The notes under the pieces: generated by a model
What the model was told of the DNA's origin: nothing
The model's database searches: none
The model's input: the letters and a program-made list of their open reading frames with translations, nothing else
Position numbers and translations under genes: made by a program
Assembly (NCBI GenBank): GCA_021371965.1
Contig: JAJFVE010000064.1
Location: 1 to 36,218 of the forward strand
Direction of reading: 5' to 3'
Length of the DNA stretch: 36,218 nucleotides
DNA from: Planctomycetaceae bacterium
Lineage (GTDB): Bacteria > Planctomycetota > Phycisphaerae > SM23-33
Shown here: positions 1-36,218 of the stretch, piece after piece
How the letters are laid out: each line of letters starts with the position of its first letter
How positions within the stretch are numbered: the stretch's first letter is position 1

Positions 1-10
1 GGGAAAGACT

Positions 11-469
11 ATGTCGCGTATCAGGGCTTTGGCACTGCTGGCAATGGCTGGGATCTGCACCGGCTGCCTGGGCGGGGCGAACATCGAGGTGCCCGGCGAG
101 TTCGTGCCGGTCGAAAAGACTCCACCCTATGACGTAAAGGCCGTCTCGGCCGACGGGGTCGTGCTGGCCAAACGCACCGAGGAGAACCCCAAGAATGGAA
201 CGCTGGAGTTCTGGTCCTCGGCCGTGGGCAACCAGATCGCCTCGCGCGAGGGGTACAAGCAGACGCGCAATGAAGCCATCACGAGCGAAGCGGGCATTCC
301 CGGCCGCCTCATTACCTACGACGCCATCCGCAGCGGCGCGCCGTTCAAGTATCTGGTCGGCGTCTTTGTCCGGGGCGACAGGGTCGTGGTGGTCGAGGCC
401 GGCGGCCGGGCCGATTCCGTTAACAAGCTCATGCCGCAGATCCGCACGGCCATGACGAGCGTGCGGTGA
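11..469 (+). CDS. Small predicted lipoprotein of unknown function
   Basis: The 152-residue product begins with a short basic n-region, a hydrophobic stretch and a lipobox ending ICTGC, with the lipidated Cys at residue 19. It should therefore be exported and anchored to a membrane. The mature part is about 130 residues, soluble and mixed alpha/beta in appearance, with a hydrophobic run near the C-terminus (GDRVVVVEAGG). I do not recognise the family. The start has a purine-rich GGGAAAG just upstream, but the window edge cuts off the rest of the promoter region, so operon membership to the left is unknown. The coding call is firm because the signal peptide, start and GC3 pattern agree; the function is open. 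Confidence 0.8.
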   Translation: MSRIRALALLAMAGICTGCLGGANIEVPGEFVPVEKTPPYDVKAVSADGVVLAKRTEENPKNGTLEFWSSAVGNQIASREGYKQTRNEAITSEAGIPGRLITYDAIRSGAPFKYLVGVFVRGDRVVVVEAGGRADSVNKLMPQIRTAMTSVR

Positions 470-472
470 GAT

Positions 473-545
473 GTTCGTAGTGACGCCGTAAGGCGTTTCC
501 CTGGCGCTCGTTACGACCGTATGCCCTTACGGGCACACTACGAAC
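473..545. repeat. Inverted pair of REP-like elements with GTAA-loop hairpins
   Basis: GTTCGTAGTG at 473-482 is repeated as its exact reverse complement at 536-545. Each copy abuts its own small hairpin: ACGCC-GTAA-GGCGT at 483-496, and on the other strand TGCCC-GTAA-GGGCA at 522-535. The stems differ in sequence yet both pair perfectly and keep the same GTAA loop, which points to a structured dispersed element. It lies between the lipoprotein stop and the leftward micro-ORF. Confidence 0.7.
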
Positions 546-551
546 GTGTGC

Positions 552-635
552 CTACCCCAGCGCGGCGATGGCCGCCGCTATGACTACAATCATCAGGGCC
601 GCCAGGGGCAGGATGTCTTTTCGGTTGAGGTTCAT
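552..635 (-). CDS. 27-residue single-span membrane micro-protein
   Basis: Reading leftward from an ATG at 635 gives 27 residues: a charged head (MNLNRKD) followed by an uninterrupted hydrophobic helix rich in Leu, Ile, Val and Ala, ending in TAG. A perfect GGAGG (positions 643-647 on the plus strand) sits 7 nt upstream of the ATG. The topology predicted is one membrane span with a cytoplasmic positive N-terminus. It lies on the same strand as the UDP-sugar dehydrogenase, about 140 nt beyond that gene's stop and past a repeat hairpin, so it may be separately transcribed. The Shine-Dalgarno and start codon lie within a 9-bp dyad. No family is recognised; the call rests on the ribosome site and composition. 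Confidence 0.5.
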   Translation of the reverse strand: MNLNRKDILPLAALMIVVIAAAIAALG

Positions 636-663
636 TGCGATGCCTCCGAATATTGCATCGCAA
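635..663 (-). promoter_or_regulatory. 9-bp hairpin enclosing the micro-ORF start and Shine-Dalgarno
   Basis: TTGCGATGC at 635-643 pairs exactly with GCATCGCAA at 655-663 around an 11-nt loop. On the minus-strand transcript the A of the ATG and the last base of GGAGG are in the stem, and the rest of the Shine-Dalgarno is in the loop. This could modulate translation of the 27-residue peptide; it could also simply be a palindromic protein-binding site. Confidence 0.45.
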
Positions 664-708
664 GATGAGACGCCTGAAGGGGAAAAAAGTTCCAACCGAA
701 ATAACTTC

Positions 709-761
709 GCCACGAAGATCACAAAGAGGAAGTCTGCCTTTCTCTTCGTGATCTTTGTGGC
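709..761. repeat. Imperfect 20-bp inverted repeat downstream of UDP-sugar dehydrogenase
   Basis: The arms are 709-728 and 742-761. They share the words CACGAAGATCACAAAGAG and its near reverse complement, with two positions that can pair as G-U. The element begins 17 nt past the leftward stop codon of the UDP-sugar dehydrogenase and could terminate or stabilise that mRNA; a T-run follows only after about 30 nt. The sequence style matches the short dispersed repeats elsewhere in the window. Confidence 0.55.
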
Positions 762-777
762 AAGGTTTTCTTGGGGC

Positions 778-2094
778 CTACGCTTTCACGATCTTGTTTC
801 TTCCGCGCTTGACGTTCTTGGTCGCGTTGCGCGTATCGACGACGAGCCGGGCGTTGTCGACGATGAACTGGTAGTCGTACGAGCTGTGATCGGTGCTGAT
901 GATCACGGCGTCGTAGCCAGCCAGCATCTTCGCCGAGAGCTTCCTGGAGCTCTTCTTGAGATCGTGCTCGCGCATCTTGTGCGTGTGGGGCACGTGGGGG
1001 TCGTTGTAGTCGGCCTTGGCGCCGCGGTACTCCAGCAGCTCGATCAGCTCGATGGACGGGCTCTCGCGCACGTCGTCGATATCCTTCTTGTACGCCAGCC
1101 CCAGCACCAGCACCTTCGAGCCCTTCAGGGCCTTGCCGCGCCAGTTCAGGGCGTACATAACCTTGTTGATGACGTACTGCGGCATGGCCACGTTGATCTC
1201 GCCGGCCAGCTCGATAAACCGCGTGCTCATGCCGTACTGGCGGGCCTTCCACGACAGGTAGAACGGGTCGATCGGAATGCAGTGCCCGCCCAGGCCCGGG
1301 CCCGGATAGAACGCCGTGAAACCGAAAGGCTTGGTCGAGGCCGCCCGGATCACCTCCCAGATGTCGATGCCCATGCGATCGAAGAGGATCTTGAGCTCGT
1401 TGACCATCGCAATGTTGACGCAGCGATAGGTGTTCTCGAGGATCTTGCACGCCTCGGCCGCCTCGCAGCTGCTGACGGGCACGACGGTCTCCAGCGCCTG
1501 CGAGTAGCACGCCACGGCCGCATCGAGCGAGGCCTTGTCATATCCGCCGACGACCTTGGGAATGGTGCGGGTGGAGTAGTTTTTGTTGCCGGGGTCTTCG
1601 CGTTCGGGGGAGAAGGCCAGGTAGAAGTCCTTGCCGGCCTTGAGGCCGCGCGCTTCCAGCACCGGGAGCATGACCTCGCGCGTGGTGCCGGGGTACGTCG
1701 TCGACTCCAGCACGATCAGTTGCCCTTTACGCAGCGTCTTGGCGATGGCCGCGGTGGTGGCCTCGATGTACGTCATATCCGGCTCGCGCATCTTCGTCAG
1801 CGGCGTGGGCACGCAGATGAGGATGCAGTCGGCCTCTTTCATGCGCGAGAAATCGGTGGTGGCTTCAAACAGGCCGCCGGCGATCATCTTCTTGACGGTC
1901 GAGGAAGGGATGTGCTCGATGTAGCTCTTGCCGGCCTTGAGGGCCTTGACCTTTTCCGGATCGACGTCGAAGCCCATCACCTGCACGCCCGAGCCGGTGA
2001 ACTCCCGCACCAGGGGCAGACCGACGTAGCCCAGCCCCACGACGCCGATAATGGCTTTCTTGCTCTTGATCTTGCTGACGAGTTGCTTGGACAT
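778..2094 (-). CDS. UDP-N-acetylhexosamine/UDP-glucose 6-dehydrogenase family (WbpA-like)
   Basis: This 438-residue protein should oxidise the C6 hydroxyl of a UDP-sugar to the uronic acid using two NAD+, supplying precursors for surface polysaccharide. The N-terminal Rossmann motif is GLGYVG at residues 20-25. The catalytic Cys is in GGHCIPIDPFYLSWKA (Cys about 272), a form typical of the UDP-GlcNAc/UDP-ManNAc dehydrogenase branch rather than of plain UDP-glucose dehydrogenases. A C-terminal UDP-binding domain follows (VLGLAYKKDIDDVRESPS). The ATG at 2094 is preferred over an upstream in-frame ATG because AAAGGATC lies immediately before it. Length matches the family. No other polysaccharide genes lie nearby, so the exact substrate is inferred from the motif alone. 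Confidence 0.92.
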   Translation of the reverse strand: MSKQLVSKIKSKKAIIGVVGLGYVGLPLVREFTGSGVQVMGFDVDPEKVKALKAGKSYIEHIPSSTVKKMIAGGLFEATTDFSRMKEADCILICVPTPLTKMREPDMTYIEATTAAIAKTLRKGQLIVLESTTYPGTTREVMLPVLEARGLKAGKDFYLAFSPEREDPGNKNYSTRTIPKVVGGYDKASLDAAVACYSQALETVVPVSSCEAAEACKILENTYRCVNIAMVNELKILFDRMGIDIWEVIRAASTKPFGFTAFYPGPGLGGHCIPIDPFYLSWKARQYGMSTRFIELAGEINVAMPQYVINKVMYALNWRGKALKGSKVLVLGLAYKKDIDDVRESPSIELIELLEYRGAKADYNDPHVPHTHKMREHDLKKSSRKLSAKMLAGYDAVIISTDHSSYDYQFIVDNARLVVDTRNATKNVKRGRNKIVKA

Positions 2095-2271
2095 CGGGAT
2101 CCTTTCGTGTCTAGGCAAAACGGGTTATTCGGCATGGCCGCCCAGCCGGAATCTTATCCCATTATCGGCTGGATGACACGGGATATGCAGGCATTGTAGC
2201 AGCGTGGTCCAAAATGTACCGCCGCGACTTTTCCCTGTGCCTGGGGCATTGCTCAAAAAACATAATCGGTA

Positions 2272-2300
2272 TCGACAGCATCTCCCAAACTCCGTATAAT
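2272..2300 (+). promoter_or_regulatory. Sigma-70-type promoter for the alpha-CTD/sigma-4 protein gene
   Basis: TCGACA at 2272-2277 (one mismatch to TTGACA) is followed by a 17-nt spacer and a perfect TATAAT at 2295-2300. Transcription would start near 2307 and give a leader of about 60 nt before the ATG at 2368. Confidence 0.7.
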
Positions 2301-2367
2301 CCTAATCTATCGGAAACAGCCCTCAGTAATACCTGCAACGCAGAACCCTCTGGAGCGACCTTCGGAT

Positions 2368-3171
2368 ATGTCCCCCAGGCCTAAAAAGTCTGCACTGGCC
2401 GAAATGACCTTGGCCCAGAAGATAGTCCAAGACCTGAATCGGTCCGGGCAGTCACAACGATATACCGCCGAGGATCTCGACGTGGCGCTGCAGGGCCCGG
2501 CGTATCCCTCCATGGGCGCTGGCTCGCCGCAGTTGAGTGAGATGGACGTCAAGCAGATCGCCGCCCCGCGCCGCGCGCAGCGAATCATGTACGACATGGG
2601 AATCACGACGATCGGCCAACTGCTCGCGACGCCCGTGCATGAACTGATGTCGCAGTGGAGCTTTGCCGAGCAGTCGTTCAGCAGGCTCCAGAAGCAGCTT
2701 GTGCAGTTGGTCTTTCCTCAGGCCGACCCGCTCGGCCATGCCGTCAACTACTCCTCCTACCCCGCCATGGTCGCCAGCGTCGTCAAGCCGGCCATCCCAA
2801 ACCGGCGCACAGCGCAGATTATCCTGGCCAGACTGGGCAGCGAAGGCAAGCCCCAGACGCTGGCCGCACTGGGCGAGACCTACTCCATCACGCGCGAACG
2901 CGTGCGCCAGATCGAGCAGGTCGGCATGGAGCAGCTTAAGGCCGCCGCCACGCGCCGGCGCATGGTGCGATTCTGGAAGGAAGTCTGGGCCATCCTCGAA
3001 TCATGGAAGCGCCCCTACCCGGTCTCCAGACTGGCCAAGAGCGTGGCGCTGCGCATGGGCTGGAGCGAGCCGCCGCCCGTGCGGTCGCTGCAGCGCCTGT
3101 TGGAATTGCACGCCAATCTGGAACACGACGGCGCCGGGAACGTCTGGACGAAGACCCCCGGTTCCGAGTAA
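2368..3171 (+). CDS. Alpha-CTD-like plus sigma region 4-like transcription factor
   Basis: The 267-residue protein has an N-terminal charged segment, then a helix-hairpin-helix resembling the RNA polymerase alpha C-terminal domain (IMYDMGITTIGQLLATPVHEL, about residues 71-110). It next has a helix-turn-helix of the sigma-70 region 4 type (LGETYSITRERVRQIEQ, about residues 172-190), and a C-terminal segment that looks like a winged helix. Region 2 of sigma, needed for core binding and promoter melting, is absent, so it is unlikely to be a working sigma factor. It is probably a DNA-binding regulator contacting polymerase or -35 elements. GGAG lies about 11 nt before the ATG, and a strong promoter is upstream. 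It precedes efp, separated by a GC-rich hairpin. Confidence 0.8.
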   Translation: MSPRPKKSALAEMTLAQKIVQDLNRSGQSQRYTAEDLDVALQGPAYPSMGAGSPQLSEMDVKQIAAPRRAQRIMYDMGITTIGQLLATPVHELMSQWSFAEQSFSRLQKQLVQLVFPQADPLGHAVNYSSYPAMVASVVKPAIPNRRTAQIILARLGSEGKPQTLAALGETYSITRERVRQIEQVGMEQLKAAATRRRMVRFWKEVWAILESWKRPYPVSRLAKSVALRMGWSEPPPVRSLQRLLELHANLEHDGAGNVWTKTPGSE

Positions 3172-3196
3172 GATAATAAACATAGCTCGTTCACTC

Positions 3197-3234
3197 CCGC
3201 TCCGGTCGTGCGTCTGTGCACGCAGCCGGAGCGG
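3197..3234 (+). terminator. GC-rich hairpin between sigma-4-like gene and efp
   Basis: CCGCTCCGG at 3197-3205 pairs perfectly with CCGGAGCGG at 3226-3234; the 20-nt loop can form a further GCGT/ACGC stem. There is no following T-run, so it may be an attenuator or leader structure for efp rather than an efficient intrinsic terminator. Confidence 0.45.
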
Positions 3235-3252
3235 CCTTGTCAGGAGAACTTC

Positions 3253-3813
3253 ATGGGTGTCAAAGCCGTAGATCTGCGTAAAGGTATGGGCGTCAAGTGG
3301 GAAGGCAACGCCTGCGTGGTTCATTCCATGCAGCACGTGGCCAAGGGCAACAAGCGCTCGTACATGCAGGTCGAGCTGCGCAATATCAAGACCGGGCAGA
3401 TCCTGCCCAACCGTTTCCGCGTCGATGAGATGCTCGACGAGGCGTACCTGGAGCGCAAGCCCTTCGAGTTCCTCTACGCCGCCGGCGACAAGCATATCCT
3501 GATGGATACCGAGTCGTTCGAGCAGATCGAGATCCCCGCCGACATCATCGGCGACCGCGCCGTCTTCCTCACGGCCAACCTGCCGGTGGAAATTTCATTC
3601 GTCGAGGGCGTGGCCGTGCTGGCCGACCTGCCCAACACGGTCGAACTCAAGATCGTCGACACTCCGCCGGAAGTCAAAGGCGCCACCGCCCAGGCCCAGC
3701 TCAAAGAAGCCACCTGCGAAGGCGGCGCCCGCATCCGCGTCCCCTCGTTCATCGCCCTGGGCGAGACCGTCAAAGTCGACACCCGCACCGGCGAATACCT
3801 CGGCAGAGCCTAA
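3253..3813 (+). CDS. efp: Translation elongation factor P
   Basis: EF-P binds between the P and E sites and relieves ribosome stalling at polyproline stretches. The 186-residue length and three-domain layout fit: an N-terminal KOW-like domain, an OB domain with VEISFVEGVAV and LPNTVELKIVDTPP, and a C-terminal OB domain ending VRVDTRTGEYLGRA-like (here VKVDTRTGEYLGRA), a strong family signature. AGGAGAA lies 5-6 nt before the ATG at 3253, so the longer upstream reading is rejected. The loop that normally carries a modified Lys or Arg reads AKGNKRSY. Aligned with the E. coli PGKG loop it puts Asn33 at the tip with Lys34 next, so the usual modification site is shifted or absent. Confidence 0.97.
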   Translation: MGVKAVDLRKGMGVKWEGNACVVHSMQHVAKGNKRSYMQVELRNIKTGQILPNRFRVDEMLDEAYLERKPFEFLYAAGDKHILMDTESFEQIEIPADIIGDRAVFLTANLPVEISFVEGVAVLADLPNTVELKIVDTPPEVKGATAQAQLKEATCEGGARIRVPSFIALGETVKVDTRTGEYLGRA

Positions 3814-3906
3814 ATCGGAAGCGGGGACGGGAGCGGGGAGAGCGGGATTACGCGGATTAAGAAGATTAAGAGGATTGGGAAGAAGCAGGAACCCGGTCCA
3901 AGATCT

Positions 3907-4009
3907 CGTTTTGTTAGCGGTCGAGCTTGCTCGACGCGTATTCCCCGAACAACGCGCGGGGCATCAGCCTTCGCCAAGGCTTCGGCCTGACAAGAGCCCC
4001 GCCAAAACG
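3907..4009. other. Candidate three-way-junction structured element
   Basis: An outer stem CGTTTTG (3907-3913) with CAAAACG (4003-4009) encloses two helices. One is GTCGAGC-TT-GCTCGAC (3920-3935). The other is GCGGGGC (3956-3962) with GCCCCGC (3996-4002), itself containing AGCCTT-CGCC-AAGGCT (3966-3981). All stems pair perfectly. It could be a structured RNA, a mobile palindromic element or a mosaic of repeats; strand is undetermined. Confidence 0.4.
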
Positions 4010-4079
4010 CTGTCCATCTCGCTGCATTTCGTACTCGTCGTCGTCCTCGTCCTCGTCGTCGGTCTTGCCCCTCCCCCGC

Positions 4080-4122
4080 CACGGGCGGGACGCCCGTGGG
4101 ACTCACGGGCAAGATGCCCGTG
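4080..4122. repeat. Tandem pair of CACGGGC palindromes
   Basis: CACGGGCG-GGA-CGCCCGTG (4080-4098) and CACGGGCA-AGA-TGCCCGTG (4104-4122) are two 8-bp hairpins with 3-nt loops separated by 5 nt. The innermost pair changes from G-C to A-T between copies, keeping the stem intact. Confidence 0.65.
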
Positions 4123-4142
4123 CTACTGCGGCGTGCTACTAC

Positions 4143-4171
4143 TTGCATCCGCCGACGCAACTGAGTAGATT
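4143..4171 (+). promoter_or_regulatory. Weak candidate promoter for the kinase/fucI operon
   Basis: TTGCAT (4143-4148), a 17-nt spacer and TAGATT (4166-4171) lie 31 nt before the kinase ATG. Spacing is ideal but both boxes are only partial matches. Confidence 0.3.
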
Positions 4172-4202
4172 TTTCTGTCTGCAAACTGACGGAAGGACGG
4201 TC

Positions 4203-5669
4203 ATGGGCGAACAATATCATTTTCTCGCGTTGGACTTCGGCGCATCGAGCGGCCGCGGCGAACTGGTTACCCTCGAGGACGGCGTCCTGCACCTGCAGGA
4301 GATCCACCGCTTCGAGAACCGCCCGGTGAAGATGGGCGGCACGATGTACTGGGACTTCCCCTATCTCTTCGGCGAAGTCATCGAGACCCTCAAGGTCGTC
4401 GCCAAGCGCGGGATCAAGCTGGCCGGCATCGGCGTCGACACCTGGGGCGTGGACTTCGGCCTGCTGGCGGCCGACGGAAAGCTGCTGAGCAACCCCGTCC
4501 ATTACCGCGACACCCGCACCGAAAATATCCACGCCTACTCAGACCCGATCATGTCGCGCGACGAAGTCTTCGCCGCAACGGCGATGGAGCCCTGGACCAT
4601 CGGCTCGCTGTTTCAGCTTCTGGCGATGCAGCGCGACAACAGCCCGCTGCTCAAGGCCGCCGACACGATGCTGTGGATGGCCGACCTGTTTCGCTACTTC
4701 CTCTGCGGCAAGAAAGTCGCCGAGCTGTCGCTGGCGCAGACCTCGTGCCTGATCGGAACCAACCGCAAACTCTCCAGCGAAGTCGTCAAGCGCTTTAAGC
4801 TCAAACGCAAAATGTTCCCCCAGCTCGTCCGCCCGCCGCTGGTGCTGGGCGACCTGCTGCCGGAAATCGTCCAGGCCGCCGGCCTGAGCGGACCAGTGCC
4901 GGTGATCGCCACGGCCGGTCACGACACCGCCGCGGCTGTGGCGGCGGTTCCCGCCCGCGGCAGCGACTGGGCGTTCCTGTCCTGCGGAACGTGGAGCATC
5001 ACCGGCACGCTGGTCAAGCACCCCGTCGCCACGCCCGAGGCCCTGAAGATGGGCTACTCGTGCGAGTGCACCATCGGCGACTGGTTCACCTGCAAGAACA
5101 TTCCGGGCCTGTGGGTCGTGCAGGAGCTGCGACGCAAGTGGCACAGCAGCGAAGACCCCTGGGACTTCAACCGCATGGTCGCCGAGGCCGCTGCGGTCAG
5201 CGAGGTTCCGCTGTTCGACGTGAACCACCCCACCCTGATGGCCCCGGCCGACATGGAAGACGCCCTGCGAAAGCTCCTGCCCGGCGGCGCTGCGCTGGAC
5301 CGCGGCCACCTGGTGCGATCGGCGCTGGAGAGCCTGGCGGCCGAGTACGCCCGCTCGATCGACGCCATCGCAACCCTGACCGGCAAACGCCCCAGCGCGC
5401 TGTACATGGTCGGCGGCGGGATCAAGAACAAGCTGCTCTGCCAGCTCACCGCCGACGCCTGCAACATGACCGTCTACGCCGGCGTGGACGAGTGTACAGC
5501 CGTGGGCAATGGCCTGGGCCAGGCGCTGGCGCTGGGCATCATCAAGACCAAGGGCGACATCCGCAAGATCGCCCGCGCCTCATTCGAAATGTCGACGTTC
5601 ATGCCTGAAAATCGCCAGCATTGGCAAGCCAAGCTGGCACAGTATGCCCAGTTGCAGGCGGGCAAATAA
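4203..5669 (+). CDS. FGGY-family rhamnulokinase-type sugar kinase
   Basis: This 488-residue ATP-dependent kinase should phosphorylate a deoxyketose, L-rhamnulose or L-fuculose, at C1. The N-terminal phosphate-binding motif is LDFGASSGRGEL. RhaB-like signatures follow: HRFENRPV, the stretch IGVDTWGVDFGLL with the catalytic-base Asp, and YRDTRT. The C-terminal half has TAGHDTAAAVAAVP, FLSCGTWSITG and MVGGGIKNKLL, the ADP-binding part of the fold. Length equals E. coli RhaB (489). The ATG at 4203 follows GGAAGGACGG, so the extended reading upstream through repeats is rejected. fucI follows after 42 nt, so the kinase probably acts on the isomerase product, L-fuculose; sequence similarity alone would say rhamnulokinase. 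Confidence 0.9.
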   Translation: MGEQYHFLALDFGASSGRGELVTLEDGVLHLQEIHRFENRPVKMGGTMYWDFPYLFGEVIETLKVVAKRGIKLAGIGVDTWGVDFGLLAADGKLLSNPVHYRDTRTENIHAYSDPIMSRDEVFAATAMEPWTIGSLFQLLAMQRDNSPLLKAADTMLWMADLFRYFLCGKKVAELSLAQTSCLIGTNRKLSSEVVKRFKLKRKMFPQLVRPPLVLGDLLPEIVQAAGLSGPVPVIATAGHDTAAAVAAVPARGSDWAFLSCGTWSITGTLVKHPVATPEALKMGYSCECTIGDWFTCKNIPGLWVVQELRRKWHSSEDPWDFNRMVAEAAAVSEVPLFDVNHPTLMAPADMEDALRKLLPGGAALDRGHLVRSALESLAAEYARSIDAIATLTGKRPSALYMVGGGIKNKLLCQLTADACNMTVYAGVDECTAVGNGLGQALALGIIKTKGDIRKIARASFEMSTFMPENRQHWQAKLAQYAQLQAGK

Positions 5670-5711
5670 CACCGCACCGGAAAAACTAACCCAGACGCAG
5701 AAGGAGAGATC

Positions 5712-7574
5712 ATGGCAAGCAACGCACCGAACTTTGAGAAGCTTTCCGCCACCAAACGAAAGTTTGCGACTTTCGACGGCACGCTGGTAGGCCCGACGCC
5801 GACGATCGCCCTGACGCCCGTGGCCGACGGCCGCGTGGGCGCCTATGAAGACAACGTCGACCGCACCTGGGCGATGACCCAGCGCGTGTACGACCTGATC
5901 ACCAGCAAGGTCAAGCTGCCCGACGGGCGCCCCGTGCGCGTCGTCGTCGCGCCGGAAATCGTCTACGGGCCCCGCACCGGCGCCATCGCCCAGAAGTATT
6001 ACGCCGAGCAGAACGTCGGCGCCAACATCTGGATCAGCCGCTCGTGGTCGTACTCGGACGAGCTGATGAGCGCCGCGGCCGGCGTGGGCTCCACCGAGTG
6101 GATCCAGGCCGCCTACGGACTCAACCAGACCGACCGCCCCGGCGCGGTGTGGCTCAAGGCCTTCACCGCCGCCATGGACGAGAAGAAGCGCCCGATCTTC
6201 TGCATCTACTCCCCCGACCTGGAAGACGAGACCAAGGGCCTCAACGACTTCGTCACCGAGCGCCTGGTCCGCTTCGCCCGCTGCGCCGCGGCCGTCATGT
6301 ACATGCGCGGCAAGAACTACCTGTCGATCGGTTCGGTGTCGATGGGCATCATCGGCTCGGACGTTCGCCGCAACATGATGGAACAGTATCTGGGCATGGG
6401 CTCGGTGTCGGTGGACATGGTCGCCCTGCGCGGCCGCATGGACAAGGGCCTGTTCGATCACGAAGAGCTGGCCGCTTCGATCAAGTTCTTCAAGAAGTTC
6501 AAGATGGACTTCGGCCCGGGCAACCGCCCGCAGCCGCCCGAGAAGCTCATTGAAGACGTGATGAAGATGACGCTGATCGTGCGCGACTTGATGATCGGCA
6601 ACCCGCGCCTGGCCGACTCGAAGGTCGCCAAGGCCCAGGGATTTGTCGACAACGTCGAGCTGGCCCAGGGCGCCAACGCCATCGCCTCGGGCACGCAGGG
6701 GCAGCGCCAGTGGACGGACCTGTACCCTAACTTCGACGTGGCTGAGAGCCTGCTCAACAGCTCCTTCGGCTGGGAAGGCCCGCGCACGCCGTTTATCGTG
6801 GCCACCGAAAACGACAGCAAGAACGCCATCGGAATGCTCGCGGCGCACCTGCTGACCGGCGGCATGCCGCAGCTCTTCGCCGACATCCGCACCAACTGGA
6901 CGCCCGAGAGCATCAAGGCCGCCACCGGCAAGGATGTCACCAAGATCTGCCCGCAGGGCATCATCGACAAGCGCAACAGCGGCGCCGGCGCGCTGGACTA
7001 CGCCGTCAACGCCCTGGAGTTCGCCGGCAAGAACTGGAAGGACCTCTCAGCCGCCGACGCCTGGGACGCCATCCGCTCCAGTTCGGCCGCCCATAATAAG
7101 CTCGTCAAGGCCGCGATGGACGGCACGACGTACATGGGCGCGGGCCTGACGTACTTCCCCGGCGACGGCCTCTCGAGCCACTACCGCACCCCCGGCGGCG
7201 TGCCGATGACCGCCTACCGCTACAACGCCGTGGGCGACATGCTGACCTGCTCGATCGTCGAAGGCGAGACGGTCGAACTGCCCGTCAGCGTGGCTGACCA
7301 CATCAGCCGCGTGACGGACAAGACCTGGCCCGAGAGCTACTGGACGCCCCGCGGCATGAGCAGCTTCGAGTACATGAGCCGCATCGGACCCAACCACGAC
7401 GCCAACAGCTTCGGCCTCATTGGCGCGGACATGATCACGTTCAACGCGATGCTGCGCATCCCGGTGGACATGCACAACGTCTGCTCGTGCGAAATCTTCC
7501 GCCCGACGATGTGGGACCGCTTCGGCGGCGACGACTACCGCGCCTGCCAGTACCTCGGCGCGCTGTACGCCTGA
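5712..7574 (+). CDS. fucI: L-fucose isomerase
   Basis: It interconverts L-fucose and L-fuculose (the family also acts on D-arabinose), the first catabolic step in the cytoplasm, and is Mn-dependent. The 620-residue protein aligns in my memory along the full E. coli FucI, with SIGSVSMGIIGSDV, GTQGQRQWTDLYPN, NSSFGWEG and FGLIGADMITFNAMLRIPV. Predicted metal and catalytic residues are Glu366 (VATENDS), Asp391 (LFADIRT) and His588 (DMHNV). It is slightly longer at the N-terminus than the 591-residue E. coli enzyme. AAGGAGAG lies 5-6 nt before the ATG. It is co-directional with the kinase upstream and is followed by a strong terminator, so the two form a compact operon. Confidence 0.95.
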   Translation: MASNAPNFEKLSATKRKFATFDGTLVGPTPTIALTPVADGRVGAYEDNVDRTWAMTQRVYDLITSKVKLPDGRPVRVVVAPEIVYGPRTGAIAQKYYAEQNVGANIWISRSWSYSDELMSAAAGVGSTEWIQAAYGLNQTDRPGAVWLKAFTAAMDEKKRPIFCIYSPDLEDETKGLNDFVTERLVRFARCAAAVMYMRGKNYLSIGSVSMGIIGSDVRRNMMEQYLGMGSVSVDMVALRGRMDKGLFDHEELAASIKFFKKFKMDFGPGNRPQPPEKLIEDVMKMTLIVRDLMIGNPRLADSKVAKAQGFVDNVELAQGANAIASGTQGQRQWTDLYPNFDVAESLLNSSFGWEGPRTPFIVATENDSKNAIGMLAAHLLTGGMPQLFADIRTNWTPESIKAATGKDVTKICPQGIIDKRNSGAGALDYAVNALEFAGKNWKDLSAADAWDAIRSSSAAHNKLVKAAMDGTTYMGAGLTYFPGDGLSSHYRTPGGVPMTAYRYNAVGDMLTCSIVEGETVELPVSVADHISRVTDKTWPESYWTPRGMSSFEYMSRIGPNHDANSFGLIGADMITFNAMLRIPVDMHNVCSCEIFRPTMWDRFGGDDYRACQYLGALYA

Positions 7575-7591
7575 TAATGCATCCGTAACAC

Positions 7592-7629
7592 AAAAGGGCC
7601 CGGGAGCAGCGAGCTTACCGGGCCCTTTT
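7592..7629 (+). terminator. Intrinsic terminator of the kinase/fucI operon
   Basis: AAAAGGGCCCGG at 7592-7603 pairs perfectly with CCGGGCCCTTTT at 7618-7629 around a 14-nt loop, ending in TTTTCTT. It lies 17 nt past the fucI stop. Confidence 0.9.
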
Positions 7630-7647
7630 CTTGCGCTGACGGATTTA

Positions 7648-7750
7648 CAATTCCCAATTTCCGATTTCCAATTTAACAACAAAGATGCGCCGGACTGCGC
7701 TGAGTCTTAATTTCTTTTCAATTGGAAATTGCAAATTGGAAATTGGAAAT
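7648..7750. repeat. A/T-rich AATTGG-type inverted repeat
   Basis: The left arm (about 7648-7674) is made of CCAATTTCC-type words, and the right arm (7719-7750) of AATTGGAAATTG-type words, roughly reverse complementary. It stands out from the surrounding GC-rich DNA and lies just upstream of the GH43 start. The open frame through it is not treated as coding. Confidence 0.6.
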
Positions 7751-7774
7751 GCCTGTGCTACCTTCCGCACCATC

Positions 7775-9388
7775 ATGATATATCCAAACCCGATCATCCC
7801 CGGCTTTTATCCCGACCCGAGCGTCTGTCGCGTAGGCGAGGACTATTATCTCGTCACCAGTTCGTTCGAGTACTTCCCCGGCGTGCCGATCTTTCATAGC
7901 CGCGATCTCTATAACTGGCGGCAGATAGGGTACGTGCTGAACCGGCCCGAGCAACTGCCTCTGGACAAGAGCCCCATCTCGTGCGGGATATTTGCCCCGA
8001 CGCTGCGGCATCACGCCGGGCGATTCTACATGATCACCACCAATGTGTCCTTCGGCGGCAACTTCCTGGTGACGGCCAGCGACCCGGCGGGGCCTTGGTC
8101 GGCGCCGGTTGCGGTGGACTCGCCGGGGATCGATCCCTCGCTGGCGTTCGACGACGACGGCGCGTGCTACATCACCGGCAACTGGTGCGACGACGGCCGC
8201 GGGGGCAAAGGCATCGGCGTGGCCCGCATCGACGCGGCCTCGGGCAAGCTGCTCGAACCGATGCGGTTCATCTGGTCCGGCACGGGCGGCCAACACGCAG
8301 AAGGGCCGCACCTGTACCACATCGGGCGGTGGTGGTATCTGCTGATCGCCGAGGGCGGCACGGAACTGTGCCACATGATCACCATCGCCCGAAGCGTTAG
8401 CCCGTACGGGCCCTTCGAGTCCTGCCCGCACAACCCGATCCTCACGCACCGCTCGCTGCCGTCGCGCATCCACAGCATCGGCCATGGCGACCTCGTGCAG
8501 GACCACCGCGGCAACTGGTGGATGGTGTTCCTGGGCACGCGACATTCGCTCTTCATGTACCCGACTCGCCACCATCTCGGGCGCGAGACCTTCCTGGCAC
8601 CGGTGACGTGGACCGGGGATTCCGGGGTCACTGAAGTGACCCGGCCGATGGACCTCGGTTGGCCTGTGATAAACTTTGGGCGTCCGATTGAATTGCAGAT
8701 GGATGTCCCCACCGCCCTGTCGCCGCATCCGGTCCCGCCTGCGCCCACACGCGACGACTTTGATTCGCCCGACTTCGCGATGAGTTGGAACTGGTTGCGA
8801 AACCCTGCGATGGAGAATTACTCCCTCACGCAGCGCCCCGGGTGGCTCACGCTCAAAGGGTCGGCCGTCACGCCGGATGCGGAAGACTCCCCCACCCTGA
8901 TCTGCCGCCGCCAGCAGCATTTCAACTGCCGGGCAGCCGCCCTGCTGGACTTCGCCCCCGCGGCCGAGAACGAAGAGGCGGGTATCTCCGTGCGGATGAA
9001 CGACCGGCACCACTACGACCTGGCCGTGACGGTTCGCAACGGCAAGCGCTGCGCGATCGTCCGCCAGCGCATCGGCGACATCGCCCAGGAAACAGCGTGC
9101 CACCCGCTGCCGGACGAGAAAGGGTGCCACGCACAACCCCGTTGTGCGTGTCCCCGAGTCGAACTGAGCATCGAGGCCACGCGCGACGAATACGCCTTCT
9201 TTGCCACGGTCGGGCAGGACAAGATTCCCCTGGGCAAGGCCTCGGCGGCCTACCTCACCAGCGAGGCCGCCGGCGGGTTCACCGGCGTGATGATCGCCCT
9301 CTACGCCACCGGCTGGGGCAAGCCCTGCACAGCGGCGGCCGCGTTCGATTGGTTCGACTACATCCCCCTTCCCGATGACGAGCGGTAG
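7775..9388 (+). CDS. Glycoside hydrolase family 43 (beta-xylosidase/arabinofuranosidase type)
   Basis: The 537-residue enzyme has an N-terminal five-bladed beta-propeller opening NPIIPGFYPDPSVCRVGEDYY, where Asp14 is the expected general base. Asp120 (GIDPSLAFDD) is the expected pKa modulator and Glu176 (HAEGPHLY) the general acid. A C-terminal beta-sandwich (about residue 330 onward) matches the accessory domain of xylosidase-like GH43 proteins. No signal peptide is seen, so it should act on imported oligosaccharides. The ATG at 7775 is chosen because the upstream frame is repeat DNA; its Shine-Dalgarno is weak. About residues 450-461 (GCHAQPRCACPR) are encoded by a palindromic repeat also found at 35.0 kb. 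The URO-D-like gene starts one base after its stop. Confidence 0.9.
   Translation: MIYPNPIIPGFYPDPSVCRVGEDYYLVTSSFEYFPGVPIFHSRDLYNWRQIGYVLNRPEQLPLDKSPISCGIFAPTLRHHAGRFYMITTNVSFGGNFLVTASDPAGPWSAPVAVDSPGIDPSLAFDDDGACYITGNWCDDGRGGKGIGVARIDAASGKLLEPMRFIWSGTGGQHAEGPHLYHIGRWWYLLIAEGGTELCHMITIARSVSPYGPFESCPHNPILTHRSLPSRIHSIGHGDLVQDHRGNWWMVFLGTRHSLFMYPTRHHLGRETFLAPVTWTGDSGVTEVTRPMDLGWPVINFGRPIELQMDVPTALSPHPVPPAPTRDDFDSPDFAMSWNWLRNPAMENYSLTQRPGWLTLKGSAVTPDAEDSPTLICRRQQHFNCRAAALLDFAPAAENEEAGISVRMNDRHHYDLAVTVRNGKRCAIVRQRIGDIAQETACHPLPDEKGCHAQPRCACPRVELSIEATRDEYAFFATVGQDKIPLGKASAAYLTSEAAGGFTGVMIALYATGWGKPCTAAAAFDWFDYIPLPDDER
9123..9150 (+). repeat. Dispersed palindrome copy inside the GH43 coding sequence
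   Basis: A 28-nt unit whose core is CACGCACAAC-CCC-GTTGTGCGTG (9128-9150, 10-bp perfect stem) preceded by GGTGC. The reverse complement of 35023-35050 matches it at 27 of 28 positions, differing only in the loop. Here it is read in frame. Confidence 0.8.
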
Positions 9389-9389
9389 C

Positions 9390-10520
9390 ATGACGCCCAA
9401 AGAACGAATCAAGCGGCAGGTGCTGGGGCAGGAAGTGGATCGCATTGCGACCGTCGGCGGGTGGATGCTCAGCGCCGGCGTACTGGCCGAGTTCGCCGGC
9501 GTGAGCGTCGAGGCATTCCTGGCCGACGCGCAGGCAATGACGATCCGCGCGTACAAGAACCTCGGCGCCGATGCGCTGGTGGGCGGGCTGATCGTGCCCA
9601 ATGTGGCCGACCAGGTGCGCGCAGGGCAGGTCGAGGAGGCCAAGTTCTCCCGGTTCACGCCCGAGGACCTTCTCAAGCGGGCCGAGCAGGCCCCGGCGTC
9701 GGAGCAGGAATTCCTGGCCAAGATCGACCGCCCCAAGATGCGGGCCGACTACGCCAACTGGATCGGCGAGCAGCGCAAGAGCTTCGACGGGATGGAACTG
9801 ATCCCGACGTTCTGGCACGTCGTGCCCAACTTCATGATGTACTGCAGCTACGGGTACGAGGCATACCTGGCCGCCTGCGCGATGTACCCTGACGCCGTCG
9901 AGCGGATCTACTGGGAAGGCGCCATCGACGCCCGGGCGACCAACTCGATCCTCGTCGACGTCTATCGCGACCTGGACCTGCCGCCGATCCTCTTCACCGG
10001 CCATGATATGTGCATCAACACCGGCACGATGGTCAGCCCGCAGTTCCTGCGCGACCGTTACTGGCCGCTGTGCAAGTACGCCATCGAGCCGCTCGTCGAG
10101 GCGGGCATCCGCGTGATCTACCACTGCGACGGCAACGTCATGCCCATCATCGACGACATCATCGCAGCGGGCTTCTCCGGCTTTCAGGGCTTCCAATATG
10201 AGTACGGCGTGGACCCCTTCGCCTTCTCGAATCGCCGCAGCCTGCAAGGGCAGGAGTTCCTGTACATGACCGGCATGAACATCTCCCGCACGCTGCCCTG
10301 GGGCACGCCGGATGACGTGCGCGAGGAACTCGAGTACGTGCTGGATTACACCAACGGCGGCCGCCAACTGCTGCTGTTCTCCAGCAACGTGATCGGCCCG
10401 GAAGTGCCCGCCGCCAACGTCAGAGCCGCCTACGACTTCTGCCACAACTACAATCCCAACCAACCCCGCCCCACCGCCGGAAAAGCCCGCCCGTGGCCGT
10501 GGGGCGCGAAGCACGCATGA
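9390..10520 (+). CDS. Uroporphyrinogen decarboxylase-like (URO-D fold) protein
   Basis: The 376-residue protein opens MTPKERIKRQVLGQEVDRI, a typical beginning for URO-D-superfamily proteins outside haem synthesis, and has GHDMCINTGTMVSPQFLRDRYWP and VIYHCDGNVMPIIDD. The superfamily includes corrinoid and methylcobamide methyltransferases (MtaA/CmuA) whose zinc is held by a His-x-Cys pair and a later Cys. Here the first motif is HCD, and the region usually carrying the second Cys reads SSNVIGPE, so classic zinc ligands look incomplete. An ATG at 9375 overlapping GH43 is possible, but 9390 gives the usual family start. It appears to be co-transcribed with GH43, hinting at a role in sugar metabolism, but the reaction is unknown. 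Confidence 0.85.
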   Translation: MTPKERIKRQVLGQEVDRIATVGGWMLSAGVLAEFAGVSVEAFLADAQAMTIRAYKNLGADALVGGLIVPNVADQVRAGQVEEAKFSRFTPEDLLKRAEQAPASEQEFLAKIDRPKMRADYANWIGEQRKSFDGMELIPTFWHVVPNFMMYCSYGYEAYLAACAMYPDAVERIYWEGAIDARATNSILVDVYRDLDLPPILFTGHDMCINTGTMVSPQFLRDRYWPLCKYAIEPLVEAGIRVIYHCDGNVMPIIDDIIAAGFSGFQGFQYEYGVDPFAFSNRRSLQGQEFLYMTGMNISRTLPWGTPDDVREELEYVLDYTNGGRQLLLFSSNVIGPEVPAANVRAAYDFCHNYNPNQPRPTAGKARPWPWGAKHA

Positions 10521-10527
10521 CTTCATA

Positions 10528-11472
10528 TCACGGCCGCGACTTGTGCGGGGCGGGCGTGAACCAGTCCGTCGCCAGCGGCTTGTCGCTGAGCAGGTCCAGC
10601 GTCACGCGGCAGGGCTCGATGTTGCCCTGAATCTTGGCTCGGTCGAAGACGATGCGGCGGGGCAGGCCGCTGTGCAGGTCAGCCCATATCTCGATCGTCT
10701 CGGGCCCTTTGACCTGCCGCGAGTTCCTCCGCACCAGCACGTGCCGCAGCAGTTGCCCGCCGGAGGGCAGAGCCGTTTCATCCAATCGCTCAAGCGTGTA
10801 GTTGACCTTGATTCGCTCGAGCGTCTGGTGCAGATCGCTGAAAGGCACATCGGCCATCAGCGCCGGCATGGGGATGCCTCCGGCGCCCGGGCCCTGGCGC
10901 GTCTCGGCCAATTCACCGCGGCGGATGCGCCAGCTCTGGCGGCCGTCGAAGCCATCGTAGATGACGCCGCCGTTGGGGTCGCGGCGGACGAGCAGATACT
11001 GCCGCCCGTCGCGCAGGTACAGCGTGGCATCGTCGAGTCCGGGGCGCGGGATGCGCGGGCCCGAGCGGTCGCCGTCACCTGGCCGCGGCGGACGGTCGTC
11101 GCCCTCGGGCGGCGGAGGCTCGTCGAGGTCCTGCATCGCGATGTGATAGGTGCGGTCGCCCGGCTTGGCCAGGGCCCCGATGATGTCATTGAGCGAGGCC
11201 ATTGCCCGCGAGGGCGTATTGAAGACCCATATTCCGACAGCGGCCAGAAGCATCGCCGCTGCCGCATACGCGGCGCGGCGCGCCCACAGCGCCACGCGCC
11301 GCGCGGGCCGGGCCGAGGCGGCGATGGCCTCCACCACGCGCTGCACGCGCCGCCGGCGGTGCTGGGCCGACTGCTCATCGTACAGGTGCGTCAGCAAGGC
11401 GTGCACCAGCCTCTCATCGGCTGTCGCCGCCTGCAGTTCCGGGTTGTCAGGTGCGCTTTTCATCCGATTCAT
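10528..11472 (-). CDS. Membrane anti-sigma factor candidate
   Basis: The ATG at 11472 overlaps the TGA of the ECF sigma gene as ATGA, implying translational coupling. The 314-residue protein has about 60 charged cytoplasmic residues, one membrane span (about residues 60-84, AAYAAAAMLLAAVGIWVF), a Pro/Asp/Arg-rich linker and a C-terminal beta-rich domain (YHIAMQDLD, TIEIWADLHSGLPRRIVFD) resembling LolA/RseB-like sensor domains. No zinc-binding ZAS motif is seen at the N-terminus. Position directly behind an ECF sigma is the main reason for the anti-sigma call; the sequence itself is not a recognised family. Its stop is 7 nt from that of the convergent URO-D-like gene. Confidence 0.7.
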   Translation of the reverse strand: MNRMKSAPDNPELQAATADERLVHALLTHLYDEQSAQHRRRRVQRVVEAIAASARPARRVALWARRAAYAAAAMLLAAVGIWVFNTPSRAMASLNDIIGALAKPGDRTYHIAMQDLDEPPPPEGDDRPPRPGDGDRSGPRIPRPGLDDATLYLRDGRQYLLVRRDPNGGVIYDGFDGRQSWRIRRGELAETRQGPGAGGIPMPALMADVPFSDLHQTLERIKVNYTLERLDETALPSGGQLLRHVLVRRNSRQVKGPETIEIWADLHSGLPRRIVFDRAKIQGNIEPCRVTLDLLSDKPLATDWFTPAPHKSRP

Positions 11473-12041
11473 TCCGGGCGGGAAAGAATGCCCTTTCGCT
11501 CCAGGCATCGCGCCAATTGCAGCCGCGCTCGCTGGAGCTGTTTCTGGACGGCGTCACTCGTCGAGGCCAGGTGTTCGGCAATCCACTGCGTCGTGCGATT
11601 CTGCTGGTAGTGCAGTTCGATTGGCTGGCGATAGAGCGGTTCGAGCCGCTCCACGCAGTCCTTCAAGGCCACGATCTTCTCATCGAGCGTATCGCCGCTG
11701 TGATGTTCGATCTGACTCACGCGCTGATCGAGGTGCTCCAGCACGCGCTCGTCGCCCAGCGCCACCTCGCGGCCGCTCTTGCGATAGTGCATCAGCACCA
11801 GCCGCCGCGCGATCCCGCGCAGCCATGCCCCGAACGGCCGGGCACGATCAAACTCGGCGATCTTGCGCCAGGCGATCAGCAGCGTCTCCTGGAAGAGATC
11901 GTCCACCGCCGCCGCGTCGCCGACGGCCGCGCGCAGAAATGCCGTCAACGAGTCGGCGTTCTCGTTGGCGAGAATCTCAAACATCGCCAGGGGCTCGATA
12001 CCGCCCGGCGCGAGGCTGGCTGGCAAGTCGCTGCCGCTCAT
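11469..12041 (-). CDS. ECF-type RNA polymerase sigma factor
   Basis: This 190-residue sigma has region 2 (LTAFLRAAVGDAAAVDDLFQETLLIAWRKIAEFD, with RPFGAWLRGIARRLVLMHYRK) and region 4 (LEPLYRQPIELHYQQNRTTQWIAEHLASTSDAVQKQLQRARLQL), and lacks region 3, as expected for the ECF group. The ATG at 12041 follows GGAAAGG by 6 nt; a GTG further upstream is less likely. It is coupled to a membrane anti-sigma and transcribed divergently from a two-gene secreted operon at 12197, which it may control. The region between the two directions holds a long imperfect dyad. Confidence 0.93.
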   Translation of the reverse strand: MSGSDLPASLAPGGIEPLAMFEILANENADSLTAFLRAAVGDAAAVDDLFQETLLIAWRKIAEFDRARPFGAWLRGIARRLVLMHYRKSGREVALGDERVLEHLDQRVSQIEHHSGDTLDEKIVALKDCVERLEPLYRQPIELHYQQNRTTQWIAEHLASTSDAVQKQLQRARLQLARCLERKGILSRPE

Positions 12042-12083
12042 AGGCTGCCTTTCCACAGACTATTGTCACTGGGCCAGAGCCCC

Positions 12084-12122
12084 CGGACAAGAAAATGAGT
12101 GATTGTCAGGATTTTCTGTCCG
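12084..12122. promoter_or_regulatory. Imperfect dyad between the ECF sigma and the secreted operon
   Basis: CGGACAAGAAAAT (12084-12096) pairs with ATTTTCTGTCCG (12111-12122) with one bulged base and a 14-nt spacer. It sits in the only promoter-bearing gap of the divergent pair, so it is an operator or leader-hairpin candidate. Confidence 0.4.
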
Positions 12123-12196
12123 CGGCCGTCACGGCGGCGCAATAGGAGGGGAAGTCATCGACTAGCCGGAACAACCAAGACTCCGAAGGAGAGACT

Positions 12197-14350
12197 ATGA
12201 GACATGCATTCGCTGTAATCGTACTGGGTATTCTGGCCGCAGCGGCCTGGGCGCAGCAGGGCGACAGGCCCGACCCGCCGGCGCAGAATGGCGAGCGGGA
12301 TCAGGCTCAGTCTTCCGGCGGCGACGTCAAAACCCAGGTCAAGACGATCCTGTCGAAGTACGGGTCGGGCTCGCTGACGGCCGATCAGGCCAAGGCGATC
12401 AACAAGGCGTTTCGCGACGCGGGGCTGCGAAACGGTCCGGACCTCAAGCAAGCCATCGAGGACGCGGGGTTCAGCAGCGAAAAGATCAGCGAGCTCGATC
12501 CCCCGCCGGATCGCGCCGAGGCAGGGGGCGGCCGGAACGCCGAGCGTCAAGGCCAGGGGCAGGGCGCCAGCGATAACCATCGCGGCAAGGGCGACGGCCA
12601 GACAGGCGGACGCAAAGGGCGCGGGCAGGCCGGTGAGGGCAAAGCCCGCCAGGGCGGCGGGGGCTACAACATCGAACAGGCGATCTCCGACCGCGCGCAG
12701 CTCAACACCATCGCCTTCGACGGCTTGGCGTTCCTCACAGGCGATCTGGGCGGCAACACCTTCCTGCCGCCGGGCAAGGTGGCGGACTTCTGCGGTTTCC
12801 AGTACATGCGCGACGTCGACACCAACCAGCTCGGCCACAACACGTCGTTCGTGCCGCGCGCGGCCAACAACATGCTTTACGTCCTGACCGACGCGCAGAA
12901 GGCCCAGCTTGTGACCCTGGCCAAAGAGCAGGAGAAGATGCTGACGGATTTCGCATACAAGCGGTTTCCGCTGGTCAAAGCGTTCTGCCGCCAGCTCGCC
13001 GGTGATATTCCCACTGGCAGCACCGGCCTGAGCCGCGAGGCGGTGATGAAGTACACCGCCGGCGTGTTCGAGATTGACGGGGCTCTCAGCTATCGCCGCG
13101 CCGAGGTCCTGGGCGGCATCGTCCGAGCCCTCAGCGACAAGCAGAAGGCGTACCTGGCGAAGATGAAGTTCAATAATTCCGCCACGTGGCCCGAGATGAA
13201 AGACCAGATGGACAAGCGCAGCCTCTCGCACACCGCCCACGTGGCCGTCATGACCTACGCCAGCGAGATGTTCAGTTGGTACGCCGGCAACGTCGAGGCC
13301 GACGTGTACTTCTGCCCCGAGCGCCACGCGACGTACTTCGGCTCGTTCTACATGAAAGACATCCCGGCGATGGGCAACCCGAACTACTCGATCAGCACTT
13401 CGCTCACCGGCGACAGCGGCGAGGCGTTCCTGGCGGCCCTGAGCGACACCCAGCGAGGGCTGGTGACGGCGCTGGTGGACCAGCAGCGCAACGACCTCAA
13501 GGAGATCGTCTCGGTGCGGCGGCAGATCGCCACGGAGCTGCGCCGCTTCATGAAGGAATCCTCCATCGACAAGGCCAAGGTGATGTCGCTGTCCAAACGC
13601 TACGGCGAACTCGACGGCGAGATCTCGTACTTCTACGCCACGGCCTTCTCGGAGGCAGCCAAGACGCTGACGGCCGACCAGAAGAAGACGCTGCTCAAGC
13701 TTCGCAACCTCGACGCCAAGTACACCTGCAAGGGCGCGTACCTGTACTCGCGAGCGATCGACATGCCTGCGATCCCGAACACCGACTTCCTCTTTGGGAA
13801 AGGCCAAGCTACAAAGGCAGCGCCGGCCGCCAAAGCATCCTCGATCGCCGTCAAGAACAGCTCGACGTTCGTGCTCCGCAGCCCGGCGGTGGCCGACAAG
13901 GGACCGCTTCCCAAGGAGTTCACCGGCGACGGCGCGGCCGCCACGCTGCCGCTGGAATGGTCAGGGGCGCCCCCGGCCGCCAAGAGCTTCGCCCTGGTCA
14001 TGCACCACGTGGACCCGCAGGGCAAAACCAAGTGGTACTGGGTGCTCTACAACATCCCCGCCGGCACGACGAGCCTGGCCAAGAGCGTCAAAGGAGTCGG
14101 CACGCTTGGCAATAATTCGGTCAACGGCCGCCTGGGATACGCCCCGCCCCACTCGAAGGGCCCCGGCGCCAAGACGTACATCTATACCCTCTACGCCCTG
14201 GTGGCGCCGGTACAAGTTGATGTCGAGCCAGCCGACGTGACTCGCGACGTGCTCCTGGCGGCGATGAAGGATAAAATCCTCGCCAGCGCACGACTGAGCG
14301 TCGTCTATACGCGCAACGTCCAGCAGGCGCCACAGGAAGACCCGCAATGA
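12197..14350 (+). CDS. Secreted protein with duplicated helical domain and C-terminal PEBP (YbhB/YbcL) domain
   Basis: The 717-residue product has a signal peptide (about residues 1-19, ending AWAQQ), a helical segment with SLTADQAKAIN, and a Gly/Arg/Gln-rich linker (about 95-155). Two related segments follow, starting near DFCGFQYMRDVD (about 197) and VYFCPERHATYFGSFYMKD (about 370). Each is followed by an LTDAQ or LSDTQ helix resembling LTxxQ repeats of Spy-like periplasmic proteins; a further LTADQKK occurs near 493. Residues from about 555 form a phosphatidylethanolamine-binding/Raf-kinase-inhibitor-like domain (LPLEWSGAPPAAKSFALVMHHVDP, KWYWVLYNIPAG). AAGGAGAG precedes the ATG. Its TGA overlaps the next ATG, so the two are coupled. 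Ligand and role are unknown. Confidence 0.85.
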   Translation: MRHAFAVIVLGILAAAAWAQQGDRPDPPAQNGERDQAQSSGGDVKTQVKTILSKYGSGSLTADQAKAINKAFRDAGLRNGPDLKQAIEDAGFSSEKISELDPPPDRAEAGGGRNAERQGQGQGASDNHRGKGDGQTGGRKGRGQAGEGKARQGGGGYNIEQAISDRAQLNTIAFDGLAFLTGDLGGNTFLPPGKVADFCGFQYMRDVDTNQLGHNTSFVPRAANNMLYVLTDAQKAQLVTLAKEQEKMLTDFAYKRFPLVKAFCRQLAGDIPTGSTGLSREAVMKYTAGVFEIDGALSYRRAEVLGGIVRALSDKQKAYLAKMKFNNSATWPEMKDQMDKRSLSHTAHVAVMTYASEMFSWYAGNVEADVYFCPERHATYFGSFYMKDIPAMGNPNYSISTSLTGDSGEAFLAALSDTQRGLVTALVDQQRNDLKEIVSVRRQIATELRRFMKESSIDKAKVMSLSKRYGELDGEISYFYATAFSEAAKTLTADQKKTLLKLRNLDAKYTCKGAYLYSRAIDMPAIPNTDFLFGKGQATKAAPAAKASSIAVKNSSTFVLRSPAVADKGPLPKEFTGDGAAATLPLEWSGAPPAAKSFALVMHHVDPQGKTKWYWVLYNIPAGTTSLAKSVKGVGTLGNNSVNGRLGYAPPHSKGPGAKTYIYTLYALVAPVQVDVEPADVTRDVLLAAMKDKILASARLSVVYTRNVQQAPQEDPQ

Positions 14351-17300
14351 AGCATCTTGCAGCGGCCATCGTGATTGCAGCGACCTTCGCCTGCGCCACG
14401 GCGCAACAGGAAGGGCGCCCGCCGCGGCGACGCCCCACGAGCATGCCGGCGGCGGTCAAACCGCTGCAGGCGCTGTCGGTGCTGGTCGCGCGGCCGACAG
14501 ACTCGGCCGTCACGCTTAATATCCTCTCGGCCGCCGGGGCAGAGGCGCTGGTCGAGTACGGCCCCGGGGGCGGGGAATCTGCCCGGACGGCCCCCTTCAA
14601 GCTCGTTGCTGCGTCTCCGATGGAAGTGCAGCTGCAGCGCCTCACGCCCGACAGCCGCTACAGCTACCGCCTGCTTCTGCGCAGAAGCGACAATGAGCCG
14701 TTCACCGCAGCGGCCGAGGGCGGATTCCAGACCCGGCGCGCCCCCGGCAGCACGTTTATCTTCGAGGTGCAGGGCGATTCGCACCCCGAGCGAGTTCACC
14801 AGTTCGACCCGAATCTGTACGTGCAGACGCTCAAGGCGGCGGCCGCGGACAAACCGGATTTCTACTTCACCATGGGCGACGACTTCAGCGTCGACGCCCT
14901 CGATACGATCGGCGAGAAGACGGTCGAAGCCCTATATCGAAACCAGCGGGCGTATCTCTCGCTCGTCGGCCGCGTCGTGCCGCTCATGCTCGTCAACGGC
15001 AACCACGAACAGGCGGCGATGTGCAATCTCGACGGCAAAAAGGACAATGCGGCCGTTTTGGCGCAGACCAGCCGCAACCGCTTCTTTTCGCCGCCGGCGC
15101 CCGACGAGTTCTACAGCGGCGACAAGCAGCCGGTGGACCACATCGGTCTGCTGCGCGACTACTATGCCTGGACTTGGGGCGACGCTCTGTTTATGGTGAT
15201 CGACCCATATTGGCACAGTCCCAAGCCGGTAGACAACGTGCTCGGTGGCGGGCCCAAGAATCGCGACCTGTGGGACGTTACGCTCGGCAAGGATCAGTAC
15301 GACTGGCTTCGCCAGACGCTGCTATCCAGCAAGGCCAAATACAAGTTCGTCTTCACGCACCACGTGCTGGGGACGGGGCGCGGCGGGGTAGAGCAGGCGG
15401 GCCTGTTCGAGTGGGGCGGACGCGACAAGAAGGGCGCCGACCAGTTCGCCGCCCGCCGTCCGGGGTGGGAGATGCCGATCCACCAACTCATGGTCAAGGC
15501 CGGCGTGACGATCTTCTTCCAGGGCCACGACCACGTCTTCGCCCGCCAGCTGCTCGACGGCGTGACCTACCAGACGCTGCCCGAGCCGGCCGACCCCACG
15601 TACACGCTCTACAACAAGGGAGCCTTCCGCAGCGGCGACGTGCTGCCCAGTTCCGGCCGCCTGCGCGTGACCGTCGGCCCGCAGACGGTGCGCGTGGAGT
15701 ACGTCCGCTCGTACCTGCCCAAAGACGCCACGGCCGAGCACCCCGATGGCAAAGTGGCCTTTGCCTACGAAGTTCCCCCCGCACGCGGCGGAGCGAAAGA
15801 CTCGCCCTCGCCCACTCAACAGCAGTCGGTGGCGATCCAGGCGCGGCCGCTGGCCGAGGGTTTCGAATTCACCGAGGGCCCGGCCGTCGCCAAGGACGGC
15901 AGCGTCGTCTTCTCCGACGTGCACGCCAGCCGCACCTATCGATGGGCCGACGGCAAGGCCGCGCCGTTTCGCGAAAAGACCGGCGGCGCCAACGGCCTGG
16001 CGTATGACAAGGACGGCAAGTTGCTGATCTGCGAGGGCGCCAACGGGCGCGTCGTGTCGCTCGATTCCGGCGGCAAGATCACGGTGGTAGCCGACCGATA
16101 TGCCGGCAAGCGGTTCAATCAGCCCAACGATCTGTGGATCGATCCGCACGGCGGGGTGTACTTCAGCGACCCGCTCTACGGCCGCGGCGAGAAGGTGCAG
16201 GACGGCGAGCATGTCTATTACGTCTCGCCCGACCGCACGCGCGTCGTGCGCGTCATCGACGACATGGTGCGTCCCAACGGGCTGTGCGGCACGCCCGATG
16301 GCAAGACGCTCTACGTGGCCGACCACGGCGCGGGCAAGACCTGGCGCTACACGATAAACGCCGACGGAACTCTGGCCGGCAAGACGCTTTTTGCCTCCAG
16401 CGGATCCGACGGCCTCAAGGTCGATGCCGACGGCAACGTCTATCTGACCACGGACGCGGTCGTGGTCTACGACTCTTCTGGCACGCGGACCGCCCGTATC
16501 GAGGTCCCGCAGCGGCCGACCAATCTCTGCTTCACCGGTCAGGATCGCAAGACGCTGTTCATCACCGCCGGGACGGCGATCTATTCGGCCTCCCTTGCCG
16601 GCGGCGGCCCGGCCTGGCGCGGCCAGACGCAGGGCCGCGCGCGAGGGCCGCAGGGCACTTTCAACACGCAGACGCCCGCTCACGCGATGGATGTGATCCT
16701 GGGCCGGCCGACCGACACGAGCGTCACACTGAGCGTCCTGTCGTATGCCGACGCCAGGGTCCGCGCGCAATACGGCACGAGCAAAGACAAGCTGACTGCG
16801 GCGACGGACGTGCAGGACATGCTTAAGGGCCAGCCCAAAGAAATCGTCTTGGACCATCTGGCCGGCGATACGCAGTACTACTACCGGCTCTTTGACGCCG
16901 CCGGCCCGGCGCTGCCGGGAGGCGAAGGGACCTTCCACACGCAGCGCGCCGACGGCAAAGAGTTCCTCTTTACCGTTCAGGCCGACTCGCACCTTGATGA
17001 AAACGCCCAGAGCGATCTCTATGCGCAGACGCTCAAGTCAGCCGCCGCCGACGGGCCGGACTTCCATGTCGATCTGGGCGACACCTTCATGGTCGACAAG
17101 CATCCCTCGCGCGAAACCGCGGCCGCCCAGTACCTGGCCCAGCGGTACTACCTGGGCCTGATCGGCCGCGCCGCGCCGGTGTTTCTCACGCTGGGCAACC
17201 ATGACGGCGAGGACGCCAAGCTTCTCCGCGGCGACGACAGCCTCGGCGCCTGGGCCACCGCCATGCGCAGCCGCTATTTCCCCAACCCGCAGCGCAGCGA

Positions 17301-17931
17301 CTTCTACGGCCCCAGCACGCTGGGGAACTACTATCGCTGGCAATGGGGCGAAGCGTTGTTCGTCGTGCTCGATCCGTATCGCTACTCCACCGGCCGCAAG
17401 GGCGACAACTGGCGAGCCACGCTGGGGCGCCAGCAGTACGATTGGCTTAAGAGCACGCTGGAAAGCAGCAAAGCGAAATGGAAGTTCGTCTTCTGCCACC
17501 AACTCGTCGGCGGGGCCGACGAGGCCGGGCGCGGCGGCATCGAGGCCGCCGGCGGCTATGAATGGGGCGGCGCCAACGCCGACGGCACGCGCGGCTTTGA
17601 GAAGAACCGTACCGGCTGGCCCATGCCCATTCACGACTTGCTGGTCAAGAACCACGTGACGATCTTCTTCCACGGCCACGACCACTTCTACGCCAGGCAG
17701 GATCTCGATGGCGTAATCTACCAACTGGTCCCCCAGCCCGCCTGCCCCGCCGGGCGCGCCGACCACGGCGCCAGATACGGCTATGCCAAAGGCGTGATCA
17801 AACCCAGCTCTGGGTACCTGCGCGTGAAGGTCTCACCCTCGCAAGTGCAGGTGCAATACGTTCAGCCGCAGGCAACCTCAGCCGGCGCCGCCCGGCTGGC
17901 CCACAGCTATCAGGTCCAGGCGCGGCCGTAA
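14347..17931 (+). CDS. Secreted phosphoesterase / SMP-30 / phosphoesterase fusion
   Basis: The 1194-residue protein has a signal peptide (to about residue 19, ACATAQQ) and three enzyme-like modules. A fibronectin-like N-terminal domain leads into a calcineurin-like metallophosphoesterase: GDSH (about 142-145), MGDD (about 178), GNHE (about 218) and GHDH (about 393). Residues about 498-755 form an SMP-30/gluconolactonase beta-propeller (LAEGFEFTEGPAV, NQPNDLWIDPHGGVYFSDP, RPNGLCGTPDGKTLYVAD). A second fibronectin-like domain then precedes a second phosphoesterase with ADSH, LGDTF, GNHD (about 951) and GHDH (about 1110). All metal-ligand motifs are kept in both phosphoesterases. Export and purple-acid-phosphatase-like layout suggest hydrolysis of phosphate or lactone esters outside the cytoplasm. 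The start overlaps the preceding stop (ATGA). Confidence 0.9.
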   Translation: MKHLAAAIVIAATFACATAQQEGRPPRRRPTSMPAAVKPLQALSVLVARPTDSAVTLNILSAAGAEALVEYGPGGGESARTAPFKLVAASPMEVQLQRLTPDSRYSYRLLLRRSDNEPFTAAAEGGFQTRRAPGSTFIFEVQGDSHPERVHQFDPNLYVQTLKAAAADKPDFYFTMGDDFSVDALDTIGEKTVEALYRNQRAYLSLVGRVVPLMLVNGNHEQAAMCNLDGKKDNAAVLAQTSRNRFFSPPAPDEFYSGDKQPVDHIGLLRDYYAWTWGDALFMVIDPYWHSPKPVDNVLGGGPKNRDLWDVTLGKDQYDWLRQTLLSSKAKYKFVFTHHVLGTGRGGVEQAGLFEWGGRDKKGADQFAARRPGWEMPIHQLMVKAGVTIFFQGHDHVFARQLLDGVTYQTLPEPADPTYTLYNKGAFRSGDVLPSSGRLRVTVGPQTVRVEYVRSYLPKDATAEHPDGKVAFAYEVPPARGGAKDSPSPTQQQSVAIQARPLAEGFEFTEGPAVAKDGSVVFSDVHASRTYRWADGKAAPFREKTGGANGLAYDKDGKLLICEGANGRVVSLDSGGKITVVADRYAGKRFNQPNDLWIDPHGGVYFSDPLYGRGEKVQDGEHVYYVSPDRTRVVRVIDDMVRPNGLCGTPDGKTLYVADHGAGKTWRYTINADGTLAGKTLFASSGSDGLKVDADGNVYLTTDAVVVYDSSGTRTARIEVPQRPTNLCFTGQDRKTLFITAGTAIYSASLAGGGPAWRGQTQGRARGPQGTFNTQTPAHAMDVILGRPTDTSVTLSVLSYADARVRAQYGTSKDKLTAATDVQDMLKGQPKEIVLDHLAGDTQYYYRLFDAAGPALPGGEGTFHTQRADGKEFLFTVQADSHLDENAQSDLYAQTLKSAAADGPDFHVDLGDTFMVDKHPSRETAAAQYLAQRYYLGLIGRAAPVFLTLGNHDGEDAKLLRGDDSLGAWATAMRSRYFPNPQRSDFYGPSTLGNYYRWQWGEALFVVLDPYRYSTGRKGDNWRATLGRQQYDWLKSTLESSKAKWKFVFCHQLVGGADEAGRGGIEAAGGYEWGGANADGTRGFEKNRTGWPMPIHDLLVKNHVTIFFHGHDHFYARQDLDGVIYQLVPQPACPAGRADHGARYGYAKGVIKPSSGYLRVKVSPSQVQVQYVQPQATSAGAARLAHSYQVQARP

Positions 17932-17955
17932 ATACAGAAGCTGTCTCCTATGGCG

Positions 17956-17984
17956 TTGAAAAGATAACTTCGCCCTCGTACCAT
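17956..17984 (+). promoter_or_regulatory. Promoter of tRNA-Val
   Basis: TTGAAA at 17956-17961, a 17-nt spacer and TACCAT at 17979-17984. The predicted start falls only a few bases before the mature tRNA 5' end at 17994. Confidence 0.5.
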
Positions 17985-17993
17985 ATCTGTCGC

Positions 17994-18067
17994 GGGCGTT
18001 TAGCTCAGTTGGTTAGAGCAATTCGTTTACACCGAATAGGTCGCTAGTTCGAATCTAGCAACGCCCA
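17994..18067 (+). tRNA. tRNA-Val (anticodon UAC)
   Basis: All four arms pair: acceptor GGGCGTT with AACGCCC, D stem GCTC/GAGC, anticodon stem ATTCG/CGAAT around TTTACAC (anticodon TAC at 18028-18030), and T stem GCTAG/CTAGC around TTCGAAT. The discriminator is A67 of this copy (18067). CCA is not encoded and must be added by nucleotidyltransferase. The gene stands alone between the phosphoesterase fusion and a convergent sigma gene. Confidence 0.97.
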
Positions 18068-18085
18068 CTGAGTTTCTACGCGCAT

Positions 18086-18127
18086 GGACCAGCCGGGGCG
18101 CTCCCTCCGTGCGCCCCGGCGTGGTCC
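18086..18127. terminator. Long bidirectional hairpin between tRNA-Val and sigma gene
   Basis: GGACCAGCCGGGGCGC (18086-18101) pairs with GCGCCCCGGC plus TGGTCC (18111-18127), a 16-bp stem with a single bulged G and a 9-nt loop. It separates convergent transcription units. It lacks a T-run on either side, so termination may be factor-dependent. Confidence 0.6.
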
Positions 18128-18142
18128 GCACTTTCACACGTG

Positions 18143-19078
18143 CTAGACGTGCAGGTACTCGCTGTCGAGGGCGGCTCGGATCTTGGCCAGGGCGGAGTTC
18201 TGCAGTTGGCGAACCCGCTCGTTGGTCAGCCCGACCAGCTTGCCGACCTCGGCCAGTGTGCGCTTCTTCTCGACGGTGCCCAGGGCGAAGCGCGCCTGGA
18301 CGATCTTGCGCTCGACGTCCGTCAGGTGCGCCCGGTTCTGCGAGAGGATCTCCTTCAGGGCGTCGACGGAGTTGTCGCGCTGGATCTCGTGGCGCTTCTC
18401 GTCGAAGTCGCTACGCTCCATCTCCGGGTCGTACTCGACGGGGAAATGGCTGCGATACCGCCCGGTCTTGGTCGCGAGCCTGTTAAAGCTCTTGAGGATC
18501 GCACGGCAGGCGTAGGTCGAGAACTTGAAGCCCATCGAGGCGTCGAACTTCTCGATGCTCCGCAGCAGGGCCATGTTGCCCTCGGAGACGATCTCGCCGA
18601 AGTCCACGTTGGGGATGCGCGTCCGCTTGGCCATCGCCAGCACCAAGGCCATGTTCGCCCTGACCAGCGCCGAGCGGCACTTCATGACCCGCGTGAACCA
18701 TTCAGTCATTTCGGCCGCCCGGGACAGGCTCGAGCGGCGCTTCTGCTGGGCGATCAGCTCAGCCAGCCGCCGGCGGGCGTAGTTGTACCGCAGGAACAGG
18801 TGCGTTTCCTGGCCGGGCTTGAGTGCGACGCGGCGCTGCCTGGGCAGCGTAGCGTCCTCGTGCACCTCGGGGAAATGCGTCCATGCAGGCACGGGGATCT
18901 CGCTGCCGGGGCCGAAGAACCGCTCTTCGGCGTCGCTCTTGTCGAACTCGACGCTCTCGACATAGTCCATCGCATCGGGGATGCGTTCATAAAGGCGGCG
19001 TTGTTCCATGGTCAGCCCGTCCATCTGCTCGCGGGCCCTGTCTGTTTGATTCTCTGTCAGTTTCTCAAGGGTACTCAT
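18143..19078 (-). CDS. Divergent sigma-70 family sigma factor
   Basis: The 311-residue protein has a region 1.2-like N-terminal part (RRLAELIAQQK), and region 2 (VRANMALVLAMAKRTRIPNV, then DFGEIVSEGNMALLRSIEKFD and FKFSTYACRAILKSFNRL). It then has region 4 (LTDVERKIVQARFALG to VGLTNERVRQLQNSALAKI). The linker between them is only about 45 residues, so region 3 is shortened or missing. The -10-reading helix (YACRAILKSFNRLATKTG) lacks the YATWWIRQAI pattern of housekeeping sigmas, so promoter preference should differ. AAAGGTAAGG precedes the ATG. No anti-sigma gene is adjacent. It is an alternative sigma of unknown regulon. Confidence 0.88.
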   Translation of the reverse strand: MSTLEKLTENQTDRAREQMDGLTMEQRRLYERIPDAMDYVESVEFDKSDAEERFFGPGSEIPVPAWTHFPEVHEDATLPRQRRVALKPGQETHLFLRYNYARRRLAELIAQQKRRSSLSRAAEMTEWFTRVMKCRSALVRANMALVLAMAKRTRIPNVDFGEIVSEGNMALLRSIEKFDASMGFKFSTYACRAILKSFNRLATKTGRYRSHFPVEYDPEMERSDFDEKRHEIQRDNSVDALKEILSQNRAHLTDVERKIVQARFALGTVEKKRTLAEVGKLVGLTNERVRQLQNSALAKIRAALDSEYLHV

Positions 19079-19372
19079 GGCCTTACCTTTCGTTAGCGTT
19101 CCTTAGCGAGGGGCCTTGGACACCTTGGCTTCGTCTTTGGCCTCACACTTATGGTACGTTTTTGGTGCTATTGATGGACACCTCAGGGACCATGAACTTA
19201 TCCTCAGAATTTCACCGTAAAGGGCTCGACGGCACCCCGCCCTGCCGCCAGGACGACCGGAACAGGATGACCTAACTGCTGAATGTGGATGATTTTAGTC
19301 CATATTCCCCAGAAGACGATTTGCCGCTCCACCGCCTATGCTCCCCGGCTGAAAAAAGAACAAAAATATGCG
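19079..19372. other. Gene-free region upstream of the sigma gene
   Basis: No credible gene here; open frames are shadows. The word TGGACACCT occurs twice in direct orientation (near 19118 and 19174), both within the likely sigma promoter region and possibly regulatory. No clear -35/-10 pair was found. Confidence 0.5.
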
Positions 19373-19430
19373 AAAAATCCTCGGTGGACAGTTTAGACAA
19401 ATCGGACAATTGTTGTCCACTATCCCGAGG
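19373..19430 (-). terminator. Terminator of the MarR/CCC/CLC operon
   Basis: On the minus strand CCTCG and GTGGACA pair with TGTCCAC and CGAGG, interrupted by a 5-nt bulge and a loop of about 23 nt, followed by ATTTTT (plus-strand AAAAAT at 19373-19378). The 5' arm overlaps the last codons of the CLC gene. Confidence 0.6.
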
Positions 19431-21318
19431 CCATCGCCAGGCGGCGGTTGTAAGCCGCGATAACGTCCTGGCGCCGCAGCAGACCCAGCACCCCCTGCCC
19501 CGTCTGGGAATTGACTACCGGAAGTTCTTCAAACTCCAGGCGGGCAAAGTCGGTCAGCGCCGTGGACAGGTCCGTATCGGGCCGCAGAGGCGTCACATCC
19601 TGCACCGCGATGTCGGCGACGATGGCGAATTTGCCGAACTCCCGTTCGTAAATCACTCGCCGCATCTGGTTGACGCTGAACAGCGCGCAATAATTGCCGT
19701 CCTTGTCCACCACCGGAAAGACGCTCTGGGTCGTGACGGGAATCGCCTCCATCACCTCCGCCAGCGGCGTCTCCATGCAGAACGTCATCACCGGGCGATC
19801 TTCGCCTTTCCAGATGTCCCCCACCGAGACTCCTTTGAGCACGCCGATCACAAAGTCGCCGCGGTGGGCCGGCGACTGCAAACGCGATGGAACCTGCTCG
19901 CGGTAGATCGACCAGCCGCGGCTGAGCAGGTACGCCAGCGCCGAGACCCACATCGCCGGAAGCAGCAGCTCGTATCCGCCGGTCAGCTCCGAAACCATGA
20001 TAATCGTGCTGACGGGCACCTTCGCTGCCGCCGAGAAGAACCCCGCCATTCCCAGGATCACGAACACGTCGATGCGGGTAACGACCGACGGCATCCACTG
20101 CTGGAGCACCAGGCCCACGGCCGCCCCGAGCGTTCCGCCGATCACCATGCTCGGGCCAAAGACGCCGCCTGAACCGCCCGAGCCAATCGTCAGCGAGGTG
20201 GTCACGATCTTGCCGATCCCCACGGCCCCCAGAATCAGCAGCGCCGCCGTCAGGCCGTAATGAAACTGCCCGGCCAGCATCTTCTGGAGAATCCCATACC
20301 CGAACGACAGCACATTGAGCGAGTCGTGCTGCGCCTCGCCGCCCAGGCCCGACAAGGCGTAGAAGATGCCCAGAGCGAACAGCCCCGTAGCCGCCGCGCC
20401 AATGGCCGGACGAAAATGCGGCGGCACCTTGAACCGTTTGAACATCGCCTGCGCGCCGTAGAAACACCGCACGTAGACAAGCGAGGCCACCACCATCCCC
20501 GCCGCCAGGATCGTCAGTGGGCCCAGCAGCAGCGGATTGTTGAACGCCAGACCCGGCTGAACCGACAGCAGCGGCTCAAAGCCCGACCCCACGCCGAAGC
20601 CGTGCAGCGAGACCAGCGCGAAGACGCAGTAAGCCACCGTGCAGGAAATAAAGGCGGGGATCAGCGCCTCGGCCTCGAAGTCCTCGTCGCGGTAGAGCAC
20701 CTCGATGGCGAAGATCGCCCCGGCCAGAGGCGCCTTGAAGATGGCCGCAATGCCCGCCCCCAGCCCTGCCGCCAGCAGCATGCGCCGCTCCGATTCGGAA
20801 AGCTTCAGCAGCGTCCCGAGCATCGAGCCGAAGCCCGCACCGATCTGGGCGATGGGCCCTTCGCGCCCGCCCGAGCCGCCGCTGCCCAGCGTAATGGCCG
20901 AGCAGATGATCTTCACCAGCGGCACGATCGGACGGATGATGCCGCGGTTCTTGTGATAGGCCTTGATCGCCGCGTCAGTGCCGTGCCCTTCCGCTTCCGG
21001 AGCGATCTTGTAGACGATCAACCCCGAGATCAGCCCCCCGACGGTGATCACCGCCAGGATCAGCCAGGGCACAAATGTGCCAAACAACGGCGCGACGTTG
21101 TGAAACAGGCTGCCCTCTCCGGAAGGGCCCGCGGGATGATATCCGGCGACCAACTCCAGTCCGTACTTCATGACCAGGTGCGAGAGAAACTGAAACGCCA
21201 CCGCCCCCAGCCCCGCCACGACGCCCACGAGCCCCGATAGCAGCACGATCCGGGCAACCGAGCGAAAATGCCCGCGCGGCGCCGGCCAAAGATCCCATCG
21301 TCGAAGTAAATCAATCAT
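19420..21318 (-). CDS. CLC-family chloride channel/transporter with CBS pair
   Basis: The 632-residue membrane protein moves chloride, either as a channel or as a Cl-/H+ exchanger. CLC signatures are present: GSGGSGGREGP near residue 150 with the gating Glu in GREGP, and GSGGSGGVFGPSMVIGG for the GxFxP chloride-binding loop. About ten hydrophobic segments precede a C-terminal pair of CBS domains (from about residue 505, VSVGDIWKG to RRQDVIAAYNRR), which often bind adenine nucleotides. The ATG at 21318 follows AAAAAGGAC; a longer reading overlapping the cotransporter gene is less likely. The gap to the upstream gene is 16 nt, so they share an operon. Confidence 0.93.
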   Translation of the reverse strand: MIDLLRRWDLWPAPRGHFRSVARIVLLSGLVGVVAGLGAVAFQFLSHLVMKYGLELVAGYHPAGPSGEGSLFHNVAPLFGTFVPWLILAVITVGGLISGLIVYKIAPEAEGHGTDAAIKAYHKNRGIIRPIVPLVKIICSAITLGSGGSGGREGPIAQIGAGFGSMLGTLLKLSESERRMLLAAGLGAGIAAIFKAPLAGAIFAIEVLYRDEDFEAEALIPAFISCTVAYCVFALVSLHGFGVGSGFEPLLSVQPGLAFNNPLLLGPLTILAAGMVVASLVYVRCFYGAQAMFKRFKVPPHFRPAIGAAATGLFALGIFYALSGLGGEAQHDSLNVLSFGYGILQKMLAGQFHYGLTAALLILGAVGIGKIVTTSLTIGSGGSGGVFGPSMVIGGTLGAAVGLVLQQWMPSVVTRIDVFVILGMAGFFSAAAKVPVSTIIMVSELTGGYELLLPAMWVSALAYLLSRGWSIYREQVPSRLQSPAHRGDFVIGVLKGVSVGDIWKGEDRPVMTFCMETPLAEVMEAIPVTTQSVFPVVDKDGNYCALFSVNQMRRVIYEREFGKFAIVADIAVQDVTPLRPDTDLSTALTDFARLEFEELPVVNSQTGQGVLGLLRRQDVIAAYNRRLAMASG

Positions 21319-21334
21319 CGAAGTAAGTCCTTTT

Positions 21335-23542
21335 TCAGAGCAATCTCCCGGAGAAAAGCCCGCTATTTCGAACCAGTACGGTCGTGGGCATCCCATCGAC
21401 CATCTCCTCAAGGCGGCGGCAATATTCAACCTCCTGGCCTATCTGGGGCACCATGAGGCCCAGAAAGACAACGTCCGCCCCTGCGCTGCGCGAGTGAATC
21501 ACCTCAAAAACCGATTGGGATTTCTCCTGCACGATCACCTCGTACACGGCGTTAATTCTCACCGACGCGATCAGAGCCGCAAGCTCATGGGCCATCTGCT
21601 CCTGCGACTGTCCGGCCGCGATAATCGTTCGCAGCGTAATCTTCGCCCGCCGCCAGAGCGGGTTGAGCGTCAGCAGGTACGCCAGCAGAAGCATCAAGTC
21701 GCCGCAGTTTTCCTTTCCGCCCCACCAGATGTCGATGCGTTCAAATTGGCTGGGGCCGCCGACGGGGCTGGGACGGATGATGAGCGTGGATTTGCCCAGG
21801 TGATGAAGCGTTCGGATATTCGCGGCCAACGCCTCCAGCCGCCGGGGCTGACTGGGCCATCCGAAGGCCACCGTGTTGGCTCGCAGACCCCCGACGCCGC
21901 TGCTTTGAGCGACGTCGATTACTCCCTGCTCAAAGTCAGAGACAACATGCGCCTCGGCAAAGGCCGAAATGCCTTCGCATTGCAGGAACTGGCTGATCGA
22001 CGCGCGGCGAGTATGCGCCAGCGGTTCGTTCTCCTCGACCTTGCCGGTCAGCAATTCGCACACCGTCAGTATTCCGGCGTTCTGATTGAACCACGCGACC
22101 ATGCGCGCCAGCGCGGCTCGCTGCTCGATTCCATTGGCCAGCAGCAGAATATTCGGCCGCCAGCTCCGCGGGTCTGAAGGCCGCTTGGCGAGCTTGCGCA
22201 ACGACAGCCTGGCCAGACTGCCCCAGACGCCTGCCCAGGCATCGCCCCACCTGCCCTCCAAGGCTCGTTGGCGCAGGTACGCCCACACCAGAAAAGAGGC
22301 CACAATGGCGATCACGCAGCCGGAGGGACTGATCAGGAACATCAAGGCAAGGTTGCCCGCTGCCCCCAAAAGCGACAACGCCCAGGGTACCCGGATCGTC
22401 GGGCGATAGGAGGGGTCGTTCACGAGCTTCTCGGTAGCGGCCACCAGGTTGATGCTCATGTACAAAGTCAGAAAGAAGATCGTAACGACAAGAGCCACGG
22501 TATTGAGGTTGCCCAAGGCCGCCGCCGCAATGGCGATGGCGCCGCTGACCCAGGTGGCCCAGGTGGGTTGGCCGCTCCTGGAAGTGCGAGCCAGAACCCT
22601 CGGCGACAGACCATCGCGCGCCAGCGCCTGCAGCACCCGCGCGCCGGCCAGGATGCTGCCAAAGGCCGATGACAGGATGGCCGCCCACATCCCCGGCAGC
22701 ACCAGCAATGCCCCCCCGACTGCAACATAGGTCCAGACCGACCGCGATTCGGGACGGATGTCGGCCAACTGCTGCAACGTCGCCTTTTCGGAAATTCCCA
22801 ACAGGACCGGCACGATCAGGTACACCAGCGTCCCGACAGCCAGCGCGCCAAGAATGCCTTTGGGGATCGCCCTCTGCGGGTCTTTCAGATCGCCGCTCAT
22901 GCCGATGCCCGCGTTGAATCCGGTGATAGCGGGAAAATAAACCGCCAGCACGCCCCAGAAGCCTCCCGCTGCGGCGATAGCCTCCGGCGAAGCAAAAACC
23001 TCGCTCTTGCGGATTGGACCGCTCAGCGAGCCCGTGGCAAGGGCGACAATGGACAGTCCCACCAGCGCCATCAGCGGAATTTGCAGCTTCAAAGACACCT
23101 CGGCGCTCTTGCCGGAAATGACGGTCGTCAGAAAGATGAACGCAACGGCCAAGTATGGCAAAGGGGGCGCGCCCCACGACGCCGGCCAGATCATCGCCAG
23201 GGCTTCGGCCAGACCGAAGCAGTAGAGGGTGACGCTCAGGACGCGGCAGAGATAAAGCGGTATGCCGATGGCGCCTCCGATGGGCAAGCCCAGGCTGCGC
23301 GAGATCAGGTAATACTCCCCGCCGGTCCCCAGCGGCGTATTGGTCGCCACGGCCGCGGCGCTCAGGGCCGTGATGAACGCCACAGCGCTGCAGATCACCA
23401 CGATCAGCAGCGCGCCGCCCACGCCCACGCTGGCGACGACCCACCCGAAGCGCAGGTACATGATCACGCCCAGGATCGTCAGAAGACTGGGAGTGAAGAC
23501 GCCCAGGAAGGCCCCGAATTTTTTCTGGCTGTGTTGCACCAT
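21335..23542 (-). CDS. SLC12-like cation-chloride cotransporter (APC superfamily)
   Basis: The 735-residue protein begins with the SLC12 hallmark FTPSLLTILGVIMYLR followed by GWVVA, and has about 12 membrane segments up to residue 440. It has GFNAGIGMSGDLKDPQRAIPKG and GQPTWATW as in eukaryotic Na-K-Cl and K-Cl cotransporters. A soluble C-terminal region of about 280 residues follows, opening DPRSWRPNILLL, comparable to the SLC12 cytoplasmic tail. It probably couples chloride movement to Na+ or K+. The start lies 9 nt after the MarR stop and has little Shine-Dalgarno, suggesting coupled translation. The CLC gene directly downstream supports a chloride or osmotic role; an amino-acid permease function is the alternative. 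Confidence 0.85.
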   Translation of the reverse strand: MVQHSQKKFGAFLGVFTPSLLTILGVIMYLRFGWVVASVGVGGALLIVVICSAVAFITALSAAAVATNTPLGTGGEYYLISRSLGLPIGGAIGIPLYLCRVLSVTLYCFGLAEALAMIWPASWGAPPLPYLAVAFIFLTTVISGKSAEVSLKLQIPLMALVGLSIVALATGSLSGPIRKSEVFASPEAIAAAGGFWGVLAVYFPAITGFNAGIGMSGDLKDPQRAIPKGILGALAVGTLVYLIVPVLLGISEKATLQQLADIRPESRSVWTYVAVGGALLVLPGMWAAILSSAFGSILAGARVLQALARDGLSPRVLARTSRSGQPTWATWVSGAIAIAAAALGNLNTVALVVTIFFLTLYMSINLVAATEKLVNDPSYRPTIRVPWALSLLGAAGNLALMFLISPSGCVIAIVASFLVWAYLRQRALEGRWGDAWAGVWGSLARLSLRKLAKRPSDPRSWRPNILLLANGIEQRAALARMVAWFNQNAGILTVCELLTGKVEENEPLAHTRRASISQFLQCEGISAFAEAHVVSDFEQGVIDVAQSSGVGGLRANTVAFGWPSQPRRLEALAANIRTLHHLGKSTLIIRPSPVGGPSQFERIDIWWGGKENCGDLMLLLAYLLTLNPLWRRAKITLRTIIAAGQSQEQMAHELAALIASVRINAVYEVIVQEKSQSVFEVIHSRSAGADVVFLGLMVPQIGQEVEYCRRLEEMVDGMPTTVLVRNSGLFSGRLL

Positions 23543-23551
23543 GTACCCGGG

Positions 23552-24088
23552 CTACCGCACAGACGGCTTCGCTTCACGCTGCCGCGCGTGCAATCCAATG
23601 ATCTCCAGCATCGGGCCCTGGTCCATCTCTCGGGCGCCCATCAAATCAACCAGCCGCTCCAGGCATTGTGCCGTGCTGTCTTGTTCGTCGAGACTCAGTT
23701 GCTCCATCGCTCGAGCCAGGGTGTACTGAAGCGGAAATGGCGTGCGCACCGCAAGGGCCTTGCCTTTGGAGGTGGCACTGACGCGGATCTCGCGCCGGTC
23801 CTCCGTGCTGCGCTGGCGACGAATCAGGCCCTTGCTCTCCAGGCGGTCCAGAACGCCCACCAGGGTGCTCGGGCTCAGGTGTACGCGCTTGGCCGCTTCG
23901 ATGGCGGTGGTGGAATCCTGCTCGACGATCGCCAGCAGGCACATAAGCTGCGGACCGGTGATCTGATGGTCCGCCGCAAGCTTGCGCGAATCGATGTCCA
24001 CAGCCCGGATGATCTGGCGGATCGCGTTGAGGATGCGAAGGTCATGATGACCGCTTTGGCCAGGCCCGGCCGCGTCAGAGTGACCCAT
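23552..24088 (-). CDS. MarR-family transcriptional regulator
   Basis: This regulator has a winged helix-turn-helix: TGPQLMCLLAIVEQD, IEAAKRVHLSPSTLVGVLDRLESKGLIRRQRSTEDRREIRVSATSKG, with the conserved DRR wing. It would bind DNA as a dimer. It is the first gene of the cotransporter/CLC operon and is a natural local regulator of it. The ATG at 24088 (178 residues) is chosen; a GTG at 24124 would add 12 residues but has no visible ribosome site. The upstream promoter contains a TGATATCA palindrome between its -35 and -10 boxes, a plausible autoregulatory operator. Confidence 0.9.
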   Translation of the reverse strand: MGHSDAAGPGQSGHHDLRILNAIRQIIRAVDIDSRKLAADHQITGPQLMCLLAIVEQDSTTAIEAAKRVHLSPSTLVGVLDRLESKGLIRRQRSTEDRREIRVSATSKGKALAVRTPFPLQYTLARAMEQLSLDEQDSTAQCLERLVDLMGAREMDQGPMLEIIGLHARQREAKPSVR

Positions 24089-24162
24089 TTCATCTTCTTT
24101 CTCTGCGAGGAAGTCGGCGTCCACAGGCCCGCAGAAAGTTCTTGCTTCGTGTTCCCGGAATG

Positions 24163-24190
24163 ATTATACTTCAAATGATATCAGGAGCAA
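24163..24190 (-). promoter_or_regulatory. Promoter of the MarR/CCC/CLC operon with embedded palindrome
   Basis: On the minus strand TTGCTC (24185-24190), a 16-nt spacer and a perfect TATAAT (24163-24168). TGATATCA at 24176-24183 lies in the spacer, where bound MarR would block polymerase. Confidence 0.6.
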
Positions 24191-24257
24191 CTATTTCCCT
24201 GCCCGCGTTCTTATGAGTGGTCTAAAGGGTGCGGCTGCTTGAGTGGCCGCAGGCATC

Positions 24258-24281
24258 GCGGGTGGTCGGGCCACCACCCGC
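24258..24281. other. 9-bp hairpin upstream of the zinc-finger gene
   Basis: GCGGGTGGT (24258-24266) pairs perfectly with ACCACCCGC (24273-24281) around a 6-nt loop. It lies 27 nt before the ATG at 24308 and could be a leader structure or a repeat copy. Confidence 0.45.
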
Positions 24282-24307
24282 AGTCGGATCTCGTCTGGAG
24301 ACAACCG

Positions 24308-25117
24308 ATGCCAGCATGCCCACAGACCTTCTCCCCCCTCCAACACGACAAAACTGCCGCGAGGACGCACGTTTTATCTGCCGTAAAGGAATTGCTGGAG
24401 AGCGGCTGTCGCCGGGAAGCGGTGCGTCTGTTTCTGAGCCTGGCGTCATCATCGGCAACGCCTCCTGGGCCCGATTTGCTCAACTGGGCCGTGTGTTTAT
24501 TGGGACGCCGGCTGACGGGGCGTTTGATCGGGGCCACCGCCTCATATCGCTGCTTCAATTGCAGCGGGGGGTACACCGCCTGCGAAGACTGCGGAGGCAA
24601 GGGACTCGTCAGCGGCGAAGTCTGCAGCAAGTGCCTGGCGACAGGCTTGTGCCCATGCGATTTCTGCAACGCCAGCGGCTACATCGCCGTGAACCTCATC
24701 CCGGCCGAACTCCGCCTGGGCGTGATGGAAATCCGCCTCAAGCGAGCGATGGCAGAGGCCGCGCCGCTTCTTGAGAATCCTCCGCCGCATAGCGCTGCCC
24801 AGAACTGGCGTGATAGAGGCCGGCTGCTGCTCAAGCTCAATCGTCTCATGGGGGTTGCGGAAAACGGCGTGACGGCGGCTGCTCAGTTCATCGCCCGTGA
24901 TGACGAAAACAGCCACGCCGTCGATCAACTCGTGCTGGGGTGCAATGATCTTGGAAGCAAGATCCGGCAGCGGATGCGGGATGTGCTGGCATGCCTGTCG
25001 GATGAACAGTCCATGCGAGGGCAATTCTATCGCGCTCTGGCCGGCCACCGATCGACCGGTTCCTGGCTGGATCATTCGCGCATCGAAACGCCTGCCGGCA
25101 TCGAACCTTCTCGGTAA
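24308..25117 (+). CDS. DnaJ-like cysteine-rich zinc-finger protein
   Basis: The 269-residue protein has a helical N-terminal part. From about residue 82 it has repeated Cys pairs (YRCFNCSGGYTACEDCGGKG, then VCSKCLATGLCPCDFCNASGY), patterned like the CxxCxGxG zinc-binding repeats of DnaJ but without a J domain. The remaining 140 residues are helical and unassigned. The ATG at 24308 follows TGGAGAC by 9 nt, so a TTG further upstream is not needed. The citrate synthase homologue starts 11 nt after its stop, so the two are one operon. It could assist folding or assembly of that enzyme, but this is inference from adjacency only. Confidence 0.75.
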   Translation: MPACPQTFSPLQHDKTAARTHVLSAVKELLESGCRREAVRLFLSLASSSATPPGPDLLNWAVCLLGRRLTGRLIGATASYRCFNCSGGYTACEDCGGKGLVSGEVCSKCLATGLCPCDFCNASGYIAVNLIPAELRLGVMEIRLKRAMAEAAPLLENPPPHSAAQNWRDRGRLLLKLNRLMGVAENGVTAAAQFIARDDENSHAVDQLVLGCNDLGSKIRQRMRDVLACLSDEQSMRGQFYRALAGHRSTGSWLDHSRIETPAGIEPSR

Positions 25118-25128
25118 AGGAGAACCCC

Positions 25129-26523
25129 ATGAAGACCTCTTCAGACGTTGCACAAATGACTCGCCTGATCCTCAAGGCCGGCAAGGACGCCCGCCGGGAG
25201 ATTCAACCGATGGCCGAAGCGGCTTTGACGCAGGCGGTCCAGTGGCCGCTAACCTGCACCGTCGGCCCGGGACTGGAGGGAGCCATCGCCTGCGAATCAA
25301 AGGTCGGGTACGTCAACGGCTCGCAAGGCTGGCTGATCTACCGTGGGTATGACATCTTCGACCTGGCGGCCCATTCGACTTTCGAAGAGGTTTCATACCT
25401 CCTCATGCACGGCGAATTGCCCACGCCATCGCAACTGGCTTCGCACGAAGACCAGCTTCGACAGGCGCGGCGCCTGCCCAAGACTCTGGCCATGATGCAG
25501 CGATTCGATGTGACAGACATGCACCCGATGGCCCTGCTGCGACTGGGGACCAACGTCATGCGGCAGGAGTTCACCTGGAGCGACAAGAGCCAAGGGCGCC
25601 CCGACGGCACGGCCATCGCTTCCGACGAGGACTCCATCGCGATGGAAACGCGCCCGCAGGGGTTTGATCGCCCGGTGTACGAGTTCCCGCGCAAGCCCCT
25701 GCGGCGTCCAGGAGCGGTGGACATAGGTCTGCATCACGCGGCCTGCCAGGATTCCTCCTACCATTTGATTGCGGGCGTGGCATCGATAGCGGCTGCCATC
25801 AACCGGATGCGAAGAGGCCTCAAGCCCGTGGAGCCCGATGACAAACTTTCCCACGCCGCCAACCTGCTGTACATGATGAAGGGGCGCCGCCCCACCGCCG
25901 CGGCCGCCAAGGCGATGGACGTGGCGCTGATCCTTCACGCAGATCACGGGATGAACGCCAGCACGTTCGCGGCGCTGGTGGTGGCTTCGACGCTGTCGGA
26001 TATGTACTTTGCCGTCGGGGCCGGCATCGGCGCTTTGAGCGGGCCGCTGCATGGCGGGGCGAACGAGCAAGTCATTCACATGCTGCGCGAGATCGGCTCG
26101 CCGCAGAACGTTGCGCCGTGGCTGAAGTCGACCCTGGACGCCAAACGCAAAATCATGGGCTTTGGTCACCGCGTGTATAAAGCCTACGACCCGCGGGCAA
26201 GGGTGTTGGCCCCACTGGTCGCTTTCCTGGCCGACGGCCGTCCCCGCTGTGGCAAGTTGCTGGCCACGGCAGCCCGCCTGGAGAAAATGGTCCTGGGGTC
26301 CGTGGGCAAGGAGAAAAACCTTTTCCCCAACGTGGACTTCTACTCGGGGCTGCTCTATCGATGCCTGGCTATCGAGCCGGACATGTTTACACCGCTCTTC
26401 GCCGTCAGCCGCGTGGCAGGATGGTCGGCGCGCATCCTCGAATATCTCCAGAGCAACCGGATATTCCGCCCAAGGGCAATCTACTCCGGTCCGCTCGACC
26501 GACAGTACACCCCCCGCCCATAG
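25129..26523 (+). CDS. Citrate synthase family protein with an internal insertion
   Basis: It should condense acetyl-CoA (or another acyl-CoA) with oxaloacetate. The three catalytic residues are all present: His about 308 in GPLHGGAN, His about 347 in GFGHRVYK and Asp about 402 in NVDFYSG. LILHADHGMNAST and WLIYRGYDIFDLA also match the family. At 464 residues it is longer than the roughly 370-430 of most bacterial enzymes. The excess is near residues 145-205, where a charged stretch (TWSDKSQGRPDGTAIASDED onward) replaces the short linker usually found. AAAGGAGAA lies upstream of the ATG. It is co-transcribed with a zinc-finger protein. Methylcitrate synthase activity cannot be excluded. Confidence 0.9.
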   Translation: MKTSSDVAQMTRLILKAGKDARREIQPMAEAALTQAVQWPLTCTVGPGLEGAIACESKVGYVNGSQGWLIYRGYDIFDLAAHSTFEEVSYLLMHGELPTPSQLASHEDQLRQARRLPKTLAMMQRFDVTDMHPMALLRLGTNVMRQEFTWSDKSQGRPDGTAIASDEDSIAMETRPQGFDRPVYEFPRKPLRRPGAVDIGLHHAACQDSSYHLIAGVASIAAAINRMRRGLKPVEPDDKLSHAANLLYMMKGRRPTAAAAKAMDVALILHADHGMNASTFAALVVASTLSDMYFAVGAGIGALSGPLHGGANEQVIHMLREIGSPQNVAPWLKSTLDAKRKIMGFGHRVYKAYDPRARVLAPLVAFLADGRPRCGKLLATAARLEKMVLGSVGKEKNLFPNVDFYSGLLYRCLAIEPDMFTPLFAVSRVAGWSARILEYLQSNRIFRPRAIYSGPLDRQYTPRP

Positions 26524-26547
26524 GTGATGCCGCGTTGTGCGGCCGCT

Positions 26548-26841
26548 CTACGAAGCGGTCCGCCCGCGCCCGCCCAAGGCGTTGTAGATCGCCACCGTGA
26601 CGATTGTCCCAAGGAATACGTCGGCAAAGCCCCAGAGCAGGCCCAGCAGCGCCCCGCCCCAGCCTGGGCCAAAACCAAAGTAAATACTGGCGAAGGCCTT
26701 GACCATCTCGTGGGCGTACGCCGTGGTGTAACCGGCCACGACTCCCGTCAGAAACATCGCCGCGCCCCAGACGATTCCCAAGGCCAGCGCCAAACGAAGC
26801 CCCTTGGACCATGAAAACTTGCTATCCCTTTCCACCTGCAT
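26548..26841 (-). CDS. Small two- or three-span membrane protein (holin-like)
   Basis: The 97-residue protein has a charged N-terminus (MQVERDSKFSWSKG) and hydrophobic segments around LALALGIVWGAAMFLTGVVAG, then ALLGLLWGFADVFLGTIVTVAIYNAL, with a Gly-rich loop between. It resembles small proteins often labelled bacteriophage holin in bacterial genomes, but there is no phage context here. The ATG at 26841 is preferred because GGAGGAAAGGG lies just upstream; an earlier ATG would place that site inside the coding sequence. It is convergent with the citrate synthase homologue, 24 nt away, and follows the opposite strand's vWA gene on the same strand after 43 nt. Confidence 0.75.
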   Translation of the reverse strand: MQVERDSKFSWSKGLRLALALGIVWGAAMFLTGVVAGYTTAYAHEMVKAFASIYFGFGPGWGGALLGLLWGFADVFLGTIVTVAIYNALGGRGRTAS

Positions 26842-26884
26842 GGCAAAACCCTTTCCTCCATTCATTCTAAGCCCAGGATTTGGG

Positions 26885-29020
26885 CTATTTCTGAGGCTCG
26901 GGGATCTTCCCTAGCGACTTGGCCATCTCTACCAGCTTGATGAACTCGGCGCGATACCCCTCGGCGTCGGCGCCCTTGGCCGAGCGGGCCAGTTCCAGCA
27001 CGGCGTCGAGCGTATACGCGCCTTTGTACTGCGAGTCACGAAGCTGCATTCCGAACGACGCCACCGCGGCCGCGAACTGCATGTCGGCGTCGGCCTTGGG
27101 GAAGTCCTTGCCTTCGTCCTTGATCGGGAAGCTCAGCAGCTTGCTCGTATCGCCGTCAGGGGCTTTGTATCGCAGCTTGAGCGTCAGCGTCTCGCCGCTC
27201 TTGGCCGCCTCGGTGACCTGGGCGGGGCGGCTGTACTTGAGATCGTCCACGCCCGAGGCCGGTACCTGGTCCCCTGCTGGGATCAGTTCGTACAGCACCG
27301 TCACGGTGTGCCCGGCCCCGATCTCGCCGGCATCTTTCTTGTCATCGTTAAAGTCTTCCTTGCGGAGCATCCGGTTCTCGTAGCCGATCAGGCGGTAGCT
27401 GGCGACCTTGGCCGGATTGAACTCGACCTGGATCTTCACATCCTTGGCCACCGTCACCAGCGTGCCGCCGATCTGCTTGACGAACAACTTGCGGGCCTCG
27501 CTGAGCGTGTCGATGTACCCGTAGTTGCCGTTGCCCTTGTCGGCCAGCTTCTCCAGCGTCGAGTCCTGGAGGTTGCCCATGCCGAAGCCCAGCACGCTCA
27601 GGAACACGCCGGTCTTGGCCTTGGCGGTGATCAGGTCGGTCAGGCTGCCCTGGTCGGTCGTGCCGACGTTGAAGTCGCCGTCGGTGCACAGGATCACGCG
27701 GTTGATCCCGCCCTTGATGAAATTCGCGGCCGCCACTTTGTACGCCAGTTCGATCCCCGCCCCGCCGTTGGTGCTCCCGCCGGCCGACAGCCGCTCGATG
27801 GCCGCCAGGATGTCCTCCTTGCGGTCGCACGGCGTCGAGTCCAGCACCAGCCCGCTGGCGCCGGCGTAGACGACCATCGCGATGCGGTCCTGCTTGTTGA
27901 GCTCGCGCACGAGCATCTGCATCGAGGCCTTGACCAGCGGCAGCTTGTTGGGCTCGTTCATCGAGCCCGAGACGTCCAGCAGGAAGACGAAGTTCCCCGC
28001 CGGCCTCTCCGCCGCTTTGACTTCCTTGGCCTTGATCGCCACGCGTGCCAGGCGATGCTTGGGCGCCCACGGGCAGGAAGTGATGTCCATCACAGCCGCA
28101 AACGGCACGTCGTCCTTGGGCCCGGCGTAGGAGTAGTCGAAGTAGTTGACCATCTCCTCGATGCGCACTGCCCCCTTTGGCGGCAACTGCCCGGCATTAA
28201 GCATCCGCCGCAGATTGGCATAGCTGGCCGTGTCGACATCGATCGAGAACGTGCTCAACGGATGATCCATCACCTTCATAAAGGGATTTTCAACGATCTG
28301 ATCGTACGCCTCGCGATTCCATGGCTGTGTGGCGGCACGATAGCCTTGACTATCTCCAAGCCGCAATTTTTCATGGTCCGAATATGTGGTTTCCAATCGG
28401 CTATAGAGCACGTCAGGAAGACCCTCCACCTCCATTAATCCCGAGGAATCTCGCTTCTCGCGGACCTCCTCAAATTTCCTCTTCCAATCTCTTGCGCGCG
28501 TCCCAGCTTGGCCAGGGGCTTTGGCGGGAGCTACAGTCACTGGCAGGGGAGGCGATACCGGTGGCCGGTGCTGCACATATCCCGCAGGAGCACCGGCGGC
28601 CTTCTTGCCCTGTGGATCCTTCGATAGCCCGTTTTCGGACTGTCTCGCTGGAACATGGATTGCGCTGACTTCAACGGCTTTTGGGGCGGCCGTTCGATTG
28701 TTGGCTGTCGCCACGAGAACCACAACAATTACTGCCGCCGCGGCTGCAACGCTTCCGGCGAAAACTTTGTAGATTCGCGATCGTCGCGTAGTGGATGGCA
28801 TGGCCGTCTCCTTAATTGCCGTCAGGTGCTGTGATGTCAGACCTTCGCTCTTCTCAGCCGCCAACTCGACCGTCAGTTGACCCGCCAATGCGCGGATGCT
28901 CTCGACAGCCGCCGCGGCGGCTGGGTCGTCTTTGAGCTGCGACTCGATCTGGGCGGCCTCGTGTTCGTCAAGCTCGCCCAGGGCGTATGCCGTCAATTTG
29001 GGATCATCGATATTCATCAT
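26885..29020 (-). CDS. Anti-sigma-like membrane protein with YfbK-type von Willebrand A domain
   Basis: The 711-residue protein starts with a short helical segment (DPKLTAYALGELDEHEAAQI) like the N-termini of anti-sigma factors. It has one membrane span near residues 82-106 (VFAGSVAAAAAVIVVVLVA), a Pro/Ala linker, the vWA N-terminal domain (ENPFMKVMDHPLSTFSIDVD) and a vWA domain with the MIDAS motif DVSGSM near residue 350, then a C-terminal YfbK-type domain. Metal-dependent binding of a partner outside the membrane is expected. GGGAGAG precedes the ATG. It begins 20 nt after the ECF sigma stop, which it may control. The linker coded by about 28320-28790 is visibly less GC-rich than the flanks. 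Confidence 0.92.
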   Translation of the reverse strand: MMNIDDPKLTAYALGELDEHEAAQIESQLKDDPAAAAAVESIRALAGQLTVELAAEKSEGLTSQHLTAIKETAMPSTTRRSRIYKVFAGSVAAAAAVIVVVLVATANNRTAAPKAVEVSAIHVPARQSENGLSKDPQGKKAAGAPAGYVQHRPPVSPPLPVTVAPAKAPGQAGTRARDWKRKFEEVREKRDSSGLMEVEGLPDVLYSRLETTYSDHEKLRLGDSQGYRAATQPWNREAYDQIVENPFMKVMDHPLSTFSIDVDTASYANLRRMLNAGQLPPKGAVRIEEMVNYFDYSYAGPKDDVPFAAVMDITSCPWAPKHRLARVAIKAKEVKAAERPAGNFVFLLDVSGSMNEPNKLPLVKASMQMLVRELNKQDRIAMVVYAGASGLVLDSTPCDRKEDILAAIERLSAGGSTNGGAGIELAYKVAAANFIKGGINRVILCTDGDFNVGTTDQGSLTDLITAKAKTGVFLSVLGFGMGNLQDSTLEKLADKGNGNYGYIDTLSEARKLFVKQIGGTLVTVAKDVKIQVEFNPAKVASYRLIGYENRMLRKEDFNDDKKDAGEIGAGHTVTVLYELIPAGDQVPASGVDDLKYSRPAQVTEAAKSGETLTLKLRYKAPDGDTSKLLSFPIKDEGKDFPKADADMQFAAAVASFGMQLRDSQYKGAYTLDAVLELARSAKGADAEGYRAEFIKLVEMAKSLGKIPEPQK

Positions 29021-29040
29021 GGTTATCTCTCCCGGCTGCG

Positions 29041-29550
29041 TCAGGCTTGGGCCTGCAGCAGCTCCTGGATGCGTTTGATGCCCGTGTGAATCAGGAAGCC
29101 CACGTTGGACGCCGACAGGCTCGTGATCTCGGCGATCTGCTTGTAGCTGAAGCCTTCCTGGAACTTCAGACGCAAGATCTCCTGCTGGCGGGCCGGCAGG
29201 GTCGCCATCGCCGCGGCCGCACGGCCGAGGTCTTCCTGCTGCTGCATCGCGGCCGCAGGGCCCGGCGATTCGCCCGCTCTGACATCCGCGTTTGTCTCCA
29301 GATGGCTCATGCGTTTCTCCTTGCGCCTGACGCTCAGCGAAGCGTTGCGGCAGACGGTGAACAGCCACGTCGCCAGTGCCGCATCGTCCGGTGCGCGGCC
29401 CTGCCAGAGCTTGAGGAAGGTTTCCTGAACGACATCGCGCGCCCGGTCGAGGTCGCCGGTGATACGCTGGGCATATCGCACCAGCGGCCTCTCGTACCGC
29501 TCCAGGGCCCGGCGAATCAGTTCAGCACGTGCGAGGTCTTTCTCGTTCAT
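29041..29550 (-). CDS. ECF-type RNA polymerase sigma factor
   Basis: This 169-residue sigma has region 2 (YERPLVRYAQRITGDLDRARDVVQETFLKLWQG, then LATWLFTVCRNASLSVRRKEKR) and region 4 (LPARQQEILRLKFQEGFSYKQIAEITSLSASNVGFLIHTGIKRIQ). GGAAGG lies 6 nt before the ATG at 29550. It is the first gene of a two-gene unit with the anti-sigma/vWA protein, an arrangement common in planctomycetes and some proteobacteria. Its region 4 helix (SASNVGFLIHTG) is characteristic of the ECF group linked to YfbK-type proteins. Target promoters are unknown; a divergent repeat-rich region lies upstream. Confidence 0.93.
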   Translation of the reverse strand: MNEKDLARAELIRRALERYERPLVRYAQRITGDLDRARDVVQETFLKLWQGRAPDDAALATWLFTVCRNASLSVRRKEKRMSHLETNADVRAGESPGPAAAMQQQEDLGRAAAAMATLPARQQEILRLKFQEGFSYKQIAEITSLSASNVGFLIHTGIKRIQELLQAQA

Positions 29551-29621
29551 CAGCGCCTTCCGCGTTGGCAGTCATAGATAGGACGCCGCTGCCGGGGGTT
29601 TATTAGAACAAATCTCTTTTT

Positions 29622-29736
29622 TGGTTAACTGGTTGATTCGTTAACTGGTTAACTGGGAAAGCGCACGGCTTGGGCGAGGCCTCATGCCAATTAACCAGTT
29701 AACCAATTAACCAGTTAACCATTTAACGAGTCAACC
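29622..29736. repeat. GGTTAACTGG inverted repeat array
   Basis: The left block (29622-29657) repeats GGTTAACTGG-type units, and the right block (29688-29736) repeats their reverse complement (CCAGTTAACC), with about 30 nt between. It is A/T-rich against GC-rich flanks, can form a long imperfect hairpin, and occupies the divergent promoter region of the ECF sigma gene and murI. Confidence 0.75.
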
Positions 29737-29786
29737 CTCTAGCCCCCGCCTTGCTTTGCGGCGGTTTCCCGAGTACCTTATCCGAC

Positions 29787-30632
29787 GTGGCAAACTCCCT
29801 CCCAACACGCAGCGCCCCAATCGGGGTCTTTGACAGCGGCCTGGGCGGCCTGACGGTCGTGCGCGAGCTGGCCGCGGCGCTGCCGGGGGAGTCTATCGTG
29901 TACCTGGGCGACACCGCCCGCGTGCCGTACGGCATCAAGTCGCTGGAAACCGTCCGCCGCTTTGCACAGGAAGACGCCGCGTTTCTGCTGCGGTGCTCGC
30001 CCAAGATGATCGTCGTGGCGTGCAACACCGCCTCGGCCGCGGCGATCGACCTGCTCGAAGCCACCTGCCCCGTTCCGGTGGTGGACGTGGTTCGCCCCGG
30101 CGCGGCGGCGGCGTGCGCGGCCTGCACCGGCGCCATCGGCGTCATCGGCACCGAGGCCACCATCGCCTCCGGCGCGTACGTGCGTGCCATCGCCGCGCTG
30201 GATCCCGCTCGCGAGGTCCACTCGCGGCCCTGCCCGCTGCTGGTGCCCATCGTCGAGGAAGGGCGCAGCGAAGACGACCCCATCGTCCTGCACGTGCTGG
30301 CCGATTACCTGCGCGACCTGCAGCGCATCCGCCCGGCCGCGCTGATTCTCGGCTGTACGCACTATCCGCTGCTGGCTCGTGCTATCGCTAAGCTCATGGG
30401 TCCGCAAGTAGCCATCGTCAATTCGGCCCGGGCCACTGCCGCACGCGTCCGCGAAAAACTCGCGGCCGCTGACATGCTGGCCGAGGGCGGCGTCGGGACG
30501 CTGCGGTGCTTCACCACCGACAACGCCCCGCGATTCGCCGTGCTGGCCGGACCCTTCGCCGGGCGGGAGATCCAGCGCGTCGAGCAGATCAGCCCCGACG
30601 AGCTGGAGAAAGGTCCGGCTGCGCACGCATGA
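29787..30632 (+). CDS. murI: Glutamate racemase
   Basis: It converts L- to D-glutamate for peptidoglycan. The 281-residue protein opens API-GVFDSGLGGLTVVREL. The two catalytic Cys are in VACNTASA (about residue 76) and LGCTHYPLL (about 188), and VYLGDTARVPYG is conserved. The start is uncertain: a GTG at 29787 gives a normal length and is used here; a TTG at 29751 lies in frame further upstream, and neither has a strong Shine-Dalgarno. The stop overlaps the next ATG (ATGA), so a HEAT-repeat lipoprotein is coupled to it. A peptidoglycan role fits a planctomycete, since cell-wall peptidoglycan is known in the phylum. Confidence 0.95.
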   Translation: MANSLPTRSAPIGVFDSGLGGLTVVRELAAALPGESIVYLGDTARVPYGIKSLETVRRFAQEDAAFLLRCSPKMIVVACNTASAAAIDLLEATCPVPVVDVVRPGAAAACAACTGAIGVIGTEATIASGAYVRAIAALDPAREVHSRPCPLLVPIVEEGRSEDDPIVLHVLADYLRDLQRIRPAALILGCTHYPLLARAIAKLMGPQVAIVNSARATAARVREKLAAADMLAEGGVGTLRCFTTDNAPRFAVLAGPFAGREIQRVEQISPDELEKGPAAHA

Positions 30633-31435
30633 AGCATACCGGCATTGCCATTTTGGTGCTGGCGGCGATGTGCCTGATGGGCGGCTGCAAGGGCGACCAG
30701 AAGCCCATGTCGTTGGACGACATGATGAAGAAGATGAAGCGTCCCAGCCCGACCGAGGCCGTCGCGATGGCGTTCGACCCCGAGGACCCCGACCGTGCGC
30801 GAAAGGGGATCACCGAGCTGGCCCGCCACGACTGGGGTCTGCAGGAACCGCACCTCAAGGGCTACGCCACCATCCTGCGGGTGCACCCTAACGCCACCGT
30901 CCGCTGCGCCGCCGTGCGGGCACTGGGCAAAGCCGGCGACCCGACCTACGCCAAGGATGTCATCAAGGCAATGGAGGATTCCTCCAGCGCCGTGCGGTGG
31001 GACGCGGCGATCGCCTTGGGGCAACTGGCCTGGCCCGACGGCGAAAAACCGCTGCGCGAGCACGCCCTCAAGCCTGACGAAGAGCCCGATGTGCGCGGGG
31101 CCTGTGCGGCCGCCCTGGGCAGTTACTTCACCAAGACATCGATGGTGGCGCTGATCCAGTGCTTGGGCGACGAGGACGCCGCCGTCAGCCACCGCGCCCA
31201 CAGGTCGCTGATCAACATTACCGGCGGCGTCGACATGGGCAGCGAATCGGCAGGCTGGCGCGGAGTAGAAAAGTTCGTCACCCTCCAGCCGCCGGAAAAA
31301 CCACGCCCCTGGTACGACGCGGCAGGCATGTTCAGCAGCAGCGAGGACGACCTGCCCCCCTCCGACATCGCCCCCCTGCCCCCGCGCCCCACAACCCGCC
31401 CCGCCTCGCGCCCCCGACCAAGGCCGGTGTATTAG
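30629..31435 (+). CDS. HEAT-repeat lipoprotein
   Basis: The 268-residue product has a lipoprotein signal (IAILVLAAMCLMGGC, lipidated Cys about residue 20). Helical HEAT-like repeats follow from about residue 75 to 200: TVRCAAVRALGKAGDPTYAK, SSAVRWDAAIALGQLAWPD and DVRGACAAALGSYFTK. These make a protein-binding solenoid. The last 30 residues are Pro/Arg/Ser/Thr-rich. Its ATG overlaps the murI TGA, so it is translated with the racemase, though no functional tie is known. It should be exposed on the periplasmic side of a membrane. The binding partner is unknown. Confidence 0.85.
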   Translation: MKHTGIAILVLAAMCLMGGCKGDQKPMSLDDMMKKMKRPSPTEAVAMAFDPEDPDRARKGITELARHDWGLQEPHLKGYATILRVHPNATVRCAAVRALGKAGDPTYAKDVIKAMEDSSSAVRWDAAIALGQLAWPDGEKPLREHALKPDEEPDVRGACAAALGSYFTKTSMVALIQCLGDEDAAVSHRAHRSLINITGGVDMGSESAGWRGVEKFVTLQPPEKPRPWYDAAGMFSSSEDDLPPSDIAPLPPRPTTRPASRPRPRPVY

Positions 31436-31436
31436 C

Positions 31437-31572
31437 CGCTGAGGTCGCAGAGGACGCTGAGGGGGAAGAGAGGTGCTCGCGACAGTCTGCCATCCATCCC
31501 CCCATCCACTCATCCACCCATCCCGTTTCCCCGTCTCTCTCCTTCCTCAGCGACCTCAGCGACCTCAGCGGC
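31437..31572. repeat. CCTCAGCG-type inverted repeat
   Basis: CCGCTGAGGTCGC at 31437-31449 is mirrored by GCGACCTCAGCGACCTCAGCGG at about 31551-31572, the latter holding a tandem of GCGACCTCA. Between them lies a C/A/T-rich tract (CCATCCATCC, CCACTCATCCACCCATCCC). It fills the gap between the HEAT lipoprotein and the dehydrogenase and abuts the latter's -10 box. Confidence 0.6.
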
Positions 31573-31578
31573 TATAAT
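31573..31578 (+). promoter_or_regulatory. -10 box immediately before the dehydrogenase start
   Basis: A perfect TATAAT at 31573-31578 is followed by only 8 nt before the ATG at 31587. The expected transcription start coincides with the start codon, and no Shine-Dalgarno is present. No good -35 box was found. Confidence 0.45.
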
Positions 31579-31586
31579 CTCCCCCC

Positions 31587-32540
31587 ATGCTCGCACTGTG
31601 CTATGACAAGAAGATAACCCTGCGCAGCGACTACCCCGCACCGGTTCCGGAGGCGGGCGAGGTTCTGCTGGCCGTGCGCGTGGCCGGCGTGTGCAAGACG
31701 GACCTGGAAATCGTCAAAGGCTACATGGGCTTCACCGGCGTGATGGGGCACGAGTGCGTCGCGACGGTGGCGCACGGCCCGGCGAGCTGGCTCGGCAAGC
31801 GCGTAGCCGTCGAGATCAACTGCCCCTGCGGGCGCTGCGGCCTCTGCCGGCGCGGGCTGGGCAACCACTGCCCCACGCGCGGCGTGCTGGGCATCGACAA
31901 GCGCGACGGCGTCTTCGCAGAGCTCGTAGCCGTGCCCGCAGCTAACCTACACGCCATCCCCGACAGCGTTAGCGACGATGCCGCCGTCTTCGTCGAGCCG
32001 CTGGCGGCCGCGATGCAGATATTCGAGCAAGTGCCCGTCGAGGCCTTCGCACGGTGCATCATCTTGGGCGATGGGCGGCTGGGGCAACTGACGGCCCGGG
32101 CGTTCAAGTCGCGCGGACTTGACGCGCTGCTGGTGGGCAAGCACGAGTCGAAACTCGCCCTGGCGCGAGGGGCGGATGTGCGCACTGTGTTGTTGCATGA
32201 GTTCTCGCCCGCAGCCGACGCCGACGTGGTCGTCGACGCCACCGGCTCGCCGGCCGGGTTCGATCTGGCGATGCGGACGGTGCGCCCGCGCGGCGTCATC
32301 GTGCTCAAGAGCACATTCGCAGCCGAGGGCGGGATGAACCTGGCGCCGCTGGTGATCAACGAGGTGACGGTGGTGGGCAGCCGCTGCGGGCCCTTCGACA
32401 AAGCCATCGCCGCCCTGGCCGACGGCAGCGTGCAGGTGACCGACCTGATCTCCGCCCGTCTGCCGCTGACACGCGCCAACGAGGCGCTCGACCTGGCGGC
32501 GCGACCCGATATGATGAAGGTTCTGATCGACATCCATTAG
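31587..32540 (+). CDS. Zinc-dependent alcohol dehydrogenase family (MDR)
   Basis: The 317-residue oxidoreductase has the medium-chain dehydrogenase layout: catalytic zinc ligands Cys in VAGVCKTDLE and GHE (MGHECV), and a structural zinc site CGRCGLCRRGLGNHC (C-x2-C-x2-C-x7-C within CPCGRCGLC). Its nucleotide-binding loop reads IILGDGRLGQL, a GxGxxG variant. It is shorter than the usual 340-350 residues. It likely oxidises a polyol or sugar with NAD(P)+; the substrate is unknown. The alpha-L-fucosidase follows after 30 nt in the same direction, so a sugar-linked role is plausible, for example oxidation of a released deoxy sugar or polyol. Confidence 0.88.
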   Translation: MLALCYDKKITLRSDYPAPVPEAGEVLLAVRVAGVCKTDLEIVKGYMGFTGVMGHECVATVAHGPASWLGKRVAVEINCPCGRCGLCRRGLGNHCPTRGVLGIDKRDGVFAELVAVPAANLHAIPDSVSDDAAVFVEPLAAAMQIFEQVPVEAFARCIILGDGRLGQLTARAFKSRGLDALLVGKHESKLALARGADVRTVLLHEFSPAADADVVVDATGSPAGFDLAMRTVRPRGVIVLKSTFAAEGGMNLAPLVINEVTVVGSRCGPFDKAIAALADGSVQVTDLISARLPLTRANEALDLAARPDMMKVLIDIH

Positions 32541-32570
32541 CGGTCGCCGCTAACAGAAACAAAGGCAACA

Positions 32571-33875
32571 ATGACTAACGATTTCATCCCACCCAGCGAC
32601 CTGACCGACTATACGCCTGAACCGTCATCCGGCGAGGGCGGCGCGACGGCGCGCGGGGATGAGATCGCCCGGCCGACGGCGAGGCAGCTTGAGTTCCACG
32701 ACTGGCAGCTTGGGCTCTTCATCCACTTCGGCATCGAGACGTACACGCGGCAGGTCAGCGGCGACGGCGTGGCCGACACGGCCCACTTCAACCCCGTCGA
32801 ACTCGACTGCGAGAATTGGATAGACGCGGCCGTCGCGATGGGCGCGCGGTACGTCGTCTATACCGCCCGGCACGAGGGCGGATTCTGCACCTGGCCGACG
32901 CGCACGCATGACTACAGCGTGGCCCACTGCCCCTGGCGCGGTGGCCGCGGCGACGTGGTACGCGAATACGTCGACGCCTGCCGGCGGCGCGGGCTCAAGG
33001 TCGGCTTCTACCATACGCCCTCGCACGACGCGCACTGCCTCCACATCTATAACACCACGCACGGCACGTACAACGAGCGGTATATCCAGACGCAGGTCGA
33101 TCAGATGACCGAACTGCTGACCGGCTACGGACCCATCGACTACCTCTGGTTCGACCATCACAAGGGCAACGAACTCTACCGCCGCGTCGACGACACCGTC
33201 CGGCGGCTGCAGCCGGATTGCCTGATGTTTGGCCCCGACACGTGGATCGTCGGCGGCCACACCGGCGTGGCGGAATACCCGCTCTGGCACGCGGTAGACA
33301 CAGCCGACGGCAGCGAGTACGCCCGCCCCACCACGACCGCGGGCGATCCCCGCGGCCGCTACTATCGCTGCTGGGAAGCCAACACGATCTTCAGCGGCAA
33401 CTGGTTCTGGTGGGGCCGCGATATCCTGCCGCTGGAGAACATGATCGAGTTGTACTATCAATCCGTCGGACGCGGGGCCAACTTCCTGCCCAACTTCGCC
33501 CCCGACCCGCGCGGGCTGATGACCGACGAGGTGCTGGCGGCCGCGAAGGCATTCGGCGACGCAATCCGCACTCGCTTCTCCAGCCCCATCGCTGCCGCCG
33601 GCCCCTTCGAAGGCCCGCAAGCCGTACTCGATCTGCCCAAAGGCAGCAAGGTCAATCACATCATCATCCGCGAGGATCTCTCGCAAGGCCAACTGATCGC
33701 AGAGCATCGCGTAGAAATCCTGGCCGAGGGCCGATGGCGAATCGTGGACGAAGCTCAGACGATCGGCCCCCAGCGCATCATCAAGCTTGACGGCATTCCT
33801 GCCCAGTCGGTGCGCGTCACCTGCACCAAGAGCCTCACAGCCAGCCCGAGAATCAGAAGCTTGGCCGCGTATTGA
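32571..33875 (+). CDS. Glycoside hydrolase family 29 alpha-L-fucosidase
   Basis: This 434-residue retaining glycosidase should release L-fucose from oligosaccharides. The GH29 barrel starts LEFHDWQLGLFIHFGIETYT, has ARYVVYTARHEGGFCTWPT and KVGFYHTPSHD, and carries the predicted nucleophile Asp195 in YLWFDHHKG. A small C-terminal beta domain follows. The general acid, variable in the family, is not assigned. No signal peptide is present, so it should be cytoplasmic and act on imported oligosaccharides. AAAGGCAAC lies before the ATG. Together with fucI and the kinase at 4-7.6 kb it supports fucose catabolism, though these genes are 25 kb away. It follows the dehydrogenase gene closely. Confidence 0.92.
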   Translation: MTNDFIPPSDLTDYTPEPSSGEGGATARGDEIARPTARQLEFHDWQLGLFIHFGIETYTRQVSGDGVADTAHFNPVELDCENWIDAAVAMGARYVVYTARHEGGFCTWPTRTHDYSVAHCPWRGGRGDVVREYVDACRRRGLKVGFYHTPSHDAHCLHIYNTTHGTYNERYIQTQVDQMTELLTGYGPIDYLWFDHHKGNELYRRVDDTVRRLQPDCLMFGPDTWIVGGHTGVAEYPLWHAVDTADGSEYARPTTTAGDPRGRYYRCWEANTIFSGNWFWWGRDILPLENMIELYYQSVGRGANFLPNFAPDPRGLMTDEVLAAAKAFGDAIRTRFSSPIAAAGPFEGPQAVLDLPKGSKVNHIIIREDLSQGQLIAEHRVEILAEGRWRIVDEAQTIGPQRIIKLDGIPAQSVRVTCTKSLTASPRIRSLAAY

Positions 33876-34236
33876 ACCGGCGCGCGTCGGTGGATCGCAG
33901 ATGAAACAGGTCTCACCTGTCGGCAAGCAGGCCCGTTCACGGGCCTTCGTCCCGGCGAAGCCGGGCTTAGCCCAGTGCTTTAGCACTGGGGTGCGGATTG
34001 TATCACGTTTGGCTCTGAGCCCGCTTCAGCGGGCTTGCCACAAACGAAAGCCCGCTGAAGCGGGCTGAAGAAGAGAAAGGTAGTTTCCCTCGCTGCCCCC
34101 GGCGTAAACGCCGGGGCTAAACCCGCCTTCGGCGGGACTAAGGCCGCTAAAGCGGCCTACTCTCTGACCACTCACAAACACACAACTCACACTGCTAATT
34201 TCTTCCTCACCACTCACAACACACAACTCACAACTG
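33876..34236. other. Gene-free region made of palindromic and direct repeats
   Basis: No gene is supported. The interval from about 33929 to 34158 is a run of hairpins, and the rest to the thioesterase stop is an A/C-rich direct repeat. Open frames crossing it are repeat translations. Confidence 0.7.
33929..34158. repeat. Array of eight short hairpins with conserved linkers
   Basis: In order: AGGCCCG-TTCA-CGGGCCT (33929-33946); CCCGGC-GAA-GCCGGG (33951); CCCAGTGCT-TT-AGCACTGGG (33971); AGCCCGCT-TC-AGCGGGCT (34018); AGCCCGCT-GA-AGCGGGCT (34049); CCCCGGCGT-AA-ACGCCGGGG (34097); CCCGCC-TTC-GGCGGG (34122); AGGCCGCT-AA-AGCGGCCT (34141). Stem sequences differ, but loops are 2-4 nt and linkers such as CTTAG, CTAAA and ACTAAG recur, indicating related elements. 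Confidence 0.8.
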
Positions 34237-34239
34237 CTA
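34167..34239. repeat. Two-copy direct repeat of about 31 nt
   Basis: ACCACTCACAA-type copies at 34167-34197 and 34209-34239 share ACACAACTCACA and CTGCTA with one-base indels. The second copy overlaps the thioesterase stop codon. Confidence 0.7.
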
Positions 34240-34665
34240 CTGATCCCGCAGGCCTTTCATTCGGCCGGTAATCTCCGGCGGCAGCGGGACGATCTTTCCG
34301 CTGCGGTCGATGCAGCCCAGGGTCGTGCTGCCGCTGGCCACCAGCGTGCCGTCATCTTTGCGGGTGAGCTTGTAGCCGTGCTCGATCTTCACCCCGCCGA
34401 CGCGGTCGAGCGTCGTCGTGATCACCAGCAGGTCGTCGTACCGCGCGGGGGCGTGATAGCTCACGCTGGCCCGCACCACTACCAGCAGAATGCCCCGCTC
34501 CTCCCATTGGCGATAGCTCACGCCGCCCCGGCGGAGCAGCTCGGTACGGCCCATCTCGAAGTATTCCAGGTAGCGGCTGTGATGCACCACGCCCATCTGG
34601 TCCACTTCGGCGTAGCGGACGCGAACCTCCATGTCGCACGTGCTGGGTTGATCGGGCTCATGCAT
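34237..34665 (-). CDS. 4HBT hot-dog acyl-CoA thioesterase (YbgC/FadM type)
   Basis: The 142-residue protein has the hot-dog thioesterase pattern VRYAEVDQMGVVHHSRYLEYFEMGR, in which Asp in EVDQMG is the expected catalytic residue. It continues with VVVRASVSYHAPARYDDLLVI and IEHGYKLTRKDDGTLVASGSTTLGCID. It hydrolyses acyl-CoA thioesters in the cytoplasm; YbgC-like members act on short or aromatic acyl-CoA. The ATG overlaps the upstream TAA as TAATG, with GAGGAG just before it inside the upstream gene, so it is translationally coupled to the CMD-family gene. The last codon overlaps a direct repeat. Confidence 0.92.
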   Translation of the reverse strand: MHEPDQPSTCDMEVRVRYAEVDQMGVVHHSRYLEYFEMGRTELLRRGGVSYRQWEERGILLVVVRASVSYHAPARYDDLLVITTTLDRVGGVKIEHGYKLTRKDDGTLVASGSTTLGCIDRSGKIVPLPPEITGRMKGLRDQ

Positions 34666-34994
34666 TAGACATTCTCCTCGTCAAAGGCCGTCAGTGCGGC
34701 CGGAAGCGCCGCCGTCACGCCCAGCCCCGCGGCCGGCAGACCCACCAGGACGGCGGAAATGACTTCCGCTCGCGAGGCCCCGGCGGCCTTGGCCTGCTGC
34801 ACGTGGAACGGCACGCCGCTGGTGCGTCCCATCGCCGCCAGCACGGCGATATATGCCAGTTCGGCGGTTTTGGCGTTTAGTGCGCTGGCGGCCGCGCATT
34901 GCTGCACCATCGCCATAAAGGCCTTGGCCTGTGCGGGGGCCTCGCTGAAGAAGGCCTTGAAGGCATCGCTGGTGTTGGAGGGTACATTGTCCAT
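34665..34994 (-). CDS. Carboxymuconolactone decarboxylase-family protein lacking CxxC
   Basis: The 109-residue helical protein matches the CMD/AhpD-like fold: LNAKTAELAYIAVLAAMGRTSGVPFHVQQAKAAGASRAEVISAVLVGLPAAG. In AhpD and related peroxidase-like members the active centre is a CxxC preceding a His; here the corresponding stretch is TSGVPFH with no Cys, so a redox role is unlikely. The ATG at 34994 follows AGGAG by 7 nt, so the longer upstream reading is rejected. It overlaps and is coupled to the thioesterase gene. The pairing with an acyl-CoA thioesterase hints at ring-cleavage or acyl catabolism, but the reaction is not known. Confidence 0.85.
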   Translation of the reverse strand: MDNVPSNTSDAFKAFFSEAPAQAKAFMAMVQQCAAASALNAKTAELAYIAVLAAMGRTSGVPFHVQQAKAAGASRAEVISAVLVGLPAAGLGVTAALPAALTAFDEENV

Positions 34995-35022
34995 ATCAGG
35001 TCTCCTGCGGGCGCGTCGGCCG

Positions 35023-35050
35023 CACGCACAACGGAGTTGTGCGTGGCACC
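35023..35050 (-). repeat. Second copy of the dispersed palindrome found in GH43
   Basis: CACGCACAAC-GGA-GTTGTGCGTG (35023-35045) plus GCACC, a perfect 10-bp stem. It is the reverse complement of 9123-9150 with one loop difference. It lies in the divergent region between the CMD-family gene and rpsU. Confidence 0.8.
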
Positions 35051-35221
35051 GGCGAGAAGAGCATTGTAGGCGGAGGCGCGGCCGCGTCAAGCAGGCCTTT
35101 TGCCCGCAAAATTTATGTTGAAGTCAGCGGGTTTATTGGGGATATTGTTCCCCACGGAGGCTCTCCGGCGCGGCGGTCGCGCCTGCGGGCCTTCCGCGGC
35201 GAAAGGAACAGCGGTCGCAGA

Positions 35222-35410
35222 ATGATCAAAGTGAAGTCCAGAGGCAGCGAGTCGATTCACCAGATGCTTAAGCGCTTCAAGAAGATGTGCGAAAAAGAAG
35301 GTCTGGTAAAAGATATCAAGCGCAACAGCTACTACGAAAAGCCCTCAGAGCGTCGCCGCCGCCGCATTCGCAAGAGTGTCAAGCGCACGACGTTCAGCCC
35401 CAGGCCGTAA
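35222..35410 (+). CDS. rpsU: 30S ribosomal protein bS21
   Basis: The 62-residue basic protein matches bS21: MIKVKSRGSESIHQMLKRFKK, then EGLVKDIKRNSYYEKPSERRRRR. It helps the 30S subunit engage mRNA in initiation. AAAGGA lies about 14 nt upstream, further than usual, so initiation may depend on leader structure. The leader holds small hairpins, GGGGA/TCCCC (35138-35153) and GGCGCG/CGCGCC (35167-35183). The longer in-frame reading from 35039 starts in repeat DNA and is rejected. hppA follows in the same direction after a 136-nt gap. Confidence 0.95.
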   Translation: MIKVKSRGSESIHQMLKRFKKMCEKEGLVKDIKRNSYYEKPSERRRRRIRKSVKRTTFSPRP

Positions 35411-35421
35411 ATCGCTTTTGG

Positions 35422-35483
35422 GCGCCTGACCGGAGGCGCATCGTTAACTGCACCGACTCCCCGGCTGCCCCTCGGGCAGCCGG
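35422..35483 (+). terminator. Two hairpins between rpsU and hppA
   Basis: GCGCCT-GACCGG-AGGCGC (35422-35439) and a strong CCGGCTGCCC-CTC-GGGCAGCCGG (35461-35483, 10-bp perfect stem). Neither is followed by a T-run. GACTCC at 35455-35460 and GGAGTC downstream near 35504 could close an outer stem around the second. Termination of rpsU or an hppA leader role are both possible. Confidence 0.45.
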
Positions 35484-35546
35484 CTCACACCGGCCGAATG
35501 AACGGAGTCTATTGGCACACCGCCTTTAATCCTTCGGAGCATGGAC

Positions 35547-36218
35547 ATGGAAATTCTGGGCCTCCCCTTGTTGTGGTTCCTGGCGCCGCTGGCGTCGATC
35601 CTGGCGCTGATCTTCGCCGGCGTCTTCTACGGTCAGGTCAAGCGGGCTAATCCCGGCGACGCCAAGATGATCGAGATCGCCGGTTACGTCACCCGCGGGG
35701 CGATGGCGTATCTGCGCCGTCAGTACAAGGTGGTAGCCGTCTTCTTCGTCGTCGTCTCGGCCATCCTCTTTGTCATGGGCTGGGTGTTCCACGTTCAGCA
35801 CAAGATCGTGTTCGTCGCGTTCCTCACCGGCGGATTCTTCTCGGGCCTGTGCGGCTACATCGGGATGCGCACGGCCACGCTGGCGTCCAACCGCACCGCG
35901 CAGGGCGCCAAGGAAAGCCTCAACCGCGGTCTGACGATCGCCTTCCGCGCCGGGGCCGTCATGGGCCTGGTCGTGGTCGGCCTGGGCCTGCTGGACATCT
36001 GCGGCTGGTTCGTCGTGCTGCGGCACTTCTCCAGCATGGGCCTGGTCGACATCACCGTCGTGATGCTGACCTTCGGAATGGGCGCATCGAGCCAGGCGCT
36101 GTTCGCCCGCGTGGGCGGGGGCATCTACACCAAGGCCGCCGACGTCGGGGCCGACCTGGTGGGCAAGGTCGAGGCGGGCATCCCCGAGGACGACCCGCGC
36201 AACCCCGCCACCATCGCC
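35547..36218 (+). CDS. hppA: Membrane-bound proton/sodium-translocating pyrophosphatase, 5' part
   Basis: The gene runs off the window; 224 codons are present and the frame is open to the end. It couples pyrophosphate hydrolysis to H+ or Na+ pumping in the membrane. The visible part has N-terminal membrane spans (LPLLWFLAPLASILALIFAG), the signature GGGIYTKAADVGADLVGKVE, and ends EAGIPEDDPRNPATIA, just before the DNVGDNVGD substrate-binding block expected next. The ATG at 35547 is 7 nt from GGAG; an ATG at 35541 is too close to it. Ion specificity and K+ dependence cannot be judged because the deciding residues lie beyond the window. Confidence 0.96.
   Translation, partial: MEILGLPLLWFLAPLASILALIFAGVFYGQVKRANPGDAKMIEIAGYVTRGAMAYLRRQYKVVAVFFVVVSAILFVMGWVFHVQHKIVFVAFLTGGFFSGLCGYIGMRTATLASNRTAQGAKESLNRGLTIAFRAGAVMGLVVVGLGLLDICGWFVVLRHFSSMGLVDITVVMLTFGMGASSQALFARVGGGIYTKAADVGADLVGKVEAGIPEDDPRNPATIA

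What the first reader, a model, noticed from the sequence alone, without database searches (positions are those of the whole stretch)
11469..17931. ECF sigma/anti-sigma unit divergent from a two-gene secreted operon of unusual fusions
Seen: an ECF sigma and a coupled single-span anti-sigma candidate face a coupled pair of exported multidomain proteins, with a dyad in the shared gap. Known: ECF factors often control adjacent genes. Inferred: an envelope-stress or nutrient-sensing regulon that deploys a PEBP-domain protein and a double phosphoesterase. I do not know a described system with this composition.
Basis: partly seen in the sequence, partly recalled or inferred. Interest (0 to 1): 0.7.

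Follow-up and report, generated by a model that had tools for sequence, protein, structure and literature searches.

The report
Travelling envelope cassette with swappable regulators
A sensor-controlled pair of exported proteins in this window belongs to an apparently undescribed gene cassette, seen in many unrelated bacteria and some archaea, that links a doubled stress-protein-like fold to an altered PEBP domain and phosphoesterases and sits beside different kinds of envelope sensor in different hosts.

Summary
In detail: an ECF sigma with coupled anti-sigma faces a coupled pair of exported fusions, and the dyad between them recurs in 3 of 3 gaps of close relatives. In 80 loci picked by CORE sequence alone (20 named phyla), 46 have PEBP and 31 a metallophosphoesterase of this type within 6 kb; 20 have both, 23 neither. 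The ECF is one of several neighbouring regulators: 29 of 80 loci have a two-component gene, 14 an ECF. Against ECF dependence, 6 of 7 other genomes found with this anti-sigma family lack CORE. The cassette PEBP has lost its family's five-residue signature (0 of 173 domains keep it; in 12 carrier genomes 4 of 4 PEBPs elsewhere keep it). Most likely an extracytoplasmic stress or detoxification module with exchangeable envelope sensors; neither control nor function is shown experimentally. No paper found in the searches made describes the cassette.

The parts
10528..11472 (-). anti-sigma candidate, 314 aa: short N-terminal cytoplasmic part, one membrane span, about 220 aa outside; ATG overlaps the sigma stop
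   Evidence: 129 relatives at E<=1e-3 among 7989 candidates scored
11469..12056 (-). ECF sigma factor (TIGR02989 type), 195 aa, GTG start
12084..12122 (.). inverted element CGGACAAGAAAA ... TTTTCTGTCCG in the divergent gap, with counterparts in L029 and L093
12197..14350 (+). exported CORE-PEBP fusion, 717 aa (whole gene)
12317..12496 (+). small N-terminal helical domain (residues 41-100)
   Evidence: block pLDDT 83-97
12659..13801 (+). CORE: two LTXXQ-like halves (residues 155-535); H214, N215, C373, E375 and others identical in 76 of 76 rows
13868..14314 (+). PEBP domain (residues 558-706) with H,D,Y,K,T where the family has D,D,H,H,R
14347..17931 (+). exported phosphoesterase-SGL-phosphoesterase fusion, 1194 aa (whole gene), ATGA overlap with the gene before
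14452..15786 (+). metallophosphoesterase domain a; metal motifs read as DSH, GDD, GNHE, HH, GHDH
   Evidence: motifs read by eye from the translation
15838..16602 (+). SMP-30/gluconolactonase-like domain
   Evidence: SGL, 146.6 bits
16642..17928 (+). metallophosphoesterase domain b; metal motifs read as DSH, GDT, GNHD, H, GHDH
   Evidence: motifs read by eye from the translation

Best explanation
This is a horizontally moving extracytoplasmic cassette, in the window under a local envelope sensor. Shown by comparison: CORE (a doubled LTXXQ/Spy-type protein), a non-canonical PEBP domain and metallophosphoesterases recur together as fusions or neighbours; a membrane-linked regulator often lies just upstream and its type changes (two-component system, ECF with anti-sigma, ECF with Ser/Thr kinase). 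Inferred for the window: the anti-sigma holds the ECF at the membrane, an envelope signal releases it, and the ECF transcribes itself and the exported operon from the dyad. Inferred function: CORE binds or senses damaged envelope material or a toxic compound, perhaps signalling back to the sensor as CpxP, ZraP and CnrX do (recalled), while the PEBP and phosphoesterase domains act on the compound or its products.
For: Loci were picked by two CORE peptides only; 229 of 232 stretches were relatives and the best 80 kept. Within 6 kb of CORE: PEBP in 46 of 80, phosphoesterase in 31, both in 20, either in 57. Hits per 100 kb at 0-5 against 5-10 kb: PEBP 8.2 v 0.44, phosphoesterase 7.45 v 1.1, HlyD 2.1 v 0, kinase 3.9 v 1.3. 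Of 57 loci with at least 4 kb upstream, 36 have a regulator within 6 kb; the kinase is upstream in 20 of 25 loci, the ECF in 12 of 14. Kinase sensor regions: 19 of 21 match one from another CORE locus, e.g. Clostridium magnum v Chlorohelix 59% (4 of 25 kinases dropped for lacking the motif used). Plasmid NZ_CP128401: RR-HK-CORE-PEBP-phosphoesterase-phosphoesterase. LTXXQ matches 52 of 76 CORE domains; the two halves match at E 6e-17. CORE tree: 41 label changes among 20 named phyla, at least 19 needed. Dyad in 3 of 3 gaps. Contig lengths: 8 coincidences between anti-sigma and CORE-PEBP hits, one of them the window, 0.58 expected.
Against: No expression, binding or phenotype data. 23 of 80 loci have neither PEBP nor phosphoesterase within 6 kb (some are short contigs), so CORE may also act alone. 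38 of 80 loci showed no regulator within 6 kb. Kinase enrichment is about threefold and ASST about twofold; SGL and FGE are not enriched. Several of the 19 sensor matches are weak (23-32% identity). No Spy/CpxP structure was among the fold matches listed. Most carriers are MAGs, where wrong binning can look like transfer. Sulfatases, ASST and phosphoesterases fit nutrient scavenging too.
Confidence: 0.45

Rival explanations
1. Nutrient-scavenging module: the exported phosphoesterases, with sulfatase, arylsulfotransferase and lactonase-like neighbours, release phosphate, sulfate or carbon from organic esters; the sensor reports substrate or starvation.
For: Two phosphoesterase domains with metal motifs that read as intact; SGL 146.6 bits; ASST-type hits within 5 kb in 20 of 80 loci, sulfatase in 5; distant relatives of the pair lead an operon with sulfatases and a PEBP protein in L096 and L097, and L095 has a PEBP-phosphoesterase protein about 1.6 kb from its anti-sigma match; the window lies beside sugar-use genes.
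Against: The part used to find the loci is a LTXXQ-type protein, not a recognised hydrolase; HlyD-type export genes are neighbours in 8 loci. I noticed no recurrent Pho or sulfate transport genes, but did not search for them and most neighbour ORFs stayed unlabelled.
Confidence: 0.25
2. The exported cassette is real but the ECF pair is an incidental neighbour: it controls itself or genes elsewhere, and the dyad is only its own autoregulatory site.
For: 0 of 6 other genomes with the anti-sigma family has CORE; in L093 the close pair (57%) with its dyad faces an HlyD-type gene; in L111 a 36% relative has no cassette; close ECF-CORE pairing was seen in two loci only, window and L029.
Against: The dyad lies in the divergent gap of all 3 close relatives; its half-site has one exact copy in genome G001, at this gap (the reversed control pattern also has one copy, so the count is at chance level and only the place speaks); regulators sit upstream of CORE in other phyla; seven contig coincidences besides the window.
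Confidence: 0.2
3. Surface or structural role: the proteins build a coat or appendage and the enzyme-like domains are adhesive or inactive.
For: SGL-bearing ORFs of about 1,500-3,200 aa in several loci; multi-domain fusions.
Against: Phosphoesterase metal motifs look complete; invariant polar loop residues in CORE suggest a ligand site.
Confidence: 0.1

Closest known systems
Spy/CpxP/ZraP (LTXXQ, PF07813) and CnrX-type (Metal_resist, PF13801) periplasmic proteins
   Same: Window CORE alone scores 27.3 for LTXXQ (cut-off 24.3); 52 of 76 relatives match at E<=1e-3; paired LTxxQ-like motifs; often beside a two-component system or ECF
   Different: Tandem duplication in one chain, long conserved polar loops, fused to PEBP; no Spy/CpxP structure among the fold matches listed
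PEBP/YbhB/YbcL family (PF01161)
   Same: Pfam 72.8 bits; predicted fold matches CT736 3n08 with TM 0.89-0.90 by target length
   Different: Signature D,D,H,H,R replaced (0 of 173 keep it); lies in a recurrent cassette, whereas Tsoy and Mushegian (PMC8793217, part 1 of section 7 read) write that family genes are rarely in conserved operons
ECF sigma with membrane anti-sigma
   Same: Sigma regions 2 and 4 only, coupled anti-sigma with one span, divergent operon, conserved element in the gap
   Different: Anti-sigma has no Pfam match and, by eye, no Hx3Cx2C motif; its outer domain of about 220 aa has no known fold assigned
CnrYXH (cobalt-nickel resistance; recalled; CnrY is named as a class II anti-sigma in passages of PMC7406223)
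   Same: ECF, anti-sigma and a Metal_resist/LTXXQ-like exported protein at one locus
   Different: Here the LTXXQ-type protein is in the divergent operon, doubled, and fused to PEBP

Membership tests
ECF sigma factor | Sigma-70 regions 2 and 4 without region 3 | tested here: met
   Pfam r2 and r4_2 over cut-off, 195 aa; TIGR02989 just over cut-off
ECF-linked anti-sigma | Recognised anti-sigma domain | tested here: inconclusive
   No Pfam match for the window protein; NF052375 20.5 bits against 100; 1 of 31 family members (L096) matches DUF4880 over its cut-off
ECF-linked anti-sigma | Coupled to sigma, one membrane span | tested here: met
   ATGA overlap; one hydrophobic stretch, residues 66-86, modest maximum 1.76
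ECF-linked anti-sigma | Binds and inhibits the sigma | not testable with these tools
   needs protein or reporter assays
LTXXQ (Spy/CpxP) family | Profile match over curated cut-off | tested here: met
   CORE alone 27.3 bits v 24.3, though the full-length protein scores 22.6; 52 of 76 members at E<=1e-3, 24 not
LTXXQ (Spy/CpxP) family | Fold like solved Spy/CpxP | tested here: inconclusive
LTXXQ (Spy/CpxP) family | Chaperone or sensor activity | not testable with these tools
   needs purified protein
Canonical PEBP/YbhB | PEBP fold and profile | tested here: met
Canonical PEBP/YbhB | Five polar residues D,D,H,H,R | tested here: not met
   Window H,D,Y,K,T; 0 of 173 domains keep the set, 4 of 4 PDB references do with R or H last; in 12 genomes 4 of 4 non-cassette PEBPs keep it, 7 of 7 cassette PEBPs do not
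Calcineurin-like metallophosphoesterase | Profile match and metal motifs | tested here: met
   PF00149 69.4 bits, 2 stretches; motifs read from the translation; activity not tested
CnrYXH-type sensor complex | Metal_resist-like protein encoded together with the anti-sigma | tested here: not met
   CORE is in the divergent operon; metal binding not tested

The most novel reading that the evidence does not exclude
The cassette is a new class of extracytoplasmic system: a single-chain 'double Spy' protein that senses and binds a toxic or damaged phospho-ligand, coupled to an unnoticed PEBP subfamily with a rebuilt active site and to phosphoesterases, and inherited as a mobile unit whose transducer (kinase, or sigma/anti-sigma) is exchanged when it enters a new phylum. 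It would give the PEBP family, whose biochemical role is debated, a genetically tractable pathway.
Probability: 0.2. Interest if true: 0.85.

Novelty: new variant of a known kind. Interest (0 to 1): 0.6.

Why it matters
A gene set that recurs in 20 named phyla, including methanogenic archaea, while its neighbouring sensor type changes, points to a shared envelope task that has no name yet. Sources label the protein 'PEBP family uncharacterized protein' or 'Spy/CpxP family', so it is easy to overlook. It also offers a recurrent gene cassette for PEBP proteins, where a published survey found few, and a PEBP subgroup without the residues proposed there as an active centre. Cultured carriers exist (Clostridium magnum DSM 2767, Pontiella sulfatireligans F21), so the question can be tested.

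Tried and rejected

Considered and dropped: SGL and FGE as fixed members of the cassette (0.60 v 1.33 and 2.1 v 1.8 hits per 100 kb near and far), though SGL domains in giant neighbouring ORFs are undercounted by distance. Reading the dyad as one -35/-10 pair: the distance between half-sites differs between window and L029, so I leave open whether it is two promoters or an operator. Placing the window: of 5 named anti-sigma relatives 4 are planctomycetes and 1 is labelled Acidobacteria (the phylum of Pirellulimonas is recalled), citrate synthase finds 56-60% matches in 4 of 199 Planctomycetota genomes, and CORE lies nearest Verrucomicrobiota rows without a starred branch; not settled.

Weak points of my counts: one search scored only the 7998 candidates sharing most words, listed 120 of 4524 hits, and those may include proteins with LTXXQ or PEBP alone; the 80 loci are the best of 229; several come from one MAG or short contigs; CORE copies in one locus are not independent; the ORF caller and the one-round profiles are my own and may take in related families (ASST above all). 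In some searches the second D of the PEBP signature is placed differently by different alignments; the other four positions are not. The 173 domains count the window twice (as P0001 and WIN) and include three from L095-L097, which lack CORE. Literature: one search failed on a sign; searches listed no paper on this cassette as far as titles and abstracts show; they cover open-licence PMC text only.
Full report
What is in the window. The ECF sigma (11469-12056, minus) passes the Pfam and TIGR02989 cut-offs. The anti-sigma (10528-11472, minus) starts inside the sigma stop codon. On the other strand, a 717-aa exported protein (12197-14350) and a 1194-aa exported protein (14347-17931) overlap by ATGA. 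Pfam finds Metal_resist, LTXXQ (just under its cut-off in the full-length protein) and PEBP in the first; metallophosphoesterase (two stretches) and SGL in the second.

Residues 155-535 of the first protein form a strongly conserved domain, called CORE here. Modelled alone from 76 sequences it has pLDDT 95.9 and pTM 0.93. Its two halves are homologous (profile comparison E 6e-17), and 52 of 76 relatives match LTXXQ at E<=1e-3, 24 do not. It is therefore a tandem form of the type known from Spy and CpxP; that these act as dimers is recalled, and the idea of a single-chain dimer is inference. No solved structure matched with confidence. Residues H214, N215, C373, E375, K194, R205 and others are identical in 76 of 76 rows.

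The cassette. A scan of the genome collection (one genome for each of 84,980 species) with two CORE peptides gave 232 stretches, 229 of them relatives; the best 80 were kept. They come from 20 named phyla, 12 of the 80 having no phylum named. Within 6 kb of CORE, 46 of 80 loci have PEBP and 31 a phosphoesterase of this type; 20 have both, 23 neither. Density falls from 8.2 to 0.44 (PEBP) and from 7.45 to 1.1 (phosphoesterase) per 100 kb between 0-5 and 5-10 kb. The parts appear fused, as in the window, or as separate neighbours, as in L029 and on a plasmid of Candidatus Chlorohelix, where the genes run response regulator, kinase, CORE (annotated hypothetical), YbhB-like, metallophosphoesterase, metallophosphoesterase. 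The CORE tree of 100 rows needs 48 changes over 22 labels, or 41 over the 20 named phyla when the 13 unplaced rows and the window are left out, where 19 is the least possible. This fits horizontal transfer, though wrong binning of MAG contigs can add to it. Within one phylum CORE is rare: 4 of 294 Planctomycetota genomes, three of them already known.

The regulators. A two-component gene lies within 6 kb in 29 of 80 loci, an ECF in 14, a window-type anti-sigma in 3, any regulator in 42; among 57 loci with at least 4 kb upstream, 36 have one. Kinase density near CORE is about three times that of the far flanks, which alone is modest. A stronger sign is the kinase sensor regions: of 25 kinases 21 carried the motif used to cut the sensor out (4 dropped), and 19 of 21 match a sensor from another CORE locus, 59% between Clostridium magnum and the Chloroflexota plasmid and about 52% between Kiritimatiellales and Lentisphaerae MAGs, but some only at 23-32%. 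The window's ECF type with CORE is seen in L029 (67% and 58%); L010 has a more distant ECF/anti-sigma pair (31% and 30%). Eight contig lengths, one of them the window's, are shared by the 120 listed anti-sigma and 120 listed CORE-PEBP hits; shifted lists give 0.58 on average.

The dyad. CGGACAAGAAAA...TTTTCTGTCCG (12084-12122) has counterparts in L029 and L093, in the gap in front of the same type of ECF. The element was defined after seeing these gaps. The half-site has one exact copy in the 4.9 Mb genome of L029, at that gap, and none in G155; the reversed control pattern also has one copy in each, so the count is what chance gives and only the position is telling. In the window a half-site with up to two mismatches is not rare (4 found, 1.94 expected). 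The case rests on the pair and its place.

Counter-examples. Seven other genomes were found with this anti-sigma family. G001 is the genome of L029. In the other six CORE was not found (0 of 6; these genomes may be incomplete). G155 (L093, 57%) faces an HlyD-type gene and the contig ends there. G331 and G379 (L096, L097; 28% and 26%) lead an operon of unknown protein, sulfatase, PEBP protein and sulfatase; in L096 the PEBP protein also carries SHD1 and YHYH. G261 (L095, 32%) has a PEBP-phosphoesterase protein about 1.6 kb from the match. G369 (L094, 36%) lies next to a sulfatase-like ORF (my reading). G417 (L111, 36%) has no cassette gene. So this ECF pair is not tied to CORE, although non-canonical PEBP proteins recur beside its distant relatives.

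The PEBP domain. Alignment to four PDB PEBPs shows the signature D,D,H,H,R replaced: 0 of 173 domains keep it, the commonest set being H,D,Y,K,T in 84. As a control, PF01161 was searched in 12 genomes that carry CORE: 11 hits in 8 genomes, of which 4 away from the cassette keep D,D,H,H with R or H, and 7 on the CORE contigs do not. Tsoy and Mushegian (PMC8793217; abstract, sections 5 and 6 and part 1 of section 7 read) report multiple replacements only in mitochondrial L35/L38 and plant PYBHB, and few conserved operons. The subgroup seen here is not mentioned in what I read.

Function. I favour an envelope stress or detoxification module (0.45; lowered from 0.5): LTXXQ-type protein, local membrane sensors, HlyD-type neighbours in 8 loci within 5 kb and none at 5-10 kb, and plasmid carriage near an ArsR/SmtB-family gene. 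Scavenging of phosphate or sulfate esters is the main rival (0.25), an incidental ECF neighbour the next (0.2, raised from 0.15 for the same reason). Nothing here tests activity.

Verdict. The parts are of known kinds; the combination was not described in any paper listed by my searches as far as titles and abstracts show, and these cover open-licence text only.

Noticed in passing
window 3927-10520: FGGY kinase, L-fucose isomerase-like, GH43 and URO-D/MtaA-like genes in a row, looking like a sugar-use cluster.
   Followed up: no
window 18143-19078 (-): Sigma-70-like protein of 311 aa whose best NCBIfam match is MzaA (95.4 bits against a cut-off of 800), with RpoS and RpoD models close behind; an odd small sigma factor.
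   Followed up: no
window 2368-3171 (+): Protein of 267 aa with only sigma-70 region 4 recognised by Pfam.
   Followed up: no
window 17994-18068 (+): tRNA-Val (tac) right after the cassette, a possible insertion site for mobile DNA.
   Followed up: no
L096:8438-15843 and L097:4072-11363: Shared operon ECF, anti-sigma-like, unknown 250-259 aa, sulfatase, PEBP protein (SHD1 and YHYH also found in L096), sulfatase; its PEBP also lacks the usual signature.
   Followed up: partly
L006:1-3465, L024:5801-9913: CORE and SGL in one ORF by my ORF caller.
   Followed up: no
L015, L016, L027, L029, L047, L069, L076: Two CORE genes side by side that fall in different tree branches, suggesting a working pair; in L053 the two are sisters instead.
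   Followed up: partly
L061, L073, L075, L077: CORE in methanogenic archaea (Methanomicrobiales, Methanothrix), one clade in the tree; L061 and L073 also have phosphoesterases nearby.
   Followed up: partly
L017:4749-6394: ECF, zinc-finger anti-sigma and a Metal_resist protein in a row next to CORE: another regulator type beside the same cassette.
   Followed up: no
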